The notes under the pieces: model-generated
Databases searched by the model: none
Told to the model about the DNA's origin: nothing
What the model saw: the letters and a program-made list of their open reading frames with translations, nothing else
Part shown: piece by piece, positions 1-64,000 of the stretch
How the letters are laid out: each line of letters opens with the position of its first letter
Numbering within the stretch: the first letter of the stretch is position 1
Program-made: the position numbers and the translations under genes
Origin: Mesorhizobium sp.
GTDB taxonomy: Bacteria; Pseudomonadota; Alphaproteobacteria; Rhizobiales; Rhizobiaceae
Reading direction: 5' to 3'
Assembly: GCA_004017535.1 (NCBI GenBank)
Contig: SAJS01000008.1
Span: 1 to 64,000, forward strand
DNA: 64,000 nt

Positions 1-944
1 GGCGAATGATTGCGCCATGATCCGGGATGGATCTGCATCACCAGGCCGTCGTCGCGGCTCATCTTGGCCATTTCGGTCAGCATCTGCGCCCTGAACAGCC
101 GCCGCTCGCGCTCGTCGTCGGAGCCGCGGCGGATACGGTTGAACAGCTCCTCGGCCGCCGCGTCGGAGAGATTGGCGGTCTCGGCGGTCGGATGGCCGTG
201 ATCGGACGAGGTGGCGCCGAATTGCTTGAAATAGGCGCGTCGCTGCCGATGCGCATCGAGATAGCCTGTCCATGTGCCGGTATCGCATGCCGTGATGTCG
301 CCGAGGCGATCGAGATTGCCCAGGAATCCTTCGAAATCGGGATCGATCACCGCGTCCGGCCGATAGGCGGTGACGACGCGGCCGCTCCAGCCGCTGTCCC
401 GGATCGTGCGGTGCCATTTGAGATCGTCGAGCGCGCCGTCGGTGGTGGCGATCACCTCGATGTTGAAGCGCTCGAACAGCGCGCGCGGTCGATAGTCGTC
501 GCGCTGCAGCAGCGTGGCGATCCTATCGTAGGTGCGGTCGGCGGAAGCTGCGGTGAGCGGCTCCTCGATGCCGAACAGATGCGCGAACACATGGTCGAGC
601 CAGAGCCGGGTCGGCGTGCCGCGGAAGAGATAATAATGCTCGGCGAAGCGCCGCCAGATCACCCGGCCATCGGTCTCGCCCGGCGCGCCGTCGAGCGTCG
701 GCACGCCGAGCTCTTCCAGCCGCAAGCCCTGGCTGAACAGCATGCGAAGGATGTAATGATCGGGCACGATCAGCAATTGCGCCGGATCGGGGAATGGCTC
801 GTTGAGCGCATACCAGCGCGGGTCGGTATGACCATGCGGGCTGACGATGGGCAGCTCCTTCACGCCGGCGTAAAGGGCGCGGGCCAATGCGCGCGAATTC
901 GCCTCGGGCGCAAACAGCAGATCGGGATCGGTTAGTGCGGCCAT
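1..944 (-). CDS. uxaC: Glucuronate isomerase, N-terminal part (cut by window edge)
   Basis: Hexuronate isomerase (EC 5.3.1.12) of the amidohydrolase superfamily; it converts D-glucuronate to D-fructuronate, or galacturonate to tagaturonate, in the cytoplasm. About 314 of the usual ~470 residues are visible and the C-terminus lies beyond base 1. The start ATG at 944-942 is preceded by GGGAGG. The N-terminal block LPIVSPHGHTDPRW carries the family's HxH metal motif, followed by the typical WLDHVF..LFGI region and TTDGALDDLKWH. A near-perfect 12-bp inverted repeat just upstream (991-1025) suggests control by a GntR-type hexuronate repressor. Identity is from family recognition. Confidence 0.93.
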   Translation of the reverse strand, partial: MAALTDPDLLFAPEANSRALARALYAGVKELPIVSPHGHTDPRWYALNEPFPDPAQLLIVPDHYILRMLFSQGLRLEELGVPTLDGAPGETDGRVIWRRFAEHYYLFRGTPTRLWLDHVFAHLFGIEEPLTAASADRTYDRIATLLQRDDYRPRALFERFNIEVIATTDGALDDLKWHRTIRDSGWSGRVVTAYRPDAVIDPDFEGFLGNLDRLGDITACDTGTWTGYLDAHRQRRAYFKQFGATSSDHGHPTAETANLSDAAAEELFNRIRRGSDDERERRLFRAQMLTEMAKMSRDDGLVMQIHPGSWRNHS

Positions 945-990
945 ATCGATCCTCCCAATTCCGCCATCGGTAGGATTCAGAAGAAGTAAT

Positions 991-1025
991 GTCAACATAC
1001 AAAAATTAGGTTGTTGTATGATGAC
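991..1025. promoter_or_regulatory. Inverted-repeat operator upstream of uxaC
   Basis: Two 12-nt arms, GTCAACATACAA (991-1002) and TTGTATGATGAC (1014-1025), are inverted repeats with one mismatch and an 11-nt spacer, 47 bp upstream of the uxaC start. The TTGTATGATGAC half-site resembles operators of FadR-subfamily GntR repressors, which often control hexuronate genes. The repeat is seen directly; the binding protein is inferred. Confidence 0.6.
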
Positions 1026-1302
1026 CTGTTGGAGCGACTAGAGGTGGCGCAGATTTCTCTGTCATGGGCCAGCGCACAACAGGGCGAAGATTGGATCAAT
1101 CAATGGCTGAGTAGCGCCCGCAGCCGAAGGATTGCGTGCCTCTGGAGAAGGTAAGTCCCGGGGCCAGTTATCCTTGCCATTCGGCTTTCGCTACGACGAG
1201 CGTCCGGCTTCCGTCGAGGGGTCGCAACATCTCGTATGCGCCGCCTTATGATGGCCTTAAACCACCTCGGAGACGAACCCGGCGCGGCTCGAATTGAACG
1301 TG

Positions 1303-1785
1303 CTGAGGCGGCCAGGATGCCTGGCGATTCCGTCTCGCTTAGCTTCTCATTGCAGGCGAACAATTCCTCGTAGAGTTTCTCCCCGGGCGGAGCCCGGCGT
1401 AAGCAATCTGGATATCGGCGTCTGAGCGCACGGACAGACGGATCAAATAGCTTGGCAAGTCGACAATCTCCACCGGCGATCATGTCGAGAACATAGATCC
1501 TGCCGCGCTCAGAAAGTCCGTCTTGTTCATGAGCTGCAGCCTGCAGAACCAGCACGCAGCCGAACCGCACCGTCATGAACTGGGTTGGCTGGGCCTTCGG
1601 GTCGAGATCCATCGCCTGGCAATACATTTCGGCCATGCGTTTAGCGGCTCCATGACGTTAGCGGATCACCGCCTTGTCAGTCGAAACCGTGACCATCTTC
1701 GAAACCTTCCAGCGCAATGCGGCATCGACCACATTTCGCGTACCAATGGCATTGCTAAATAGTCCCTCGATCGGCTGTGGTCGTG
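1303..1785 (-). pseudogene. Decayed capD/flaA1-like nucleotide-sugar dehydratase gene
   Basis: Reading on the minus strand, pieces of a polysaccharide-biosynthesis CapD/FlaA1-type NDP-sugar 4,6-dehydratase appear in order but in different frames. First comes PIEGLFSNAIGTRNVVDAAL..KMVTVSTDKAV, then a stop and frame change. Next is GAAKRMAEMYCQAMDLD..MTVRFG, joined directly to VLVLQAAAHEQDGL after an internal deletion. PVEIVDL..DADIQIAYAGLRPG lies in another frame, and PGEKLYEELF..SPGILAAS follows. The order matches the family (SDR core, then the conserved PGEKLYEE block). Several frameshifts, a stop and a deletion make it non-functional. Only the C-terminal half survives. Confidence 0.8.
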
Positions 1786-2346
1786 GAAGCTTTCAACTTT
1801 CTGCCTCGCGTCAGCCCGCCGAAATGCGGCGTTCACGCTTGTCCCACAGCAAATTTCATGCATCCCGGCCCGATGCGGTCGCTGATCGAGCGTCATGGAT
1901 CCCGATGTCCAAGGCTCCGACGTGCCGCCAGTGATCGTGATTTTTTGTATTTTGGAAAATTGGCCAACACCACACGGCCAATCTGGTCACTCATGGCGCA
2001 AGACCAATCCCGCACCGCTATCGGCCGGTTTCGCGCCATCTGCTCTGCCTTTCCGACTGCTAGCGAATGTCCCCACGCCGGCCGAGATCACCGAACACAA
2101 GTCACCAGCCCCGGCTGTGACGCTTGAGAAGAGTGCCGGAAGTGATATCTGGCGCGGGCGGCCCGGCCGGTGGCGGGGTAGGCCGCAGGCCGGGCCTGAC
2201 CGGCGCAGGCTTGTTGGGTATCACCGGCTAAGCAGTTTTATCAGCAATAACTAATGTTTCTGCCATGCGAACGGATGATGTGTATCAGCCCCGAACATCA
2301 AGCTCGGCATAAATTTTGCTTCCCCGCCAGCGGCGGAGGCGAAACG
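1786..2346. other. Gene-poor stretch with one repeat
   Basis: No convincing coding frame was recognised on either strand. The open frames here have no visible family motif. The only structured element is the palindromic repeat at 2157-2205, which recurs at 32194-32242. Confidence 0.5.
2157..2205. repeat. REP-like palindromic repeat, copy 1
   Basis: A GC-rich 49-bp element with 9-bp arms GGCCCGGCC (2160-2168) and GGCCGGGCC (2188-2196) that can fold into a hairpin. An almost identical copy lies at 32194-32242 in unrelated context, so this is a dispersed intergenic repeat and not part of a gene. Confidence 0.7.
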
Positions 2347-2580
2347 ATGACACTTTCACGCGAACTGTTCGAGGCTGATCTAACTTTTCATTGTCCCGGG
2401 TGTGAAACTCCGGTGGTCCGAAAAGGATCGTGGATCAAGAGCGCCAAGGTCTTCATCTGCGATGCCTGCAGCACGCAAACCCGCCTCACATATGGACTCA
2501 AGCTCGCCATCTTTGACGCGCATCTGCATCCTGAGGCGCCGCCTAGCTCGCCCGCGACCAGAGGGCAGAGCCGGCAGTAA
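2347..2580 (+). CDS. Small zinc-ribbon hypothetical protein (77 aa)
   Basis: The ATG at 2347 follows the purine-rich GGCGGAGGCGAAACG, a good ribosome-binding site; an in-frame start at 2254 has none. The protein has two CxxC pairs, CPGC near residue 17 and CDAC near residue 39, spaced as in a zinc ribbon, and a proline-rich tail. It resembles small rhizobial hypotheticals of unknown function. It stands alone, with no operon partner. Confidence 0.6.
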   Translation: MTLSRELFEADLTFHCPGCETPVVRKGSWIKSAKVFICDACSTQTRLTYGLKLAIFDAHLHPEAPPSSPATRGQSRQ

Positions 2581-2752
2581 GCATGCCTGACGTGATCCCC
2601 ATGTCGTGCTGCCGCAGCGCCGAACCAAGCTGGGCGAACATCACGGTCGCGACAAGTCAGAGGTTCGGTATGCCGCGCTTGTAGCAGTTGCCCGTGCCGA
2701 ACCACATCAGGCCCGCTATCAGGGCTTGGTTCTCAGTCTCCCGGCATACTCC

Positions 2753-3682
2753 TCACTTGACGCCAGGCCGTGCTCCCAAAAGTTCTCCCAGGCGGAGCGG
2801 CAAGTGCGGTGACGCATGCAGCTCGGCACAGCTGTCTTTCCATCGCTGGCAATATTCGGCGACTGGAATGCCGCTCCGACCAGGCCAGCGATTGAGTGCG
2901 GCAACTGCCTCGATGGATTCAGGAACCCGCTCGTATTCTTCTAGAATGGTCAAAGACATCGCTTGCGCGAATGGGTTAATACCCGGAATTTCGATCTCGC
3001 TGCGGTGGTCGGCAAACCATGCAGCAGGATCGCGTGTGAGGCCCTGCGTGTCGGCGAGCGCCTCATAGCCTTTGATGATGTTCTCGCGGTATCCGGCAAT
3101 GGCATCGCCGAAGGCGTTGTCGCCGGCAAAGGGCGGGTTTTGTTTCCAACCCCTCGCCAAGCGTCCCAGGCCACGCAACGAGAACGCCTCCACGATCGCT
3201 TCCTCCAACCATTGGCATGGGGGGGCCGGCTTGGCGTCGGCTTGCCAACTGTTGGCAAAGACATGGCCGAGCTCATGCCCGAACTGATAGGCTAGCTTCG
3301 ACCAGTCGCGTTCGCTGATGTCGACGATGATCCACGCCATGTTGCTGCCATCCGGGTGAAGCCATACGGCAGGCTGTCCTGAAGTGTGCTCGTCGACGCG
3401 AAGCCGCGCCGGCTGGCGGTCGGAAAGAAGACGGACTCCATCAAGGCAGGCGTGACGCGTGCGCTCGACGACCTGTTGCGCGGCGCCCGGAAGCATACGC
3501 CCCCAATCGCCGGCGAGTTCGATTGGGGCGGTGAGGAGGGAAGTGGAGAGGGCGACTTTGGGATATGACGGCGGCGTGGCTACGATACTCCTCTGCGAGC
3601 TACTCCACAGCATAACCGGTCGGAAAACCCAGCCGATCGCCGCGAGGACAACACCAAACTCGGCAAGTTTTCGCCTGTTCAT
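2753..3682 (-). CDS. Membrane-anchored HExxH (zincin-like) metallopeptidase homologue
   Basis: A 309-aa protein with an N-terminal membrane segment (about residues 8-25) and a zincin motif, HELGH at residues 136-140. The Glu residues of WLEEAIVEAF about 20 residues later fit the third zinc ligand of gluzincins. The rest is probably periplasmic. The start MNRRK at 3682 was chosen over one 12 codons upstream because it directly precedes the membrane segment; its ribosome-binding site is weak. The substrate is unknown. It lies 228 bp downstream of the glycosyltransferase operon on the same strand but is probably separate. Confidence 0.7.
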   Translation of the reverse strand: MNRRKLAEFGVVLAAIGWVFRPVMLWSSSQRSIVATPPSYPKVALSTSLLTAPIELAGDWGRMLPGAAQQVVERTRHACLDGVRLLSDRQPARLRVDEHTSGQPAVWLHPDGSNMAWIIVDISERDWSKLAYQFGHELGHVFANSWQADAKPAPPCQWLEEAIVEAFSLRGLGRLARGWKQNPPFAGDNAFGDAIAGYRENIIKGYEALADTQGLTRDPAAWFADHRSEIEIPGINPFAQAMSLTILEEYERVPESIEAVAALNRWPGRSGIPVAEYCQRWKDSCAELHASPHLPLRLGELLGARPGVK

Positions 3683-3910
3683 CAATCGAGATCCAGCCGG
3701 GGAAGGGCACTGGAACAAGACCGCCGTCGAGCCCTGGCTGTCTTCGGTCGATTTAATAGCGCAGCACCACGAAGTGCAATGTGCCAGACGGATCCTCCAC
3801 GCGGCTACATGAATGGAGCATCAAGTCGGCTCGGTGAGTTAACCGTCAGCCACCTCTCACCTCGCATCCAGTGGAAAACCGGTCTCGAGGACAAGCAGAC
3901 TTGCAACGCG

Positions 3911-5509
3911 TCATTCAGACAATTCTTCTCCCGTGGAGGCGATCTGCCCAGCAACATGGATCGTGGCCACCTCATACACTCTCTCATGAGGAAATTTTCT
4001 GAAGTAAGAATGCTCGGCATCTAACGAATTGTCGATGCTAGACGCTAGGATGGAAGAAAGTATCTCTAGCGCCGAATTTATAGTTGTCGAGCAAAGGGAC
4101 CAAAGCCTAGTATCGAAATATCCATCTGTTCCCTCAAGCCAAGGGTGCCCCCTCCTTTTAAATACGTACTTGCCTAACATTTTGTCAGAAGCGTATCGAT
4201 TTATATCGAAGCCATCGGAAAGTTGGTACCTTCCGGAAATCTTAAATATTCTTTTGTTGAATTTTCCTGAGCTTATAACTTTAATAAGTGAAAGAGCGTG
4301 AATTAAGGAATAGGTCTCCGAAAGCGTTTTGGAGTAGTCGGAAGTCTTCCAAAACCCTCCAAGATCTCGTGACAGATGAAGCCCAGGATTAAGGCTGTTT
4401 AAAAAGACCGCAATGTCAACTTCCGCGCGTATCTCATCTTCATATCCCGGATTGAGTGGCATAGAAGACGAATCAACCAAAATAATGAAGGACTCTGGAA
4501 CATGGTTTTTTATTGATCGAGTCGTTCGCAGGGTCTGTGCGAGTCTCTCCTTAGGTGAGAAAACTCCTTGATTCGTTCCTAAGGCGGATGTTACAATAAA
4601 TATGTAAGGGCTTATCTCCAATTTTTCTTTTGTATATGCAGAGTATTCCTTAATCGGTTGCAACGTTGTTGTCTGTTCAATATCAAGGACTCGCGCTTTT
4701 CTAAGCTGTATCAGGTAAGACGCCATCTGTTGAACTTTGTCGATCCCGCGAGACCAGACAAAGTGTCTGAATCCACTTGGTTCGCCAACATATTGGTCCC
4801 ACTCACGTACGAACTTGCATCGATTATCTAGGGATTCTGTGTCTGCGGTTTGCGTTCGCACTAGAACATAATTCAATATCGGCTGATCGCCGAACCACCG
4901 GATAAGCTCTTGATTCGTAGGATCTTGGCACAGTCTCGCGACTTGACCGCCGACCGGGCGGAAGAATTCCGCGTCTTTGTAGCCGATAATCCCGGAATTT
5001 GCGCATGGCAAAAACCTTTGCGCGCATTCAGGGTCCGCGCGACAGAGTTCAAGCCCGAACCAATTCCCGATTCGGCGCGAGTCTATGACGTCAGCAATCT
5101 TGGATGAGGCCAATTCGGGATAACCAGAACTTTCTGTCGTGACGCAAACGCCGTCTGCCTCCAGAACGCCCCTCAATATCGACTCGATGTCGGCGTCGAC
5201 TACAACATCTGTATCAAGGTACATAATGGGTGAGTAATCATCGAAAATATGTGAAGAAATAATATAGCGTTGATAAATATTTATATGATCAACTTTTTCA
5301 AAGTGGATACGGGACCTGTATTGCCTTGGAATATACGGGATGACGTCCTCTGCTTCTCTATCCGAGACAATTGCTATGTTGCCGTTAAAATCTCCAAATT
5401 CTAGTAGGGAAATCAACATAATGTTCAGGCATTCAAAGTATGTATTATCGCCAAAGGCAACAGTATAAATGAGAGGGCGGAAGGTGCGTCTTTCTCTTGT
5501 TGAAGACAT
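3911..5509 (-). CDS. Glycosyltransferase, GT8-like with C-terminal second domain
   Basis: A 532-aa protein. The N-terminal half looks like a GT-A (GT8-type) sugar transferase: an IYTVAFGD opening and a DxD metal motif in MYLDTDVVV (Asp99, Asp101). Further on is ANSGIIGYK and an acidic FGDQPILNYVL. The C-terminal half (from about residue 300) is a second, unassigned domain. It is the last gene of a three-gene minus-strand operon, starting 5 bp after the stop of the upstream gene. The ATG at 5509 is preferred over one at 5545 that would overlap. The DNA is clearly more AT-rich than its neighbours, which suggests separate acquisition. The acceptor is unknown. Confidence 0.75.
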   Translation of the reverse strand: MSSTRERRTFRPLIYTVAFGDNTYFECLNIMLISLLEFGDFNGNIAIVSDREAEDVIPYIPRQYRSRIHFEKVDHINIYQRYIISSHIFDDYSPIMYLDTDVVVDADIESILRGVLEADGVCVTTESSGYPELASSKIADVIDSRRIGNWFGLELCRADPECAQRFLPCANSGIIGYKDAEFFRPVGGQVARLCQDPTNQELIRWFGDQPILNYVLVRTQTADTESLDNRCKFVREWDQYVGEPSGFRHFVWSRGIDKVQQMASYLIQLRKARVLDIEQTTTLQPIKEYSAYTKEKLEISPYIFIVTSALGTNQGVFSPKERLAQTLRTTRSIKNHVPESFIILVDSSSMPLNPGYEDEIRAEVDIAVFLNSLNPGLHLSRDLGGFWKTSDYSKTLSETYSLIHALSLIKVISSGKFNKRIFKISGRYQLSDGFDINRYASDKMLGKYVFKRRGHPWLEGTDGYFDTRLWSLCSTTINSALEILSSILASSIDNSLDAEHSYFRKFPHERVYEVATIHVAGQIASTGEELSE

Positions 5510-5514
5510 TGCGT

Positions 5515-6609
5515 CTAATCCGCTTGAGAGCCATGCTCGCAGCAAACTTCGCGACGCTGGACAAAGAAATCAAGGTTATTCTTGAGGCGCTGATTGCTTG
5601 GGTCCAATTCGAGCGATTTTTGTCCCCACTCCACCGCACGATCCATGGCGTTGAGATGCCAGCACGCAATGGCTCCCAAATCGTAGAGCCGAAAACCCCA
5701 GCAGCTCGCGTCATCAAGATAGCTTCCAGTGCGACGCGTCTTCTCGATGCCGTTGCTGCAAGCCCAGAACAGATTGAGCCAGTCGGCCTTGCCGTGAAAC
5801 TCCTCGGCAAGGTCAAGCCAGATTTCACGTCGATGCGGCGCTTCCATCCTGGCTTTGTCCAGCCAGGTTAACCTTTGCTCCGGTTGCATGCGGGCTATAT
5901 AGCGCATAGCCTCGGATCGTTCTTCATCCCATCTGCTTGTCGGCAGGGTCAGGTAGCGTTCAAGCAGTTCGACTGCCCGCTCTTGTTGGCCTGCCCACAT
6001 CAAGTCCCGACCGAGCCAAAAACAGATTTGCGCGTCTTGGGGATCTTCATCGTGCGCCACTTGCATCAACGGCAGGTAGTTGCTGCGCGTCGGCTTGGAT
6101 AAATCCTGCACTTCGTACATCACTATGTCGCTGCTGTTCGCTGTGACCTCCTTTTCTCCGGTGAAGACGAGCGCCTCGTGGACCGGTCGCTTAAAACGAT
6201 ATCCCCATCGGTGGTGAAAATTCTTTGTCGACCACCCTCGCAGCGGCGTCGGATCGTCGACACTGGACCTGTATATGGTCTTGCAAAAGAGTGCTGAGGT
6301 TTCAGGGGTCCAGGCATTCTCTAGCTTCTGTCGCCAGCCGGCTTCGAGAAACCGATCCATATCCATCGTACAGCATATGTCCACGTCATCGGGCAGGAGC
6401 GCCATGGCGGCATTGCGGGCATCATCGAAGCGCCAAGGGCGGACTGCAATCTTATGCACCGTGACCCCAGCGGCGGTCAGCCGTTCCACCGTACCGTCGC
6501 TACTGCCAGTGTCGGCGACTATCCGATAGTCCGCGTCCGCGGCGGAATTGGCCCACCGTTCCGCGTTGGCGGCTTCGTTCAACGCGATGGTATAGACCGC
6601 GACCTTCAC
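5515..6609 (-). CDS. GT2-family glycosyltransferase with TPR-like C-terminus
   Basis: A 364-aa protein with an N-terminal GT2 fold: YTIALNEAANAERW, VADTGSSDGT for nucleotide-sugar binding, and the metal-binding DMD at residues 82-85 (TMDMDRFLEAGW). From about residue 185 the sequence is helical and TPR-like. The start is GTG at 6609, overlapping the stop of the upstream gene (GTGA), so translation is coupled. With its neighbours it forms an operon of three sugar transferases divergent from the collagen-like protein genes. Confidence 0.82.
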   Translation of the reverse strand: MKVAVYTIALNEAANAERWANSAADADYRIVADTGSSDGTVERLTAAGVTVHKIAVRPWRFDDARNAAMALLPDDVDICCTMDMDRFLEAGWRQKLENAWTPETSALFCKTIYRSSVDDPTPLRGWSTKNFHHRWGYRFKRPVHEALVFTGEKEVTANSSDIVMYEVQDLSKPTRSNYLPLMQVAHDEDPQDAQICFWLGRDLMWAGQQERAVELLERYLTLPTSRWDEERSEAMRYIARMQPEQRLTWLDKARMEAPHRREIWLDLAEEFHGKADWLNLFWACSNGIEKTRRTGSYLDDASCWGFRLYDLGAIACWHLNAMDRAVEWGQKSLELDPSNQRLKNNLDFFVQRREVCCEHGSQAD

Positions 6610-9600
6610 GACGCCTTCCCTATCCGAGCGACGCTGTCATGTGGATAAGATGGATTTGCGCGCTTGCGGATGGCCACGAGCCCACCGAGCAATTGCGCTC
6701 GGTCGAGCTCATAATGGCTATCAAAGAAGAGAATTTCAGCAAATTGTCCAGCAAGCGCGCTGACACCGAGCGGATCGACCGACCGCGCCGTCCCGCATTC
6801 CTTGATTTCCCGCAACAGGGCCTTGGTCGGCGTGATCTTGGTGAGGTCTTCGCCAGGCGGCTGCCAGTCTAGGTCCTCGATGAAATACCAACCATCCTCG
6901 GCAAGAAGCGGAAAGAACTCGCGCAGCGTAAGTTGTTCGTCGAAGGACGCATGGCTGCCATCGTCTACAATGACGTCGAGCGAGCGCGCTTCGATCGTTG
7001 CCGCCACCCGGCGAAGGTCCTCCACACTGGATTGGTCGCAGACGAAGGATCTGAACCTCTCGTTGTTGAGCGATGAAAAATCCGTCAGGTCGACGCCAAT
7101 GACCTGGCAAAATGGAAAATAGCTCTGCCACAGGGCCACCGAAGGTGTCTCGGTCTGATTGCGTTCCGCCAAACCGCGGCAGAGCCCAATCTCCATCAGT
7201 CGCCGCATGGACAAGCGCCGCGCCGACAGAAGGCGATCGTAAATCCTCGCATAGCAGTGGCGGTTGCCGGTATGCCGGTTCTTGTCGGTGTTGAACTTGT
7301 CGGCAAGCGTGGTGAAGGGAGGAAAGCCCTCCAGCGGGCTGATAAGCTGCGCGATGAACGCAGCGCTCTTTTCGTGGGGCGGGGCTTCGTTGCGCGCCGT
7401 CCAAAGGTGGATTGCGAAAACGCGATCGTCGTTCAAATAGTCTGCCAGTTCCGTGATCGGCTTTTCGAACCTGTCTGTTTCCGTCCAGTCGATCGAGTTG
7501 AAGAACATCGGGCTGAAGACCTGGTCGTGCAACTCGGAGCCGGCATCCGAGGCTATGTAGTCGGACAGCAGCTTTGGCCCGATGTCGCCGAATTCCTTGC
7601 CCGGTGTCGCATGGAAGCGTTCGATGGACATTTCATAAAGCGCCCTGAGGTGTCGGCTGTAGGGCTTTGCGTAGATGACGTTACCGCAAACAAAATGACC
7701 CTTGTGCGATCCACGCCATTGCAGATTGAAGAAATGATCGCCGCTGAAGGCGAACGGCCTCAGCATGATGATGTCGGAATCCATCCAAAGGCCGCCATGC
7801 TCGTACAGCACAGCGTAGCGAAAGACATCGCTGAAATACCTGATCTCGGAACCAGCGACGATACGCTCGAACGTGGCCCGGGGCATGACGTCGTCGGCAG
7901 CGCAAACCTCAACGCCATGCGGCAACAGGAACTCCAATCTCTTCGGAGAATAACTCCAAACGCGCACCGGATGGCCAGCCGCCCGCATCGAGGCGGTGGC
8001 GGCAATCAGGGTGCGATGCTCGGCCTTTTCGGAAAGCACTTCGTAGAAGCAGTGGATCTGCGGCAACGCCGCGCCATCGCTGATGAACGGCGCGATGCGC
8101 CGATCGAAATCCCGCGATTGCCTTTGCCGTTCCGCCGGCGAGTCGACCGCTTCCAGAAACGGCGCGAACTTGCGGAAGAATTCCTCCGTTGCCTGGCTCG
8201 AAGGGAAGCCGAAAGGCTTCGGCTCGGCAGGTGCTTCGGCGCCACTGGGTCGGCTGCCGCTGCCGCCAAATCTGACCCCACCGGAATGTCCCGCGCCGGG
8301 CGAGGTGAGAGGTGGCGTCGGCTCGAGACGGGCAATGTTCATAGCCGAAGCCAATTCCGCAGCGTCGTCGAGCAACGGGGCGACCTGGTCAGCCTGCACG
8401 GTCGCGATCCACGACTCGCTCTCGCCTGTGCCGTAGGAGATCATCAGTCGCTTGGCGTCGGGATGCCAGGCGAGCCCGGCAGCGACCTCCAAGCCCTTGT
8501 CATGGAAGTAAAAGGGCCGCGAGACTTTGGTCAGTCGGTGGCCATCGTCGAACCAGACGAAGCGGTGCTGGTGATAATGCCGGCCCTCGTTTGGCCTCGC
8601 GCGTGCCTCGTGCACCAGCGCCAGCCAGCCGCCGTCGAACACAACCGCCTGCGAGCAGCCGCTGAACTGTGGCGCCGCGATCACCGGCGCCTGCTCCGAA
8701 ACCGTCCGGCCGTTCTCGTCCAGTATCTTGGTGGGGTCGCACCGATGGACAAAACGGAGCAGGTCGCTGCCGTCAGAACCGGGCTCGACCAGCGGCATCC
8801 AGTTCTTCTCGTGCTGCCGCTGACCGGCCGGGTGAATGACGCGCCAATCGGTGAGAGTATGTGGTGCGAGCCCAGTGTCTTCGATTCTTGCCAGTACCTG
8901 CTCGCACCACCCCTCCGGCGTGAGTTGCCGTACGCAGGCAATTCCCCAAAGCTTGTCGCGCCAGGCGAACAGTCGCATGTCCGCAAAACCGAGCGCCTGG
9001 TTGTAGGCGGGCGACGGCAGATCGGCTGGCGGCAGCACTTCGCGGGTGCCCTTCGTGACGAGATCGCCGTCGAGACGCAGCAGAAAGTTGCGCGTTGTGA
9101 TCGGCGCCTCGCCGGGCGTTGCGTGTTGGCCGGCATCGGTCGGCGTCGAGTTGACGGCCGGCTGCAGCAGCACGATTTCTTCGCCCAGGCGCGCTACCGA
9201 CGGGTTGGTTGCCACATAGCTCTTCGGCGCGGCAAAATCGATCCGTCGTGCCTTAAAGGATGGCATGATTTCGTTCGCTGGCCGTATGTAAAAATAAAGA
9301 TTGGATCGCGCCAGGTCCCTTGGTCCGTCGCCGATTTCCCGATCAAGCGCCAGCCAGTTGCAGGCAGCGAAACCGCGGTCCTTGCGCGCCGGATCGCGGG
9401 CGTAGTTCGCGGCAATCGAATACTCCTCCCGCAGCCCTGCCGTGTAGACAAAGTTCTCGAGAAACAGGATGTCCTGCTCGGGTCGTTTGATTGCCAGTCC
9501 GGCTTCCGAAAACAGCACGCTGGCGTCGTTCATGCCCTTCTCGCGATAATGGTGGGCAAGGTCATAGAGCGGCTCGGCGCGCTGCGGACGCGCGTTGAAC

Positions 9601-10373
9601 GCGGCGAGGGCCTGGTGGATGAAACCGGCATCATCGCCCATCTTTTTTAGGCACCGCGCCTCCTGGAGACGGGCGTTCCATGCCTCCTCGTCCCAGCCGC
9701 CCATCGCGGCGCGTTTGGCGTACGCCACCGCCGCTTCCGCCGTCCGCCCGGCATCACGATAGGATTGCGCCAGGTAGAACCAGTAGCGATGGTTTTCCGG
9801 ATCCTTGTCCAGAGCTCCCAATAGGAGCTTTATGTCACGCTCGAACTTGTCGACGCGGTTCGAACCAGTGGCATGGTCCTTGTACCAGATAGACCGCAGT
9901 TCGTGCACGCCATCAGGCACGTCTATGTATTCGTGGGTCACACCATGGTAGCGCGCACCCGATGTGCGCCTCACCAGACGCGTATTCCAGTAGGCAAGGC
10001 CGGACTCCGACTTTTGCAGGACCCGATAGCCCGGCGCATCGAGCTGTTCTCGAAACAGGTGATCCTCAATGACGAGCTCCATATCGGCGTCGTCGAAAAG
10101 CAGGTAGTCGTAGTCGAGGCTGGAGGCGTAGGCATGCTCGAGAGCCGCGTTACGTGCCTGCCCGAAATTGTGAAACGGAAATTCATGCAACTCGCCGGGT
10201 ATGTTGCGGGCAGCAAAGAAAAAGCGGATGAAATCCTGCGTCCCATCCGTCGAGCCGGTGTCGCCAATCACCCAGCAAGCAATGTGATCGGCGACCGCAC
10301 CGAGACAACGCTCAAGATTGGGCATCTCGTTCTTGACGATCATATTTAGGCAGAGACGTTTTGCGGTACTCAT
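6606..10373 (-). CDS. Multi-modular glycosyltransferase / propeller / glycosyltransferase / methyltransferase
   Basis: A 1255-aa protein with four recognisable parts. Residues 1-220 are a GT2 domain (LCLNMIVKNE, GDTGSTDGT, DDADM), followed by TPR-like helices to about 330. Residues 380-680 are beta-rich and resemble the glycosidase-type five-bladed propellers found beside GT2 domains. After a Gly/Pro/Ser linker, residues 730-1000 form a GT32-like transferase with DxD in GGLWMDSDIIML (Asp865-Asp867). Residues 1035-1250 resemble an O-methyltransferase (IGVDLTDFSS, DVIVDDGSHASFDEQ, YFIEDLDW). The start ATG at 10373 precedes the conserved GT2 N-terminus; an alternative is at 10400. First gene of the operon. 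Probably builds and caps (methylates) an oligosaccharide; the acceptor is unknown. Confidence 0.85.
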   Translation of the reverse strand: MSTAKRLCLNMIVKNEMPNLERCLGAVADHIACWVIGDTGSTDGTQDFIRFFFAARNIPGELHEFPFHNFGQARNAALEHAYASSLDYDYLLFDDADMELVIEDHLFREQLDAPGYRVLQKSESGLAYWNTRLVRRTSGARYHGVTHEYIDVPDGVHELRSIWYKDHATGSNRVDKFERDIKLLLGALDKDPENHRYWFYLAQSYRDAGRTAEAAVAYAKRAAMGGWDEEAWNARLQEARCLKKMGDDAGFIHQALAAFNARPQRAEPLYDLAHHYREKGMNDASVLFSEAGLAIKRPEQDILFLENFVYTAGLREEYSIAANYARDPARKDRGFAACNWLALDREIGDGPRDLARSNLYFYIRPANEIMPSFKARRIDFAAPKSYVATNPSVARLGEEIVLLQPAVNSTPTDAGQHATPGEAPITTRNFLLRLDGDLVTKGTREVLPPADLPSPAYNQALGFADMRLFAWRDKLWGIACVRQLTPEGWCEQVLARIEDTGLAPHTLTDWRVIHPAGQRQHEKNWMPLVEPGSDGSDLLRFVHRCDPTKILDENGRTVSEQAPVIAAPQFSGCSQAVVFDGGWLALVHEARARPNEGRHYHQHRFVWFDDGHRLTKVSRPFYFHDKGLEVAAGLAWHPDAKRLMISYGTGESESWIATVQADQVAPLLDDAAELASAMNIARLEPTPPLTSPGAGHSGGVRFGGSGSRPSGAEAPAEPKPFGFPSSQATEEFFRKFAPFLEAVDSPAERQRQSRDFDRRIAPFISDGAALPQIHCFYEVLSEKAEHRTLIAATASMRAAGHPVRVWSYSPKRLEFLLPHGVEVCAADDVMPRATFERIVAGSEIRYFSDVFRYAVLYEHGGLWMDSDIIMLRPFAFSGDHFFNLQWRGSHKGHFVCGNVIYAKPYSRHLRALYEMSIERFHATPGKEFGDIGPKLLSDYIASDAGSELHDQVFSPMFFNSIDWTETDRFEKPITELADYLNDDRVFAIHLWTARNEAPPHEKSAAFIAQLISPLEGFPPFTTLADKFNTDKNRHTGNRHCYARIYDRLLSARRLSMRRLMEIGLCRGLAERNQTETPSVALWQSYFPFCQVIGVDLTDFSSLNNERFRSFVCDQSSVEDLRRVAATIEARSLDVIVDDGSHASFDEQLTLREFFPLLAEDGWYFIEDLDWQPPGEDLTKITPTKALLREIKECGTARSVDPLGVSALAGQFAEILFFDSHYELDRAQLLGGLVAIRKRANPSYPHDSVARIGKAS

Positions 10374-11368
10374 TCGCTGGCTGTGGACCCCACAGAACAT
10401 TGTGCGCAGAGGCTTTGGTGATGGTCTCGCGGCGTCATATGAGACGGCGATTTATTCGGATACGCAACCATCCATATTCTTGCGGAACGCAGGAGCTGAT
10501 GCTTCGGTCGTTTGCATGATTTCGTAAAAGCACTGGAACGGGTTTTGCCCGGTCCGCTCCAATCTCGCTCTTTCCGTCCGGCATCTTCAGACATCCAACG
10601 GCGGCACCGCGCTCTGGATAGGCTCGCTGCAACTTCCGGACGAGCTCCTTGAACTGACCGGCACCAGCTGTTCGGCGGGCCGTGTTCGGAACCCTGCTGC
10701 ATTTTTTTGTTCCAAAGAGGGGCTCGATCTAAACCTCGGATTTCCCACGATGTTTGGACTTGGGCTTTGACCGCACCAGTGTTGCTGCTGTCGTAGAATT
10801 CGTAATTTGTTAACCAAGCCATTTACAAGTTTATAATTTTCGAATTTACTAATGTCTAATTAAGAGAGGGTAATCGCGGCCTGCGGGGAGACCGTCGGTC
10901 GGGATATCTGCGAAGCTTGGAGTCCGGAAGTAAAGCCACTTGCTGCGTGAGGGCGCAGCATCGTGGTCGACCGGGGTTCTGTCAGTCCTCGGTGCCTTCC
11001 AATTGTCCCCTCGCGAGCGGGTCGGTTCCCTCACTAGTCCAGTCGAAAGATTGCGACGCGTGTGTTGGAGTCCCCGGTGCTTCGAGTGATACCCTCCGCC
11101 CAACGCCCCTGTGCCGATGCGGCAGTCCGTGTGGCCGCACCCCCATTTAATCTGAACCTCTCAGCTCTCGTCGACTTGCGGGCAGCCGCCGGTCGCTCGT
11201 TTGCTGACGCGTTCCAACGAGTGAAATCACACCTCCGCAATCGGCCGATTTTCGGGATTCGCGAGCTTGAGCCACCTGGTTCGATTGCGGGCCCGCGGCA
11301 CCGACTGAAACACCGACATACGAAACGGACAAGCGGCGGCGCAGCCGCCAGCCAACCAGGAGGACGTT
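10374..11368. other. Long divergent intergenic region
   Basis: About 1 kb between the glycosyltransferase operon (minus) and the collagen-like protein genes (plus). Open frames exist on both strands but none has a ribosome-binding site plus recognisable motif. The part around 10820-10870 is AT-rich and is the most likely promoter zone. It could hold a small RNA or divergent regulatory sites that I cannot identify. Confidence 0.45.
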
Positions 11369-11683
11369 ATGAGTTATACGGCAGGCTTTGCGGTGATGGA
11401 GGTTACTGTTCGGGGCGTGTTGCCCATTGGCGATATGACCGAGAACGAAACCTATTTCATTCTCGATACGGCCAAGAACGCGATCGTTGGCCAGGTTGTC
11501 CTTCCTAAGGCCGTCAAGCGAAGCTTGGCCGTTGCGCTTACCGTGAAAGTCCCAAGCACCGCCCGATCGCTGGCAATTGGCACGTTTGGCGCTGGTGGGA
11601 ATTTTGAGGCCCCCAGCTTCCTCCGTGTAGAAACCCCTGCAGTCGGGCATCTTGGCGGTGCCGTCGGTGCGTCCGGAAGATGA
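11369..11683 (+). CDS. Small beta-domain protein related to the N-region of the collagen-like protein
   Basis: A 104-aa protein; the ATG is preceded by AGGAGG. It has no known family that I recognise. Its body aligns with residues ~180-260 of the next gene product. Here it reads VTVRGVLPIG..NETYFILDT..AIVGQVVLPKA..VALTVKVPSTAR; there it reads [41 protein letters not shown]. It therefore looks like a free-standing copy of the beta-sandwich-like domain that precedes the collagen stalk. It has no signal peptide, like its neighbour, so it may also be a type I substrate or an accessory subunit. Confidence 0.7.
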   Translation: MSYTAGFAVMEVTVRGVLPIGDMTENETYFILDTAKNAIVGQVVLPKAVKRSLAVALTVKVPSTARSLAIGTFGAGGNFEAPSFLRVETPAVGHLGGAVGASGR

Positions 11684-11718
11684 CTGCTCCCAAACCCCTT
11701 TTTGCGAGTGCTCGCTAG

Positions 11719-14853
<3,135 letters not shown>

Positions 14854-15042
14854 GTGGCGGTCGAGAAAAGCTCACGCGGGCCCTGCGGAAACGCCGGGCC
14901 CGCGTCCTCGCGTCTTGAATAGCGGGAAAGGCCTCGTGCCGCGGCCTTGTTCGCACTACAATAGAGTTGCCGGGCACCCACGCCGGCGCGGTCGTGGCGG
15001 CAGCGTTGTCGAACCCTCGCTTGCAGGCGGCAGGGGAAGCAG

Positions 15043-17346
15043 ATGGTGAGCGTTCCTCAATACACCGTAGCTCACCCGGTCCCAATCCGCACGGACATGG
15101 AAGCGGACGAGGCCGGGCAAGGTCACAAGGTCGGAGAGGGCCGGAACCCTGGCGATCCCACCGCTTTCGATCGGATCGGGCCGCGGGTCAAAGCAATGCT
15201 CCAGGTCGCCCGCTATCACGGGGTCGAGCTCGATCCTAATGAATTCAGGGCAACGAGCGAAGGGTCGTTTCCGACCGCTTCCGACCTCTCGCAGTGGGCC
15301 CAGGACGCCGGGATGTGGTCTCGTGCGTTGCGGATCCGCTGGTCGCATCTGTTGCGCTTTGAGCATGTGGGGCCAATCGTCCTCCTGTTTAATGATGGCG
15401 GAGCCGGTCTCCTCGTGGGGGCAAGCGCTCAACACAACCTCGTTTTCCTGAAGAGCGTCGACGCTTCCGATGACGCGGACGCTTTACCGATCGACGAGCT
15501 CCGCCTCGCCCAGGTGTGGTCTGGCGAGGCTGTCCTGTTGCGGGCGGCGCGGTCCTACGTCGCGGCGGACGCGCCATTCACGTTTGGTTGGCTGATCGAT
15601 CTGGTGCGGCTTGAGAGCCGCCCGCTGCGTGATATTGGCATCGCCTCGTTTACGCTCAGCATTCTTACAGTTCTGCCGCCTCTCATCGTAATGACGGTGG
15701 TCAACAAGGTGCTGCAGTTCAGCAGCGTTTCGACCCTGGTGCTTCTCTCGGCCGTGATCGCTGTTGTGTTCGCCTACGAGACGCTGCTCGGCCATGCTCG
15801 GCGGCTCATCGTCAATGTTGTCGGCACACGTCTGGACACGAAGCTCAATCTGCATGTTTTCGGCAGACTGTTGCGCCTGCCGCTCGACTATTTCGAGCGG
15901 CATCCTGCAGGCGAGACGATGTATCACCTTGCCCAGGTTTATCGCATTCGTGAGTTCCTGACCGGCAAGCTCCTCAGCACCTTCCTGGATCTGATCACGT
16001 TGTGCGTCCTGATCCCGGTCATCTTCTACATAAATCCCATACTGGCCTGGATGGTGCTCGCCTGCGCGGTCCTTATCATGGCGACGATCTTCGCCTTCCT
16101 TGCGCCGCTGCGTCGGCGTTATCAGCGCGTCGTGGACGCGGAGACCTGGAAGGCAGCCGCGCTCGGCGAGACCGTCGTCGGCATCAAGACAGTCAAAGCG
16201 CTCGGGCTCGAACCGCAGCGCAAGGCGCTGTGGGACGAACGGGTGGCCGACGCGGGCAAGGCGCGTCTCGCTTTTGGGGAACTGGCCAACTGGCCGCAGA
16301 CCCTCGTGACGCCGATCGAACGCGTCATGGTTCTCGGCACAATGCTCATCGGCGCCTATCTGGCGATGAACGACCGATCAGGCTACATGGTCGGCAGCCT
16401 GTTCGCTTTCATGATGATCGCACAACGCGTCGCGCAACCACTGGTCGGACTGGCACGACTCGTCGAGGATTATGAGGAGGTCAGCGCCGCGATCGGGGAA
16501 GCCGCTTCGGTTCTCAACCGGCCATTGGAGAGCAGTTCCAATTCTGCCGGCCTGCGGCCGAAGCTTGTCGGCGAAATTAAGTTCAGCGATCTGACCTTCA
16601 GTTACATCGGCACCAAAACACCTGCGCTTGACCGGGTCAGCTTCGACATTCCGGCCGGTACTATGTTCGGCATTGTCGGGCGCAGCGGATCGGGCAAATC
16701 GACCATCGCGCGCCTGTTGCAGGGAATAAACCGCGACTACAGCGGGTTCCTCAAGCTCGATGGGGTTGATCTCAAGGAAATCAACCTCCGTCATTTGCGC
16801 CAGGGACTGGGCGTCGTCCTCCAGGACAATTTTCTGTTCCGCGGCTCGATCAAGGACAACATCGTAGCAGGGCGTGCCGGGCTGACGCTGTCCGACGCCA
16901 TGCGTGCCGCTCAATTGGCGGGTGCTGCCGAATTCATCGAACGCATGCCGAACGGCTACGACACGTATATCGAGGAAGGTTCACCCAATCTCTCTGGAGG
17001 CCAGAAGCAGCGGCTGGCAATCGCTCGTGCGCTCATTCATGATCCGACGATCCTGATCCTCGACGAGGCGACGAGCGCGCTCGATCCGGAGAGCGAGGCC
17101 GTGGTGAGTGCGAACCTGATGCGCATTGCCAGCGGACGCACGATGATCATCGTTTCGCACCGGCTCGCCTCTTTGACCGAATGCGACCAGATCCTCGTCA
17201 TGGATCAGGGCAAGGTGCTAGATGTCGCTTCTCACCCGGTGCTTCTGGAGCGGTGCGGTGTCTATCGCCAGCTCTGGCTCCAGCAGAACCGGCATCTTGA
17301 CGGCCGACATGGCCGCCTGGCGGCCGTGCCGTCTCGACCCGACTGA
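15043..17346 (+). CDS. Type I secretion ABC transporter with C39-like domain
   Basis: A 767-aa inner-membrane exporter of the HlyB/PrtD class. Residues ~45-150 form a C39-peptidase-like domain. The position of the catalytic Cys is occupied by a non-Cys residue (VKAMLQVARYHG), so it is the inactive CLD type that docks substrates without cutting them. Residues ~180-460 hold the transmembrane domain. The ATPase has Walker A GRSGSGKST (residue 546 on), signature LSGGQKQR (about 650), Walker B ILILDEATSALD, and H-loop VSHR. The start ATG at 15043 follows GCAGGGGAAGCAG. It lies 189 bp after the collagen-like gene and is followed by the adaptor gene after 11 bp. No TolC gene is in the window. Confidence 0.93.
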   Translation: MVSVPQYTVAHPVPIRTDMEADEAGQGHKVGEGRNPGDPTAFDRIGPRVKAMLQVARYHGVELDPNEFRATSEGSFPTASDLSQWAQDAGMWSRALRIRWSHLLRFEHVGPIVLLFNDGGAGLLVGASAQHNLVFLKSVDASDDADALPIDELRLAQVWSGEAVLLRAARSYVAADAPFTFGWLIDLVRLESRPLRDIGIASFTLSILTVLPPLIVMTVVNKVLQFSSVSTLVLLSAVIAVVFAYETLLGHARRLIVNVVGTRLDTKLNLHVFGRLLRLPLDYFERHPAGETMYHLAQVYRIREFLTGKLLSTFLDLITLCVLIPVIFYINPILAWMVLACAVLIMATIFAFLAPLRRRYQRVVDAETWKAAALGETVVGIKTVKALGLEPQRKALWDERVADAGKARLAFGELANWPQTLVTPIERVMVLGTMLIGAYLAMNDRSGYMVGSLFAFMMIAQRVAQPLVGLARLVEDYEEVSAAIGEAASVLNRPLESSSNSAGLRPKLVGEIKFSDLTFSYIGTKTPALDRVSFDIPAGTMFGIVGRSGSGKSTIARLLQGINRDYSGFLKLDGVDLKEINLRHLRQGLGVVLQDNFLFRGSIKDNIVAGRAGLTLSDAMRAAQLAGAAEFIERMPNGYDTYIEEGSPNLSGGQKQRLAIARALIHDPTILILDEATSALDPESEAVVSANLMRIASGRTMIIVSHRLASLTECDQILVMDQGKVLDVASHPVLLERCGVYRQLWLQQNRHLDGRHGRLAAVPSRPD

Positions 17347-17357
17347 GCTGGCCGGCA

Positions 17358-18764
17358 ATGAGCAGCACCACTTATTCCACTCTTCCAGTTCACCGGCGCC
17401 GGCGAGATACGAGCGATCCGACCGCGCCGGCCATCCTCGAGTTCAAATGGCCGTCGACGGCGGTCGCCAATACACCGATTCCTTGGGTGGCACGCAGTGT
17501 CGTGTGGATCATCTCCAGCATGGTCGCCGCTTTGATTGCGCTCGCCGCGCTGATCCCCGTCGACCAGGTTGTCACGACACGGGGGCTTGTGGTTTCGCAA
17601 TCGCCCAACATCATCGTCCAGCCGTTGGAGACTGCGATCGTGCGGTCGATCGAGGTGCGCGAAGGACAGCGTGTGAAAGCCGGCCAGTTGCTGGCTCGCC
17701 TCGATGCCACCTTCGCTTCAGCGGACCTTACGGCGCTGGCCAGTCAGGTCACCACCCTCGAAGCCGAAGTGGCGCGCCTCAAGGCAGAGGCCGACGGCAA
17801 GCCTTTCAGCTATGATGGACTGGACCCAAGCTGGACACTGCAGGCCGCGATCTTCGATCGCCGCAAGGCAGTATACGATGCAAAGCTTGAAAGCTTCGAC
17901 AGGCAGCGTGACGAGTTGAGCTCCGTCATCTCGCGTTCACAATCCGACGCAGAGGGCTATCGGCAGCGTCTGGCGGTAGCGGCGTCGATCGAAAAGATGC
18001 GGCAGCAGCTCGAGGAGCGGGAGGTTGGGAGCCGTCTCAACACGCTTCTTGCCGAGGACAACTCGGCCGAGATGTCGCGCTCGCTGAACAACGCCGAGCA
18101 GACGACCGAGGCTGCCAAGCGCCAGCAGGCCGCGGCCGCAGCCGAGCGTGATGCCTACGTGCAGAACTGGCGTGCCGATGTCTCGCAGAGCCTTTCGGAA
18201 GCGAATTCACGGATGTCGGACGCGCGTGAGCTTCTAAACAAGGCGAAGCTGCGCAAGCAGTTGGTGGAGTTGAAGAGCGAAGCCGATGCGACTGTTCAGT
18301 CGGTAGCCAAGGTATCGGTGGGTTCGGTCCTGCAGTCCGGCGAGCGCCTGATCACACTTGTTCCAGCCGACGCGACGCTCGAGGTCGAGACCAACATCGT
18401 CGGGCGCAGCAGCGGCTTTGTCCATGTCGGCGACCCTGTGGCCATCAAGTTCGATACCTTTCCCTATTCGCAATATGGCCTGGCGCATGGCACCGTTCGC
18501 GCGGTCAGCCCAGACTCCTTTTCAGCCAGGGAACAGGCGCGCGATCCCAACAGTTCGCTGGCCATGCTGCCCTCCGATGCAGACCTGTTCTATCGCACCC
18601 AAATATCCATTGACGATGTGGCACTCCACGGTTTGCCGGCGGCCTTCGGGATCAGTCCGGGCATGCCTGTGACTGCTGACGTGAAGGTGGGCCGCCGCAC
18701 AGTGCTGAAATATCTGTTGGGTGCCATGCTGCCGATCGGACAGGAAGCGATGCGGGAGCCCTAG
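17358..18764 (+). CDS. HlyD-family type I secretion membrane-fusion adaptor
   Basis: A 468-aa periplasmic adaptor linking the ABC transporter to an outer-membrane TolC channel. It has one N-terminal membrane anchor (about residues 44-68). A lipoyl half-motif follows (VQPLETAIVRSIEVREGQRVKAGQ), then a long coiled coil (about 135-320). The returning lipoyl/beta-barrel part is SVLQSGERLITLVPADATLEVE..VGDPVAIKFDTFPYSQYG. It starts 11 bp after the transporter gene and ends directly against the next start codon, so it is co-transcribed with both. Confidence 0.92.
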   Translation: MSSTTYSTLPVHRRRRDTSDPTAPAILEFKWPSTAVANTPIPWVARSVVWIISSMVAALIALAALIPVDQVVTTRGLVVSQSPNIIVQPLETAIVRSIEVREGQRVKAGQLLARLDATFASADLTALASQVTTLEAEVARLKAEADGKPFSYDGLDPSWTLQAAIFDRRKAVYDAKLESFDRQRDELSSVISRSQSDAEGYRQRLAVAASIEKMRQQLEEREVGSRLNTLLAEDNSAEMSRSLNNAEQTTEAAKRQQAAAAAERDAYVQNWRADVSQSLSEANSRMSDARELLNKAKLRKQLVELKSEADATVQSVAKVSVGSVLQSGERLITLVPADATLEVETNIVGRSSGFVHVGDPVAIKFDTFPYSQYGLAHGTVRAVSPDSFSAREQARDPNSSLAMLPSDADLFYRTQISIDDVALHGLPAAFGISPGMPVTADVKVGRRTVLKYLLGAMLPIGQEAMREP

Positions 18765-20480
18765 ATGGCCATCCTCGACCGCCTGACTGCACGTGTTCAT
18801 CCCGCGCTGGCACTTCGCCGGGCAGTCCAACTCTCTGGCAGTGGCAAGCCTGCGGAAGCTTTTGCGCTGATGGCCATCGCAGCGCGTGGAGGCATTGTGC
18901 AAGCGCAATATCAGGTCGGCCGTTGCTACCTGGAAGGCATGGGCGTGCCGCCAAGCCATTCGGAGGGCGCGCGTTGGTTGCGGCGGGCAGCCGATCGCGG
19001 CAGCCCCGAAGCGCAGGTCCTCCTTGCTGCGCTGTGTGTAGCCGGGCTGGCGCCACAACAAATCGAGGCTGGTTCGGAAGGCTTGTTTGAACGAAATTCC
19101 TCGGGAGAAGCAGACTTCGCGGCAGCGTTCGACCTCGCGCAGAAAGCCGCCGAAGCCGGATCCGCTACCGGCCAGGCCCTGCTCGGCTATATACTGAACA
19201 AGGGTCCAAGGGCGATGCGCGATCTCGATGCGGCGCATGGCTGGTACGAAAAATCAGCTGCGGCCGGTTGCCCGGAAGGATGCCTTGGGCTGGCCCTTTC
19301 TCTAATCCGGTTGAGGCAGCCGGAGCAGAGAACCAGAATCGCCACAGAGCTTCGTCGGGCCGCGGATGCCGGTCTGCCGACGGCGATCTATCTGCTTGCC
19401 GTCCTCGCCGAGCACGGGATTGGAGTGCCTGCCGATCTGGATGCGGCTCAGAGGCTTTACAGCGAGGCGGCGGAGAGGGGGCTCGCATTCGCTCAATTCC
19501 GCCTCGGGCTGGCGCTCATCGAAGGTAGCCTGGTGGATCGAGATCCTGTCGCCGGTGAAGCGTGGTTGCGTCGCGCCGCGTTGGCTGGAAATGTCGATGC
19601 CGCTTATCGCTTGGGCGAACTGTATGCGAGCCGGCCTCGGCGGGATTTTGCCGAGGCAGCGATCTGGTACCGCCGGGCTGCCGATGGAGGTCACCAGCCG
19701 GCCTCACGTGCATTGGCCTCGCTCTATCTTTCGGGCAATGGTGTGGCTCTGGACGCTGAGGAAGGAACTCGCTTGCTGCGCTCCGCAGCAGCCAGTGGCG
19801 ATCGCCAAGCCCAAGTTGATCTGGCAAACCTTGTTCTTGAAGGCGCGGGCGAACCAGATGACGCTGTCGGTGTTGCTGGATGGTTTGGCGCAACCGCTTC
19901 ATCAGGCGATCTGGTTGCGGCGTTCAATCTCGGTCTCTGCTTTGCCGAAGGGGTTGGTGTCGGCAAGGACCAAGAGCGTGCGGCGCTTTGGATGGGGCGA
20001 GCGGCCGAAGGCGTTGCCGAGGCGCAATATATGTATGCCCGCATGCTTCAGGAAGGACGAGGCATGGCTGCCGATCAGAGGCAGGCTCGCGTCTGGTTTG
20101 AGCGGGCGGCAAAAGCCGGCATCGTGGACGCGCAGGTTGCCCTTGCCGAAATGCTTTACAACGGTCGTGGCGGAGAACGCTCCGTCGTTGCAGCGGCCCA
20201 TCTTTTCAAGCGAGCCGCTGCTGCTGGACATGCCGGGGCGATGTTTGCGATCGGAGTATTGTACGAGACCGGACAAGGGCTGTCGATCAATCAAAAGGCA
20301 GCTCAGGAATGGTTTGCAGCGGCCGCTGAAAGAGGCCACGGGCATGCGCAGCTCATGCTTGGCCGCTATCTCTCCAAAGGCATTGCCGGCGATCATGACT
20401 CGGCTGCCGCCCGCATCTGGCTCGAGCGGGCGGCTGCGCACGGTCTCCAGGAAGCCTCTGATGAACTCGCCGAGATATAG
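18765..20480 (+). CDS. Sel1-repeat protein of the type I secretion operon
   Basis: A 571-aa all-helical protein of about fourteen Sel1-like repeats, each with the A-x2-W(F/Y)xxAAxxGx2xAQ..LGxxYxxG pattern (for example ARWLRRAADRGSPEAQ, ARVWFERAAKAGIVDAQ). No signal peptide or membrane segment is visible, so it is probably cytoplasmic. The start ATG abuts the TAG of the adaptor gene. Sel1 proteins act as scaffolds; here it may chaperone the long collagen-like substrate or assist the exporter, which is inference from position. Confidence 0.85.
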   Translation: MAILDRLTARVHPALALRRAVQLSGSGKPAEAFALMAIAARGGIVQAQYQVGRCYLEGMGVPPSHSEGARWLRRAADRGSPEAQVLLAALCVAGLAPQQIEAGSEGLFERNSSGEADFAAAFDLAQKAAEAGSATGQALLGYILNKGPRAMRDLDAAHGWYEKSAAAGCPEGCLGLALSLIRLRQPEQRTRIATELRRAADAGLPTAIYLLAVLAEHGIGVPADLDAAQRLYSEAAERGLAFAQFRLGLALIEGSLVDRDPVAGEAWLRRAALAGNVDAAYRLGELYASRPRRDFAEAAIWYRRAADGGHQPASRALASLYLSGNGVALDAEEGTRLLRSAAASGDRQAQVDLANLVLEGAGEPDDAVGVAGWFGATASSGDLVAAFNLGLCFAEGVGVGKDQERAALWMGRAAEGVAEAQYMYARMLQEGRGMAADQRQARVWFERAAKAGIVDAQVALAEMLYNGRGGERSVVAAAHLFKRAAAAGHAGAMFAIGVLYETGQGLSINQKAAQEWFAAAAERGHGHAQLMLGRYLSKGIAGDHDSAAARIWLERAAAHGLQEASDELAEI

Positions 20481-20497
20481 CGGCGGGGTGTTGAGGC

Positions 20498-20647
20498 TCA
20501 GCTTCGTTCGCCCGAGTCTCGCATTTCCTCGATTTCTTCCGGCTCCTTGTCGTCCATCTCGGCGATCTCGTTGCGAGCCTTCTCGTTCGACTTGATCAGC
20601 TCCGGTCCGGCCGGCTTTCGACCCGCGCAAGGGCAATGACGTCGCAC
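20498..20647 (-). CDS. Possible small acidic protein (49 aa)
   Basis: A short minus-strand frame with a possible GTG start at 20647 and a strongly acidic C-terminus (EIAEMDDKEPEEIEEM). Its composition looks like a real protein, but there is no clear ribosome-binding site and I do not recognise the family. It may be a remnant of a longer gene. Confidence 0.3.
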   Translation of the reverse strand: MRRHCPCAGRKPAGPELIKSNEKARNEIAEMDDKEPEEIEEMRDSGERS

Positions 20648-20704
20648 ACCAAAACTGACGAAAATCAAACTCAACGCCGAAATTCTGGTGCACAATGAGC
20701 AGTC

Positions 20705-20905
20705 ATGTGGAAACCGATCCGGAGTGCCCCTTTTATTTGCGTGCTGGAGCTGGCGGTCATTAACGAGGACGGCGAGCACAAGTTGGTCTTCCCTTGCCGT
20801 CGCATCCCATCCGGTTGGCAGGACGCCAAAACCGGACGGCCCCTGGAGGTATATCCTACCCATTGGCGCGAATGGACACTACCTGACAGACAGCAGCTTC
20901 ACTGA
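20705..20905 (+). CDS. Conserved rhizobial small hypothetical protein (66 aa)
   Basis: Begins MWKPIRSAPF and contains LELAVINEDGEHKLVFPCRR and a C-terminal PTHWREW motif. This pattern (MWKPI..APF..DLELAV.., ..P..PTHWREW) recurs in small hypothetical proteins of rhizobia, in my recollection. Function unknown. It is monocistronic. Confidence 0.65.
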   Translation: MWKPIRSAPFICVLELAVINEDGEHKLVFPCRRIPSGWQDAKTGRPLEVYPTHWREWTLPDRQQLH

Positions 20906-21060
20906 GAAGCCGGTTGTACTATTCAGGCAACCGAGGGGGCGGCCTTAGAGCCCTTTTAATGACGCTTTCCATCATTCGGTCACCTCGCCCCCAGAACCTC
21001 GCTCCATATTTGAAGCGCGCACGCGAGCACAGGAGCCCGTCGGTACCTGAAGCGGCGCTT

Positions 21061-21086
21061 GGAACCTCTCGTGGTACGCGCACGTT
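21061..21086 (+). promoter_or_regulatory. Candidate EcfG (general stress) promoter
   Basis: GGAAC (21061-21065), a 17-nt spacer, then CGTT (21083-21086), matching the alphaproteobacterial EcfG consensus GGAAC-N16/17-CGTT. It lies 36 bp upstream of the small exported protein gene at 21122. Confidence 0.6.
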
Positions 21087-21121
21087 TGTCCTTAGGATTA
21101 TTATCTCAAGGAGGTAGTCCG

Positions 21122-21400
21122 ATGAATATCAAGATGTTCACACTGAGCGCCCTTGCGCTCGCGATGATGAGTGGTGCAGCAATGGCTGGGTCCACGTCTG
21201 CGCTCGACGACCCCGCCAAGATGTCGCCGTTCTTCACCGATGCCGGGATGAAGACTATGAGGTCGGAAGCCGATTTCAAGGCGGCCTGGATGGCGATGAA
21301 ACCTGACGAACGAACTGCAGTGCTGAAAGACTGCGGCGACACCACGCTCAACAAGGCGCATGCCGATTTCTGCGCCATGGCCAAGAAGATGGGTGGCTAA
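21122..21400 (+). CDS. Small exported protein (92 aa), stress-type
   Basis: The start ATG at 21122 follows a near-perfect AAGGAGG. An N-terminal signal peptide (MNIKMFTLSALALAMMSGAAMA) is predicted to be cut after the AMA, leaving a ~70-residue mature periplasmic protein with two cysteines (KDCGD, DFCAM). No known domain was recognised. The EcfG-type promoter just upstream points to induction in the general stress response. Confidence 0.75.
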   Translation: MNIKMFTLSALALAMMSGAAMAGSTSALDDPAKMSPFFTDAGMKTMRSEADFKAAWMAMKPDERTAVLKDCGDTTLNKAHADFCAMAKKMGG

Positions 21401-21944
21401 CTTGTGCTGACGAGGAAGGCGGACCATCGTCGGCTTCTGTGGTAGCAGGCGTTTTGTGGTTCGCTGAAACTCGGCGGGCGGGGCTCCAACAACCGCGTCA
21501 AGCCCGACGAGCTGCCGGCCCGAGAGTGTACCGGCAACATCTTCTGTGCAAGGCTCGGTTCGAAACAAGACAACAGGAGTTCCCGTCGGCAACGAGTGCT
21601 GGCACAATTGGATGCAGGACGAAGCATTTTTTGATTCGATGGCCTCCCGCACTCGGTAACCGACAGCTCGCGCCCGCACCCGAACCCCGGCCGTCGGTTA
21701 CCAGTCTTCGGCCCTCTGGACACTTTGGTCGCTTAGCTGCGATTATGGAATGAGGCGCGTTCCCGTCGATTATCAAACGCTCGTGCTCGAAGAAAGCGTG
21801 CCAGACCACCTGCCGCGCGTCCCGCTCATCCACCATCTGGCGACACCGGGGGCGGTAGAAATACTCACTTTCGAGCGCGCATGAGCGCGGCCCGGGCTTC
21901 CTATATCGCGGGCCGGCCCTACTGATCGAGGATCGCCTTCAAAC
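21401..21944. other. Stretch without recognised gene
   Basis: About 540 bp with several frames open on both strands, none with a recognisable motif or good ribosome-binding site. Confidence 0.4.
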
Positions 21945-22372
21945 CTATTGAGAATCCTCGCTCGGCGCGGAGAGAGAGGGTGTCTCCGTCTCGGGAACAC
22001 CGGAATCCATGTTCATGCTCAATTCGGTCACCAGCTTGCGGCGAAGGGCCGTGACGTAATCGTGCGGTTCCTTCGGTGACATGACAAAGGCTTGCGAACC
22101 GCCGATCACGGATCGGGCAAAGTAGGACGCCAGCGGCTGACGGGGGTCTTCGTCATCCGCCGGTATGGCAATCGCGTTGATCGTGTAGCCCTTGGCGATC
22201 GCATTCTCCCGGCTCGGCTGAACGGGCAGCCCGTCATTGTTCTCGCTATTGGACGAGATGTCGATCACCTTCTTCATGGCGGTTCCGGGGAACTCTTCGA
22301 GCAGAAGGCCCCCAACCTCGATTGCCGCTGAAATCGAAGTTCCGCTCCTGTTCGCAGCGAACCTCCATTATC
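21945..22372 (-). pseudogene. C-terminal remnant of a DUF1194 (VWA-like) protein
   Basis: On the minus strand, ANRSGTSISAAIEVGGLLLEE..MKKVIDISSNSENNDGLPV..RENAIAKGYTINAIAI..SVIGGSQAFV..LRRKLVTEL follows the C-terminal half of the DUF1194 family (RVIDVSGDG.NN.G.PV..AR..A.A.G.TINGL.I). The sequence preceding RSGTSIS has an in-frame stop and the N-terminal half (MIDAS-like part) is absent. About 130 of ~260 residues remain. An internal ATG at 22277 could start a 110-aa product, but there is no evidence it is used. Confidence 0.75.
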
Positions 22373-22412
22373 AACCGCGCAGCCAACCTGTCCGAGGCCT
22401 CGGCACGCTACA

Positions 22413-23651
22413 TCAAACCTCGATACGACAAGGTTCACGGATTTGGCCACCATCGTGAAATGGGACGCCATCGGGCGTAGTCGCCTCACCGCCGAAGCTC
22501 GGTTGACGCCGCTCCTGGATCCGCCGTCCGAAGTCCAGAACGCCCAGGTCGGCGCCGGCCGGACCCACGATTTGCAGGGCGATCGGCCCAAGCTGATCGT
22601 CAAATTCGAACGGAATGGTGATGGCAGGTAGTCCAAAGTAGTTGGCAAAGAAGGTATTCGCAGGAGAGACGGCTTGATCGCCGTCGCGACGCGCTTGCTC
22701 AACTGTCGGGACCGGATCCACGAGCGTCGGCAACATTATTAAGTCCACGCCTGAGAACAGCCGCTCGTTGATAGCATCGCGTGCCGACTTGATCCCCGAG
22801 GGATCAAACCGTGCCTCCGAGAACGGCACTGTCACCTGCATGCTCGAGTCGACGATGCTCTTGATGGAGGGCATGCCGCTTTCGAATTTGCGTTTCATTG
22901 CATCGGAAGCAGAATAGTTCCCCACCAGTCCAACCCGTACCTTTGCTTTGGGTTCGGCAAGGATTCCCTCGGCCAAGATGCCGAATACCACGGCAACATC
23001 TTCGACGCTGCGCGCCGTGATCGACGTGTGGTTCAAGGCAAGTATTGCGGGATCGACCGGCTCTCCGCGAAGGATTCCATCCGAGGAGATGCGACCGTAG
23101 CTAGGTTTGAAGGCCGTTACCGCACAGCAGGCGGCCGGCAGCCTGGCAGAACCGACAGCATCGGTGTCGATGGTGGCAAAGCAGATCCCGCTTGCTACCG
23201 CCGCTGCCGAGCCCCCGGACGAGCCTCCCGCGACACGATCTTTCATCCACGGATTGCGAACCGGACCAAAATAACTTTCGAGGGATGTTGTCCCCATCCC
23301 GAGGGTATGCATGTTCGTCTTGCCCACGATCAGCGCGCCAGCCGATCGCAGGCGGCGCACCAGGTCAGCATCCTCGGCAGGAACGCGATTGGCGAACTTT
23401 TCGGAGGCCGCAGTCGTGCGCACGCCAGCCGTATCGAAAAAGTCTTTAAGGCCGACCGGGACTCCAGAAAGAGGGAGAGCGGTTTTTCCCTTACTGGTGT
23501 CTTCCAGCATGACCGTAATGAACGCGTTGAGGCCCTTGTTCGCATCGAGCCGCGTTTTGACGTCGAGTCGGACATCGTCGATCGTCAGTGCTTTGGTTTC
23601 AATTTGACGGCGGAGTTCAGTGATAGTCCTGGGCAAAGCATTCTTGGGCAT
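22413..23651 (-). CDS. Amidase signature (AS) family hydrolase
   Basis: A 412-aa cytoplasmic amidase. The Ser-Ser-Lys triad is visible: Lys in SGVPVGLKDFF, the Gly/Ser-rich block VAGGSSGGSAAAVASG, and the nucleophile region TDAVGSARLPA, where the family usually has TDTGGSIRIPA. The slightly altered nucleophile loop may affect specificity. The ATG at 23651 was chosen; an in-frame start 20 codons upstream has no support. The substrate cannot be told. It ends 41 bp from the DUF1194 remnant. Confidence 0.88.
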   Translation of the reverse strand: MPKNALPRTITELRRQIETKALTIDDVRLDVKTRLDANKGLNAFITVMLEDTSKGKTALPLSGVPVGLKDFFDTAGVRTTAASEKFANRVPAEDADLVRRLRSAGALIVGKTNMHTLGMGTTSLESYFGPVRNPWMKDRVAGGSSGGSAAAVASGICFATIDTDAVGSARLPAACCAVTAFKPSYGRISSDGILRGEPVDPAILALNHTSITARSVEDVAVVFGILAEGILAEPKAKVRVGLVGNYSASDAMKRKFESGMPSIKSIVDSSMQVTVPFSEARFDPSGIKSARDAINERLFSGVDLIMLPTLVDPVPTVEQARRDGDQAVSPANTFFANYFGLPAITIPFEFDDQLGPIALQIVGPAGADLGVLDFGRRIQERRQPSFGGEATTPDGVPFHDGGQIREPCRIEV

Positions 23652-23948
23652 GACGACCGACCTCGCTTCTTGGTTAAGTGAAAAGGGAACAGCCTTCCAG
23701 GTAGTCCTCAACGGCGCGAGCGACCCACCGCGACGCCGATTGTAGTCGGGGACGTGCCGCGCTGAGCAGGCACCCCAATGATCGAGAATTCAATGCGGCT
23801 GATGAAGTCGCACCTTTTTCGAACCTCGGGACAAAATCCTGGAGGGGGCAAGCGCGGCTAATATCCGCCAAACACAGGGACGCCTGTCCCGCGGCCATGG
23901 CGGTGCGGCCCGCTGTCGCATCAGCTTCGACGTCCTTTAAAGACCACA
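23652..23948. other. Intergenic, possible small frame
   Basis: About 300 bp between the MFS gene and the amidase gene, both minus-strand. A 92-codon minus frame (23674-23952) overlaps the MFS stop, but it has no family motif, so I do not call it a gene. Confidence 0.35.
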
Positions 23949-25160
23949 TCATGAACTCCGCGAAGTGCGCTCGACGCGAGAGCGTAGCTGGCTGGGGCCA
24001 GCGGCCAAGTGGATAGCCAATGCGACTAGTGAGCAGGCGAGCCCGACTGAGCATACCATTGGCCAATGGCCCAGCTTCCACGCGACTGAGGCCGCTGTAG
24101 AGCCCAGTGTCCCTCCGACGAAATAGGTGGCCATATAAATCGTATTGATACGGCTACGCGCGTCAGGTCTCAGTCCAAAGATGGCCGACTGGTTTGTCAC
24201 CTGAACCATCTGCACACCGAAATCGAGAAGCACGACTCCGGCAATTAGGCCCAAAATAATCCCGCCAAACTGGGCAAAGACAACGAACGCACCTGAGAGG
24301 CTCAGGAGACCTGCACGGAGGGCCGCGCGTGAATTTTCGCAATCGGTCAGCCGGCCTGCGAGCGGCGCAGCCAGCGCACCGACGATGCCAACCAGACCGA
24401 AGAGTCCGGATACCGCGGGACCAAGACTGAAGGGAGGGCCGGACAGGTAGATGGCTAGTGTTGACCAGAAGAGTCCGAAGCCCGCGTAGGCGAACGCTCC
24501 CACGGCGGCCGCGTGCCGAAGCACAGGCTCTTCTCGAGCGATCGGCCATAGGGAGCAGAGCAATTCACGGAAGCCCAAGAGGTGTTGGGGTGGTGATTGA
24601 GGCAAGAGCGCGCGAATAGCGGCCGCGACCGCAATCATCGACGCGGAGCCTATGATGAACATCATTCGCCAGCCGAAGGCCTGCGCTACCGCTCCCGCGA
24701 TTACCCTGCCACCGAGGACGCCCAGTAGGAGCCCCGACATTACGAGACCCACGACGCGGCCACGCGATCCGGCTTCTGCCAAATGAGCTGCAAGCGGCAC
24801 AACCTGCTGTGCCAGCGTCGCAAAGATCCCGATCAGGAGACTTGCCACCATAAGAGTGGAAAAGGATGGCGTGACGCCGGCAATGAATAGCGCCAGGGCG
24901 AGAAAGAGAGCGAGCATTGTGCAAAGCCGACGCCGCTCGAAGCGGTCTCCCAGCGGGGCGAGAAGGACGAGCCCCACCGCAAAGCCTGCTTGCGTTATCG
25001 TCGGAATAGCCACGACCGATGCGGAAGATGTCCCAAAGCTTGCGGCAATCCCCGCCAACATCGGTTGATTATAGTAGATGCTTGCCGCCGCGAAGCCGCA
25101 GGCCGCCGCCATTGTCAGTACCAACCTAAAGGGTAACCCCACTGCGGGACGATTCAGCAT
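23949..25160 (-). CDS. MFS transporter
   Basis: A 403-aa inner-membrane protein with about 12 hydrophobic segments and the MFS loop motif LGDRFERRRL after TM2. The N-terminal part (SIYYNQPMLAGIAASFG) is typical of the YfiS/Cmx-like efflux group. The ATG at 25160 is preferred because GGAGACGAAG precedes it; an upstream in-frame TTG would absorb that site. A 20-bp palindrome at 25283-25302 lies in its promoter. Divergent from the SnoaL-like gene. The substrate is unknown; a MarR gene nearby suggests a drug- or phenolic-type compound. Confidence 0.88.
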   Translation of the reverse strand: MLNRPAVGLPFRLVLTMAAACGFAAASIYYNQPMLAGIAASFGTSSASVVAIPTITQAGFAVGLVLLAPLGDRFERRRLCTMLALFLALALFIAGVTPSFSTLMVASLLIGIFATLAQQVVPLAAHLAEAGSRGRVVGLVMSGLLLGVLGGRVIAGAVAQAFGWRMMFIIGSASMIAVAAAIRALLPQSPPQHLLGFRELLCSLWPIAREEPVLRHAAAVGAFAYAGFGLFWSTLAIYLSGPPFSLGPAVSGLFGLVGIVGALAAPLAGRLTDCENSRAALRAGLLSLSGAFVVFAQFGGIILGLIAGVVLLDFGVQMVQVTNQSAIFGLRPDARSRINTIYMATYFVGGTLGSTAASVAWKLGHWPMVCSVGLACSLVALAIHLAAGPSQLRSRVERTSRSS

Positions 25161-25282
25161 CTTCGTCTCCAAACCTGCGCGGCGCGTTTCTGCACCAGGT
25201 CAGCCTTCCTTGCGTTCAAGCGTTTAGCACGCGCCGTCGTTCGCGCGGGCAGAGCTTGCGTCTTCGCCGAAGTTTCTCTACA

Positions 25283-25302
25283 GTATCTTACCAGGAAGAT
25301 AC
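25283..25302. promoter_or_regulatory. Palindromic operator between MFS and SnoaL-like genes
   Basis: Perfect inverted repeat GTATCTT-6 nt-AAGATAC in the divergent promoter region. It resembles sites of MarR/HxlR-type repressors, and a related palindrome precedes the marR-like gene at 26385. Confidence 0.55.
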
Positions 25303-25405
25303 CAGTGTTTGAACCTCTGTTTTTTGTGCGAACCAATGGCGCTGGATCCACTGAGGGGAGGGATCAGCCGGCCCGCCGCGCCATCAAGATGAAGCGAGAA
25401 CCATC

Positions 25406-25828
25406 ATGATCGAAATGACACGACCCGAGGCAGCCGCTGACGGTTTCCAGGAGGCCTGGAATACCCATGACATGACCGCGCTCGGAGCCCTATTTCATAA
25501 GGATGCTACGTTCGTAAATCGGTTCGGGCGCCTTGTTCGTGGCGTTGATGAAATCGTCGCACTTCACGCTCCTATCCACGAGACGGTCTACAGCGACTCT
25601 ACGATGGAAAACGAGGTGATCGATGTGATCGCCATCAGTGAGAGAGCGGCCATTGTGCACTTCTGGAGTCGTCTCAGGATCGGGGCCGCGCACCCAGCAG
25701 GTCCGCATTCCGTTGATACTTTAATACAGGCGGTAGTGATCCGCCACGAAGGACCATGGCTTATCAAAGCCCTGGAAAACGTGACTTTGATGAACCCCCG
25801 CACCGGCGAGGCTATCCTGCGGAAATAG
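25406..25828 (+). CDS. SnoaL/SgcJ-like cone-fold protein (DUF4440 type)
   Basis: A 140-aa cytoplasmic protein with the NTF2-like pattern: AAADGFQEAWNTHDMTALGALFHKDATFVNRFG, then a polar strand-rich half ending LIKALENVTLMNP. Members of this group carry out or assist small-molecule conversions, but many are uncharacterised. Divergent from the MFS gene across a shared palindrome, so the two are probably co-regulated. Confidence 0.75.
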   Translation: MIEMTRPEAAADGFQEAWNTHDMTALGALFHKDATFVNRFGRLVRGVDEIVALHAPIHETVYSDSTMENEVIDVIAISERAAIVHFWSRLRIGAAHPAGPHSVDTLIQAVVIRHEGPWLIKALENVTLMNPRTGEAILRK

Positions 25829-25884
25829 CGAGATTTCCCCTTGCCCGCATCGCCCCCGTTGGAGCCGTTTCGAATTGAAGCAAG

Positions 25885-26385
25885 TCAGCGGCGAGGGGTA
25901 TCGCCGAGAGACTGCAGGAGTGTTCGGAGCAGGTCCGCGAGTTGGTCGAGCTTGTCTCGATCAAGGCCTTCGAGCAGCCGCGCCTCATTGGCGATGTGCG
26001 GGGCGAAGATACGGTCGACCATCGCAAGGCCCTGTTTCGTCAACCGAACCTGTACAATACGACGGTCGAGAGTGTCTGGAATCCGTTCGACAAACTTCCT
26101 GGCTTCGAGCCGGTTGATGCGTTTGGTGACGGCACCCGAGGTGACCATCAAGGTTTTGACAAGCTGTGTCGGCATCAATCCATAGGGTGCACCTGACCGA
26201 CGCAGGGTGAATAGGACGTCGACTTCACCGGTGTCCAACCCATATTGCCGGAAAAAGCTCTGAAGTTCGTCCTCCAGCACGCGAGCAAGGCGCTGTGTGC
26301 GTCCGACCACTCCCACCGGCCAATTGTCAACGTCGGGCCGCTCTCGGCTCCAGGCGTTTCGCACCGTGTCCACAGCGTCGCTCAT
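25885..26385 (-). CDS. MarR-family transcriptional regulator
   Basis: A 166-aa winged-helix regulator. The recognition region is GLMPTQLVKTLMVTSGAVTKRINRLEARKFVERIPDTLDRR, with the DxRxxxVxLT wing (DRRIVQVRLTKQG). The start ATG at 26385 follows GGTGAGG; an in-frame start 9 codons upstream lacks this. ATAAG-GAAA-CTTAT (26419-26432) sits in its own promoter, suggesting autorepression. It probably controls the neighbouring MFS/SnoaL pair. Confidence 0.9.
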   Translation of the reverse strand: MSDAVDTVRNAWSRERPDVDNWPVGVVGRTQRLARVLEDELQSFFRQYGLDTGEVDVLFTLRRSGAPYGLMPTQLVKTLMVTSGAVTKRINRLEARKFVERIPDTLDRRIVQVRLTKQGLAMVDRIFAPHIANEARLLEGLDRDKLDQLADLLRTLLQSLGDTPRR

Positions 26386-26737
26386 CAAGACCTCACCTGA
26401 GCCATTGGACAAATATCTATAAGGAAACTTATCGGAAAGAGATCGGGAGGTGAACCGTGTCTTCTAAGCTTGCGGCGCTGGAGAGGTGAAGATGGAGCGG
26501 CAGTTGCAGTTCGTGGTGGCGGCCGCTCAACGAGAAGGCTCGCTGGCGCCGCCGCCGAAACAGGCTCGGAAAATCAGACGGGGTCGACGCATTTCATTTC
26601 TGAAGGAGCCGTTAGGGTCGCCTCAGCTGCTGAGAAGGCCCGGGCTATCGCGCAAATGCTATTACCCAGCAGGTAAGGCATTGGCGTAGATTACGGCATC
26701 ATGGCGGTGAACCGGAGGGGGGCATATTCGCCCTACT
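26386..26737. other. Intergenic with marR-proximal palindrome
   Basis: Contains the palindrome ATAAG-GAAA-CTTAT at 26419-26432 just upstream of the marR-like gene. The rest has short open frames on the plus strand with no recognisable motif. Confidence 0.45.
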
Positions 26738-27343
26738 TCAGAAGGCAATACGACTGAGTTCCTCGACATTTAAAAGCCAAGTCAATCTCTCTTCATCGGA
26801 ACTCCCGACCATCGGCCGCAAGATATGCCGCTCATAAGCCTTGACCCCACAGTAAGGGAGCACACATCGTCCCCAGATCAAATCCAGGGGATCGCCGAAA
26901 TCCGCCTTCTCACGTTCCGCCTGTGTGTCGGAGGTATTGAAGATGACAGCCTTTGCGATTGAGAGGAGCCCTTCAGGCAGCCCGTCCGCCGAGGCGAGTC
27001 GGTACGCGACACCTGGCACCAGTACGCGGTCGAGCCAGCCGGAAAGGATGGCAGGAGGTTTTCCCCACCAGTTCGGATGCACAACGAGCAGTCCTTCGGC
27101 AGTTGCGATTTCCTTCCGATGAGTCCGCACGGTCGGATCAGCGGCACGGGACAACGCTTGCTCAAGCGTGTCGCCAACACTGTATGCTTCTTCCGCTGTT
27201 AGGCAGGGCTGGAATCCTTCAGCGTAAAGGTCGTGATGCACAATCTCATGTCGGGCGCTCGACAGCGCGTTTCGGGCTCGGTCCGAAATCGCATGGCAGA
27301 AACTGTTGGGACGGGGGTGAGCAATGAGAGAGAAGATACGCAT
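26738..27343 (-). CDS. NAD(P)H-dependent quinone reductase / flavodoxin-fold protein
   Basis: A 201-aa protein of the NQO1/MdaB/Kef-ancillary group. It has the flavodoxin-like N-terminus MRIFSLIAHPRPNSF (FMN or FAD phosphate loop), HHDLYAEGF, and the conserved VVHPNWWGKPPAILSGWLDRVLVPGVAY block that lines the active site. It reduces quinones by two electrons in the cytoplasm, a detoxification role that fits the neighbouring MFS/MarR group. Confidence 0.88.
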   Translation of the reverse strand: MRIFSLIAHPRPNSFCHAISDRARNALSSARHEIVHHDLYAEGFQPCLTAEEAYSVGDTLEQALSRAADPTVRTHRKEIATAEGLLVVHPNWWGKPPAILSGWLDRVLVPGVAYRLASADGLPEGLLSIAKAVIFNTSDTQAEREKADFGDPLDLIWGRCVLPYCGVKAYERHILRPMVGSSDEERLTWLLNVEELSRIAF

Positions 27344-27664
27344 CGTGGACAGTAACAGCGGCCTTTGGGAGAGTGCTGCGGGTTATGTCGGTGCGGGCAA
27401 GAAGCGCTCGCCAGAGATCGAGGTTTCGACGACCGTGGCATTCTCCCGAGAGGCCGTCAATGATGCATAGATTCGGAAGCGGCAGCCCTCTGTCATCATG
27501 CCCGAGCTCACGTCGAGCGTATCGGCGCCCGCAAGGCGGCTACGCCGCCGGACAGAAGGCCAGAAAAATCATATCCGGTCCCGCAACCAATTTTATCATA
27601 AATCAATGACCGTCCCGGTCTGACCGGGGCGGTTATTGCGTTTGGGGAGGGCTATCCGGATTAT
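27344..27664. other. Intergenic stretch with a hairpin
   Basis: No gene recognised. A strong inverted repeat lies at 27609-27633. Confidence 0.4.
27609..27633. terminator. Strong hairpin, possible terminator or repeat
   Basis: Arms ACCGTCCCGGT and ACCGGGGCGGT pair over 11 bp with a 3-nt loop. There is no clear U-tract on either strand, so it may be a REP-type hairpin and not an intrinsic terminator. Confidence 0.4.
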
Positions 27665-28033
27665 TGCCGCAACACCGAAGATGTTTGAAGCGCTCAGCCG
27701 GGCAGCCTGGCACGGCACGAAGGCAATCGCCAAACTGCACTTCGCCTCCTTTCAGCACCTCTATCGCGGCCGCCGAGGAGCCGCGGTGGATCTTGAGATG
27801 CATACCAGGATAGGTTCGAAAGAGTTCGGTGAATCACGAAACCAGAGGAGCAATATTGATACTTTTGGAGATCGTGACGTTGTTTGGCACAACATCACTG
27901 CTTTGAACGGCCTTGGCTGGGATTTGGCGGAAGTGGCCGCATCATAGCACAATTGCAACACAGGCAGCATGCGGCGCCCGAGTTCCGTGAGGTGCGAATG
28001 CTGACGCTCGCGCCGAAGAAGCTCTCCACTTGC
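27665..28033 (-). pseudogene. Frameshifted LysR-family regulator remnant
   Basis: On the minus strand, ASGELLRRERQHSHLTELGRRMLPVLQLCYDAATSAKSQ matches the end of the LysR HTH and the linker helix. A different frame then gives PGMHLKIHRGSSAAAIEVLKGGEVQFGDC, the start of the effector domain. The first part of the HTH and most of the effector domain are missing and the frame changes between the two pieces. It lies directly downstream of the wHTH-TPR gene. Confidence 0.75.
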
Positions 28034-28038
28034 GTACA

Positions 28039-29583
28039 TCACTCTAGCCCGGCGGCCCGCAGCCCCTCGACATATGCGGCGCGATCCTGTTCCCGGATCA
28101 TCGGGTAGTATTTCTCCACCCATTGGACCGACAGCGTTGGATGGAGTCGCTTCGCTTCTGAAAGGGCATGTGCCGCCTCATCGAGATCCCCTGCCATTCC
28201 GGCCGCGGCGGCCAGCGTACGCCACGCAGCGCCAAAATGTGGCCGAAGCTGCACAGCTCGATGCTCGAAACTCGCCGCGTCGACGAATCGTTGGGCAACG
28301 AAGTGACACAGGCCCGCCACGGTCAAGATGCCCGGCTGCTGCGTGGAATCGCGAGGGCTGAGCCGCTCGGCCATCGCGAGATGGTGCAGGCCGTCCTCCG
28401 GCATTCCACCAAAGCCGTATGCGGCGCCCAGAATGACATGTGCGATAGCCAGGTTTGGATTGAGCGTGATCGCATCGGTTAGTGCGGCGACGGCCTCCTC
28501 CGATCGGCGTGCCATCATGTGCACGTAACCGGCAGCGAAATGCGTCCAAGGATCGTCGGCATCATGCGCAATGGCTCGCTGGGCCATCTCATTCGCCTTC
28601 GGAAGAACCTCGGCCGGCTCCGCCAAACCGAGCAGCGCCCGCGAAGCCATCATCCAGGCGAACAGGCTATTGGCGCGCGGGTAGTCCGGGTCAGCGTCTA
28701 CAGCACTGCGCAGCAGGCGGTCGGCGACCGCGAGCTCGCTTTCTGAGCTCCAGCTCCATATGTAAGGCATTGCCTTCATTACAAAGCCCCAGGCGTCCAG
28801 GCTGGCGGGAGGCCGGCTGATGTAACGCTGATGCTCTGCCGCGTAGAGTTTAGGTTCGACGGCACCGATGACGCTGTCGGCGATCTGATCCTGTAGCGTG
28901 AAGAAATCAGCCAGCTGGACGTCGTACCGCTCTGTCCATACTTGGCGCCCAGTGGAGGTGTCACTCGCCTCGGCGCTGATCCTGAGCCGCTGACCCGAGC
29001 GGCGGACACTGCCGCTCAGCACGTAGCGGACTCCGAGTTCACGCCCGACTTGTTTCACGTCGAGGGCCTTGTTCCCGTAGCTGAAGGACGAGTTGCGGGC
29101 GCAGACGAAAAGCCACCGCAGCCGCGCCAGCCGCATGATGATATCTTCCGCCAGACCGTCGGCGAAATATTGCTGCTCGGCATCGTCGCTCAGGTTGACG
29201 AAAGGGAGCACGGCAATCGAAGGCTCAGGCTCCGCAGAATTTCGCGCGGCTGCCGCCTCGTCGAGCCTCTCGATCGCGCCGGTGAAACGGTAACCAACCC
29301 GCGGAACTGTTGCAATCCACTCTGTTCCATCTGCCATGGAGCCGAGAAGGCGCCGCAGGGACGCGATCTGGACCGAGAGATTGCTTTCTTCGACTGCGGT
29401 CCCCGGCCAAGCCGCGTTCAGTAGATCGGATTTGGTCAAGACCTCACCGGCGCGCCTTGCCAGCGCCGATAGGAGCAGCAGCCCCCGATAGCTGATCGCA
29501 ACAGGCAGCCCCTGCCTCAGAAGCGTTCCCGCCTCGGGGTTGAGCACAAAAGGACCAAATGCGAGCCGCTGCTCCGGCATCAT
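28039..29583 (-). CDS. Winged-helix / TolB-like / TPR regulator (CadC or adenylate-cyclase-like type)
   Basis: A 514-aa protein. Residues ~5-105 are an OmpR-type winged helix (RQGLPVAISYRGLLLLSALARRAGEVLTKSDLLNAAWP, ATVPRVGYRF). Residues ~120-230 are the TolB-like segment common in rhizobial regulators (PSIAVLPFVNLSDD..QYFADGLAEDII). Residues ~260-505 are TPR helices. No membrane segment or cyclase domain is visible, so it is probably a cytoplasmic transcription regulator. This architecture is abundant in rhizobia; the target is unknown. Confidence 0.85.
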   Translation of the reverse strand: MMPEQRLAFGPFVLNPEAGTLLRQGLPVAISYRGLLLLSALARRAGEVLTKSDLLNAAWPGTAVEESNLSVQIASLRRLLGSMADGTEWIATVPRVGYRFTGAIERLDEAAAARNSAEPEPSIAVLPFVNLSDDAEQQYFADGLAEDIIMRLARLRWLFVCARNSSFSYGNKALDVKQVGRELGVRYVLSGSVRRSGQRLRISAEASDTSTGRQVWTERYDVQLADFFTLQDQIADSVIGAVEPKLYAAEHQRYISRPPASLDAWGFVMKAMPYIWSWSSESELAVADRLLRSAVDADPDYPRANSLFAWMMASRALLGLAEPAEVLPKANEMAQRAIAHDADDPWTHFAAGYVHMMARRSEEAVAALTDAITLNPNLAIAHVILGAAYGFGGMPEDGLHHLAMAERLSPRDSTQQPGILTVAGLCHFVAQRFVDAASFEHRAVQLRPHFGAAWRTLAAAAGMAGDLDEAAHALSEAKRLHPTLSVQWVEKYYPMIREQDRAAYVEGLRAAGLE

Positions 29584-30105
29584 CAGACCTTATGTGTTTT
29601 TGGTGATTTTCGGAACTGTTCGGCCGCGCTTCGATACGTTTTGTGGGCAGTCCGACATCTTGGCTCCAGTTCAGCCACAGGAGAGCATGAAATGCCTGGG
29701 TGCCGCGACTACCCGCCGATAGCAACTGAAGCTCCAACTGTACAACCGACTCAGAGACCTCCTAGACGTGATGAGGAATTCCGGGCCGCGCTCGATCGCT
29801 ACATGGCCTGCTATGCCGAACAACAAAAACACCATACAGGGTCCGTCGAGCGATCTGGAACGCGCAGGATCGTGTCTGCGTGGCTTGAATTTCTTTTACT
29901 CTTCCGTGTTCCTTCGGGGGAGACTTGGCCCCCTGATTCGTGAGCGTCCGGAAGCGCCACCACGCCCATAATCCCGGTCTCGGCAATCGGATCTACCGTG
30001 CTCCCGAAAGTGAGGGAGGGGTTGGAGCTGGAACTCCCGCCATAGAGCGCAATAGGGTGAGCGGCACTTAAGCCAGCGTAGCGCAACAGCGCGTTATACC
30101 TTCGC
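29584..30105. other. Intergenic stretch without recognised gene
   Basis: About 520 bp. Several overlapping frames on both strands lack family motifs. It presumably contains the promoter of the wHTH-TPR gene near 29600. Confidence 0.4.
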
Positions 30106-30942
30106 TCATGCTAGACGACGCGCGACAATGGCCTCGAGTGTGATCTGGTTAGTCTCGAGCATGTTCACCATATTGCGTGACTTCAGGCTTGCTCCATGTC
30201 CCTGCAATAGGTGCAGGCCGAGCGGGGGTGGGCCGCCAGCCGCTGATTGCACCACCAGCCTTTCCCGATGATGTTCGAGCGCAACTTCACGCCGATCTTC
30301 CTCGCGGATAATCTCAAAGCCCGCATTGTCGAGAAGATCGCGCATTTCTCCCGCGGTCACAAGAAAGCTAGTCTCCTCCGTCTCGGCCCACGGTAGCGGA
30401 AACAACAGACCCTCCTGCGGCCCCTTCATCACGTCATAGATCGCAAACATGCCCCCCGGTTTCAGCACGCGCGCGATTTCAGCATACAGGCGCGGCCGGT
30501 CGGCGATATTCATCGCAACGTGAAACGTCACCGCGGCATCGAAAGTGGCGTGCGGCCAAGGCAGGGCGAGAGCGCTGCCGACGTGGAGGTCAACCCTATC
30601 GGCAAGGCCCGTCCGCTGGGTCAGCATCGTTCCAACACGCACGTATTCAGCAGTCAGGTCAATGCCCGTTGCGCGGCATCCACATTCGGAGGCGAGATAT
30701 CGGGCGACGCCACCAAGGCCGCAACCCACATCAAGGACGTGCGCATTGCTTGGCAGGCTCATCATTCCGATAACGTGTTGCGTCGCTGCTCGTCCACCCA
30801 TGTGGAACTCGTCAACAGGAGCAAGATCGATCGGAGACAGCGTGTTCAGTTTGCCGGAAAGCTTGAGCGCGTCGAGGATCAGTGTTTCAAGGCCATCGAC
30901 GGTATAATGATCAGCAACGGCAGTTTCATCGACTCCGGTCAC
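30106..30942 (-). CDS. SAM-dependent methyltransferase (UbiE/sarcosine-MT-like)
   Basis: A 278-aa class I methyltransferase. Motif I is VLDVGCGLGGVARYLA, motif II is ATGIDLTAEYV, then FDAAVTFHVAMNIADRPRLYAEIARVLKPGGMFAIYDV. A GTG start at 30942 is preferred because GGGAGGGTGGAGAG precedes it. An upstream ATG at 31002 would add 20 residues of unlikely sequence. The substrate is unknown. Confidence 0.85.
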   Translation of the reverse strand: MTGVDETAVADHYTVDGLETLILDALKLSGKLNTLSPIDLAPVDEFHMGGRAATQHVIGMMSLPSNAHVLDVGCGLGGVARYLASECGCRATGIDLTAEYVRVGTMLTQRTGLADRVDLHVGSALALPWPHATFDAAVTFHVAMNIADRPRLYAEIARVLKPGGMFAIYDVMKGPQEGLLFPLPWAETEETSFLVTAGEMRDLLDNAGFEIIREEDRREVALEHHRERLVVQSAAGGPPPLGLHLLQGHGASLKSRNMVNMLETNQITLEAIVARRLA

Positions 30943-31319
30943 CTCTCCACCCTCCCAACTTTCCCAGCCTGCTTTGCAGCATGGACGGCAGTATCGCATC
31001 ACTATCCGAGAGTACCAGCGGTGTCATTGCACCAGCCTTACGCGAGACCTTCAGTGGGCGTATGAACTGTCATATTCGGTACCGATAAGGTGCGCTGGCG
31101 CTCGATGGGACAAGCCCCCTATCTCAACGATGATCCGAGAAGTGGGGGAAAGTACTCATTATCACATTGAGATTTTCTACGGCCCGCAGATCTCGCTTCG
31201 CACAGTTGACTCATTGCGGCGTACGAAAGCCTCGTCCTTCACGATTACCGATTTTTGCTTTAATGTCGGAGCTGCCAATCGGCGCGTGCAGCCATTCTTC
31301 AGCAGGCTCGGTGTCCGCG
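30943..31319. other. Intergenic stretch without recognised gene
   Basis: About 375 bp of mixed composition; no motif-bearing frame seen on either strand. Confidence 0.4.
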
Positions 31320-31454
31320 ATGCTCCCGCTGGACGAGACATCATTCGAGACGGCTCTGGACGAACGCGTCCAGGGTATGCTTGACGCTTGCACGCGATGC
31401 GGCAAGTGCGTTGAGGTTTGTCCAAGCGTGGCGCCCGCCCGGAGCGGAACCTAA
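31320..31454 (+). pseudogene. N-terminal remnant of a 4Fe-4S (Fe-S)-binding protein
   Basis: MLPLDETSFETALDERVQGML is followed by a 4Fe-4S motif, CTRCGKCVEVCP, and VAPA, as in the N-terminus of heterodisulfide-reductase-like (Fe-S)-binding proteins. It stops after 44 codons, far short of the several hundred residues expected. A truncation by deletion is likely; the DUF768 gene begins 24 bp later. Confidence 0.6.
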
Positions 31455-31478
31455 TATCCGCCTCATGCTTATGAAAAA

Positions 31479-31865
31479 ATGAGCACGCGCGGCGCCGATT
31501 TCCTCGACCGTTGGATGGCAGAGCATCTGCCCGAAGCGGGGACGGATGACCCCGCCGCGATAAGCGATCTCACCGACCAAGTGATGGAAGCTGCGGACCG
31601 AGAGGGCATCGCGGTCAGCGAGATTTATGAGGAAGTCGGCAGCGTATTCGAAGTGATCGCGGCAGCGATGCAGCACCGCGATGGCAGTTTGCCCGAAGCC
31701 GATACCGCCGCTCTTGACCTCTTCGCCGGCCGGTTATCCCACGAATCAAACATCTCCAAGGAGCAGGCGCAGGATCTCATCAAGCGGTTCGGCACCGACT
31801 GGGAAACGCTTCTCAATGAGGCTCATTTCGTGAAAGAGCTTGAAGGTCGGCTGCGGCAGGAATAA
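31479..31865 (+). CDS. DUF768-family protein
   Basis: A 128-aa protein. The first ~70 residues (MSTRGADFLDRWMAEHLPE..ISDLTDQVMEAADREGIAVSEIYEEVGSVFEVI) fit DUF768, a family I know mainly from Mesorhizobium. The rest (ALDLFAGRLSHESNISKEQAQDLIKRFGTDWETLL) looks like a small helical DNA-binding-like module. Function unknown. This is the best single taxonomic marker in the window. Confidence 0.8.
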   Translation: MSTRGADFLDRWMAEHLPEAGTDDPAAISDLTDQVMEAADREGIAVSEIYEEVGSVFEVIAAAMQHRDGSLPEADTAALDLFAGRLSHESNISKEQAQDLIKRFGTDWETLLNEAHFVKELEGRLRQE

Positions 31866-31907
31866 ATCCCACATCGGTGCGGCGACCCTTTCAGCACGAG
31901 GATCGCT

Positions 31908-32189
31908 ATGGGCAAGGAATACCCGTTTTCAGAAAGCACGCTCGGTGGCAAACTGGCCGCCGGCACGGCCTTGTCAGTCCACTGCTTCGGTTGCCAGCGC
32001 CGCGCGGTTCTTGATGTCGCTGAGCTGGTCAAACGGTTCGGCCCGGACCAGCCCTGCCTTCATTGGGATCTGCTCAAGATCATCTATTGTCACGAGTGCC
32101 GAGCCGCCGGCCGAGATGACCGGAACCTCCAGTTCACAAACCATGCCGCAACGCCCGAGCAGCGGAAGGGCTGGACTCCTTGTCCTTGA
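31908..32189 (+). CDS. Small zinc-ribbon hypothetical protein (93 aa)
   Basis: The ATG at 31908 follows CACGAGGATCGCT. Two CxxC pairs (CFGC near residue 26 and CHEC near residue 61) fit a zinc ribbon, with LDVAELVKRFGPD between them as in many small rhizobial proteins. It lies 42 bp after the DUF768 gene and may be co-transcribed. Function unknown. Confidence 0.65.
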   Translation: MGKEYPFSESTLGGKLAAGTALSVHCFGCQRRAVLDVAELVKRFGPDQPCLHWDLLKIIYCHECRAAGRDDRNLQFTNHAATPEQRKGWTPCP

Positions 32190-33078
32190 TCCAGGCGGCC
32201 CGGCCGGCAGCGGGGTAGGCCGCAGGCCGGGCCTGACCGGCGGCGCACGACTAAATACTCACAGGCGCCGGCTGATGTCGATCATATGGGGGATTTCATA
32301 GAATCATCGCCATCCGAACGAAGGACGAGGTCCCGAGTTGAACGGATCATGAGCTTCGCGGGGCCCGAAGCTGCACGCCAACTGAGCGGCCCGACAGTTC
32401 CGCGCTCTGTTGGGGTGCGTTGGATCGAACCGCCGGGCCTAACCGACTCGGGGTGGGGAGTCGGCCAACGCAGACGTTACATTAGCGAGGCTGCATGAAT
32501 ATCACGGTTGGTTACATTCCACCGGTTTCGCTGCACAGCGCCGAGCAACGCGCATTTTATGACAACGCCGGGCGCCATCGCGGCCTGGTGGATCACCATC
32601 CCGTCCAGCGGGTCGCCGTCATCACCCAACACCGGCAAGAAGATCAAGCTGAAAGGCTGGCAGGACGCAGATGAAGCGGCAGTGTCCCTGCGCAAAGGAA
32701 TGAAGGCGTTCCGGCGCCGGCAGGCACATTGAACGAAATCTGCGGTGATCGAGGTTCGTGCTGCGTTGCTGAGACGACTTGGATTGTTCCGAGCGCACTT
32801 GCGCATGCTTAATTAAGCTGGAGGGGTGCGCTTCGGCGTGCTGCGATCTGTTTTTCGGATTGCGACGCGTTCGCGCATTTGGGTGAAGTGATCACATCCA
32901 GAAGAGTGTCAGGAGGCGCGGCGATCTAGCTCCCGCCGCCATGCCTCCCATCCTCATAGCTTAAAGACAGACCACTCTGGTGAAGACCGGAGTGCATAGC
33001 TTTCTTTTGTCTGCAGCCCACTGCCAGAGGGTCTGCGATGAGGGAGATGTTGGATTCTGGCCAACAACGGAGGAACCC
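32190..33078. other. Intergenic stretch with REP copy 2
   Basis: About 890 bp. It holds the repeat at 32194-32242 and short frames (for example 32496-32678 and 32508-32732) that overlap each other and have no recognisable motif. No gene is called. Confidence 0.4.
32194..32242. repeat. REP-like palindromic repeat, copy 2
   Basis: 49 bp almost identical to 2157-2205; the main difference is a TGG/CAG change next to the first arm. The same 9-bp arms GGCCCGGCC and GGCCGGGCC are present. Confidence 0.7.
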
Positions 33079-33399
33079 ATGTACAGACATTTATTCTTGT
33101 CGGTTGCTACCGCCGTTTCCATGAGCGGAGCGCTCATGCTTGGGACTGGTGGCGCGGGAGCGCAGAATTTGTGTCCCGGCGTTTCGGCCACACAGTGCAC
33201 AGACTTGTGCGGCACCGCCGGTGTCGCTTCCTGCACGAAGACAGGGTCGACGCCCGATTGCGTCTGCAACACGACGACCAAAGACGTGAACGGCAACGCG
33301 AACGGCACGGCGACGACGGACAGTGGGAGCGGCCAGGGCAATTTGGGCAACAAGACCGACACAAGCTGCACCGGCAACACGGGTCAATGCAAGAAATAG
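33079..33399 (+). CDS. Cys-rich exported protein (106 aa)
   Basis: The ATG at 33079 follows ACGGAGGAACCC. It has a signal peptide (MYRHLFLSVATAVSMSGALMLGTGGAGA, then QN). The mature part of ~78 residues has eight cysteines in pairs (NLCPG, TQCTDLCG, SCTK, DCVCN, SCTG, QC) and a Gly/Asn/Thr-rich tail, so it is probably disulfide-bonded in the periplasm or outside. No family recognised. It lies 140 bp upstream of the MacAB-type exporter genes and could be a cargo, by position only. Confidence 0.75.
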   Translation: MYRHLFLSVATAVSMSGALMLGTGGAGAQNLCPGVSATQCTDLCGTAGVASCTKTGSTPDCVCNTTTKDVNGNANGTATTDSGSGQGNLGNKTDTSCTGNTGQCKK

Positions 33400-33539
33400 A
33401 AAGCAGGGGCATCGCCTCGCTTCGGGCAACGCGACCTCGTCGGCTTTCAAGCGTGGGCACGTGACGTGTTACCCGCTTGATGGCAACGTCGAAACCGCCG
33501 GGAGAGCGTCCGCCCTCCCGGCAATCTGGATGTCAGCAC

Positions 33540-35003
33540 ATGGTGATGCGCAGTCTCTTGTTTGCAGCGGTAGCCATCGGCGCGGCAACGGCACCGGACG
33601 CGTCGCTCGGACCGTCAATGACATCGGGGGCCGAGCGGGTGTCTTCGGCTTTCCGGCAGCTACTGATGCAGGTGAAGCCTGCGCACCCTGAAGCGCAGAC
33701 GAGACCGGCTTACCAAACCGAAGTCGCGGAGCGGGGTGACATCGTAACGACCGTGCAAGCCGCCGGCACGCTCAACGCACTGGTGGTCGTGGAAGTGGGG
33801 TCTCAGCTTTCCGGACGGATCAAGGAGCTTTACGCCGATTTCAATTCCAAGGTGACTTTGGGTCAGGTCATCGCGCGTGTCGAACCGGAAATGTATGAGG
33901 CCCGGCTGGCCCAGGCCGAAGCCGAACTGGAGATGGCGCAGACGCAGGTTTCGGTGCAGCAGGCGCAGATCGAACGAGTCCGAGCTGAACTGGACACCGC
34001 TGAAGCCAAGCATGAAGCGGCGGTGGGGCAGAACAGGCGTGCGCAAATAGGGCTTGCCGAGGCGCTCCAGGACATGGAACGCAAGCGGCCGTTGGCACAG
34101 CGCAATGTCATTACGGCAGGCGAATGGGAGCGCACCCAGAATGCGCACGAATCGGCTGAAGCACAGGCATCATCCATAGGCGCGGAGGAGTTGTCGCAGC
34201 TGGCCGCCGTTCGCGCCGCCCAATCAAGCGTCAGTATGGCTGATGCGGAACTCGCTAACATGCTGGCCCAGGTCAAGCAGCGGGAAGCCATGCTTCGGCA
34301 GGCCCGGATCGATCTCGAGCGGACCTATATCCGGGCGCCGGTCACCGGCACAGTGGTCAACCGTGCGGTGAGCGGGGGGCAGACACTGGCGGCGGGCTTG
34401 CAGACGCCGATCCTGTTCACCATCGCCAAAGACCTGACGAAGATGCAGGTCGAAGCAACAGTGGTCGAAGCTGACATTAGTCGTTTTGCCGTCGGACAGC
34501 CCGTCACCTTCACTGTTGATGCCTATCCCGATCGCATTTTCGCCGGCTCGGTAAAGCAGATCCGCAAGGCCCCCCAAATCGTGCAGAATGTCGTCGCCTA
34601 CGTGGTCGTGGTGGCTGCCGAAAACCCTCAAGAGCTTCTGCTACCCGGCATGACGGCCAACCTCGATGTGGTGGTGGCAAGGCGGGAACATGTTCTCAAA
34701 GTACCCAATGCCGCCCTGCGTTTCCGACCGCAGGACTCAGGGCCGGACCAGCATAACCTCGCAGCTGCGCCTTTATCCGAGGCCGCAGAGCAAGATACAG
34801 AACCTGGATCGAGCGGCCAAGTGTTCGTCATGGGACCGCACGGTGAACCAAGGGCGGTTCCGCTCCGCCTCGGGATCACTGACGGCCGAATGACTGAGGT
34901 CTTGGCCGGCGACCTCATAGAGACGCAGTCGCTGATCGTGGGGGTCACCGCACCCGCCCCGGCGGATGCGGCTTCCGTGCTAATCAGATTCCGCCTTCAG
35001 TGA
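33540..35003 (+). CDS. macA: MacA-like periplasmic adaptor (HlyD/RND-type)
   Basis: About 487 aa. N-terminal hydrophobic segment MRSLLFAAVAIGAATA. A lipoyl half-motif (GTLNALVVVEVGSQLSGRIKELYADFNSKV) precedes a long coiled coil (about 110-265). The returning lipoyl strand is LERTYIRAPVTGTVVNRAVSGG. Beta-barrel and membrane-proximal domains follow, with the MacA-type QEVLLPGMTANLDV block (here QELLLPGMTANLDVVV). The start is uncertain: in-frame codons at 33480 and 33540 are both possible, and 33540 is chosen as it precedes the membrane segment. It overlaps the next gene region, so the three genes form an operon. Confidence 0.85.
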   Translation: MVMRSLLFAAVAIGAATAPDASLGPSMTSGAERVSSAFRQLLMQVKPAHPEAQTRPAYQTEVAERGDIVTTVQAAGTLNALVVVEVGSQLSGRIKELYADFNSKVTLGQVIARVEPEMYEARLAQAEAELEMAQTQVSVQQAQIERVRAELDTAEAKHEAAVGQNRRAQIGLAEALQDMERKRPLAQRNVITAGEWERTQNAHESAEAQASSIGAEELSQLAAVRAAQSSVSMADAELANMLAQVKQREAMLRQARIDLERTYIRAPVTGTVVNRAVSGGQTLAAGLQTPILFTIAKDLTKMQVEATVVEADISRFAVGQPVTFTVDAYPDRIFAGSVKQIRKAPQIVQNVVAYVVVVAAENPQELLLPGMTANLDVVVARREHVLKVPNAALRFRPQDSGPDQHNLAAAPLSEAAEQDTEPGSSGQVFVMGPHGEPRAVPLRLGITDGRMTEVLAGDLIETQSLIVGVTAPAPADAASVLIRFRLQ

Positions 35004-35017
35004 GAGAGCGCCCCCGC

Positions 35018-35761
35018 ATGGCACTGATCGAAGTCGAGGAAGTACACCGCAGCTACCGCATCGGGGGCTCATGGATCAGGGCGCTTGACGGCGTGAGCAT
35101 GAATATCCAGCAGGGCGAATTTGTTGCAGTGAAGGGCGCGTCGGGCTCGGGCAAGTCCACTTTCATGAACATCCTGGGCTGCCTCGACCGGCCGACCGAA
35201 GGCCGATATCGACTGGACGGGATCGATGTCAGCCGCCTTCATCACGATGCGCTTGCCGGCATTCGCAACCGTAGCATCGGCTTCGTGTTTCAGTCCTTCA
35301 ATCTGCTGCCACGCGCCAGCGCCGTGGAAAATGTCGAGCTGCCGCTCCTCTATCGCCGGATGTGGCCGGGCACGCGCCGCCGACGCGCGCTCGCGATGCT
35401 CGAAAAATTTGGTGTGGCGAACCGGGCGTATCATAAGCCGTCCGAGTTATCGGGCGGCCAGCAGCAGCGCGTTGCAATCGCCCGTGCCCTGGTCGCCGAG
35501 CCCTCGGTTCTGCTCGCCGACGAGCCCACCGGTGCGCTCGACAGCCACACTGGGCAGGAGATCATGGACATCTTCCGCGATCTCAACGGTGAAAGGGTGA
35601 CGGTGGTTGTCGTGACGCATGAGACAAAGGTTGCTGCCACTGCCGATCGCATGGTGACCTTTCGGGATGGCCGGCTCGTGCCTGAGGAGGCCGGGACGCG
35701 AAGCCATTTGAATTTGGATGCCGCAGACCATCTTTCGCTGGTTCGCAGCAATGCCGGGTAG
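35018..35761 (+). CDS. MacB-type ABC exporter ATPase
   Basis: A 247-aa ATP-binding subunit of the LolD/MacB class: Walker A KGASGSGKST, signature ELSGGQQQRVAIARAL, Walker B LLADEPTGALDSHTG, H-loop VVTHE. E. coli MacB fuses ATPase and permease; here they are separate genes. The ATG at 35018 is chosen; a GTG at 35000 overlapping the macA stop is also possible. With the permease it energises export through the MacA-like adaptor and a TolC channel not in the window. Confidence 0.9.
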   Translation: MALIEVEEVHRSYRIGGSWIRALDGVSMNIQQGEFVAVKGASGSGKSTFMNILGCLDRPTEGRYRLDGIDVSRLHHDALAGIRNRSIGFVFQSFNLLPRASAVENVELPLLYRRMWPGTRRRRALAMLEKFGVANRAYHKPSELSGGQQQRVAIARALVAEPSVLLADEPTGALDSHTGQEIMDIFRDLNGERVTVVVVTHETKVAATADRMVTFRDGRLVPEEAGTRSHLNLDAADHLSLVRSNAG

Positions 35762-36977
35762 CGTCAGAACAGCCCTGCGTTCGCTGCGCGCTCACCATCT
35801 GCGTAGCTCGCTCACCATGCTCGGCATCGTTATCGGCGTTGCCGCCGTCGTCGTGATGATCGCGGTGGGTATTGGGGCCCGCGACCGAATCGCAGCCCAG
35901 ATCCGCAGCCTCGGCGCGAACCTCATCATGGTGACACCGGGCAGCGCGCGCATGGGCAGCGTCCGACTGGGAAGCGGGGCGGCTCCGCAGTTGAGCGAAG
36001 AAGACGCGCTGGCGATCCGATCAGAGATCCCCGGCGTGATCGTGGCGGCACCACTACTGCACGCCCGCGAGCAACTGACCGTTGGATCGTTGAACTGGCA
36101 AGGCGTGCTTCGCGGTGTGACGCCCGGCTACTTCACGGCGCGGGAATGGCGCGTGATCGCAGGCCGCGAGATGACCTCGGACGACGACCGACGTGCCGCA
36201 AACGTGGTGCTCCTCGGCACGACAATGCGCGAGAAGCTGTTTGGCGAGGCCGGTGCCGTTGGTTCTGCGATCCGAATCCGCGGCGCACCGTTCACGGTCA
36301 TCGGTCTGCTCGAACGGAAGGGACAAAGCGTTTGGGGCGAGGACCAGGACGATGTGGCGCTGGTGCCGCTGAAAACGGCGCGCCGCCAGTTTGTCGGCAT
36401 CAGTCGGGCCAACCCCGCCCTCGTGCACAATATCACCGTCAAGTTCGCCGATGGGTTATCGGCCGAGGATGTGATGGCAGCCATGCGCGATCTCCTGTGG
36501 CAACGGCATCGCTTGCGGGCAGGCCAAGAAGACAGCTTCATGATCAGCAACCTTGCGGAAGCCGCCGATATCGAGGGGGCGACTACTCGAGTCGTGTCAC
36601 TGCTGCTGTCCGCCGTCGCTTCAGTTTCCCTTGTGGTGGGCGGCATCGGCATTATGAACATTATGCTGGTAACGGTCACGGAGCGCACCCGTGAGATCGG
36701 GCTACGGCTGGCGGTCGGTGCGCGCCGACGCGACATTCTTGTCCAGTTTGTCGTCGAGGCAATCACTCTCGCATCGCTGGGTGGAATGCTAGGCGCGCTG
36801 GTCGGCATCGCCTCGGCAATCGGCATCGGGGCCTTTGCTCGCTGGCCTATAGTTATCGACCTTAGCTCGGTGCTGCTGGCCGTTAGTTTCGCTGCCGGCG
36901 TGGGCGTTTTCTTCGGCTATTATCCCGCCCGAAAGGCGGCACGACTTCAGCCCAGCGATGCCTTGCGCGCAGAGTGA
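35751..36977 (+). CDS. MacB-type ABC exporter permease
   Basis: A 408-aa protein with one N-terminal membrane segment (SSLTMLGIVIGVAAVVVMIA), a ~200-residue periplasmic MacB_PCD domain, and three C-terminal membrane segments with the FtsX motif (VGGIGIMNIMLVTVTERTREIGLRLAVGA). The ATG at 35751 overlaps the ATPase gene by 11 bp; 35718 is an alternative start. Completes the tripartite exporter. Confidence 0.9.
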   Translation: MPGSVRTALRSLRAHHLRSSLTMLGIVIGVAAVVVMIAVGIGARDRIAAQIRSLGANLIMVTPGSARMGSVRLGSGAAPQLSEEDALAIRSEIPGVIVAAPLLHAREQLTVGSLNWQGVLRGVTPGYFTAREWRVIAGREMTSDDDRRAANVVLLGTTMREKLFGEAGAVGSAIRIRGAPFTVIGLLERKGQSVWGEDQDDVALVPLKTARRQFVGISRANPALVHNITVKFADGLSAEDVMAAMRDLLWQRHRLRAGQEDSFMISNLAEAADIEGATTRVVSLLLSAVASVSLVVGGIGIMNIMLVTVTERTREIGLRLAVGARRRDILVQFVVEAITLASLGGMLGALVGIASAIGIGAFARWPIVIDLSSVLLAVSFAAGVGVFFGYYPARKAARLQPSDALRAE

Positions 36978-37116
36978 CTTCCGGCGTCGAAGGCCTCGAC
37001 GGTAAGGTCAGGTAGACCGAGTATGGAACTGACCGCAGAATAGAGCGCCGGGATGAATACGAAGTCGGCGCCGGCTCTTGATCTGGTCGAGCCTTTCGCG
37101 GAAGGGCCTTCTCTGC

Positions 37117-37365
37117 TCAGTCGTTAGAAGAAAAACCTGAGACCTCTGGTTTTGATCGGTCGGGCTGCCTGGAAAGCGCGCGTAAGAGACCGGCTTCTGT
37201 CCGGGTTCCCTCGTTGAAAACACTAAGGATATAGGCGGCAAGGTCTTCCCGCCGCTCCCTCTCCCGTTGAGCCAGTCCGCGCTCAGCACACAGCAGGACG
37301 AAAACCCGCTGCAGCAGTTCCAACTCAGCAGGATCATAAGTGCCGGTATATCGCGATAGCGGCAT
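37117..37365 (-). CDS. Conserved small hypothetical protein (82 aa)
   Basis: MPLSRYTGTYDPAELELLQRVFVLLCAERGL..REDLAAYILSVFNEGTRTEAGLL. This helical pattern (a YDP..EL..L..VFD..C.ERGL opening and a LA..I...F..G...E..L middle) recurs in small rhizobial hypotheticals. The protein from 41860-42126 in this window shares its layout (LAVCERVFNQVCADERL..AEMVVAVFRNA..ERELL), so the two are paralogues. Function unknown. Confidence 0.65.
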   Translation of the reverse strand: MPLSRYTGTYDPAELELLQRVFVLLCAERGLAQRERERREDLAAYILSVFNEGTRTEAGLLRALSRQPDRSKPEVSGFSSND

Positions 37366-37461
37366 TGCAACCGGCTCTCAAACTCGGCCACGGCGCGAGT
37401 ATCCCATACAAACGTTGAATTGCCACGATCCCTCGGGTGTAGCCGCCAAGGAATCGAAGGA

Positions 37462-37502
37462 AGCCCGTCGCTTACGCCCATTAGCTGCGACGGGCTTTTT
37501 CT
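37462..37502 (+). terminator. Rho-independent terminator, plus strand
   Basis: A perfect 10-bp stem, AGCCCGTCGC (37462-37471) and GCGACGGGCT (37487-37496), then a T-tract into TTTTTCT. There is no plus-strand protein gene between the MacB-type permease (ends 36977) and this point, so it may end a non-coding RNA or a long permease transcript. Confidence 0.75.
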
Positions 37503-37660
37503 ATTCGCCTTGGGGGCTGGACAGAGGAGCGCCGGGTGCCCACCGGCCAGCTACGGGGACAGGCAGCTCCGGCGCTCGACCGGTCGGCTGTGGCCGCGCT
37601 GGTGATCAGATTAGCACGACCGGATGGACCGGGCTTTCGGCCGTCGCAGGCACAGCCTGA

Positions 37661-38857
37661 CTACCCGGCTTCCTTGGCGGCTAATCCCATTTTTTTGATA
37701 AACCATGGCATCGTCAGGCCCTGGACGAAAATCGAGAATGCCACCACGGCAAAAGCTGTGACGATGATCGCCCCACGCTCTGGAAGGTCCTGTGGCAATG
37801 CGAGCGCGAGTGCCAAAGCGAGGGAGCCGCGCAGGCCACCCCAGACCAAAACGTGCTGAAACCTGAGATCCACCTTTAATGCGGTCGGGTTGAGCAGGGC
37901 ACAGAGTGGGTAAATGGCCAGAACCCTACCGAGCAGGACGAGTGCGATTGCAACGGCCGAACTGCCCGCGAAGATGCCGAGAGGCTGGTGCGCCTCGTGG
38001 CCACCAATCAGGATGAACACGATCGAGTTCGCCAGAAACGCCGCATACTCCCAAAATGCAAGGACATGGCTGCGCGCGTTGGGTGATATGGCACCTTTCC
38101 AGCCTACATTTCCGACCAGCAGGCCTGCGGTGAGCGTTGCGAGCACGCCCGACATACCGAAGTTCTCCGCAATCAGAAAGGAGCCGTAGGCGGCGATCGT
38201 CGTCAGGGTGATTTCTACGAGATGGTCCTCTGTCTTCCCGGCGATGAGAAGGAGCGCCGCTGCCACGGCCGCGCCCACGGCGATGCCTCCGGCAACCGTC
38301 CAGACGAAGGACCAGGCTATCGCCAACGGCGTGGCTTCCGCGCCCGCCGCGATCGAGACGAGGATCCCGAATCCTACGGCCGCAGCGCCGTCGTTGAGCA
38401 GGCTCTCCGACTCTACCAGAAGGCTGAGGCGCGGTTGGATCTTCATTTCCTTGAAGGCGGCCAGGACCGAGACTGGATCGGTGGCGGCAATCAACACGCC
38501 GAAGAACGCTGCGCCGAGCCAACTCCAGCCCAGCAGCAGATGCATGCCTGCGGCAACCGCGACGGCGGCGATCGCGACACCCGGGAAGGCAAGGAGGGCG
38601 GTCACCGGCAGGTTCGAGCGAAAATGTCGCCACTCGATTTCGAGCGCCGCCTGGAAGATGAGAGGCGGCAGGAAGACCGTGAAGATCAGGTCCCGACTGA
38701 GCGGAAGTTCGACAACGCCGGGTAGGAATCCAAGCGCGATTCCGGCGACCACCAGTCCCACGCTGTAAGGAAGACGCAGGCGGCGCGAGATCATCGCGAC
38801 CAGCGATGCCGTGAAAAGGAGCATTCCCAGGGTTGTGATCGAAAGCTCAGCCATCAT
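37661..38857 (-). CDS. Na+/H+ (or K+/H+) antiporter, CPA1 family
   Basis: A 398-aa inner-membrane protein with about 12 hydrophobic segments. Family motifs are GVLIAATDPVSVLAAF and LLVESESLLNDGAAAVGFGI, which hold the ion-binding Asp residues. It exchanges Na+ or K+ for H+ and helps with pH or salt tolerance. The start ATGATG at 38857 follows CGGAATCGGAGCC and overlaps the stop of a 41-aa membrane protein gene (ATGA). Upstream in-frame codons would add 119 residues of unlikely sequence. Confidence 0.9.
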   Translation of the reverse strand: MMAELSITTLGMLLFTASLVAMISRRLRLPYSVGLVVAGIALGFLPGVVELPLSRDLIFTVFLPPLIFQAALEIEWRHFRSNLPVTALLAFPGVAIAAVAVAAGMHLLLGWSWLGAAFFGVLIAATDPVSVLAAFKEMKIQPRLSLLVESESLLNDGAAAVGFGILVSIAAGAEATPLAIAWSFVWTVAGGIAVGAAVAAALLLIAGKTEDHLVEITLTTIAAYGSFLIAENFGMSGVLATLTAGLLVGNVGWKGAISPNARSHVLAFWEYAAFLANSIVFILIGGHEAHQPLGIFAGSSAVAIALVLLGRVLAIYPLCALLNPTALKVDLRFQHVLVWGGLRGSLALALALALPQDLPERGAIIVTAFAVVAFSIFVQGLTMPWFIKKMGLAAKEAG

Positions 38858-38979
38858 GGCTCCGATTCCGGCGGTGCAAAAAACTGAAAGTAAGCGAATA
38901 TCGCAACCAGGATAAAGAGCATGGCCAGGACGGTCAGTCTCAGAACTTGGCCTGCCGCTGGCGACGGTCCGCAATGCAT
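38854..38979 (-). CDS. 41-aa single-span membrane protein overlapping the antiporter start
   Basis: A minus-strand frame from ATG 38979 encodes MHCGPSPAAGQ, then a hydrophobic stretch LRLTVLAMLFILVAIFAYFQFF and the tail APPESEP, stopping at 38854-38856. The stop TGA overlaps the antiporter ATG (ATGA), a classic coupled junction. It is a plausible small regulator or subunit of the antiporter; no homologue known to me. Confidence 0.55.
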   Translation of the reverse strand: MHCGPSPAAGQVLRLTVLAMLFILVAIFAYFQFFAPPESEP

Positions 38980-39312
38980 AAGAACTGCTGAACCGAGCTT
39001 GGCAGACCGATCCCGCGATTTCCAACATCGTGCTGCTTGATACAGCGGGCGGAGTTATCCTTTCTGCGCCGAATACTGCCGTCCCATCTAGCGGGCGCCA
39101 AATGGCGTGCGCCATGGACGAGGGCTCAAACAGCCAGTAAGCGATGCGCGTTTCAAATCCCGGGAATGCGCCAGCGCGGGTCGAGCATGGTCGCCAAAAA
39201 ATCCAGTTCCGCAATGACGCTAGCTGCCTTGCTGCCCTTGTAACCCTGCCGAGCTATTCCACCGGCAGGGGCCGTGCGTGCCAGCGCAGTCGGCTGACTT
39301 ATGGCCGTCATT
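38980..39312. other. Intergenic stretch without recognised gene
   Basis: About 330 bp between the small membrane protein gene and the DUF937-like gene; no motif-bearing frame seen. Confidence 0.4.
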
Positions 39313-39801
39313 CTAGACATCGTTTTGCCTGGTGCCTTGAGTGCCGTTCGGGCCCACGTCGTCGAGCAGGTTGGTCTCACCAGAGCGTTGGGTGGGCTCT
39401 GGTGGCAGTTCGCCATTTGGCGTCATTTTGTTGATGGCTTCCGGCAAATCCCGGGTTATCCTGCGGATGAGCTCCTCGCGAGACAGGCCGGTCTGCATCG
39501 AGAGCGACGTTAGGGTGCCTTCGTCTATTGCCGCTTCCACCTCATTCGGCTCGATTGGCTGGTTCGGCCCAGTGCCGACCCAGGAGTCGACCTTGGATCC
39601 TGCTCCCGCCTCTCTGAACCGATCCAGGATATCGCCGAGCGCCGTCCCCGAAACGCCTTTGGAAATCTGATCTAGAATCCCGCCCTGTGTGTCGTTTGGA
39701 TTGCGATCTCGCGCCCCACGGATCAATTCGCCTATTTTGTCGCGATTTTGGTACGCCAGAACGCCAAGCAACGCGATCGCCAGTCTTCCGACATTCGCCA
39801 T
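39313..39801 (-). CDS. DUF937 (YidB-like) protein
   Basis: A 162-aa protein. The ATG follows CATGGAGGTACCTG. YidB/DUF937 features are GGILDQISKGVSGTALGDILDRFREAGAGSKVDSWVGTGPNQPIEPNEVEAAI and LSREELIRRITRDLPEAINKMTPNGELP. Function unknown; the family is often found with stress-response genes. A GGAAC sits upstream (near 39860), but no CGTT lies at the right distance. Confidence 0.85.
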   Translation of the reverse strand: MANVGRLAIALLGVLAYQNRDKIGELIRGARDRNPNDTQGGILDQISKGVSGTALGDILDRFREAGAGSKVDSWVGTGPNQPIEPNEVEAAIDEGTLTSLSMQTGLSREELIRRITRDLPEAINKMTPNGELPPEPTQRSGETNLLDDVGPNGTQGTRQNDV

Positions 39802-40000
39802 CAGGTACCTCCATGTGTTCGAGGGGAGAAGGGCTTAGCCTTGCAAATGTTCCGCCGGATGATTTCGAACCCGAGCACGTCGACGGGCTGTGACGCATCG
39901 GCCGCATCTGGCCCACGCCGCATGGTGGATCGCGCGCGGACGCGTCCTTCAGCCGATGCGGGCCGTCCCGCTTGGCGTGCGAACGCCTTGAGCCCGCGGC

Positions 40001-40468
40001 TTAGCCGCTACTTAGATCGTGAATGGCCGCCCGTAGACCGTCAGGCGTGATATCAACCGTCGCAAGCGTGATCGGCAACTTAAAACGACGGTGTCCGGCG
40101 CTGCCCGGATTAAGGTAGAGCACACCGTCAATGGTTTTGAGTTTTGGCACATGGGAGTGACCCGACACGACCATGTCGATGCCGAGTGCCGCAGGTGAGA
40201 CCTGCAGTGTTGTCAGATCATGGAGGACGTAAAATGTTCGGCCCGCCAGCCGCACCAGCGCCGTATCGGCGTAGGCCGCAGCCCACCCGGCCGTGTCCAC
40301 GTTTCCTCTGATGGCGGTAACCGGCGCGATCTGCTGAAGCGCGGTGATGATTTCAGGACTGCCGATGTCGCCGCCATGGATGATGTGGTTTACCCCGGCT
40401 AGGCGTCGTTCCGCCTCGGGCCTCAGCAGGCCGTGAGTGTCAGAGATGATGCCTATCCTGAATGTCAT
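40001..40468 (-). CDS. YfcE/MJ0936-family metallophosphoesterase
   Basis: A 155-aa calcineurin-like phosphodiesterase with all metal motifs: DTHG (SDTHGLL), GGDIG, GNVD, and GHSH (SGHSHVPK), then LNPGS. It hydrolyses phosphodiesters in vitro in related proteins; the natural substrate is unknown. It starts 9 bp after the stop of the RNase Z-like gene, so the two are co-transcribed. Confidence 0.9.
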   Translation of the reverse strand: MTFRIGIISDTHGLLRPEAERRLAGVNHIIHGGDIGSPEIITALQQIAPVTAIRGNVDTAGWAAAYADTALVRLAGRTFYVLHDLTTLQVSPAALGIDMVVSGHSHVPKLKTIDGVLYLNPGSAGHRRFKLPITLATVDITPDGLRAAIHDLSSG

Positions 40469-40477
40469 TGCCGGCCG

Positions 40478-41386
40478 TTATATGGTGTGCACATCGAGAT
40501 CAGCCGCAAGACGGCTGTTTGGAAATGCCCGCACCGCTTCCGCGAGGATTTCTTCGTCGGCATAGCGGCCGGAGATATGCGTAAGAATGAGTTGCTTCAC
40601 GTTGCTCGTAGCTGCCAGAGATGCTGCCTGCGCAGCCGTGAGATGACCATAGTCGCGCGCTAAGGCCGCATCTCGTTCGAGGAAGGTCGCCTCGATCACA
40701 AGAAGGTCGGCGCCGCGGACATGTTCCGCGAGATCATCGGTCGCCTTCGTATCGCCGATGATGACCAGCTTCTTGCCTGCTTCCAGCGGGCCCAATACGT
40801 CTTCGGGAGCAACTGCTCGGCCATCGACGAGGGTGATAGTCCGGCCTTCTACCAGTTCCTTCCCGATTGGACCGTCTGGCACGACCAGCGACGCCAGGCG
40901 CTCGGCGCGAAGGTGGCGGCGCGGTGGAGTCTCGAGCACGAAGCCATAGCTATCGGTGTCGCGGTGGCGAACCTGAAAGCTGTCGATCATGAATTCGTCC
41001 GCGTTGAAAAACCGGCCGGGCATCAGCGGCTCAAGCGTTAGTGGGATCGGCGCTTGCCCTTCACCCCAAAGACCAGCGAGCATGCGCACAACGAGGTCGA
41101 GGGTGTCCGAGCCTCCGTGGACGGTCAGGAGATCGTCACTTTGCCGCAACCGGAGTGTCGAGAACAGGCCGGGGATTCCAAGGATATGGTCGAAACGGGG
41201 ATGCGTGAGCAACAGGCGATGAAGCCGCCTGAAGCCGGCGCCGCTGCGCAGCAGCTGGCGCTGCGTGCCTTCCCCGCAATCAACAAGAATTCGGTGGCCT
41301 CCGGCCTCGATGAGCAGGGCAGGGTGATTTCGCTCGGCAGAGGGCACGCTGGCCGAGGTGCCAAGGAACGTCAGTCTGAAAATCAT
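40478..41386 (-). CDS. Ribonuclease Z / beta-lactamase-fold nuclease with altered metal motif
   Basis: A 302-aa RNase Z-type protein (LTFLGTSASVPSAERNHPALLIEAGGHRILVDCGEGTQRQL, ILTHISGRY, VIEATFL). The metal motif HxHxDH reads H-P-R-F-D-H: the second His, a zinc ligand, is Arg (codon CGT, one transition from CAT). All other motifs are kept. RNase Z matures tRNA 3' ends lacking CCA. This change would be expected to weaken or abolish catalysis unless it is a sequencing error or the protein has taken another role. First gene of the pair with the phosphodiesterase. Confidence 0.88.
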   Translation of the reverse strand: MIFRLTFLGTSASVPSAERNHPALLIEAGGHRILVDCGEGTQRQLLRSGAGFRRLHRLLLTHPRFDHILGIPGLFSTLRLRQSDDLLTVHGGSDTLDLVVRMLAGLWGEGQAPIPLTLEPLMPGRFFNADEFMIDSFQVRHRDTDSYGFVLETPPRRHLRAERLASLVVPDGPIGKELVEGRTITLVDGRAVAPEDVLGPLEAGKKLVIIGDTKATDDLAEHVRGADLLVIEATFLERDAALARDYGHLTAAQAASLAATSNVKQLILTHISGRYADEEILAEAVRAFPNSRLAADLDVHTI

Positions 41387-41458
41387 GCAGCAAGTCTAGC
41401 CCGGCCCCAAAGTGGGCAACGGTTTCCGCGACCCAAGTCTGCCTTGGCAGTCTTTGGA

Positions 41459-41639
41459 CTATTTCGAGTCCACGCCCTGCTCGGGCTTTAGCCCTGTGCT
41501 TTCACCATCACCATGGACGAGGTCGCGATCCCAGTCATTGGTCTTGTCGGGCGTCTTGGCAGCCGCCTCTCGGGGTATCCCGCTCTTTGTCCTTCCGGGG
41601 TTTCGGGCCCGGCGTGTCCCGCGATGATTTTGATCTCAT
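41459..41639 (-). pseudogene. Small basic stress-type protein gene with a 1-bp frameshift
   Basis: The ATG at 41639 follows AGAGGAAAAAGCAT. It begins MRSKSSRDTPGPKPRKDK. One extra base near 41588 shifts the frame; continuing one base later gives SGIPREAAAKTPDKTNDWDRD, then LVHGDGESTGLKPEQGVDSK and a stop at 41459. The two halves join into a coherent ~59-aa hydrophilic protein of a kind I recall from rhizobia. It is either a real frameshift or a sequencing error. A candidate EcfG promoter lies 32 bp upstream. Confidence 0.6.
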
Positions 41640-41670
41640 ATGCTTTTTCCTCTTCGGTCGCTCCATCCGA

Positions 41671-41695
41671 AACTGGGCCGGGTGAATTAGGTTCC
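41671..41695 (-). promoter_or_regulatory. Candidate EcfG promoter for the small basic protein gene
   Basis: Minus strand: GGAAC (41695-41691), a 16-nt spacer, AGTT (41674-41671), close to GGAAC-N16/17-CGTT, at a suitable distance from the ATG at 41639. Confidence 0.45.
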
Positions 41696-41859
41696 GCTGG
41701 CTCCCGCTGGCCGTGGGCCTGCAGCAGAATAAAGATCTGTGTTGTCCGCGACGATCTCGACAGCAATTCTGTATGCGCGCAGCGCTGGTTCGCAAAATAA
41801 GGAAAGCCCTGAATTGAATTAAAACCCTCTGTGTTCTTCACTGACGACTATTCAACATC

Positions 41860-42126
41860 TCAACCGCGACGTCGCCGAGCATTTCCTGAGCGACACTGTC
41901 GGCCGGGTCCCGTGAACTTTTGCCGCTGAGATCTGATCTCTTCCAACAGTTCGCGCTCGTTGGCGCGAGCATTGCGAAAGACGGCCACAACCATCTCTGC
42001 CAAAATTTCAGCGTTCGGGTCCAAGGGATCGAGGCGTTCATCCGCGCAGACTTGATTAAACACGCGTTCGCAAACAGCCAGATCGAGAGGGCTAAGACAG
42101 GTACGGTTGAAACGCTGACGCAGCAT
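41860..42126 (-). CDS. Conserved small hypothetical protein (88 aa)
   Basis: Starts at ATG 42126 with GAAAGG upstream. Contains LSPLDLAVCERVFNQVCADERLDPLDPNAEILAEMVVAVFRNARANERELLEEI, the same helical layout as the protein from 37117-37365. The C-terminal ~20 residues (GPGRQCRSGNARRRRG) are low-complexity. Function unknown. Confidence 0.6.
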   Translation of the reverse strand: MLRQRFNRTCLSPLDLAVCERVFNQVCADERLDPLDPNAEILAEMVVAVFRNARANERELLEEIRSQRQKFTGPGRQCRSGNARRRRG

Positions 42127-42207
42127 GTGAGCGAACCTTTCAGGGGCCGCCGCCCGTGCTGGCGGCGGGCTGGTATCACTGAGGCTTGAGCGATGCTGTT
42201 TACAGCG

Positions 42208-42510
42208 TTACTCCATACTCGGCGATTGCGTTGTCAATAATCCCAAAATCTGCGCGCACTCGCGAGATCTGTATTGCCCAACTGTCATCAGCTGGTAATA
42301 GTCTTGCCGTTTACTTTCCGGTATACGAAAGCCGCGCCGAAATTCAGCCGCCTCCTTTGGAGTTCGAGTGCAGCCAAGCTTGCTGGCGCTGACTTTCAAG
42401 CTCGCCAGTGAGCACCCAAGTTTTTCCGCAATGTCTTTCAATGGTTCGTTATTGACGTATCCATCAAGAATTATCTTGCGGCGAGCTTCTCCTTTGATCT
42501 TCTCGTTCAT
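42208..42510 (-). CDS. Small HTH-like protein (100 aa)
   Basis: The ATG at 42510 follows CGAGGAGACCACGA. NEPLKDIAEKLGCSLASLKVSASKLGCTRTPKEAAEFRRG looks like a sigma-70 region 4 / homeodomain-like helix-turn-helix with a preceding helix (KIILDGYVN). Probably a small DNA-binding protein. It lies divergent from the araC-like gene, with overlapping upstream regions. Confidence 0.6.
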   Translation of the reverse strand: MNEKIKGEARRKIILDGYVNNEPLKDIAEKLGCSLASLKVSASKLGCTRTPKEAAEFRRGFRIPESKRQDYYQLMTVGQYRSRECAQILGLLTTQSPSME

Positions 42511-42679
42511 TCGTGGTCTCCTCGACGTCGCTTTCACGATGTCGGAATCTATAGGCACCACTTTGAATTCTGTCGTTAGCCTCGCATCCAGAAAGTTATC
42601 TCGGGATGCATTTCTTGATGTAACTCAGCGTGATCGGCGATCCGGCCGACAGGCTTGCCAGATACCTGGAATACACCAC

Positions 42680-43870
42680 ATGATTGCGGGGGGCATGGGC
42701 ATACCGGAATCGGATATGGCACCACGCGCGATGGACGCTAACAAGCAGGACGAGGCGCATACTAGGCAGTCGCCGGAGCGCGAGCGACGTCGTTGGCCCC
42801 GCGACGTTCAACCTGACAGCGCGGCTCCGCCAACCGCGCCGGCACTGGTGCCATTGTCCTTTTCAACGCTGGACCTGGCACCGAAGGAGCAATTTCCTGC
42901 TTGGCAGGCGCATGTGGCACCGCTTGTCGAGCTCAGGTTGCCGGATAACAAATCGCTAGACGATGGCTTCCCGGCCGCCCACATGGCCTGGAATCTTGGT
43001 GGAATGCTGATCGTTGAACAGCGGACGCCGGCGCACAGTTATGTCCGTTCCGCCGCTAAACTTCGCTCCAGCTCGATCGATCACTGGTATGTCGTCTTGC
43101 CACATACTGGCCGGTCATGGACGGAGGTCGATCGCCGCGTCGTGGAGGGACAACCGGGTAAACTTGAGATCAGGTCGCTGGGCTACCCGTTTCGCGGCAG
43201 GACAACGGATTCGGAAAGTCTCATTCTCTATTTGCCGCGTGATTTGTTTGCCGATGCGGCGGCAACCCTCGATCCGAACAACAATTCAATTCTTTCCGGC
43301 AACTTTGCTAACCTTTTGATCGACTACATTGACAGCATCGTAACAAGACTGCGCAGTCTCACTGCGGACGACCTGCCCCGCGTCGTAAACGCCACCCGCA
43401 GCATGATCATTGCGTGCCTCGCGCCTCTGGCAGAAAACGCGGCTGCGGCCGAACAACTGGCGAGTGTCGCGCTTATGGAACGGGCGCGTCGATACGTCCA
43501 AAACAACCTGGACGCGGCTCGTTTGACGCCGGATACAATGTGTCGGGCGCTCGGGGTTTCGCGATCTCGTCTCTATCAGTTGTTCGAACCGAGCGGTGGA
43601 GTGCTCCATTACATTCAAAGTCGCCGACTTTTGGCAGCCCATGTTGCGCTCAGCGATCCGGCGGACAGCCGGCGCATCGTTCAAATTGCGGAAGCCTTCG
43701 GCTTCAGTTCAGCAGCAAATTTCAGCCGAGCGTTCAGCAAGGAGTTCGGTTATAGCCCTCGCGAAGGGCGCAGGACGACAGTGTTGCCGCGCCCCGCCCA
43801 CTCTGTTTCGCTTGGCGAGCATGGGAAGGCCTCCTCCTTTGAAGGATGGCTCAAGGCGCTTGGAAGCTGA
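42680..43870 (+). CDS. AraC-family transcriptional regulator
   Basis: About 396 aa. The N-terminal ~270 residues resemble the AraC-binding-like domain 2 (cupin-type) group: STLDLAPKEQFPAWQAHVAPLVEL, then YVVLPHTGRS. The C-terminal ~100 residues hold the double HTH: AARLTPDTMCRALGVSRSRLYQLFEPSGGVLHYIQSRRLLAAHVALSD and IVQIAEAFGFSSAANFSRAFSKEFGYSPRE. In-frame starts at 42680, 42695, 42716 and 42731 are possible; 42680 is used but 42695 has a G-rich stretch upstream. The target is unknown. Confidence 0.85.
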   Translation: MIAGGMGIPESDMAPRAMDANKQDEAHTRQSPERERRRWPRDVQPDSAAPPTAPALVPLSFSTLDLAPKEQFPAWQAHVAPLVELRLPDNKSLDDGFPAAHMAWNLGGMLIVEQRTPAHSYVRSAAKLRSSSIDHWYVVLPHTGRSWTEVDRRVVEGQPGKLEIRSLGYPFRGRTTDSESLILYLPRDLFADAAATLDPNNNSILSGNFANLLIDYIDSIVTRLRSLTADDLPRVVNATRSMIIACLAPLAENAAAAEQLASVALMERARRYVQNNLDAARLTPDTMCRALGVSRSRLYQLFEPSGGVLHYIQSRRLLAAHVALSDPADSRRIVQIAEAFGFSSAANFSRAFSKEFGYSPREGRRTTVLPRPAHSVSLGEHGKASSFEGWLKALGS

Positions 43871-44380
43871 GCACAAGCGCGGTGCCGCTTGAGATCGGCG
43901 ACATTCCATCAGAGTGCCTCGTGGGGTTCTGCTGGATGCCGAGCGGCAATCCCCCTTAGGGCAAGAGACTGCGTTGGCTGTCGGCAACCAAATGGCAATA
44001 GCCCTGGGCGAGAGATGCCGCGCCGATATCGAGATATGTACGCCCGGATAAGAATATGGATGCGCAGCTAACGACAACGCGACGTTACTCGTAGATGTTC
44101 GCGGTGACTTTAGCGGGGGGCTCGGCACAGGCGGCAGGTTTCCAAGTTGGGGGGAATATCGCACCGCCTGTGCCGACCGCGCCGCCGCTATCCGTCAAAG
44201 GTGGTGGCGTAATCGAATTAGCGTGCCAAGGCGGGGGGGCGGCTGGCTGGTGTTCATTGCGCCGCAAGATGGCTTCGTGGGGGCTCGATGGCTTAGTGGG
44301 GGCTCGGCACAGGTGGCAGGTGTCCAAATTGGGGGATGCCGGATCGCCTGTGCCGCTCGCGCCACAGCTATCCGTCAAAG
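43871..44380. other. Region holding a partial duplication of the ligase 5' end
   Basis: Two related ~155-bp blocks lie in tandem here (44115-44272 and 44297-44450). The rest shows no gene. Confidence 0.5.
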
Positions 44381-44450
44381 ATGGTGGCGTTGTTGGGGAA
44401 GCGTGACAAGGTGGACGGCGAACGGCTGGAGTTCATTCCGCCGCAGATGC
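44115..44450 (+). repeat. Tandem duplication of the ligase start region
   Basis: Copy 1 (44115-44272) and copy 2 (44297-44450) share GGGGCTCGGCACAGG, CGCCTGTGCCG, GCTATCCGTCAAAG and GTTCATT[G/C]CGCCGCA in the same order, about 180 bp apart and diverged. Copy 2 contains the first ~23 codons of the ligase gene, so copy 1 is a decayed duplicate of that gene's start. Confidence 0.7.
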
Positions 44451-44986
44451 CAACTCTTGTCGAGCAGCCGCCAGAAGATGACGGGTGGGTCCACGAGGCC
44501 AAGCTCGATGGCTACCGGACGCAGATCATCATCGATAAGTGCGGCGTGCGGCTCTACAGCAAGAATGGCCGTGACTGGACGACGAAATACTGGCCCATCG
44601 CGCTGGCGGTCGACCTGCCATGCCGGGCTGCCATTCTCGACGGTGAGGTGATTGTGTCAGGTGAGAGCGGCACGCCCGATCCCGCAGCGCTGGAAGCCGC
44701 GGTCTGGAATGAGCCGAGCGGATTGGTGTTCGTCGCGTTCGATATCCTTCATCTCGACGGTCGCAATCTTACCCCCTTACCTTTGTTGCAGCGCAAGCAC
44801 GCCCTGCGGCAACTGGTCGAACCTGGCCTCGGCAAGATCCAATACAGCGAGCATTTTGAGCGCGGTGCGCTGGCGAACTTTGGCGTCATCGAGAAGATGG
44901 AGCCCAGTGGCCTTATCTCGAAGCATTCCGACAGCCCCTACAGGAGCGGACTGTCGAAAACATGGCTGAAGACCGAATATTCTTGA
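44381..44986 (+). CDS. ATP-dependent DNA ligase adenylation domain (LigD-like), truncated
   Basis: A 201-aa protein with ligase motif I (VHEAKLDGYR, Lys being the AMP acceptor), motif III (ILDGEVIV, FVAFDILHLDG) and motif IV/V-like SGLISKHSDSPYRSGLSKTWLKT. It ends just after SKTWLKT, whereas LigD-type ligases go on ~90 residues into the OB-fold domain with motif VI. The OB domain is absent here, so it is C-terminally truncated and probably unable to seal DNA efficiently. Non-homologous end joining is the usual role of the family. The start is taken at MVALLGKRDKVDG. Confidence 0.8.
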   Translation: MVALLGKRDKVDGERLEFIPPQMPTLVEQPPEDDGWVHEAKLDGYRTQIIIDKCGVRLYSKNGRDWTTKYWPIALAVDLPCRAAILDGEVIVSGESGTPDPAALEAAVWNEPSGLVFVAFDILHLDGRNLTPLPLLQRKHALRQLVEPGLGKIQYSEHFERGALANFGVIEKMEPSGLISKHSDSPYRSGLSKTWLKTEYS

Positions 44987-45286
44987 AAGCCGTCCTTGAA
45001 TTGCCAGGACAGCCCCGCACAGCGAACGCTGCTCCCCCGGGGGGTCCAATAGTTCGAATCACGTGCGGCGCTACGTTATCATTCGCTAATTTACGTTTTG
45101 TTAATGAACTTAGGTGTTCGGTATGTGGATAACGTGTCCGCCAATAGCAGTGGACCATGAATTTGCGATGTGGCGTACGCGGCGTTTGTTAAACCGCCGA
45201 GTTGAAAGTTGCCAAGCTTGTTACTTATGCTATTTCTAATCTGGGGACGGGGACGCTGATTTTTACACCGCCTATGGAGGTGGCTT
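44987..45286. other. Intergenic before the GGDEF-EAL operon
   Basis: Contains a GC palindrome near 45034-45044 and an AT-rich stretch (45070-45250) that probably holds the operon promoter. GTTCGAATC at 45052-45060 resembles a tRNA T-loop but no tRNA can be folded. Confidence 0.4.
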
Positions 45287-47029
45287 TTGCGCCCGGAGGC
45301 ATCAGGCGTCGGCATAGAGAATGAGAAGTCTTCCCCGATCGATGTTTCACGTGCCGGCGAAGCGCTTCTCGCTGACCTGTTAGCGAATACGACTGAACTT
45401 TTGTCGCTCTATGATCGCGACTTTCGGCTAACGCACTACGCAGCCAGGCTCAAAGGCCTGTACGGAGGCGCGGTGGTGCCAGGCGCCGCCATTTGGGAGA
45501 TCTACCCGAGCTTCCTGGATACCAGGTGCCGCGACGAATTTCTTCGGGTATTTCAGGGCGGCTCTGCGGCAAGCATCGAATTGCCGCGATCATCGGGCGA
45601 AGCGCCTAGGTCCGTTTTCGTCTTCGGCACCGCAGATGGTGTCGGAGTCATCGAATCACAGGGGCGGGGAGGGCGCAGCACGGCGGAGGAGCAGGAGCAC
45701 GTAATTCTGCTCCATCAGGCGACTCATGACGTGCTGACGGGACTGCAGAACCGACGGCGATTCGGAGAGCGACTACAGGAAGCGCTGGCGGCAATCGGCG
45801 GCCCCAAGCCGAAAGCCGCCTTGCTCCAAATCGACCTTGACGATTTCAAGTCGGTCAACGACACGCTCGGCCATGGAGCGGGCGACACGCTCCTGCAACT
45901 CGCGGCAGGTCGAATCCGCGACGCGCTGCAGGATGGCGAATCTGCATACCGGTATGCCGGCGACGAGTTCGCTGTCATCCAATTGGGCAAGGAGCAGCCC
46001 ATGGAAGCCGAGCGCCTCGCCGGATCCCTGGTCAACGCCTTCAAGGACCCGTTTGTCATCAACGGCATTCCCGTCTTCGTCGGTTCAAGCATCGGAATTG
46101 CTTTCGGGCCGGAGCACGGGACCGACGGCGAGCAGTTGATGAAAGCCGCCGACATCGCTCTTTATGCAGCCAAGACGGACGGACGCGGCTGCGCCCGAAC
46201 GTTCAATCGCGCGATGCTGCTCTTGCTCGAACAACGCGAGAATCTCAGGCGCAGCCTTCGAACCGCGCTGGAGCGGGGCGAGCTCTATATTGAGTATCAG
46301 CCGCTCATCCGGCCTCCCTCATCGGTGATCGGATTTGAAGCACTGCTGCGTTGGCGACACCCCGAGATCGGCATCATCCCGCCCGGTGTGTTCATTCCGA
46401 TCGCCGAGGCCGACGGTCTCATGGACGAGATTGGACGATGGGTGCTCGAGCAAGCCTGTCGTCAGGCATTGACGTGGCCTTCCTCGCTGACAGTCGCAGT
46501 CAACCTGTCTCCGGCTCAGTTTCTGAGCGGTTCGTTGACAGATACTGTCGCTCAGATCATTGACGCAGTTGGAATTCGAGCCGAGAGACTTGAACTTGAG
46601 ATAACCGAAACGGTCCTTCTTGAGAAGACAATTGATAATATCGATACATTAAATACTTTGAACGTGTTGGGAATAAGAATCTCTCTTGACGATTTTGGGA
46701 CGTACTACTCATCGTTGAGCTACCTTAAGAACTTTCCATTCGACACCTTGAAGATAGATCAATACTTCATCACGGACTTGGAAACCGACCTCAAGAGCCA
46801 AACGATCGTGCAATCGATCATCAATCTGGCACACGGCCTAGGTATAAGTGTCACCGCCGAAGGGGTCGAGACGTCGGCACAGGCACGGTGGCTGGTCGAG
46901 GAGAATTGCGATTGCCTGCAAGGTAATTTCCTGGGACGGCCGCTTGGAGCCGACGCAACCGGCGATTTCATCAGGCGGTCGCCGTCGAAGGAGGGGCGAG
47001 CGATGGAGGAATCAAATCGGGTGCTCTAG
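45287..47029 (+). CDS. PAS-like / GGDEF / EAL cyclic-di-GMP protein
   Basis: A 580-aa cytoplasmic protein. Residues ~25-110 look like a small PAS-type sensor. The GGDEF domain (~145-300) has the active-site variant AGDEF (224-228) and no RxxD inhibitory site five residues before it. The EAL domain (~315-560) has FEALLRW (351-353), ITETVLL, SLDDFGTYYSSLSYL, FDTLKIDQ and AEGVET, so phosphodiesterase activity is likely. The start is TTG at 45287 with GGAGGTG 7 nt upstream; there is no in-frame ATG nearby. First gene of a six-gene plus-strand run with the partner-switching genes. Confidence 0.88.
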   Translation: MRPEASGVGIENEKSSPIDVSRAGEALLADLLANTTELLSLYDRDFRLTHYAARLKGLYGGAVVPGAAIWEIYPSFLDTRCRDEFLRVFQGGSAASIELPRSSGEAPRSVFVFGTADGVGVIESQGRGGRSTAEEQEHVILLHQATHDVLTGLQNRRRFGERLQEALAAIGGPKPKAALLQIDLDDFKSVNDTLGHGAGDTLLQLAAGRIRDALQDGESAYRYAGDEFAVIQLGKEQPMEAERLAGSLVNAFKDPFVINGIPVFVGSSIGIAFGPEHGTDGEQLMKAADIALYAAKTDGRGCARTFNRAMLLLLEQRENLRRSLRTALERGELYIEYQPLIRPPSSVIGFEALLRWRHPEIGIIPPGVFIPIAEADGLMDEIGRWVLEQACRQALTWPSSLTVAVNLSPAQFLSGSLTDTVAQIIDAVGIRAERLELEITETVLLEKTIDNIDTLNTLNVLGIRISLDDFGTYYSSLSYLKNFPFDTLKIDQYFITDLETDLKSQTIVQSIINLAHGLGISVTAEGVETSAQARWLVEENCDCLQGNFLGRPLGADATGDFIRRSPSKEGRAMEESNRVL

Positions 47030-47139
47030 CCCTGCACTCTTTGTGGAGGGGGGAAAAAGCGATCGAACTGGACACCGCGCAATGCGGAAACTCATCACGA
47101 GGCGGTCAAATTTCCGTCTCGGAGGTCAGGAGGATGCTG

Positions 47140-47661
47140 ATGGGATCTGTTCGTAACGAACCGGCTGGCGAGCCGACTTTTGAGCCGATGATCCAGATCG
47201 ACATGGAGATCAAAGCTTTTGTCTCCGCTTGGAAACACTGCGACTATGTCTCGACATATATGGCGCGGATGATCAGTCAAAACAGATCGGACTCGGTCCG
47301 GCATTCGAATCTGTTTTCCTCTGCCTTCAACGAATTGCTGGAGGTCGCTTTTCGTACGCGCCACACCGACGGCGAACTGGCATGCAGGGTGTCTCGCCAC
47401 GGCGCGACGGACAGAATCGAGCTAACAATCCCTTGCGTGCCGGAGGAACGCCAGTTCTACCAGGAGGCCGTGTCGCATGTCGCCGGCTTTGAGGCCAGGG
47501 AGCGATATCTCAATTCCGTGTCTGGAGATCTGGCGCCCAGCAGGGAGGTCGTACTCCTGGAACTGGCTGTCGACTACAACGCGACACTCAGCGTCGAGGA
47601 GGCCGAAAGCGATGCGATCAAGCTCGTCGTCGATCTTCCACTTGAGGGCCTGCAGCATTGA
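47140..47661 (+). CDS. Degenerate GHKL (anti-sigma-kinase-like) protein
   Basis: A 173-aa protein. The ATG at 47140 follows GGTCAGGAGG. The N-box-like segment HSNLFSSAFNELLEVAFR corresponds to RHSIGYLVNELIENAVKF in the 51201 protein, but the second Asn of N-E-L-x-E-N-A is Val. No glycine-rich lid (GxGxG) is visible. It therefore looks like a GHKL-fold paralogue of the RsbW-like kinase that may bind a STAS partner without phosphorylating it. Its stop overlaps the TTG start of the next gene. Confidence 0.6.
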   Translation: MGSVRNEPAGEPTFEPMIQIDMEIKAFVSAWKHCDYVSTYMARMISQNRSDSVRHSNLFSSAFNELLEVAFRTRHTDGELACRVSRHGATDRIELTIPCVPEERQFYQEAVSHVAGFEARERYLNSVSGDLAPSREVVLLELAVDYNATLSVEEAESDAIKLVVDLPLEGLQH

Positions 47662-48836
47662 GCCCTTACGACCTTCTCCCGCGCTTCAAGGCGCAATACG
47701 ACGCGAACAACCAGGAGTTCTCCATATCCGGGGTGATCCGGCCGCAGGCGATCGATGAGCTTGGGCCAAGTCTGGCATTGCTACGCGATGCGATCGGCCG
47801 TGTACGCGGCGTCCTCTATATTAATGTCAGACGACTGACGCAGATGAACAACGCTGCATTCCATGCTTTTTCAAGGATCATTATTGACGCCTGTCGCGCT
47901 CTACCCGATCTCAAATTTGTCGTCATCACGTCAAGCGTCGTCGGATGGACCTCACGAAAATTCGGTCGCTTGAGCGGGATCGAACCGAACATCACGGTCG
48001 AGGAGTATGACAGCGAATTCTATCCAGGGCAGGGTTTCCTCGAGGAAGGCGGGTTCGTTCCAATCCTGCGCACACAGACAAAGTTGACCTGGCGCCACGA
48101 GCGAACAATCTTGCCGCGACACGGCATGAGCCCGGGGATCGTCATGGCCGACATCTGTTGCGGGATCGGCGATTTCGCCGTGCTCGTGCAGAAAGAATTC
48201 CAGCCATCGCGGATCGTCGCCCTCGACCACTCCATATCAAGCCTGGACTACGCCCGGCGGGTGATGCGGGAGTTCGATATCCGGGGCATCGAATATACTT
48301 ATGGCGATGCGTCGGAAATGCTTCTCGACGAAGCGCAGTTCGACTTGGTCACCTGCCGACATTCGCTTCAAATCTTCAATCGACCGGAACTCATCCTCAA
48401 GGAACTCTACCGCATTTGCAAACCAGGCGGGCGGGTCTACATCACCAACGAGAAGAATTCCCATTGCCTCGGCGAGCCGCGCGCAGAAAGCATTCGTTGG
48501 ACATACAATGAGGTGGCGAAGCTGTTCGCGCATTTCGAGATGGATGTCGAGCTTGGGCCCAAGAGTCGGCGGTACCTGATTGAAGCCGGATTCGAAGACA
48601 TACGTGTCGAGACCTTCATGGTCACCAACATGGACGGAGATCCGCAGGACTTCGCCGATGTCATTGTGGCCTGGGCTGATGTTTACGCGGGCGATATGGC
48701 CAGCAGACGCGGCGATGGGCCGGAGTTCGTTGCACGGTTCCGGCAGGGGTTTCAGGATCACATTTTCGCTGCGCTGCACCCCAAGGGTTACGCGGGTTGG
48801 CCGATCTGGGTCGCATCGGGGCGACGGCCACAATGA
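47658..48836 (+). CDS. STAS-like domain fused to a SAM methyltransferase
   Basis: A 392-aa protein. Residues ~1-125 resemble a STAS/anti-anti-sigma domain (FSISGVIRPQAIDELG, RGVLYINVRRLTQMNNAAFHAFSRIII). Where phosphorylatable STAS proteins have Ser it reads MNNAAF, so it cannot be switched by phosphorylation at that site. Residues ~150-380 are a class I methyltransferase (VMADICCGIGDFAVLV, IVALDHSISSLDYARRVM, FDLVTCRHSLQIFNRPELILKELYRICKPGGRVYI). It starts with TTG, overlapping the previous stop (TTGA), and overlaps the next gene by ATGA. Substrate unknown. Confidence 0.78.
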   Translation: MSPYDLLPRFKAQYDANNQEFSISGVIRPQAIDELGPSLALLRDAIGRVRGVLYINVRRLTQMNNAAFHAFSRIIIDACRALPDLKFVVITSSVVGWTSRKFGRLSGIEPNITVEEYDSEFYPGQGFLEEGGFVPILRTQTKLTWRHERTILPRHGMSPGIVMADICCGIGDFAVLVQKEFQPSRIVALDHSISSLDYARRVMREFDIRGIEYTYGDASEMLLDEAQFDLVTCRHSLQIFNRPELILKELYRICKPGGRVYITNEKNSHCLGEPRAESIRWTYNEVAKLFAHFEMDVELGPKSRRYLIEAGFEDIRVETFMVTNMDGDPQDFADVIVAWADVYAGDMASRRGDGPEFVARFRQGFQDHIFAALHPKGYAGWPIWVASGRRPQ

Positions 48837-51199
48837 AAGCCGACGATCAGCCTACACCGCGCTTCGGCCTGCGCTCCTTTCGAGCGAAATTCGTATTGGT
48901 CGTCGGCGGCGCGGTACTGTTCGACCTCTTGCTGAGCGGTGGTCTGGCGCTTTGGAACGTTCAAAAGCTGTCGCGCGACGCCACATCGGAAGTCGGTGAG
49001 GGCCTGACCACTTCAAACCAGGAATACATTCGCTCGTATGCCGACTCGACAGCGTTAAGTGTCGACCTCCTGCTCGATCGAGTTCATGGCGATGTGAAGG
49101 CGCTGGCCGGCGTTCTGCAGGCACAGATCAACGATCCGAGCAGGCAGCAACAGGTCGGAGCAACCCTTTCGCACCAAGCACCCGGCTCGGTGAAGGTCGT
49201 CTATGACGCGCAGGGCGATTGGGCGCAGAACCTGCCGGGCGCGCCTTCGGTGATAAGCGTCTGGGGCTACCTGCTGGGCGCCGACCACACTCCGCTCCCC
49301 GGCGTTCAGCGGGAAATAGAAGACAGTACCGTGATCGATCTCGTCGCGCCGACCCTCATGGCCAGCGGATCGCCGAAACTGCAGATGTACTATATTGGCC
49401 CAAAGGAACGGCCGATCTTCAGGACGGTCCCCTACACGGACCAGGCGCAGACCTTCGACCGACTCTATCCGGGCCACAACAAGGCGGAGTTCTGGGAGTT
49501 CTTCTTTCCGGGGATCTATGGGTCATGGCAACAATGGGCCAGGGATCCGGCCTTACGTCCGGTCGCCGACGACATCACTCAAACAGCGCCTTACACCGAT
49601 GCGATCACGGGAAAGCTGATCGTCAGCTTTTTCCACCCGCTGTGGACGCGCGATCGCACCGGCATCGCCGGCGTAGCGGGTGCGGACATCACTCTCGATC
49701 AGCTCGCGGAAGTCGTCGAGCGCGTGAAGATCGCGGAAACCGGGTTCGGCTTCCTCACCATGTCGACCGGCAATGTGGTGGCAATCAATCCATCGGGCCA
49801 GGCGATCATCGGCCTGACTTCATCCAATGATGCGGGCACGCAGGGCGTCACCGGCCTCGAGAGGTCGCTGCGGGGAAGTACGCAGCCGGCAATCGCGTCG
49901 CTGCCACTCGACCAGAACAATGACGGCGTCATTCAGCATATCATGCTCGACACCAAGGGCGAACGCGTACCCTACATAGTCGTGCTCAAGAGATTGAAGC
50001 CGACCAACCTGTGGAGCTCGGGACCGATCAAGTCCGAAGCGATGTCGGTCGGTATCGTCGTTCCCGAACGCGAGATCTATGCGTCTCTGTTCGCCGCGCA
50101 GAAGAGTATCTCCCGCGCAACCAATCGCATCCTGCTCTTTCAGATCGGCGCCATCGTCGTTTCGCTTCTGATTGTTTTTGCGGCAGTGCTCGGGATCTCG
50201 AAGCGGATCACCGCCGGCCTAAGGGCGCTTGCCACCGCCGCCCAGAGGCTCCAGTCCAAAGACTATTCCGTCCGCGTGAGTATTCCAACGCGTGACGAGG
50301 TTGGAGCGGTAGGCGTCGCCTTCAACCGAATGGCCGAGCAGATCAGCTTTCACACAGAAAACCTCGAGCAACTCGTCGACGAACGAACTAGGGAACTCGG
50401 CGACGCAAATCAGGAGATTTCTGCGCTCAACGAAAAGCTGCGGGACGAGAACATCCGGCTCGGCGCCGAACTCGCGGTTGCCAGGCACATCCAGATGATG
50501 GTTCTGCCGAAACCGTTCGAACTCGAAGCGATCCCGGGGCTTGAGATCGCCGCCTATATGCGGCCGGCTGACGAGGTCGGTGGCGACTACTACGACGTTC
50601 TGCAGAACGGATCACGGATCAAGATCGGTATCGGCGACGTAACAGGTCACGGTCTCGAGAGCGGCGTGCTGATGCTGATGGTCCAATCGGTTGCACGCGC
50701 GCTGCAGGAGACCAACGAAGGGAATCCACACCAATTTCTCGATCGGCTGAACAGAGCAATCTACAAGAACATCGAGCGCACGAACACCGGCAAGCATCTC
50801 TCGCTGGCCTTTCTTGACTTTGAGGATGAACGGGTAACGCTATCCGGCCAGCATGAGGATGTTCTGGTCATGCGCGCTGGCGGGGAGGTCGAACGCATAG
50901 ATACGCTTGATCTGGGTCTTCCGGTTGGTCTGGAGAATGACATCTCGCAGTTCATTGACACGCGTGACATCGCGTTCGGGAGCGGTGACGTGATCGTGCT
51001 GCACACCGACGGCGTGACCGAGGCGGAAGATGAATACAAGAGACTATTCGGGTTCGAGCGCCTCTGCCAGAGCGTGCAAAGACGTCACGGGAGCAGCGCC
51101 GAGGACATCAAGACCGGGATCATCGATGATCTGATGGCCCATATCGGTATCCAGAAGATCCACGACGACATCACCCTCGTGATCATAAGGCATACATGA
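48833..51199 (+). CDS. Transmembrane SpoIIE-type protein phosphatase with dCache-like sensor and HAMP
   Basis: A 788-aa protein. TM1 is at about residues 19-41, a ~380-residue periplasmic sensor (dCache-like) follows, and TM2 is near 430-455. Then come HAMP, a coiled coil (ELGDANQEISALNEKLRDENIRL) and a PP2C/SpoIIE domain from ~570. The domain has the metal residues of ADEVGGDYYDV, GIGDVTGHGLESG, VLHTDGVTEAED and HDDITLVI. The start ATG overlaps the previous stop (ATGA). It probably dephosphorylates the STAS protein encoded at 51762 in response to an outside signal. Confidence 0.92.
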   Translation: MKADDQPTPRFGLRSFRAKFVLVVGGAVLFDLLLSGGLALWNVQKLSRDATSEVGEGLTTSNQEYIRSYADSTALSVDLLLDRVHGDVKALAGVLQAQINDPSRQQQVGATLSHQAPGSVKVVYDAQGDWAQNLPGAPSVISVWGYLLGADHTPLPGVQREIEDSTVIDLVAPTLMASGSPKLQMYYIGPKERPIFRTVPYTDQAQTFDRLYPGHNKAEFWEFFFPGIYGSWQQWARDPALRPVADDITQTAPYTDAITGKLIVSFFHPLWTRDRTGIAGVAGADITLDQLAEVVERVKIAETGFGFLTMSTGNVVAINPSGQAIIGLTSSNDAGTQGVTGLERSLRGSTQPAIASLPLDQNNDGVIQHIMLDTKGERVPYIVVLKRLKPTNLWSSGPIKSEAMSVGIVVPEREIYASLFAAQKSISRATNRILLFQIGAIVVSLLIVFAAVLGISKRITAGLRALATAAQRLQSKDYSVRVSIPTRDEVGAVGVAFNRMAEQISFHTENLEQLVDERTRELGDANQEISALNEKLRDENIRLGAELAVARHIQMMVLPKPFELEAIPGLEIAAYMRPADEVGGDYYDVLQNGSRIKIGIGDVTGHGLESGVLMLMVQSVARALQETNEGNPHQFLDRLNRAIYKNIERTNTGKHLSLAFLDFEDERVTLSGQHEDVLVMRAGGEVERIDTLDLGLPVGLENDISQFIDTRDIAFGSGDVIVLHTDGVTEAEDEYKRLFGFERLCQSVQRRHGSSAEDIKTGIIDDLMAHIGIQKIHDDITLVIIRHT

Positions 51200-51200
51200 G

Positions 51201-51761
51201 ATGACAGCGCTGTTCGGTACCCCTGACATTGCAATCGGGATGAAGGAGAGTGTCAGTCGCCTGCGGCTGTTCGACGGACCTCTCGACTTGAGTTGGCGCC
51301 ATTGTGCCACGACCTCGGACTTCATTGCCGATCTATTCGCGTTGCGCTTTCAGTCGTCCCGCAATGACTACATGGAAGTGCGACATAGCATCGGATATCT
51401 AGTCAACGAGCTCATCGAAAATGCGGTCAAGTTTCGCGCACAGGGTGAGATCATGATCGAGGCGTCGATGGATTCGGAGTGCTTCAAGCTCAAGGTTTCG
51501 AACGACGTCGACGGTGAGAACGCGTCTGAGTTCCAAAGTCTCCTGGCGGACATCACGGTTGGCGACCCCAAAGACCTGCTGATACAGCGAATTGAAGCGA
51601 ATGCAGCGAATCCTGACGTGGCGCGCTCCGGACTGGGATTGCTGACGTTGATGAGCGACTATGGCGCACGCCTGGCCTGGATATTCAGCCCCGCCGATGA
51701 AAGCGATCGGATTTGCCTGGAGACGTATGCCTCCATTCCGATATCGCAAACGCACAACTAG
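51201..51761 (+). CDS. GHKL-type ATP-binding protein, RsbW-like kinase candidate
   Basis: A 186-aa cytoplasmic protein with an intact N-box (NELIENAVKF, residues 69-78) and a Gly lid (SGLGLLTL, 143-150), the ATP-binding features of GHKL kinases. It starts 1 bp after the phosphatase gene. Beside a SpoIIE phosphatase and a STAS protein it fits the kinase/anti-sigma partner of a partner-switching set. It is distantly similar to the degenerate protein at 47140. Confidence 0.78.
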   Translation: MTALFGTPDIAIGMKESVSRLRLFDGPLDLSWRHCATTSDFIADLFALRFQSSRNDYMEVRHSIGYLVNELIENAVKFRAQGEIMIEASMDSECFKLKVSNDVDGENASEFQSLLADITVGDPKDLLIQRIEANAANPDVARSGLGLLTLMSDYGARLAWIFSPADESDRICLETYASIPISQTHN

Positions 51762-52118
51762 ATGAAACGAAGCCAAGCAATGGAAATCAAGACGGACGAC
51801 TACCGGGTGTGGATTGAAGGAAGCGATATTTTTTTCGACGGTGCAATGCGGCTTGCCAGTTCAGAGGCAGGTGCGCCCGTCATGGCTTTGGCGAACAGTG
51901 TCCTTGCCTCAAACCCTTCAATTATTACGCTCAATTTGAAGGACCTTCATTTTCTTAACTCTTCCGGCATCAATCTGCTGGCGAAATTTACCATCGAGGT
52001 GCGCAAGCATCCCGAGGTTCGTCTCGTCGTACGCGGAACGCCCGACATACCCTGGCAATCGAAATCATTGCCAAATCTCAAGAAGCTGCATCCCGCTCTG
52101 GTGCTTTTGATGAACTAA
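51762..52118 (+). CDS. STAS-domain (anti-anti-sigma-like) protein
   Basis: A 118-aa protein of the RsbV/SpoIIAA type: [13 protein letters not shown], then [23 protein letters not shown], in which Ser67/Ser68 are the expected phosphorylation site. The start abuts the previous stop; an internal ATG at 51780 is an alternative. It is probably phosphorylated by the GHKL protein and dephosphorylated by the SpoIIE phosphatase of the same operon. The downstream effector is not evident in the window. Confidence 0.8.
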
Positions 52119-52576
52119 CCGGCTTGTCGGAGCGTCATCTTTTCAATCATCACCTAAAGCGTGTCACCATTAATCGGCCTCATAATCGGGCAGCCTTGAA
52201 GAAGTTCCTGCATTCGGCTGGCTCGAACAGATGGCAGATGTCATCGAGGGAGGGTGCGTCGAACGTTCTGGCTGCCTTCCTTCGCAGCAGCGCCTCGACC
52301 CACAAACCCCATAGCCCGCCATCTGTGGCCAGCCGGTCCTATATGAGAGACTTTCGAACGGCTGCCATCATCCTTAAGTCGATTGGTAACCCCTCACGTT
52401 ATCGGCCAGAGAAGAGCAGGCTTCGCCTTGATGATCGAGGCGCCCGCGGCAACCAGATGCCCTGCCGACCGCTGCATGGACCGCCCGCTCGGGGTGCCAA
52501 GGACCCGAGCCTGCAGGCTGCTTTAGACCTCGGATAGGGTTTGCCGATATTTCCGGAGCAAAGGAGCAGGAACGTC
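52119..52576. other. Intergenic stretch between the two signalling operons
   Basis: About 460 bp with no convincing gene; a 137-codon plus frame (52124-52537) has no recognisable motif. It likely contains the promoter of the hybrid kinase operon. Confidence 0.4.
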
Positions 52577-55051
52577 ATGACCGAAATCTGGCACTCACTC
52601 CTCGCCAATCTGGCTCTCGTCTCCATCCTGGTCGTCGTCTGGGACCTTGTGGCGGATTTTACCGGACGTCTCCCACGGCTGGGACAGTCGCTGCTTCTCG
52701 GCGTGGTCATGTGCGCCGGCTCGATCATCTCCATGGCGACGGCTTTGTCCGTCTCAGGCTTCGTCGTCGATCTGCGGGCCGCATTCATTGGCGCTGCTGC
52801 CTTCTTCGGCGGATGGGCGGCAATGTTCGTCGCGACCGCCGGTTCCATCGCCTACCGCGCCTATCTTGGCGGGCAGGGCGCGAGTGTAGGCATCATGAGC
52901 ATCCTGATCACGGCCGTCGTCGGGCTGGCTTGGCACCATGTCGTCGCGGTCCGCTCGCGTACCATGCTCGACATACTCGGCCTTGGTGTGACGGTGGCGC
53001 TTGCTGGGCTGATCACGCTTGTGGTCATCCCTCAGCAGGTCCTTGCGGGCTTCGTTCTGCAGAGCACGCTTCCGTCCCTGGTGTTCCGGTTCATCGGCAC
53101 CTTCATCATCGGCGTTCTGCTCGACCGGCAGCAGCGGCGTCGCGATCTCGCAAGGTCCAACATGATATACCGCGCCATGGTTCGCGAGCTGCCGGATTGC
53201 CTCAACGTGAAGGACGCCGCCGGCCGCTTTGTCGTTGCAAACCCGGCCACCGCCGAATTGATGCGCGCCGCCTCGGCCGAGGACCTGATCGGCAAGACGG
53301 ATTTCGAGTTCTACCCAAAGGATGTGGCCGAGCGTTTCAGGCAGGATGAAAAAGGCGCGCTGGAGACGGGGCAGACATCGCGCATTGATCAGCCCGCGCG
53401 ATTCCCCGACGGCAGCCAGGGCTGGCTCTACACCTTGAAGGCTCCCTTCCGTGACGAAACCGGCAAGATCGTCGGCGTCATCACCTACAATCGCGATATC
53501 ACCGAGCAGAAGAAAAACGCGCAGCTCAAAAACGACTTCATCTCGACCGTCAGCCACGAGTTGCGCACGCCGCTGACGTCCATTCGCGGCTCGCTCGGGC
53601 TGATCGCGGCGGGCGTCGCGGGCGAATTGCCGCCCAGGGCGGCCAATCTCGTCAACATCGCCCACAACAACAGCGAGAGGCTGGTTCTTCTCATCAACGA
53701 TATCCTCGACATCGAGAAGATCGAATCGGGGGTTATCAGCTTCAAGATCAAGCAGATGCCTGTGCGACCGGTCCTGGAGCAGGCCATAGCCGCCAGTTCC
53801 AACTACATGGCCGAGAGCAGGATACGCATCGTCCTGGTCGACGATGCGCCGCGCGCCGAGGCCAATATCGACCCGGACCGCTTGCACCAGGTGATGGCGA
53901 ACCTCCTCTCGAATGCGATCAAGTTCTCCGAGCACGGCGGCGCCGTGATGGTGAAGCTGCAGCGCCGTGACCGCGGCATGCTGCGCATCTCCGTGATCGA
54001 TCAGGGCGCCGGCATTCCCGAAGCATTCCGCAGCCGCATATTCGGCAAGTTCGAGCAGGCCGATGCGTCCAGCACTCGCAGGAAGGGAGGCACGGGTCTC
54101 GGCTTGAGCATCGTTAAAACCATTGTCGAAAAGCTGGGCGGAGCCGTTTCCTTCGAAACGGAGGAAGGCAAGGGAACGTCGTTTCACGTCGACCTTGCCG
54201 AAGCGCAGAGGCAGGAGGCGAAACCGGTCTTCGTCGAGCGCCGGTCGCGCAAGCGCGACGGCCGTCTGCGTGTCCTGATCTGCGAGGACGAGCCCGATGT
54301 CGCCGCCGTGATCGCTGCTCTTCTCGATGCGGAAGGCTTCTCCAGTGACGTCGCCCCCGACATCGACACCGCCAAGGCTCTCCTCAGCGCCCGCGACTAT
54401 GTGGCGCTGACGCTCGACATCAAGCTGGCGGGGGAATCCGGCATCAAGCTCTTCCATGATATTAGGGCCTCGAAGCTCAATGCCGACATCTCGGTCATCG
54501 TCATCTCTGCAGTCGCCGACGAGGCCAGGCGTTCGCTGAACGGCAGCGCGGTCGGCATCGTCGACTGGCTGGAGAAGCCAGTAGATTCGGCGCGGCTTCA
54601 TGCCGCTCTCGCCAAGATCGTCGGCCGCAGGGTCGAGCCGAAGCCGCGGATCCTGCATGTCGAGGACGACGAGGGGGTGATTGCCGTGATGTCGGCAGGG
54701 CTCGGTCCTAGCGTCTCGATCACCTCGGCGAAAACGCTGCAGGATGCCCGGCGGGCGGTCGCGAAGCATCGCTTCGACCTGGTGATCCTTGACATAGCAC
54801 TCCCCGACGGATCGGGGCTGGACCTGCTTATCGACCTGCCGCTGGAGACTCGGGTCATCGTGTTCTCGGCTGCTGAGATGGACGATAAACTCGGCGATCG
54901 GGTTCAGGCGATCATGACAAAGACCAGGGCATCGGAGATCGATGTCGCCAAGCTGGTCAGAAGCATGTTGATTGCTTCCCGCAACGCTGCGGGACCCACC
55001 GAGCAAGCAGGGAGTGACGTCGATGCCGGCACGGATCCTTTATGTGGATGA
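52577..55051 (+). CDS. Hybrid histidine kinase: membrane sensor, PAS, HisKA-HATPase, two receivers
   Basis: An 824-aa protein. Residues ~1-185 have five to six membrane segments of the LytS-like 5TM type (RLPRLGQSLLLGVV..FIGTFIIGVL). PAS spans ~195-310. HisKA contains the phosphorylated His327 in SHELRTPLTSI. HATPase (~430-545) has LLSNAIKFSEHGG, DQGAGIP and GGTGLGLSIV. Two receivers follow, about 565-680 (VLICEDEPD, LTLDIKLAGESG, WLEKPVD) and 690-800 (ILHVEDDEG, VILDIALPDGSG). The start ATG is preceded by AAAGGAGCAGGAACGTC. It ends inside the next gene (29-bp overlap). Confidence 0.93.
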   Translation: MTEIWHSLLANLALVSILVVVWDLVADFTGRLPRLGQSLLLGVVMCAGSIISMATALSVSGFVVDLRAAFIGAAAFFGGWAAMFVATAGSIAYRAYLGGQGASVGIMSILITAVVGLAWHHVVAVRSRTMLDILGLGVTVALAGLITLVVIPQQVLAGFVLQSTLPSLVFRFIGTFIIGVLLDRQQRRRDLARSNMIYRAMVRELPDCLNVKDAAGRFVVANPATAELMRAASAEDLIGKTDFEFYPKDVAERFRQDEKGALETGQTSRIDQPARFPDGSQGWLYTLKAPFRDETGKIVGVITYNRDITEQKKNAQLKNDFISTVSHELRTPLTSIRGSLGLIAAGVAGELPPRAANLVNIAHNNSERLVLLINDILDIEKIESGVISFKIKQMPVRPVLEQAIAASSNYMAESRIRIVLVDDAPRAEANIDPDRLHQVMANLLSNAIKFSEHGGAVMVKLQRRDRGMLRISVIDQGAGIPEAFRSRIFGKFEQADASSTRRKGGTGLGLSIVKTIVEKLGGAVSFETEEGKGTSFHVDLAEAQRQEAKPVFVERRSRKRDGRLRVLICEDEPDVAAVIAALLDAEGFSSDVAPDIDTAKALLSARDYVALTLDIKLAGESGIKLFHDIRASKLNADISVIVISAVADEARRSLNGSAVGIVDWLEKPVDSARLHAALAKIVGRRVEPKPRILHVEDDEGVIAVMSAGLGPSVSITSAKTLQDARRAVAKHRFDLVILDIALPDGSGLDLLIDLPLETRVIVFSAAEMDDKLGDRVQAIMTKTRASEIDVAKLVRSMLIASRNAAGPTEQAGSDVDAGTDPLCG

Positions 55052-55415
55052 CGAGGACGATATCCGCGAAATCGCTCAGATGTCGCTGGAGCTTGAGCCG
55101 GAGTTCGAGGTGCGGTCCTGCGCTTCGGGCGCCGCGGCGCTGGTCGATGCGGCAGCATGGCGGCCCGACCTCATTCTGCTCGACGTGATGATGCCGGACA
55201 TGGACGGGCCGGAGACGCTTAAGCGCCTGGCCGCATCGCCGCCGACGGCGTCGATACCCGTGGTGTTCATTACCGCGCGCACCCAGACGCATGAGGTCGA
55301 ACGCTATCTCGCCATGGGCGCGGTGGGCGTCATCGCGAAGCCCTTCGACCCCATGGCGCTTGCCGGTGACGTGAAGAAGCTGCTTGCCTCGCGCGCCGGC
55401 GGTCCGGTGGCCTAG
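55023..55415 (+). CDS. Single-domain response regulator (CheY-like)
   Basis: A 130-aa receiver: ILYVDDEDDI (acidic pocket), LILLDVMMPDMDG (phospho-Asp), ITART and AKPFDP (Lys). There is no output domain, so it passes phosphate on or binds a partner. The ATG at 55023 overlaps the kinase gene by 29 bp. Confidence 0.92.
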   Translation: MPARILYVDDEDDIREIAQMSLELEPEFEVRSCASGAAALVDAAAWRPDLILLDVMMPDMDGPETLKRLAASPPTASIPVVFITARTQTHEVERYLAMGAVGVIAKPFDPMALAGDVKKLLASRAGGPVA

Positions 55416-55637
55416 CAGGGAGAGCGCCGCGAGCGCCGAAAAGCCTGTCGGCAAGCTCCTGCCTGGTGTTTACGCCTCCTATACCATGCGCCGATATTCA
55501 TCTACTGATTGCATCGACGTGCGACTGGCGCGAATCGGCTCTTCTATGATTTGCGCGGTCTCGTCGCATGGAGTGCATTGGCGGATGCAGGTCCATGGGT
55601 GATCACTCCGGGGGGCGACGGAACCGGAGCAGGACTG

Positions 55638-56030
55638 GTGGATGGAGCGAAGGCAAGAGTTCTGATCTGCGATGATGACCCGTTGTTGCTCGAGCTGATG
55701 GAATTCAGGCTAAGGGCGAAGGGATACGAAGTCATCAAGGCGGTCGACGGGGCGGAGGCGCTGGAGAAGGCGAAGCACGACGCCCCCGACGTCGTCGTGC
55801 TCGACGCGATGATGCCCAAGGCCGACGGCCTTGAAGTGCTGGCGCGCATCAAGGGCGACCCGGCTTTGTCCGATACGCCGGTCGTCATGCTGACTGCCCG
55901 TAAGGGTCAAAAGGACATTGTCTCGGCCTTGGACAAGGGCGCCGACGACTATCTGGTGAAGCCGTTCATTCCCGAGGAGCTATTGGCCCGGCTGGCGCGT
56001 CTCATCGCCCGCAAGAGTGGGAAGCGCTGA
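55638..56030 (+). CDS. Single-domain response regulator
   Basis: A 130-aa receiver with VLICDDDPLLL, VVVLDAMMPKADG, LTARKGQ and VKPFIP. No ATG fits: a GTG at 55638 preceded by GGAGCAGGACT is the best start. An in-frame ATG far upstream would add 43 unlikely residues. Its stop overlaps the next start codon by one base. Confidence 0.88.
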   Translation: MDGAKARVLICDDDPLLLELMEFRLRAKGYEVIKAVDGAEALEKAKHDAPDVVVLDAMMPKADGLEVLARIKGDPALSDTPVVMLTARKGQKDIVSALDKGADDYLVKPFIPEELLARLARLIARKSGKR

Positions 56031-57781
56031 TGCGGCGTGGCCGGCGCCTCAGCTTCGCCGCATGCCTGATCCTGGCTGTCGCCGCCGCTCCGCGTGGGGC
56101 CCTCGCGCAGACTGCCGACGAGCTCTACGCGTCGGCCGTGAAGGCGCGGCAGGCGCAGCATTTCGATGAGGCCGCCGACCTCTTGAAGCGCGCGCTAGCG
56201 CTCAAGCCAGACAATGCCGACGCACGGGTTCAGCTTGGCTTCGCTGAACTCGGCCGCAACGACCTTCCGGCGGCGCGCGATGCTTTCTCCAAGGCGCTTT
56301 CGCTGGCTCCGAACTACAGGGATGCCACCTTCGGCATGGCCGAGGTCGAATATCGCTCCGGTAATCTGGATATCGCGCTGCCGCTGGCCGAAACCGTAGC
56401 AAAGGCCGATCCGGCCAATACCGACGCCGCAGCCCTTGTCGAGAACATCCGCAAGGCGAAGCAGGCGGCCGTCAGCAAACCAAAAGCGGATGCCGCTGTA
56501 CCGGCAGGGGTGAAGAAACCGCATCGCCGGCCCGATCTCGTTCCTCGCCTGATCGAAGAGGGCATGCGCTTGCGGACAGAAGGAAAGCTGCCCGAGGCGG
56601 AAAAGGTCTATCGCCGTGCCCTCAAACTGGCGCCGAAAAACACCGATGTCCTGGTCGCGCTCGGCCTTGTCGTCGGCTCCAGCCAGCGCTTCGACGAAGC
56701 CGACCATTTCTTCGACCGGGCCCTGGCTATCAGGCCAGGCCTTCTCGATGCCAGGCTGGGCAAGGTTCGCCTGGCGATCTGGCAAAGCGATACGCCGCGC
56801 GCCCAGGCGCTGGTCGACGACGTTCTGGCGACAGCGCCGGACAATGTCGAGGCGCTCGACCTCGACGGCAGGATTGCCGTGCTGGAGGCCGACTACAGGC
56901 GCGCTGGCCAGTCGTTCCAGCGCGCGCTGGCGCTTGAGCCGAAGAATGACGAGGCGCTGGTGGGGATCGGAGATGTGCGTCGCGCCGAGGGCGACGACGA
57001 GGCTGCGCGGCAGGCCTATCATCAGGCGCTCGCCCTTCAGCCGGGCTCTGCCGATGTCGAGCAGAGGCTGGCCGTACCGCCGCCGCGCAACTGGCGGTTC
57101 GATATCGGCAGCGAGGTGAGCGATCTCACCAACGGGCTGGGCGACTGGACCGACAGTTCGGCCGGTCTTGCCTATAGGCTGTCGCCGTGCACGACAATTT
57201 CCGGCCACACCCGGCTGGCGACCCGTTTCGGCCACACCGACGTTCAGATGGAGGGCCGCATCGACCAGGCCTTCACCCCGACCTTTTCCGCCTATGCGCT
57301 CGCTGCGGCGACGCCGGACGCCGGCTTCCTCGCCCGCTATTCGATCGGCGCAGGCGCGTCCTGGCAGGTCTTGGCGCCTGCAAAGGCATTCGGCCCGCTC
57401 TCACTCAACATCGATGCCCGTTACGACAGTTTCGACGACACGAGCGTCACCAGCATCCAGCCCTGGGTCCAGGGCTATATCCTCGACAGCCGCCTGGGGC
57501 TCTCGGCCCGCTGGGTGCATGCCGAGGACGGCATCGGCACGCGTGCCGACGGCTATGTGCTTCGCGCCGACCTTGTGGTGACAGAGCGCTTCAACCTCTT
57601 TGCCGGCTATGCCGACGCCCCCGAGATCGACGACGGCGCTCTGGTGCCGACGCGCACCGTCTTCGGCGGTATTTCCTTCGAGGTCAGCGATCCGCTGACG
57701 CTGCGCGCCAGCATCGCGCATGAAGAACGCCCGGCCTTCGACCGCAACATCTTCGGCCTCGGCTTGACGGCGCGGTTCTGA
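56030..57781 (+). CDS. TPR plus YaiO-like outer-membrane beta-barrel protein
   Basis: A 583-aa protein. It has a signal peptide (RRLSFAACLILAVAAAPRGALA), TPR repeats over ~30-350 (ALKPDNADARVQLGFAELGRND, ALKLAPKNTDVLVALGLV, ALALEPKNDEALVGIGDV), and a C-terminal ~230-residue barrel with strand-like alternation ending GLGLTARF. The layout matches PgaA/YaiO-type exporters, in which periplasmic TPRs guide polysaccharide to the barrel. The gene follows the second receiver directly and precedes the HEAT-repeat gene by 2 bp. Confidence 0.85.
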   Translation: MRRGRRLSFAACLILAVAAAPRGALAQTADELYASAVKARQAQHFDEAADLLKRALALKPDNADARVQLGFAELGRNDLPAARDAFSKALSLAPNYRDATFGMAEVEYRSGNLDIALPLAETVAKADPANTDAAALVENIRKAKQAAVSKPKADAAVPAGVKKPHRRPDLVPRLIEEGMRLRTEGKLPEAEKVYRRALKLAPKNTDVLVALGLVVGSSQRFDEADHFFDRALAIRPGLLDARLGKVRLAIWQSDTPRAQALVDDVLATAPDNVEALDLDGRIAVLEADYRRAGQSFQRALALEPKNDEALVGIGDVRRAEGDDEAARQAYHQALALQPGSADVEQRLAVPPPRNWRFDIGSEVSDLTNGLGDWTDSSAGLAYRLSPCTTISGHTRLATRFGHTDVQMEGRIDQAFTPTFSAYALAAATPDAGFLARYSIGAGASWQVLAPAKAFGPLSLNIDARYDSFDDTSVTSIQPWVQGYILDSRLGLSARWVHAEDGIGTRADGYVLRADLVVTERFNLFAGYADAPEIDDGALVPTRTVFGGISFEVSDPLTLRASIAHEERPAFDRNIFGLGLTARF

Positions 57782-57783
57782 CC

Positions 57784-58821
57784 ATGTGGTACATCTGGGA
57801 CCTCTCGATACTGCTCAGCGCCCTGTCCTTGGTGATCATGCTGTTCCTGATCGCGCGGCGCCTGCTGCAGGAGCGCCGGGCCAGGGCGGCGGCCGACCAG
57901 CGGCGCCAAGTGCTGACCGCGCTGATCGCCTTCACCGAGAGCCGCGATCGCGAGGCGCTGAAGGCGACCGTGCTCGACGTGCCGCCGGGCGTGGCGATCG
58001 AAGCTGGCTTCGAGTTCATTTCGCTGCTGCGCGGCGAGGAGAGGGACGACGTGCTTGGCGCCTTCAACGAATGCGGCCTGCCGGCCCGCGTCAACAGGCA
58101 GCTGCGCAAAGGCAATGTCGCCGGACGCATCCACGCCGCAGAGATGCTGGCGGCGCTAGGTTCGGGCGATGCGACGGAAAACCTGCTTTCCGCGCTCACT
58201 CAGGACCGTTCGCGCGAAGTCAGGATCGCGGCGGCCATCGCGCTCTGCGATCTCGGCAGCCTACCGCTGCTCGGCACCGCGCTGGACTTTATCGGCGTGG
58301 CGGGGCAGCGCTCGCGGCGGCTGATCGAACTGTTCAGGCGCTTTCCGCGCTCGCGCTTCAACGAACTTGCGGTCCATGCGTCGCGCGCGGACGCCTCGCC
58401 CTTCATCCGGGCGGCAGCGATCGACGCGCTTGCCCACGCCGGCGGCTTCGGCTTCGCCGATTTCTTCGCCGGCCTGACCGGCGATGCCGCGCCCGAAGTT
58501 GCCGCCGCCGCATTGCGGGCGCTGGGTCTGACGGGTCACGCCGAGGCGCCGGCCATCCTGAAGCACGCCATGGCCAACGACGACTGGGAGGTGCGAGCCG
58601 CCGCGGCCGAATCCGCCGGGCGCCTCGGCCTGCCCGGGCTCGCCGCGCCGCTCTCCAGGCTCATGGATGATGAGGTCTGGACCGTGCGCTACGCCGCTGC
58701 CAACGCGCTGCGCTCCTTCGGCCAGCCGGGCGAGCGGCTGTTGCGCCAGATCGCTTCGGCGGACGTCTCGCGCAGCCAGCGCACCGCCTCGCTTATCCTA
58801 GCCGAGGGGCCGGTCCGATGA
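57784..58821 (+). CDS. Membrane-anchored HEAT-repeat protein
   Basis: A 345-aa protein with an N-terminal membrane segment (IWDLSILLSALSLVIMLFLIA) and a cytoplasmic body of HEAT repeats (SREVRIAAAIALCDLG, SPFIRAAAIDALAHAG, APEVAAAALRALGLTG, DWEVRAAAAESAGRLG, VWTVRYAAANALRSFG). No catalytic motif. It overlaps the downstream synthase gene (ATGA), so it is probably a scaffold or regulator of the synthase. Confidence 0.85.
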   Translation: MWYIWDLSILLSALSLVIMLFLIARRLLQERRARAAADQRRQVLTALIAFTESRDREALKATVLDVPPGVAIEAGFEFISLLRGEERDDVLGAFNECGLPARVNRQLRKGNVAGRIHAAEMLAALGSGDATENLLSALTQDRSREVRIAAAIALCDLGSLPLLGTALDFIGVAGQRSRRLIELFRRFPRSRFNELAVHASRADASPFIRAAAIDALAHAGGFGFADFFAGLTGDAAPEVAAAALRALGLTGHAEAPAILKHAMANDDWEVRAAAAESAGRLGLPGLAAPLSRLMDDEVWTVRYAAANALRSFGQPGERLLRQIASADVSRSQRTASLILAEGPVR

Positions 58822-60245
58822 TCGCCGACTGGAGCCACGAGGTCGTTGTTGCCGTGACCATCCTGTCCTGGTTCATCATCGGGGCGGGGCTGGCGCAGAC
58901 CACGATCTATCTTCTGCAGCTTGTCTTTGCCGGCTACGCCCTGTCCAAGCGCCCGCCCGTGGCCCGCTCAGCGCTGCTGTGGCAGCGCTATGGCGACGTC
59001 GCGCCCCCGATCGCGCTGCTGGTGCCTGCCTATAACGAGGCGTTGAACGTGGTCGAGAGCGTGCACTCGATGCTGGCGTTGGAGTATCCGAATTTCGAGG
59101 TGGTCGTGATCAATGACGGCTCGAAGGACGACACGCTGCAGCGCCTGATCGAAGCCTTCAAGCTGGTGAAGTTCCAGCGGCCTTACGAGGAGGCGCTCGC
59201 CCACCAGCCGATCCGCGGCCTCTATTCCTCGCCGATGACCGAACGGCTATTCGTGGTCGACAAGGAGAATGGCGGCAAGGCCGATGCCCAGAATGCCGGC
59301 ATCAATGTCTGCCGCGCGCCGCTCTTCTGCGTCATCGACGGCGATTCCATCCTCGAGCCTGATGCGTTGATGCGCGCCGCCCAGCCTTTCATTGACGACC
59401 CCGAGCGCACCATCGCCGTGGGCGGCACGATCCGTATCGCCAACGGTTCGCGGATAGAGGCGGGCAGGGTGCGCGAGATCCATTTGCCCCGCCGCCTCCT
59501 GCCTTTGTTCCAGGTGGTCGAATATCTCAGAGCCTTCCTGATGGCGCGGCTTGCCTGGAGCAGCATCAACACGCTGATGCTGGTTTCCGGCGCCTTCGGC
59601 ATGTTCCGCCGCGCCGAGGCGGTGGCGGTGGGCGGCTTCACTAAGGGCTCGATGGGCGAGGACCTCGACATCGTCATCAAGTTGCACCGCCATATGCGAG
59701 ACAAAAGGCGCAAATATCGCATCCAGTTCATTCCCGAGCCGGTGTGCTGGACCGAGGCGCCGGAAACGCTGAGCGTGCTGGCCCGCCAGCGCTCGCGCTG
59801 GCAGCGCGGCGCGCTCGAATGCTTCTTCCGCTACCGCTCGATGCTCTTCAACCCCCGCTACGGCCGCGTCGGCTTCCTCGGCTTCGGCCACATTTTGGTC
59901 GTCGACGTGCTGGGGCCGGTCGCCGAGGTGCTGGGCTACATCCTGATCCCGGCCTTCTGGCTGCTCGGCATCCTTTCGGCGGAATATCTTCTTGCCTTCA
60001 CCGCGCTCATCTTCACTTATGGGGTCTGCGTGAGCGTCTGCTCGCTGATCCTCGAGGAAGCCGAGCTGCAGCGCTTTCCCCGCGCCAGGGACCTCGCCGT
60101 GCTGACGGTCGCCGCCGTGATCGAGAATTTTGGCTACCGCCAGCTCAACAATTTCTGGCGGGTGAAGGGCTGGTGGCAATATCTGCGCGGCAACCAGGGC
60201 TGGGGCGAGATGACCAGGACCGGCCTCGGCGGGGCTAAGAAGTAA
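58818..60245 (+). CDS. Processive GT2 polysaccharide synthase (BcsA/PgaC-like)
   Basis: A 475-aa inner-membrane glycosyltransferase with the D,D,D,QxxRW signature: VVVINDGSKDD, FCVIDGDSILEPDA, MGEDLDIVIK and RQRSRWQRG. There is an N-terminal membrane segment and a C-terminal cluster of about four. This is the synthase type of cellulose, chitin-like and poly-N-acetylglucosamine polymers. The product cannot be told from sequence. No PilZ domain is visible. With the TPR-barrel and HEAT proteins it forms a likely synthesis-export unit. Confidence 0.9.
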   Translation: MIADWSHEVVVAVTILSWFIIGAGLAQTTIYLLQLVFAGYALSKRPPVARSALLWQRYGDVAPPIALLVPAYNEALNVVESVHSMLALEYPNFEVVVINDGSKDDTLQRLIEAFKLVKFQRPYEEALAHQPIRGLYSSPMTERLFVVDKENGGKADAQNAGINVCRAPLFCVIDGDSILEPDALMRAAQPFIDDPERTIAVGGTIRIANGSRIEAGRVREIHLPRRLLPLFQVVEYLRAFLMARLAWSSINTLMLVSGAFGMFRRAEAVAVGGFTKGSMGEDLDIVIKLHRHMRDKRRKYRIQFIPEPVCWTEAPETLSVLARQRSRWQRGALECFFRYRSMLFNPRYGRVGFLGFGHILVVDVLGPVAEVLGYILIPAFWLLGILSAEYLLAFTALIFTYGVCVSVCSLILEEAELQRFPRARDLAVLTVAAVIENFGYRQLNNFWRVKGWWQYLRGNQGWGEMTRTGLGGAKK

Positions 60246-60254
60246 GCCGCCGCG

Positions 60255-60580
60255 TCACGTCAGCGTGCGCTCGATCTCCACGATAAGCGCCTCGAGCGCC
60301 GCGCGGACTGTTCCTCCATCCGCCTGCTCGACCAGGAGCGTCTCCAGCGCCGACGCTCGCGCGCTGATTTCAGCGAAGCCGAACGTTCCAGCCGCGCCTG
60401 CGAGGGAGTGGGCGATGCGGATCAGCGGATCGCTGCCAACGAGGGGAGTAGGCTGATGCGCGATGGCCTTTAACTCGGCGAGCTGATCGGCGCAGCGGCT
60501 GAGGAAGCGTTGCCGCAAAGGGGCGAAGGGATCGATTGCGATGGGCGGCGCTCCGGCAAAACAATATCAAGATCTACCAT
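60255..60580 (-). CDS. Histidine phosphotransfer (Hpt) protein, start uncertain
   Basis: The Hpt core IAHSLAGAAGTFGF with its phospho-His sits in an ~87-aa frame that has only a TTG (60518) as start. A different frame begins with ATG at 60580 behind GATGAGGCGTGTTAG (MVDLDIVLPERR) and points into this gene, so a frameshift between the two may have split a ~105-aa protein. Convergent with the synthase gene, 10 bp apart. It is the missing phosphotransfer element between the hybrid kinase and the single-domain receivers. Confidence 0.7.
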
Positions 60581-60940
60581 CTAACACGCCTCATCCGAAA
60601 ACGGACAGTCAGCTGCCGGCCCCAAATCGGACATTCGCCACATGAGGCGCATTTCTTGTGAGGATACCCAAGTCCACGATTTCATTGATCCGCTGCGATG
60701 CCGTCGTCCAGGTTGGTCTATGGTAGTTGATCTTTCGGCGAAAAGTGCCGTTATCTGAAGAGGTGACGGAACTTGCCGAGATCAGCTGTGGCCGCGTCGA
60801 AACCCCAACGTCGGAAAATTTGACCGATTGGTGCCGATAGTTGGTGAAACCGCAACAATTTTTTCGTGGCAATTTTCCTTTTAAAATCAAAAGGGTAACT
60901 TTTTGCCGGGCCGAGCGTCGGCTTGCGGTGCTGCAAGCAA
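60581..60940. other. Intergenic with a possible wHTH remnant
   Basis: On the minus strand at 60609-60720 a frame reads RPTWTTASQRINEIVDLGILTRNAPHVA, which resembles the C-terminal winged helix of some regulators or Fic proteins. It has no proper upstream part, so it may be the tail of a lost gene. The 60830-60900 part is AT-rich. Confidence 0.35.
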
Positions 60941-60941
60941 G

Positions 60942-60974
60942 AAAAAACCCAGCTAGATCAATAACCTAGCCGGG
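60942..60974 (-). terminator. Rho-independent terminator, minus strand
   Basis: Reading the minus strand, CCCGGCTAG and CTAGCTGGG form a 9-bp stem (one mismatch) with a 9-nt loop, then TTTTTT. It would end leftward transcripts from the VOC/epoxide-hydrolase/SDR genes. Confidence 0.75.
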
Positions 60975-61049
60975 TTGCCGACAATTGAGTGGGAATGATT
61001 TTTGCCCATCCGGGCATATCGGCCGTGCCGCGTCGCTGGCGAGTCAGGC

Positions 61050-61235
61050 TGGGTCGACCATCAGACCTCGATGCTGCGCGACATCGAGAACGGTTCACCG
61101 ATAGAAGCGGATCAGATAATTGGCGACATGATGCGGCGGGCGTCATCATTCTCGTTGCCCGCCCCGATACTCTCGACGGTTCACGCGCACCTCAAGTCCT
61201 ACGAATTTCGCGGCTCGCAGCGCATAGCGGCATGA
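61050..61235 (+). pseudogene. C-terminal remnant of a ketopantoate reductase (panE/apbA) gene
   Basis: TSMLRDIENGSPIEADQIIGDMMRRA..LPAPILSTVHAHLKSYE matches the conserved C-terminal helix of 2-dehydropantoate 2-reductases (TSML.D...G..TEID...G.....A...G...P....). Nothing of the Rossmann domain precedes it, so only the last ~55 residues survive. Confidence 0.7.
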
Positions 61236-61347
61236 GACGCGCGCTGACGAAGGCAGGCTCACCCGGATGGGGCTGACCGCCGGCGCGGTCGATCCGTCGC
61301 GGCTGCGCACTCGTCGAACCGTCCGACAGCGTCAGCATCGCCGCGAA

Positions 61348-61911
61348 TTAACTGATGCGGGTCCCTTCTTCGCGCCCTGCTCGGTCATCGTCCTGCCACC
61401 TGCGCAGATCCGTCTGGTCATGGTAGGCCATGCGATCCGGCGTGGTGATGAATTCCATCGTCGTGCCCCACGGCATGCGGCAGTAGCAGACCTTGTTTCC
61501 AGGACCTTTTTCGGTTGCGTAGGGAATAGCGCGCGGCGCGGTGAGGGCTGTTCCTCCCGCCTTCTCGAAGCGCTCTACCGATGCGTCGATGTCATCGGTG
61601 TAGACACCGAAGTGCGTAATGCCGAAGTCGCTCGCTCGAACCGGTTGCGCTTGTTCGTGGCCGTGCATTTCGAAGAGCTCGATGTCAGGTCCGATTCCGA
61701 TCTTGACCATCGCCTGCGCACGCACGACCGTTCCGGGTAACGCGCCGACGGCCCGCTCGAATTCGGGTCCCTGCCGCGGCGGGTCCTGCGGTCCGAAGGA
61801 CTGGTAGATCACCTGGCCGCCAAAAGCTTCCACCAGGAACGATTTTGCTGCTTCGATGTCGGGCACCGTGATGCCGATATGATTGACGCCGCGAATGACG
61901 GGTGCGGTCAT
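61348..61911 (-). CDS. VOC-superfamily (glyoxalase/bleomycin-resistance-like) protein
   Basis: A 187-aa protein with two betaalphabeta modules. Candidate metal ligands are His in GVNHIGITV, Glu in IELFEMHG, His in ITHFGVYT and Glu in TTMEFI. The ATG at 61911 follows GAATGGAGACTGTC. It lies 61 bp downstream of the epoxide-hydrolase-like gene on the same strand. Substrate unknown; possibly a ring-cleaving or lactone-type reaction. Confidence 0.85.
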   Translation of the reverse strand: MTAPVIRGVNHIGITVPDIEAAKSFLVEAFGGQVIYQSFGPQDPPRQGPEFERAVGALPGTVVRAQAMVKIGIGPDIELFEMHGHEQAQPVRASDFGITHFGVYTDDIDASVERFEKAGGTALTAPRAIPYATEKGPGNKVCYCRMPWGTTMEFITTPDRMAYHDQTDLRRWQDDDRAGREEGTRIS

Positions 61912-61971
61912 GACAGTCTCCATTCTTATTTGGTCGATCCGCCCGGCCCACGACGGCCCGGGCGCCGAGTT

Positions 61972-62820
61972 TCAATTGGCCTTGAGGAAATCGATCAGAG
62001 CGGCGGCGACTTCATCCGGCCGTTCGTCCGCGACATAGTGGCTGCACCGGGCGATCGAGCCGCCCGTCACATTGCTGGCGAACTCATTGAGCATCGGCAC
62101 CATCTGCGCGCCGAAGCGCTGTTCTCCACCCAGGCCAAGCACCGGCATCTCGAGCGGCTGCTTCTTGTACTCGAGCGCGGCCGCATGATCGGCCGCGAGG
62201 GTGCGATACCATTCCATGCCGCCACGCGTGCGGCCAGGAAGCGCCATCGCCTTGGCGTAGATCTCGATGTCAGCCGGATTGAAGGTGCTGTGATCGTAGA
62301 ACCGCTCTGCCATGAAGGTCGAAACATAGTCATATTCAAGGCCATGGATCAGGCGCTCGGGTAGATCCCGGTTCATATGGAAGCTGAAGTGCCAGAGCCT
62401 GGCGGTTGTCGCCTCCCATCCGGTCCAGCCGGGAAGCGGAACATCAAGGACGGCCAGGTGGGTAACAGCCTCCCGATAGATGGCGGCCTGCGGCAACGCC
62501 ACCATTCCGCCAATGTCATGGCCGCACACGGCGTAGCGTTCATGCCCAAGGGCAACCATGACCTTGTGCGCGTCGCGCGCCATCGTGGCCTTGTCATAGC
62601 CGTCAAGCGGGCAGTCGGAAAAGCCCGCGCCGCGCAGATCCATGGCCACCACGCTGAAATGCTCGGCGAGCAGCGGCATCACATGGTGCCATTCCCACCA
62701 TGTTTCCGGCCAACCGTGAAGCAGAAGGATCGGCGGGCCCGAGCCCCCCGTGACGGCGTTGATCTTGATGCCGTTCACCGGCACCAGCTGCTGGGTAAAC
62801 CCCTTCAAAGTTGCGATCAT
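61972..62820 (-). CDS. Alpha/beta hydrolase, epoxide hydrolase / dehalogenase type
   Basis: A 282-aa enzyme. Oxyanion motif LLHGWPETWWEW, MDLRGAGFSD, nucleophile Asp in CGHDIGGMVA and the catalytic His in ARCSHYVADERP. The Asp nucleophile and the HGWPxxWxxW motif point to epoxide hydrolase or haloalkane dehalogenase. The ATG at 62820 follows TGGAAAGCG; the in-frame codon at 62850 is TTG. Part of a minus-strand catabolic-looking group. Confidence 0.87.
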   Translation of the reverse strand: MIATLKGFTQQLVPVNGIKINAVTGGSGPPILLLHGWPETWWEWHHVMPLLAEHFSVVAMDLRGAGFSDCPLDGYDKATMARDAHKVMVALGHERYAVCGHDIGGMVALPQAAIYREAVTHLAVLDVPLPGWTGWEATTARLWHFSFHMNRDLPERLIHGLEYDYVSTFMAERFYDHSTFNPADIEIYAKAMALPGRTRGGMEWYRTLAADHAAALEYKKQPLEMPVLGLGGEQRFGAQMVPMLNEFASNVTGGSIARCSHYVADERPDEVAAALIDFLKAN

Positions 62821-62870
62821 GATCGCTTTCCAGTCGATGTTGACGTTCAAACGGAGCTCGCGGCCAGCGC

Positions 62871-63695
62871 TCAGAGCTGGTCGAAATCGGTGGCGATCGT
62901 GATGTCGCGCCAGGCGTCGATATCGCTGCGGAAGGAAGCCAGCTTTCGCTCGGCGATCGAATGGGCGATCGGGCCGAGCGGCAGATGAAGCGGGGCATCA
63001 TCGGCATCGACTGCCTGCAGGATGATCGCGATCGCCTTGTCGGGATCGCCGGCCTGATTGCCGTTGTTGGTTTCGCGATAGTGCCTGCGCGAGCTCGCGG
63101 CGTATTCCGGCATCTCGCTGGCCGCCATCGTGATCGAACGGCCAAGGAAATCCGTGCGAAACGGCCCAGGCTCGACGATCAGCACCCGGATGCCGAACGG
63201 CTTCAGCTCGCCGGCGAGCGCCTCGGATATCCCTTCCACGGCGAATTTGGCGGCGTGGTAATAGCCTCCGCCGCCACGGCCCTCGATGCCCGCGCCGGAC
63301 GACATGTTGACGATCGTTCCGCCCGAACGTCGTAGGACAGGCAAGGCGGCTCTGGTGGTTTCGATCAGACCGAAGACGTTTACCTCGAACATCGGCCGAT
63401 ATTCCTCGGGCGTGCCTTCCTCGATCGCGCCGAACAGCGCGTAGCCGGCATTGTTCACGAGCACGTCAAACCCGCCAAAGGTCTCGACCGCCTTTGCGAC
63501 CGCTGCCTTGGCTGCCGCCGCATCAGTCACGTCGAGTGGCAAGGTGATCATGCGGCCGCTGAAAGGCTCGGCCATTTCCTTGATCGTCTTGACATTGCGG
63601 GCCGTCGCGATGACCCGGTCGCCGCGCTGTGCTGCGGCGAGCGCGAGCCGCCGGCCAAAGCCGCTTGAGCAGCCTGTGATGAGCCAAGTTTTCAT
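62871..63695 (-). CDS. Short-chain dehydrogenase/reductase (classical SDR)
   Basis: A 274-aa NAD(P)-dependent oxidoreductase: cofactor motif TGCSSGFG, NNAGYA, the Ser of VNMSSGAG, YHAAK (catalytic Tyr and Lys), and VEPGPFRTDF. The ATG at 63695 is preceded by TCGGAGAAAAAGTA; codons further upstream would add 68 unlikely residues. Close to the ketoreductase subgroup that acts on bulky ketones. Substrate unknown. Confidence 0.92.
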   Translation of the reverse strand: MKTWLITGCSSGFGRRLALAAAQRGDRVIATARNVKTIKEMAEPFSGRMITLPLDVTDAAAAKAAVAKAVETFGGFDVLVNNAGYALFGAIEEGTPEEYRPMFEVNVFGLIETTRAALPVLRRSGGTIVNMSSGAGIEGRGGGGYYHAAKFAVEGISEALAGELKPFGIRVLIVEPGPFRTDFLGRSITMAASEMPEYAASSRRHYRETNNGNQAGDPDKAIAIILQAVDADDAPLHLPLGPIAHSIAERKLASFRSDIDAWRDITIATDFDQL

Positions 63696-63948
63696 TACTT
63701 TTTCTCCGAGTTGTTTTTCAGACGACGCCACGCTGTCGCCGCCGCGACCCGTCATGTCGGCCATGGCGTCCGTTCCTTCTCCCCGAGGCCCGCCGAGACG
63801 GCTTTGCTGAGCTCTCGCGGACGCTTCAAGCATCGGGAGACCCGCGCCGATGAGTTGGGCGGTCGCGATGCCGAAGCCACAGTGGCGGCTTCGGCGCATG
63901 GGTCACGAAACTTCCGCAGCCCTGAGCCTGAACATCAGGGCGTCGGCT

Positions 63949-64000
63949 TCATTTGCTCGCCGCTTCGGCGATGACATCGGCGACTTCGTGCGGATGCGAG
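63949..64000 (-). CDS. 3' end of a gene cut by the window, probably an alpha/beta hydrolase
   Basis: Reading in from base 64000, the minus strand ends SHPHEVADVIAEAASK and stop. The HP.EVA..I closing helix resembles the C-terminus of alpha/beta hydrolases such as the one at 61972. Too little is visible to be sure. Confidence 0.5.
   Translation of the reverse strand, partial: SHPHEVADVIAEAASK

Follow-up and report, generated by a model that had tools for sequence, protein, structure and literature searches.

Does the locus at positions 3911-20480 of the window (the whole 64,000-nt stretch of DNA analysed; Mesorhizobium sp., contig SAJS01000008.1, assembly GCA_004017535.1) encode a self-contained system, which glycosylates a collagen-like stalk and exports it by type I secretion? 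The host is a soil bacterium related to nitrogen-fixing rhizobia. An operon of three glycosyltransferase (GT) genes lies opposite to the genes for a small beta-domain protein, a DUF4347/collagen-like exoprotein, an HlyB, an HlyD and a Sel1 protein. A sequence-only reading of this DNA had described the arrangement, and all genes were found where it placed them:

3911..5545, minus strand: GT gene 3 (544 aa), GT8-like N-terminal part; strain-variable cassette part of low G+C
5515..6609, minus strand: GT gene 2 (364 aa), GT2 domain plus TPR; size and architecture as SgtA
6606..10400, minus strand: GT gene 1 (ORF of 1264 aa), conserved start M10 at 10373
10401..11368, no strand: divergent intergenic region between both operons (sequence read)
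11369..11683, plus strand: small beta-domain protein (104 aa), present in 47 of the 52 locus-bearing genomes
11773..14853, plus strand: exoprotein with DUF4347 head, beta domain, stalk of 189 G-[A/S/D]-T triplets and conserved C-terminus
15043..17346, plus strand: HlyB-type ABC transporter (TIGR01846)
17358..18764, plus strand: HlyD-type adaptor (TIGR01843)
18765..20480, plus strand: Sel1-repeat protein (PF08238)

The sequence itself shows which genes are present, how they are linked and to what they are homologous, the near-complete occupation of Y by Thr, and the replacement of cassettes. On this basis, the locus probably encodes a self-contained system, in which the stalk would be O-glycosylated at Thr in the cytoplasm and then exported by the type I route.

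The exoprotein matched Pfam DUF4347 (PF14252, E 7.1e-37) and Collagen (PF01391, E 2.6e-81). Its start is likely the ATG at 11773 and not the TTG at 11746, because the resulting N-terminus MARASEIL is common to the relatives. The DUF4347 head is predicted to adopt a caspase-like fold, no TM-like segment was found in a hydropathy analysis, and the conserved C-terminal region, which was matched in many relatives, is a putative secretion signal. The beta domain is shared with the small protein, as had been claimed (28% over 75 aa); the small protein shares it also with DUF4347 paralogues (37-62%) and gave no Pfam or NCBIfam match at E 0.01. Throughout the 189 Gly-X-Y triplets of the stalk, 97% of the Y positions are Thr, which bears out the claim that Thr fills almost all of them, and Pro accounts for 2.6% of X. 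Ten exact 27-residue stalk units differ by synonymous changes save one A/S change. Hence, the protein sequence is conserved beyond mere repeat copying.

Thr reaches ≥ 90% of Y in 58 of the 66 stalk ORFs within such loci, and ≤ 15% in seven collagen-like loci elsewhere in Mesorhizobium; these controls are the 7 of 30 listed loci which lie in genomes without the exoprotein, and were read in six frames, so that some triplets are possibly off-strand. Thr at Y could also serve its own hydration or hydrogen bonding, as proposed for other bacterial collagens, in which case the GTs would modify few of these residues or a different protein. Thr is indeed the commonest Y residue of bacterial collagen-like proteins, even where no glycosylation is known (31.6% across all bacteria in the portion of PMC8968730 available). 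However, the stalk departs from this pattern both in Thr content at Y and in Pro at X, for which 19% is found generally in bacteria, and the seven Thr-poor loci are in genomes lacking the GT, with the exception of a match at E 3.4e-4 in G054. This explanation is thus considered improbable.

For export, HlyB aligned with almost the full model TIGR01846 (residues 51-749, E 1.4e-152) at 509.5 bits, which does not reach the cut-off of 725.55, and HlyD exceeded the cut-off of TIGR01843 (443.8 bits; cut-off 208.65). The Sel1 protein matched PF08238 in 10 stretches (E 1.3e-67) and has no TM-like segment according to hydropathy. Its gene adjoins that of HlyD also in G747 (another genus of the same family) and in G064 and G089 (two other families). 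No TolC-like gene is present among the locus genes.

GT domains and a methyltransferase had been assigned to the three-gene operon, and this assignment held, though several Pfam scores remained below cut-off. The product of gene 1 (GT1) is likelier 1255 aa long, as the sequence-only reading had it, than 1264 aa, because M10 is invariant in 18 orthologues. It consists of a GT2-TPR module resembling peptide GTs, a middle part, a GT32/DXD domain and a C-terminus resembling sugar O-methyltransferases. In Pfam, GT2 (24.0 bits, cut-off 23.3) and GT32/DXD (30.0 bits, cut-off 23) were recovered, TPR stayed below cut-off, and so did Methyltransf_24 at the C-terminus (E 0.0067), for which a profile search gave demethylmacrocin O-methyltransferase at E 1.5e-18. 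When a mixed-class profile of the GT2-TPR module was compared to solved chains, GmaR (2.3e-14), SunS (2.8e-9) and 7msk (6.2e-6) were obtained; the class A profile alone gave SunS (1.7e-5) and GmaR (2.1e-4). By these profile comparisons, the closest solved relatives of the module are polypeptide GTs. The 364-aa protein scored just under the cut-offs for GT2 (22.1 bits) and TPR, has relatives at 70-91% in the class A alignment A6 and matched SunS weakly (E 0.026). Gene 3 showed a weak GT8 match (19.1 bits, cut-off 24.3; E 0.0011) and, among the loci read, has a close relative in G045 only (91%, else 34-41%). The G+C content is 0.44 at 4001-5000 vs. ~0.60 around.

Among 146 Mesorhizobium genomes, exoprotein, GT and HlyB occur in an identical set of 52 (sets compared by script). 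The raw tallies were 54 for the exoprotein and 57 for the GT; G054 and G055 (giant DUF4347 proteins, E ~1e-18) were left out of the former and G125, G054, G135, G035 and G182 (E 2.8e-5 to 4.8e-4) out of the latter. HlyB matched at ≥ 76% in the 52 genomes, with the next best at ~32%. For the coincidence of the sets, a log10 P of -40 was calculated, which presumes independent genomes and was not relied on. Thus, the suggested co-occurrence of the GT with DUF4347-collagen genes was found in the same 52 genomes, with the GT genes themselves varying by strain, and in none of them were exoprotein and transporter present without a nearby GT. In 51 genomes, the GT gene and a DUF4347 gene share a contig and are divergent (gap 441-1990 bp, median 1445); in the 52nd, the locus is divided by contig ends. 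In Mesorhizobium ciceri CC1192, the locus is found on a plasmid near cco/fixH-type genes.

The GT side falls into two classes: class A, to which the window belongs, in 31 of the 52 genomes and a different class B in 21. Class A is carried by Mesorhizobium sp. CA14, and class B by M. ciceri CC1192 and, along with a class A remnant, by M. erdmanii USDA 3471. On the exoprotein tree, well-supported branches require the GT class to have changed at least 8 times, the exact number being unsure due to long-branch warnings (G025, G029, G117; two long groups meet), and remnants were found at junctions. Judged from tree and junctions, the GT side of the locus is an exchangeable cassette; this had been missed in the sequence-only reading, as had the biochemical precedent outside rhizobia (SgtA/BclA3). 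The first module is GT2-TPR in both classes, and a match to it is present in all 52 genomes. Residues 404-804 of class B are homologous to human procollagen galactosyltransferase 1 (COLGALT1, E 1.7e-45; LH3, 6e-14). The match spans the N-terminal GT domain together with a portion of GT25, whose end scores only 3.5 bits, and the acidic motifs D-x-D-N and E-D-D align. The class A operon of the window showed no COLGALT1-like domain.

Outside Mesorhizobium, the GT2-TPR module was also found in G747, G089 and G064. Nine plasmid loci with the module were opened outside the genus, and in seven of these it is 78-1338 bp away from a Thr-rich Gly-X-Y collagen ORF. The pairing of module and Thr-rich collagen gene recurs in other genera, other families and Bacillota.

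An operon building a separate surface polysaccharide (LPS, EPS or capsule), merely linked to the exoprotein and type I secretion genes, would resemble this locus in its cassette diversity, its GT25, FkbM and GT4 domains and its replacement by recombination. It was rejected as improbable, since the assembly proteins were not seen: no family of initiating sugar-phosphate transferases, flippases or polymerases was detected at E 0.001 in 30 representative cassette ORFs, and none of 34 cassette proteins looks polytopic. Of the latter, 33 lack any TM-like segment and the other one, of class B, has one, as would be expected of enzymes working in the cytoplasm and not of a polysaccharide assembly line. 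Furthermore, the part common to the cassettes is the polypeptide-GT-like module, and the pairing with Thr-rich collagen genes recurs on Bacillota plasmids amid different neighbours; both argue against a polysaccharide.

It is even less probable that the GTs modify the DUF4347 head or the beta domain of the exoprotein and not the stalk Thr. The analogies to C. difficile and Riftia do not fix the glycosylation site, but G064 and G089 have no DUF4347 match, and in Bacillota the neighbouring genes carry annotations as hypothetical or as collagen-like proteins of other kinds; the feature common to all of them is the Thr-rich Gly-X-Y stalk. A LapA/RTX adhesin was rejected, since the exoprotein showed no RTX family in Pfam or NCBIfam and no GGxGxDxxx nonapeptide repeats on reading the sequence, and chance linkage, since the association holds in 52 of 52 genomes and re-pairing occurred at least 8 times.

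The preferred reading, glycosylation of stalk Thr followed by type I export, had been put forward in the sequence-only reading, and its glycosylation part gains support, as a deduction, from three lines beyond linkage. First, the GT variants share the GT2-TPR module, which is near polypeptide GTs and has the architecture of SgtA. Second, a homologue of animal collagen galactosyltransferase is part of class B. Third, beyond Mesorhizobium, the module has many relatives that adjoin Gly-X-Thr collagen genes. The mechanism that we infer covers substrate, linkage sugar, order of steps, glycosylation, secretion route, triple-helical trimer and fibre. The soluble GTs of the divergent operon would act in the cytoplasm on the exoprotein while it is nascent and unfolded; there, two GT2-TPR modules, that of GT1 and that of the 364-aa protein, would put the first sugar on Thr at Y. 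GT32, the other GTs and the sugar O-methyltransferase would lengthen and cap the glycan. HlyB and HlyD, together with a housekeeping TolC, would export the unfolded glycosylated chain via its C-terminal signal. Outside the cell, the chains would trimerise to the stalk, a helix nearly without Pro, which may be stabilised by glycosylated Thr; for Riftia cuticle collagen, the available parts of PMC11766948 and PMC10141479 ascribe stability to glycosylated Thr. Strains would exchange the genes for outer sugars, and the fibre would therefore keep a constant backbone under a varying sugar coat.

More tentatively, the locus may be a 'glycotype' system, in which swappable GT cassettes rewrite the coat on a conserved export module and backbone. 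Class B would fuse a COLGALT-like homologue to the Thr-initiating enzyme, glycosylated Thr would replace (hydroxy)proline, and the coat would govern recognition by phages, legume lectins or neighbours, like O-antigen cassettes do. For strain-specific surface recognition, the exchangeable cassette offers a new candidate, and class B provides a bacterial relative of human COLGALT1. A candidate full set of initiating, extending and methylating enzymes is co-located with an exporter in a culturable rhizobial genus, which makes a stable bacterial collagen without hydroxyproline directly testable.

Among known systems, GmaR, which we take to be the Listeria flagellin O-GlcNAc transferase, and the peptide S-GT SunS are, among solved structures, closest in sequence to the GT2-TPR module; their substrates differ, and we know of no link of either to collagen. 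As in HlyB/HlyD type I secretion systems, the genes for ABC transporter and adaptor adjoin the putative substrate gene, whereas the putative substrate has no RTX family match and a dedicated GT cassette is attached. COLGALT1 and LH3 are homologous to class B and have collagen as substrate family, the putative substrate family of class B too, but COLGALT1 acts on hydroxylysine and its class B counterpart is fused behind a bacterial peptide-GT-like module. Bacillus BclA carries methylated capping sugars, and its export, anchoring and GTs differ from the locus described here. This exosporium glycoprotein is likewise collagen-like and is glycosylated, as stated in the portion of PMC8968730 available. 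In the sources consulted, those bacterial collagens that are mentioned as glycosylated are Gram-positive spore proteins. In C. difficile, SgtA O-glycosylates Thr of the collagen repeats encoded by the neighbouring gene; for native BclA3 an extended, capped glycan is reported, and the glycan-extending enzymes were sought and not found, according to the sections of PMC7157674 available. Both systems have Thr-rich collagen repeats and an adjoining GT-A plus TPR gene (SgtA, 358 aa; here, 364 aa and the GT1 N-terminus), a likeness of architecture as described in that part of PMC7157674 and not of aligned sequences. SgtA-BclA3, in the same source, belongs to a Gram-positive spore coat with GPT repeats, and no GT beyond the first is known there; the Mesorhizobium locus, by contrast, brings together an exporter and a cassette of several GTs with a sugar methyltransferase-like domain.

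Gene reading together with Pfam/NCBIfam scans bore out the gene content that the sequence-only reading had described for the locus at 3911-20480 of the window. The following eight genes were present:

minus strand, GT1 protein, first gene of the glycosyltransferase (GT) operon: GT2, TPR, a middle part, GT32/DXD and a C-terminal domain
minus strand, 364-aa GT2-TPR protein
minus strand, 544-aa GT8-like protein
plus strand, small beta protein
plus strand, DUF4347/collagen exoprotein
plus strand, HlyB
plus strand, HlyD
plus strand, Sel1 protein

The middle part of GT1 was beta-rich in a low-confidence model. Its C-terminal domain matched demethylmacrocin O-methyltransferase (E 1.5e-18, profile of 18 orthologues) and is, by this profile match, a predicted sugar O-methyltransferase, which suggests a methylated glycan cap. 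The G+C content was 44% in the stretch holding the 544-aa gene versus about 60% around it, as expected of a recently acquired gene. Elsewhere in the window, the regions 45287-51199 and 56030-60245 encode a GGDEF-EAL protein, a HAMP-SpoIIE phosphatase, a TPR/YaiO-like protein and a GT2 synthase, and look like a regulated exopolysaccharide locus.

The exoprotein head (E < 1e-40), the GT (E < 1e-30 against the first 336 residues of GT1) and HlyB (≥ 76% identity; next-best about 32%) were each found in 52 of 146 Mesorhizobium genomes, and a comparison of the sets gave the identical 52; kinship among genomes makes any P value for this overlap optimistic, and exchange on the GT side weighs more than the overlap. 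The locus regions were read for all 52 genomes. In 51, a GT gene and a DUF4347 gene lay side by side on a single contig in divergent orientation, separated by 441-1990 bp (median 1445); the locus of the remaining genome, G149, was split by contig ends. For five of the 51 (G025, G026, G034, G166 and G177), the closest DUF4347 gene was a paralogue sharing 46-53% identity with the head in the window, the main exoprotein gene lying on another contig in G026, G034 and G166. The small beta gene was present in 47 of the 52 genomes. Many loci (L085, L093, L104, L107, L109 and others) also encode an additional DUF4347 protein of about 250-390 aa that lacks a long stalk, plus another stalk protein of greater length, the C-terminal region often being the same; the fibre may thus be made of several subunits.

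Two GT classes were distinguished over the matched part of the 336 residues: class A, the window's type, in 31 genomes (80-100% identical to GT1), and class B, a distinct protein with 32-36% identity to GT1, in the other 21. Class B open frames had 703-1007 aa, except for 375 and 391 in G110 and G164. Placed on the tree built from all 52 exoprotein heads, the GT class changed at least eight times across well-supported branches; the best tree, to which long-branch warnings apply, gives nine changes. Sister pairs of differing class included G021/G022, G003/G145 and G026/G149. Ahead of the class B gene, the 5' end of a class A GT1 persisted in six genomes (G050, G113, G022, G112, G177 and G110) as a remnant, which measured 225-226 bp at 93-95% DNA identity in two comparisons. 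In the remnants read in frame (G022, G113, G112 and G177), the match stopped near codon 83 and the start of class B lay no more than a few tens of bases away. Apart from GT1 and the 364-aa gene, cassette content varied from strain to strain. Among 30 representative cassette ORFs, the class B protein included, 27 matched GT families (GT4, GT25, GT2, GT32, Glyco_trans_1_2, Anp1, GT11-like) or methyltransferase families (FkbM and others), and the family scan gave no match for three. None of 34 cassette proteins checked looked polytopic, and a single TM-like segment was found in one (class B). A GT2-TPR match was retained in 52/52 genomes, even where the first GT ORF was shortened (G056, 699 aa; G110, 372 aa; G164, 375 aa). 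The class changes, remnants and variable cassettes together indicate that the partners were re-paired repeatedly while the GT2-TPR match was kept. At the three shortened loci (L091, L120 and L143, respectively), where the GT2-TPR part is still recognisable, the outer-sugar genes are possibly decaying.

The window stalk comprises 189 Gly-X-Y triplets with Thr at 97% of Y and Ala (67%), Ser (21%), Asp (9%) and Pro (2.6%) at X. In loci fetched from 49 of the 52 genomes, 66 ORFs of ≥ 25 triplets were tallied: Thr filled ≥ 90% of Y in 58, and Pro ≤ 3% of X in 54. The eight ORFs below 90% came from G025 (66%, 77%), G164 (72%), G045 (79%), G166 (81%, 88%) and G026 (85%, 89%). By comparison, seven other collagen-like loci of the genus (L145, L146, L147, L149, L150, L151 and L164, those among 30 loci whose genomes have no exoprotein) had Thr at ≤ 15% of Y and high proportions of P, Q, R, K or D. 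Across ten exact 27-residue units of the window stalk, codon columns were invariant or synonymous, bar one A/S exception, and all four Thr codons were used at Y (65 ACC, 51 ACG, 43 ACT, 24 ACA); Thr at Y is thus kept at the protein level. Excerpts of one survey give Thr at Y as common in bacterial collagens (31.6%) and Pro at X as 19% (PMC8968730). Thr-at-Y collagen is therefore a known kind, of which the window stalk is extreme in composition.

Outside Mesorhizobium, the whole arrangement was present in G747, from a different genus of this family: a 372-aa GT2-TPR enzyme, just past which the contig ends, is encoded divergently to a DUF4347/G-[A/G/D]-T exoprotein, behind which come HlyB, HlyD and Sel1. 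G089 and G064, from two other families of the order, had GT2-TPR, Sel1, HlyD, HlyB and Gly-X-Thr collagen ORFs with no DUF4347 match, the parts in G089 being spread across two contigs. Two cases count against the association: a Caulobacterales MAG had a DUF4347-collagen gene but no GT match in the 10 kb upstream, and a Gluconacetobacter plasmid had type I secretion system (T1SS) and TPR genes and no collagen-like ORF.

Exoprotein, class B GT and HlyB also occurred on four Mesorhizobium plasmids (three M. ciceri, one WSM1497). On large M. ciceri plasmids (L216, L221) the locus lies beside hemN and Crp/Fnr regulators, and on the CC1192 plasmid also near ccoNOQP/fixH-type genes; the locus may play a part in symbiosis or in regulation at low oxygen. 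Some stretch of the class B protein was matched in 38 records, from which nine GT2-TPR plasmid loci outside Mesorhizobium were opened. A Gly-X-Y ORF lay 78-1338 bp from the GT2-TPR gene in seven (Priestia (2), Peribacillus, Paenibacillus, Methylobacterium and Cupriavidus (2)), with longest runs of 27-220 triplets and 50-100% Thr at Y. In the remaining two, related GTs stood directly downstream of an autotransporter (Citrobacter, L218) and a YadA-type protein (Acinetobacter, L226), and possibly glycosylate these other surface proteins. On the Bacillota plasmids L219, L224, L225 and L227, GT2-TPR-like genes adjoin Thr-rich collagen-like genes, one with two methyltransferases nearby; these are probably SgtA-like systems. 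Three of 15 viral contigs carrying the GT2-TPR module (L209, L212 and L213) had collagen-like ORFs in which Thr makes up 39-80% of Y, so the collagen fibres of phages may likewise be glycosylated.

T1SS substrates are exported unfolded and in one step. The simplest account of the locus is a putative route in which the GTs would O-glycosylate stalk Thr in the cytoplasm, with type I export following; this account rests on the soluble look of the GTs, on the unfolded exit of T1SS substrates and on Gly-X-Thr as what the substrates have in common across taxa. The Sel1 protein might, as a guess, keep the modified chain in place until the exporter takes it up. A nearly Pro-free stalk would make an unstable collagen unless stabilised. 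Excerpts of two sources describe Riftia cuticle collagen as stabilised by glycosylated Thr (PMC11766948, PMC10141479); the primary papers cited for it are Mann 1996 and Bann 2000.

Judged by titles and abstract openings, none of the papers listed by the literature searches reports a collagen glycosylation locus tied to a T1SS, nor any in Mesorhizobium; Thr at Y is already known. Class B contains a homologue of human procollagen galactosyltransferase 1 (COLGALT1), and the nearest description is a putative Thr glycosylation like that of C. difficile SgtA/BclA3, acting on a type I-exported Gram-negative collagen and served by a swappable cassette.
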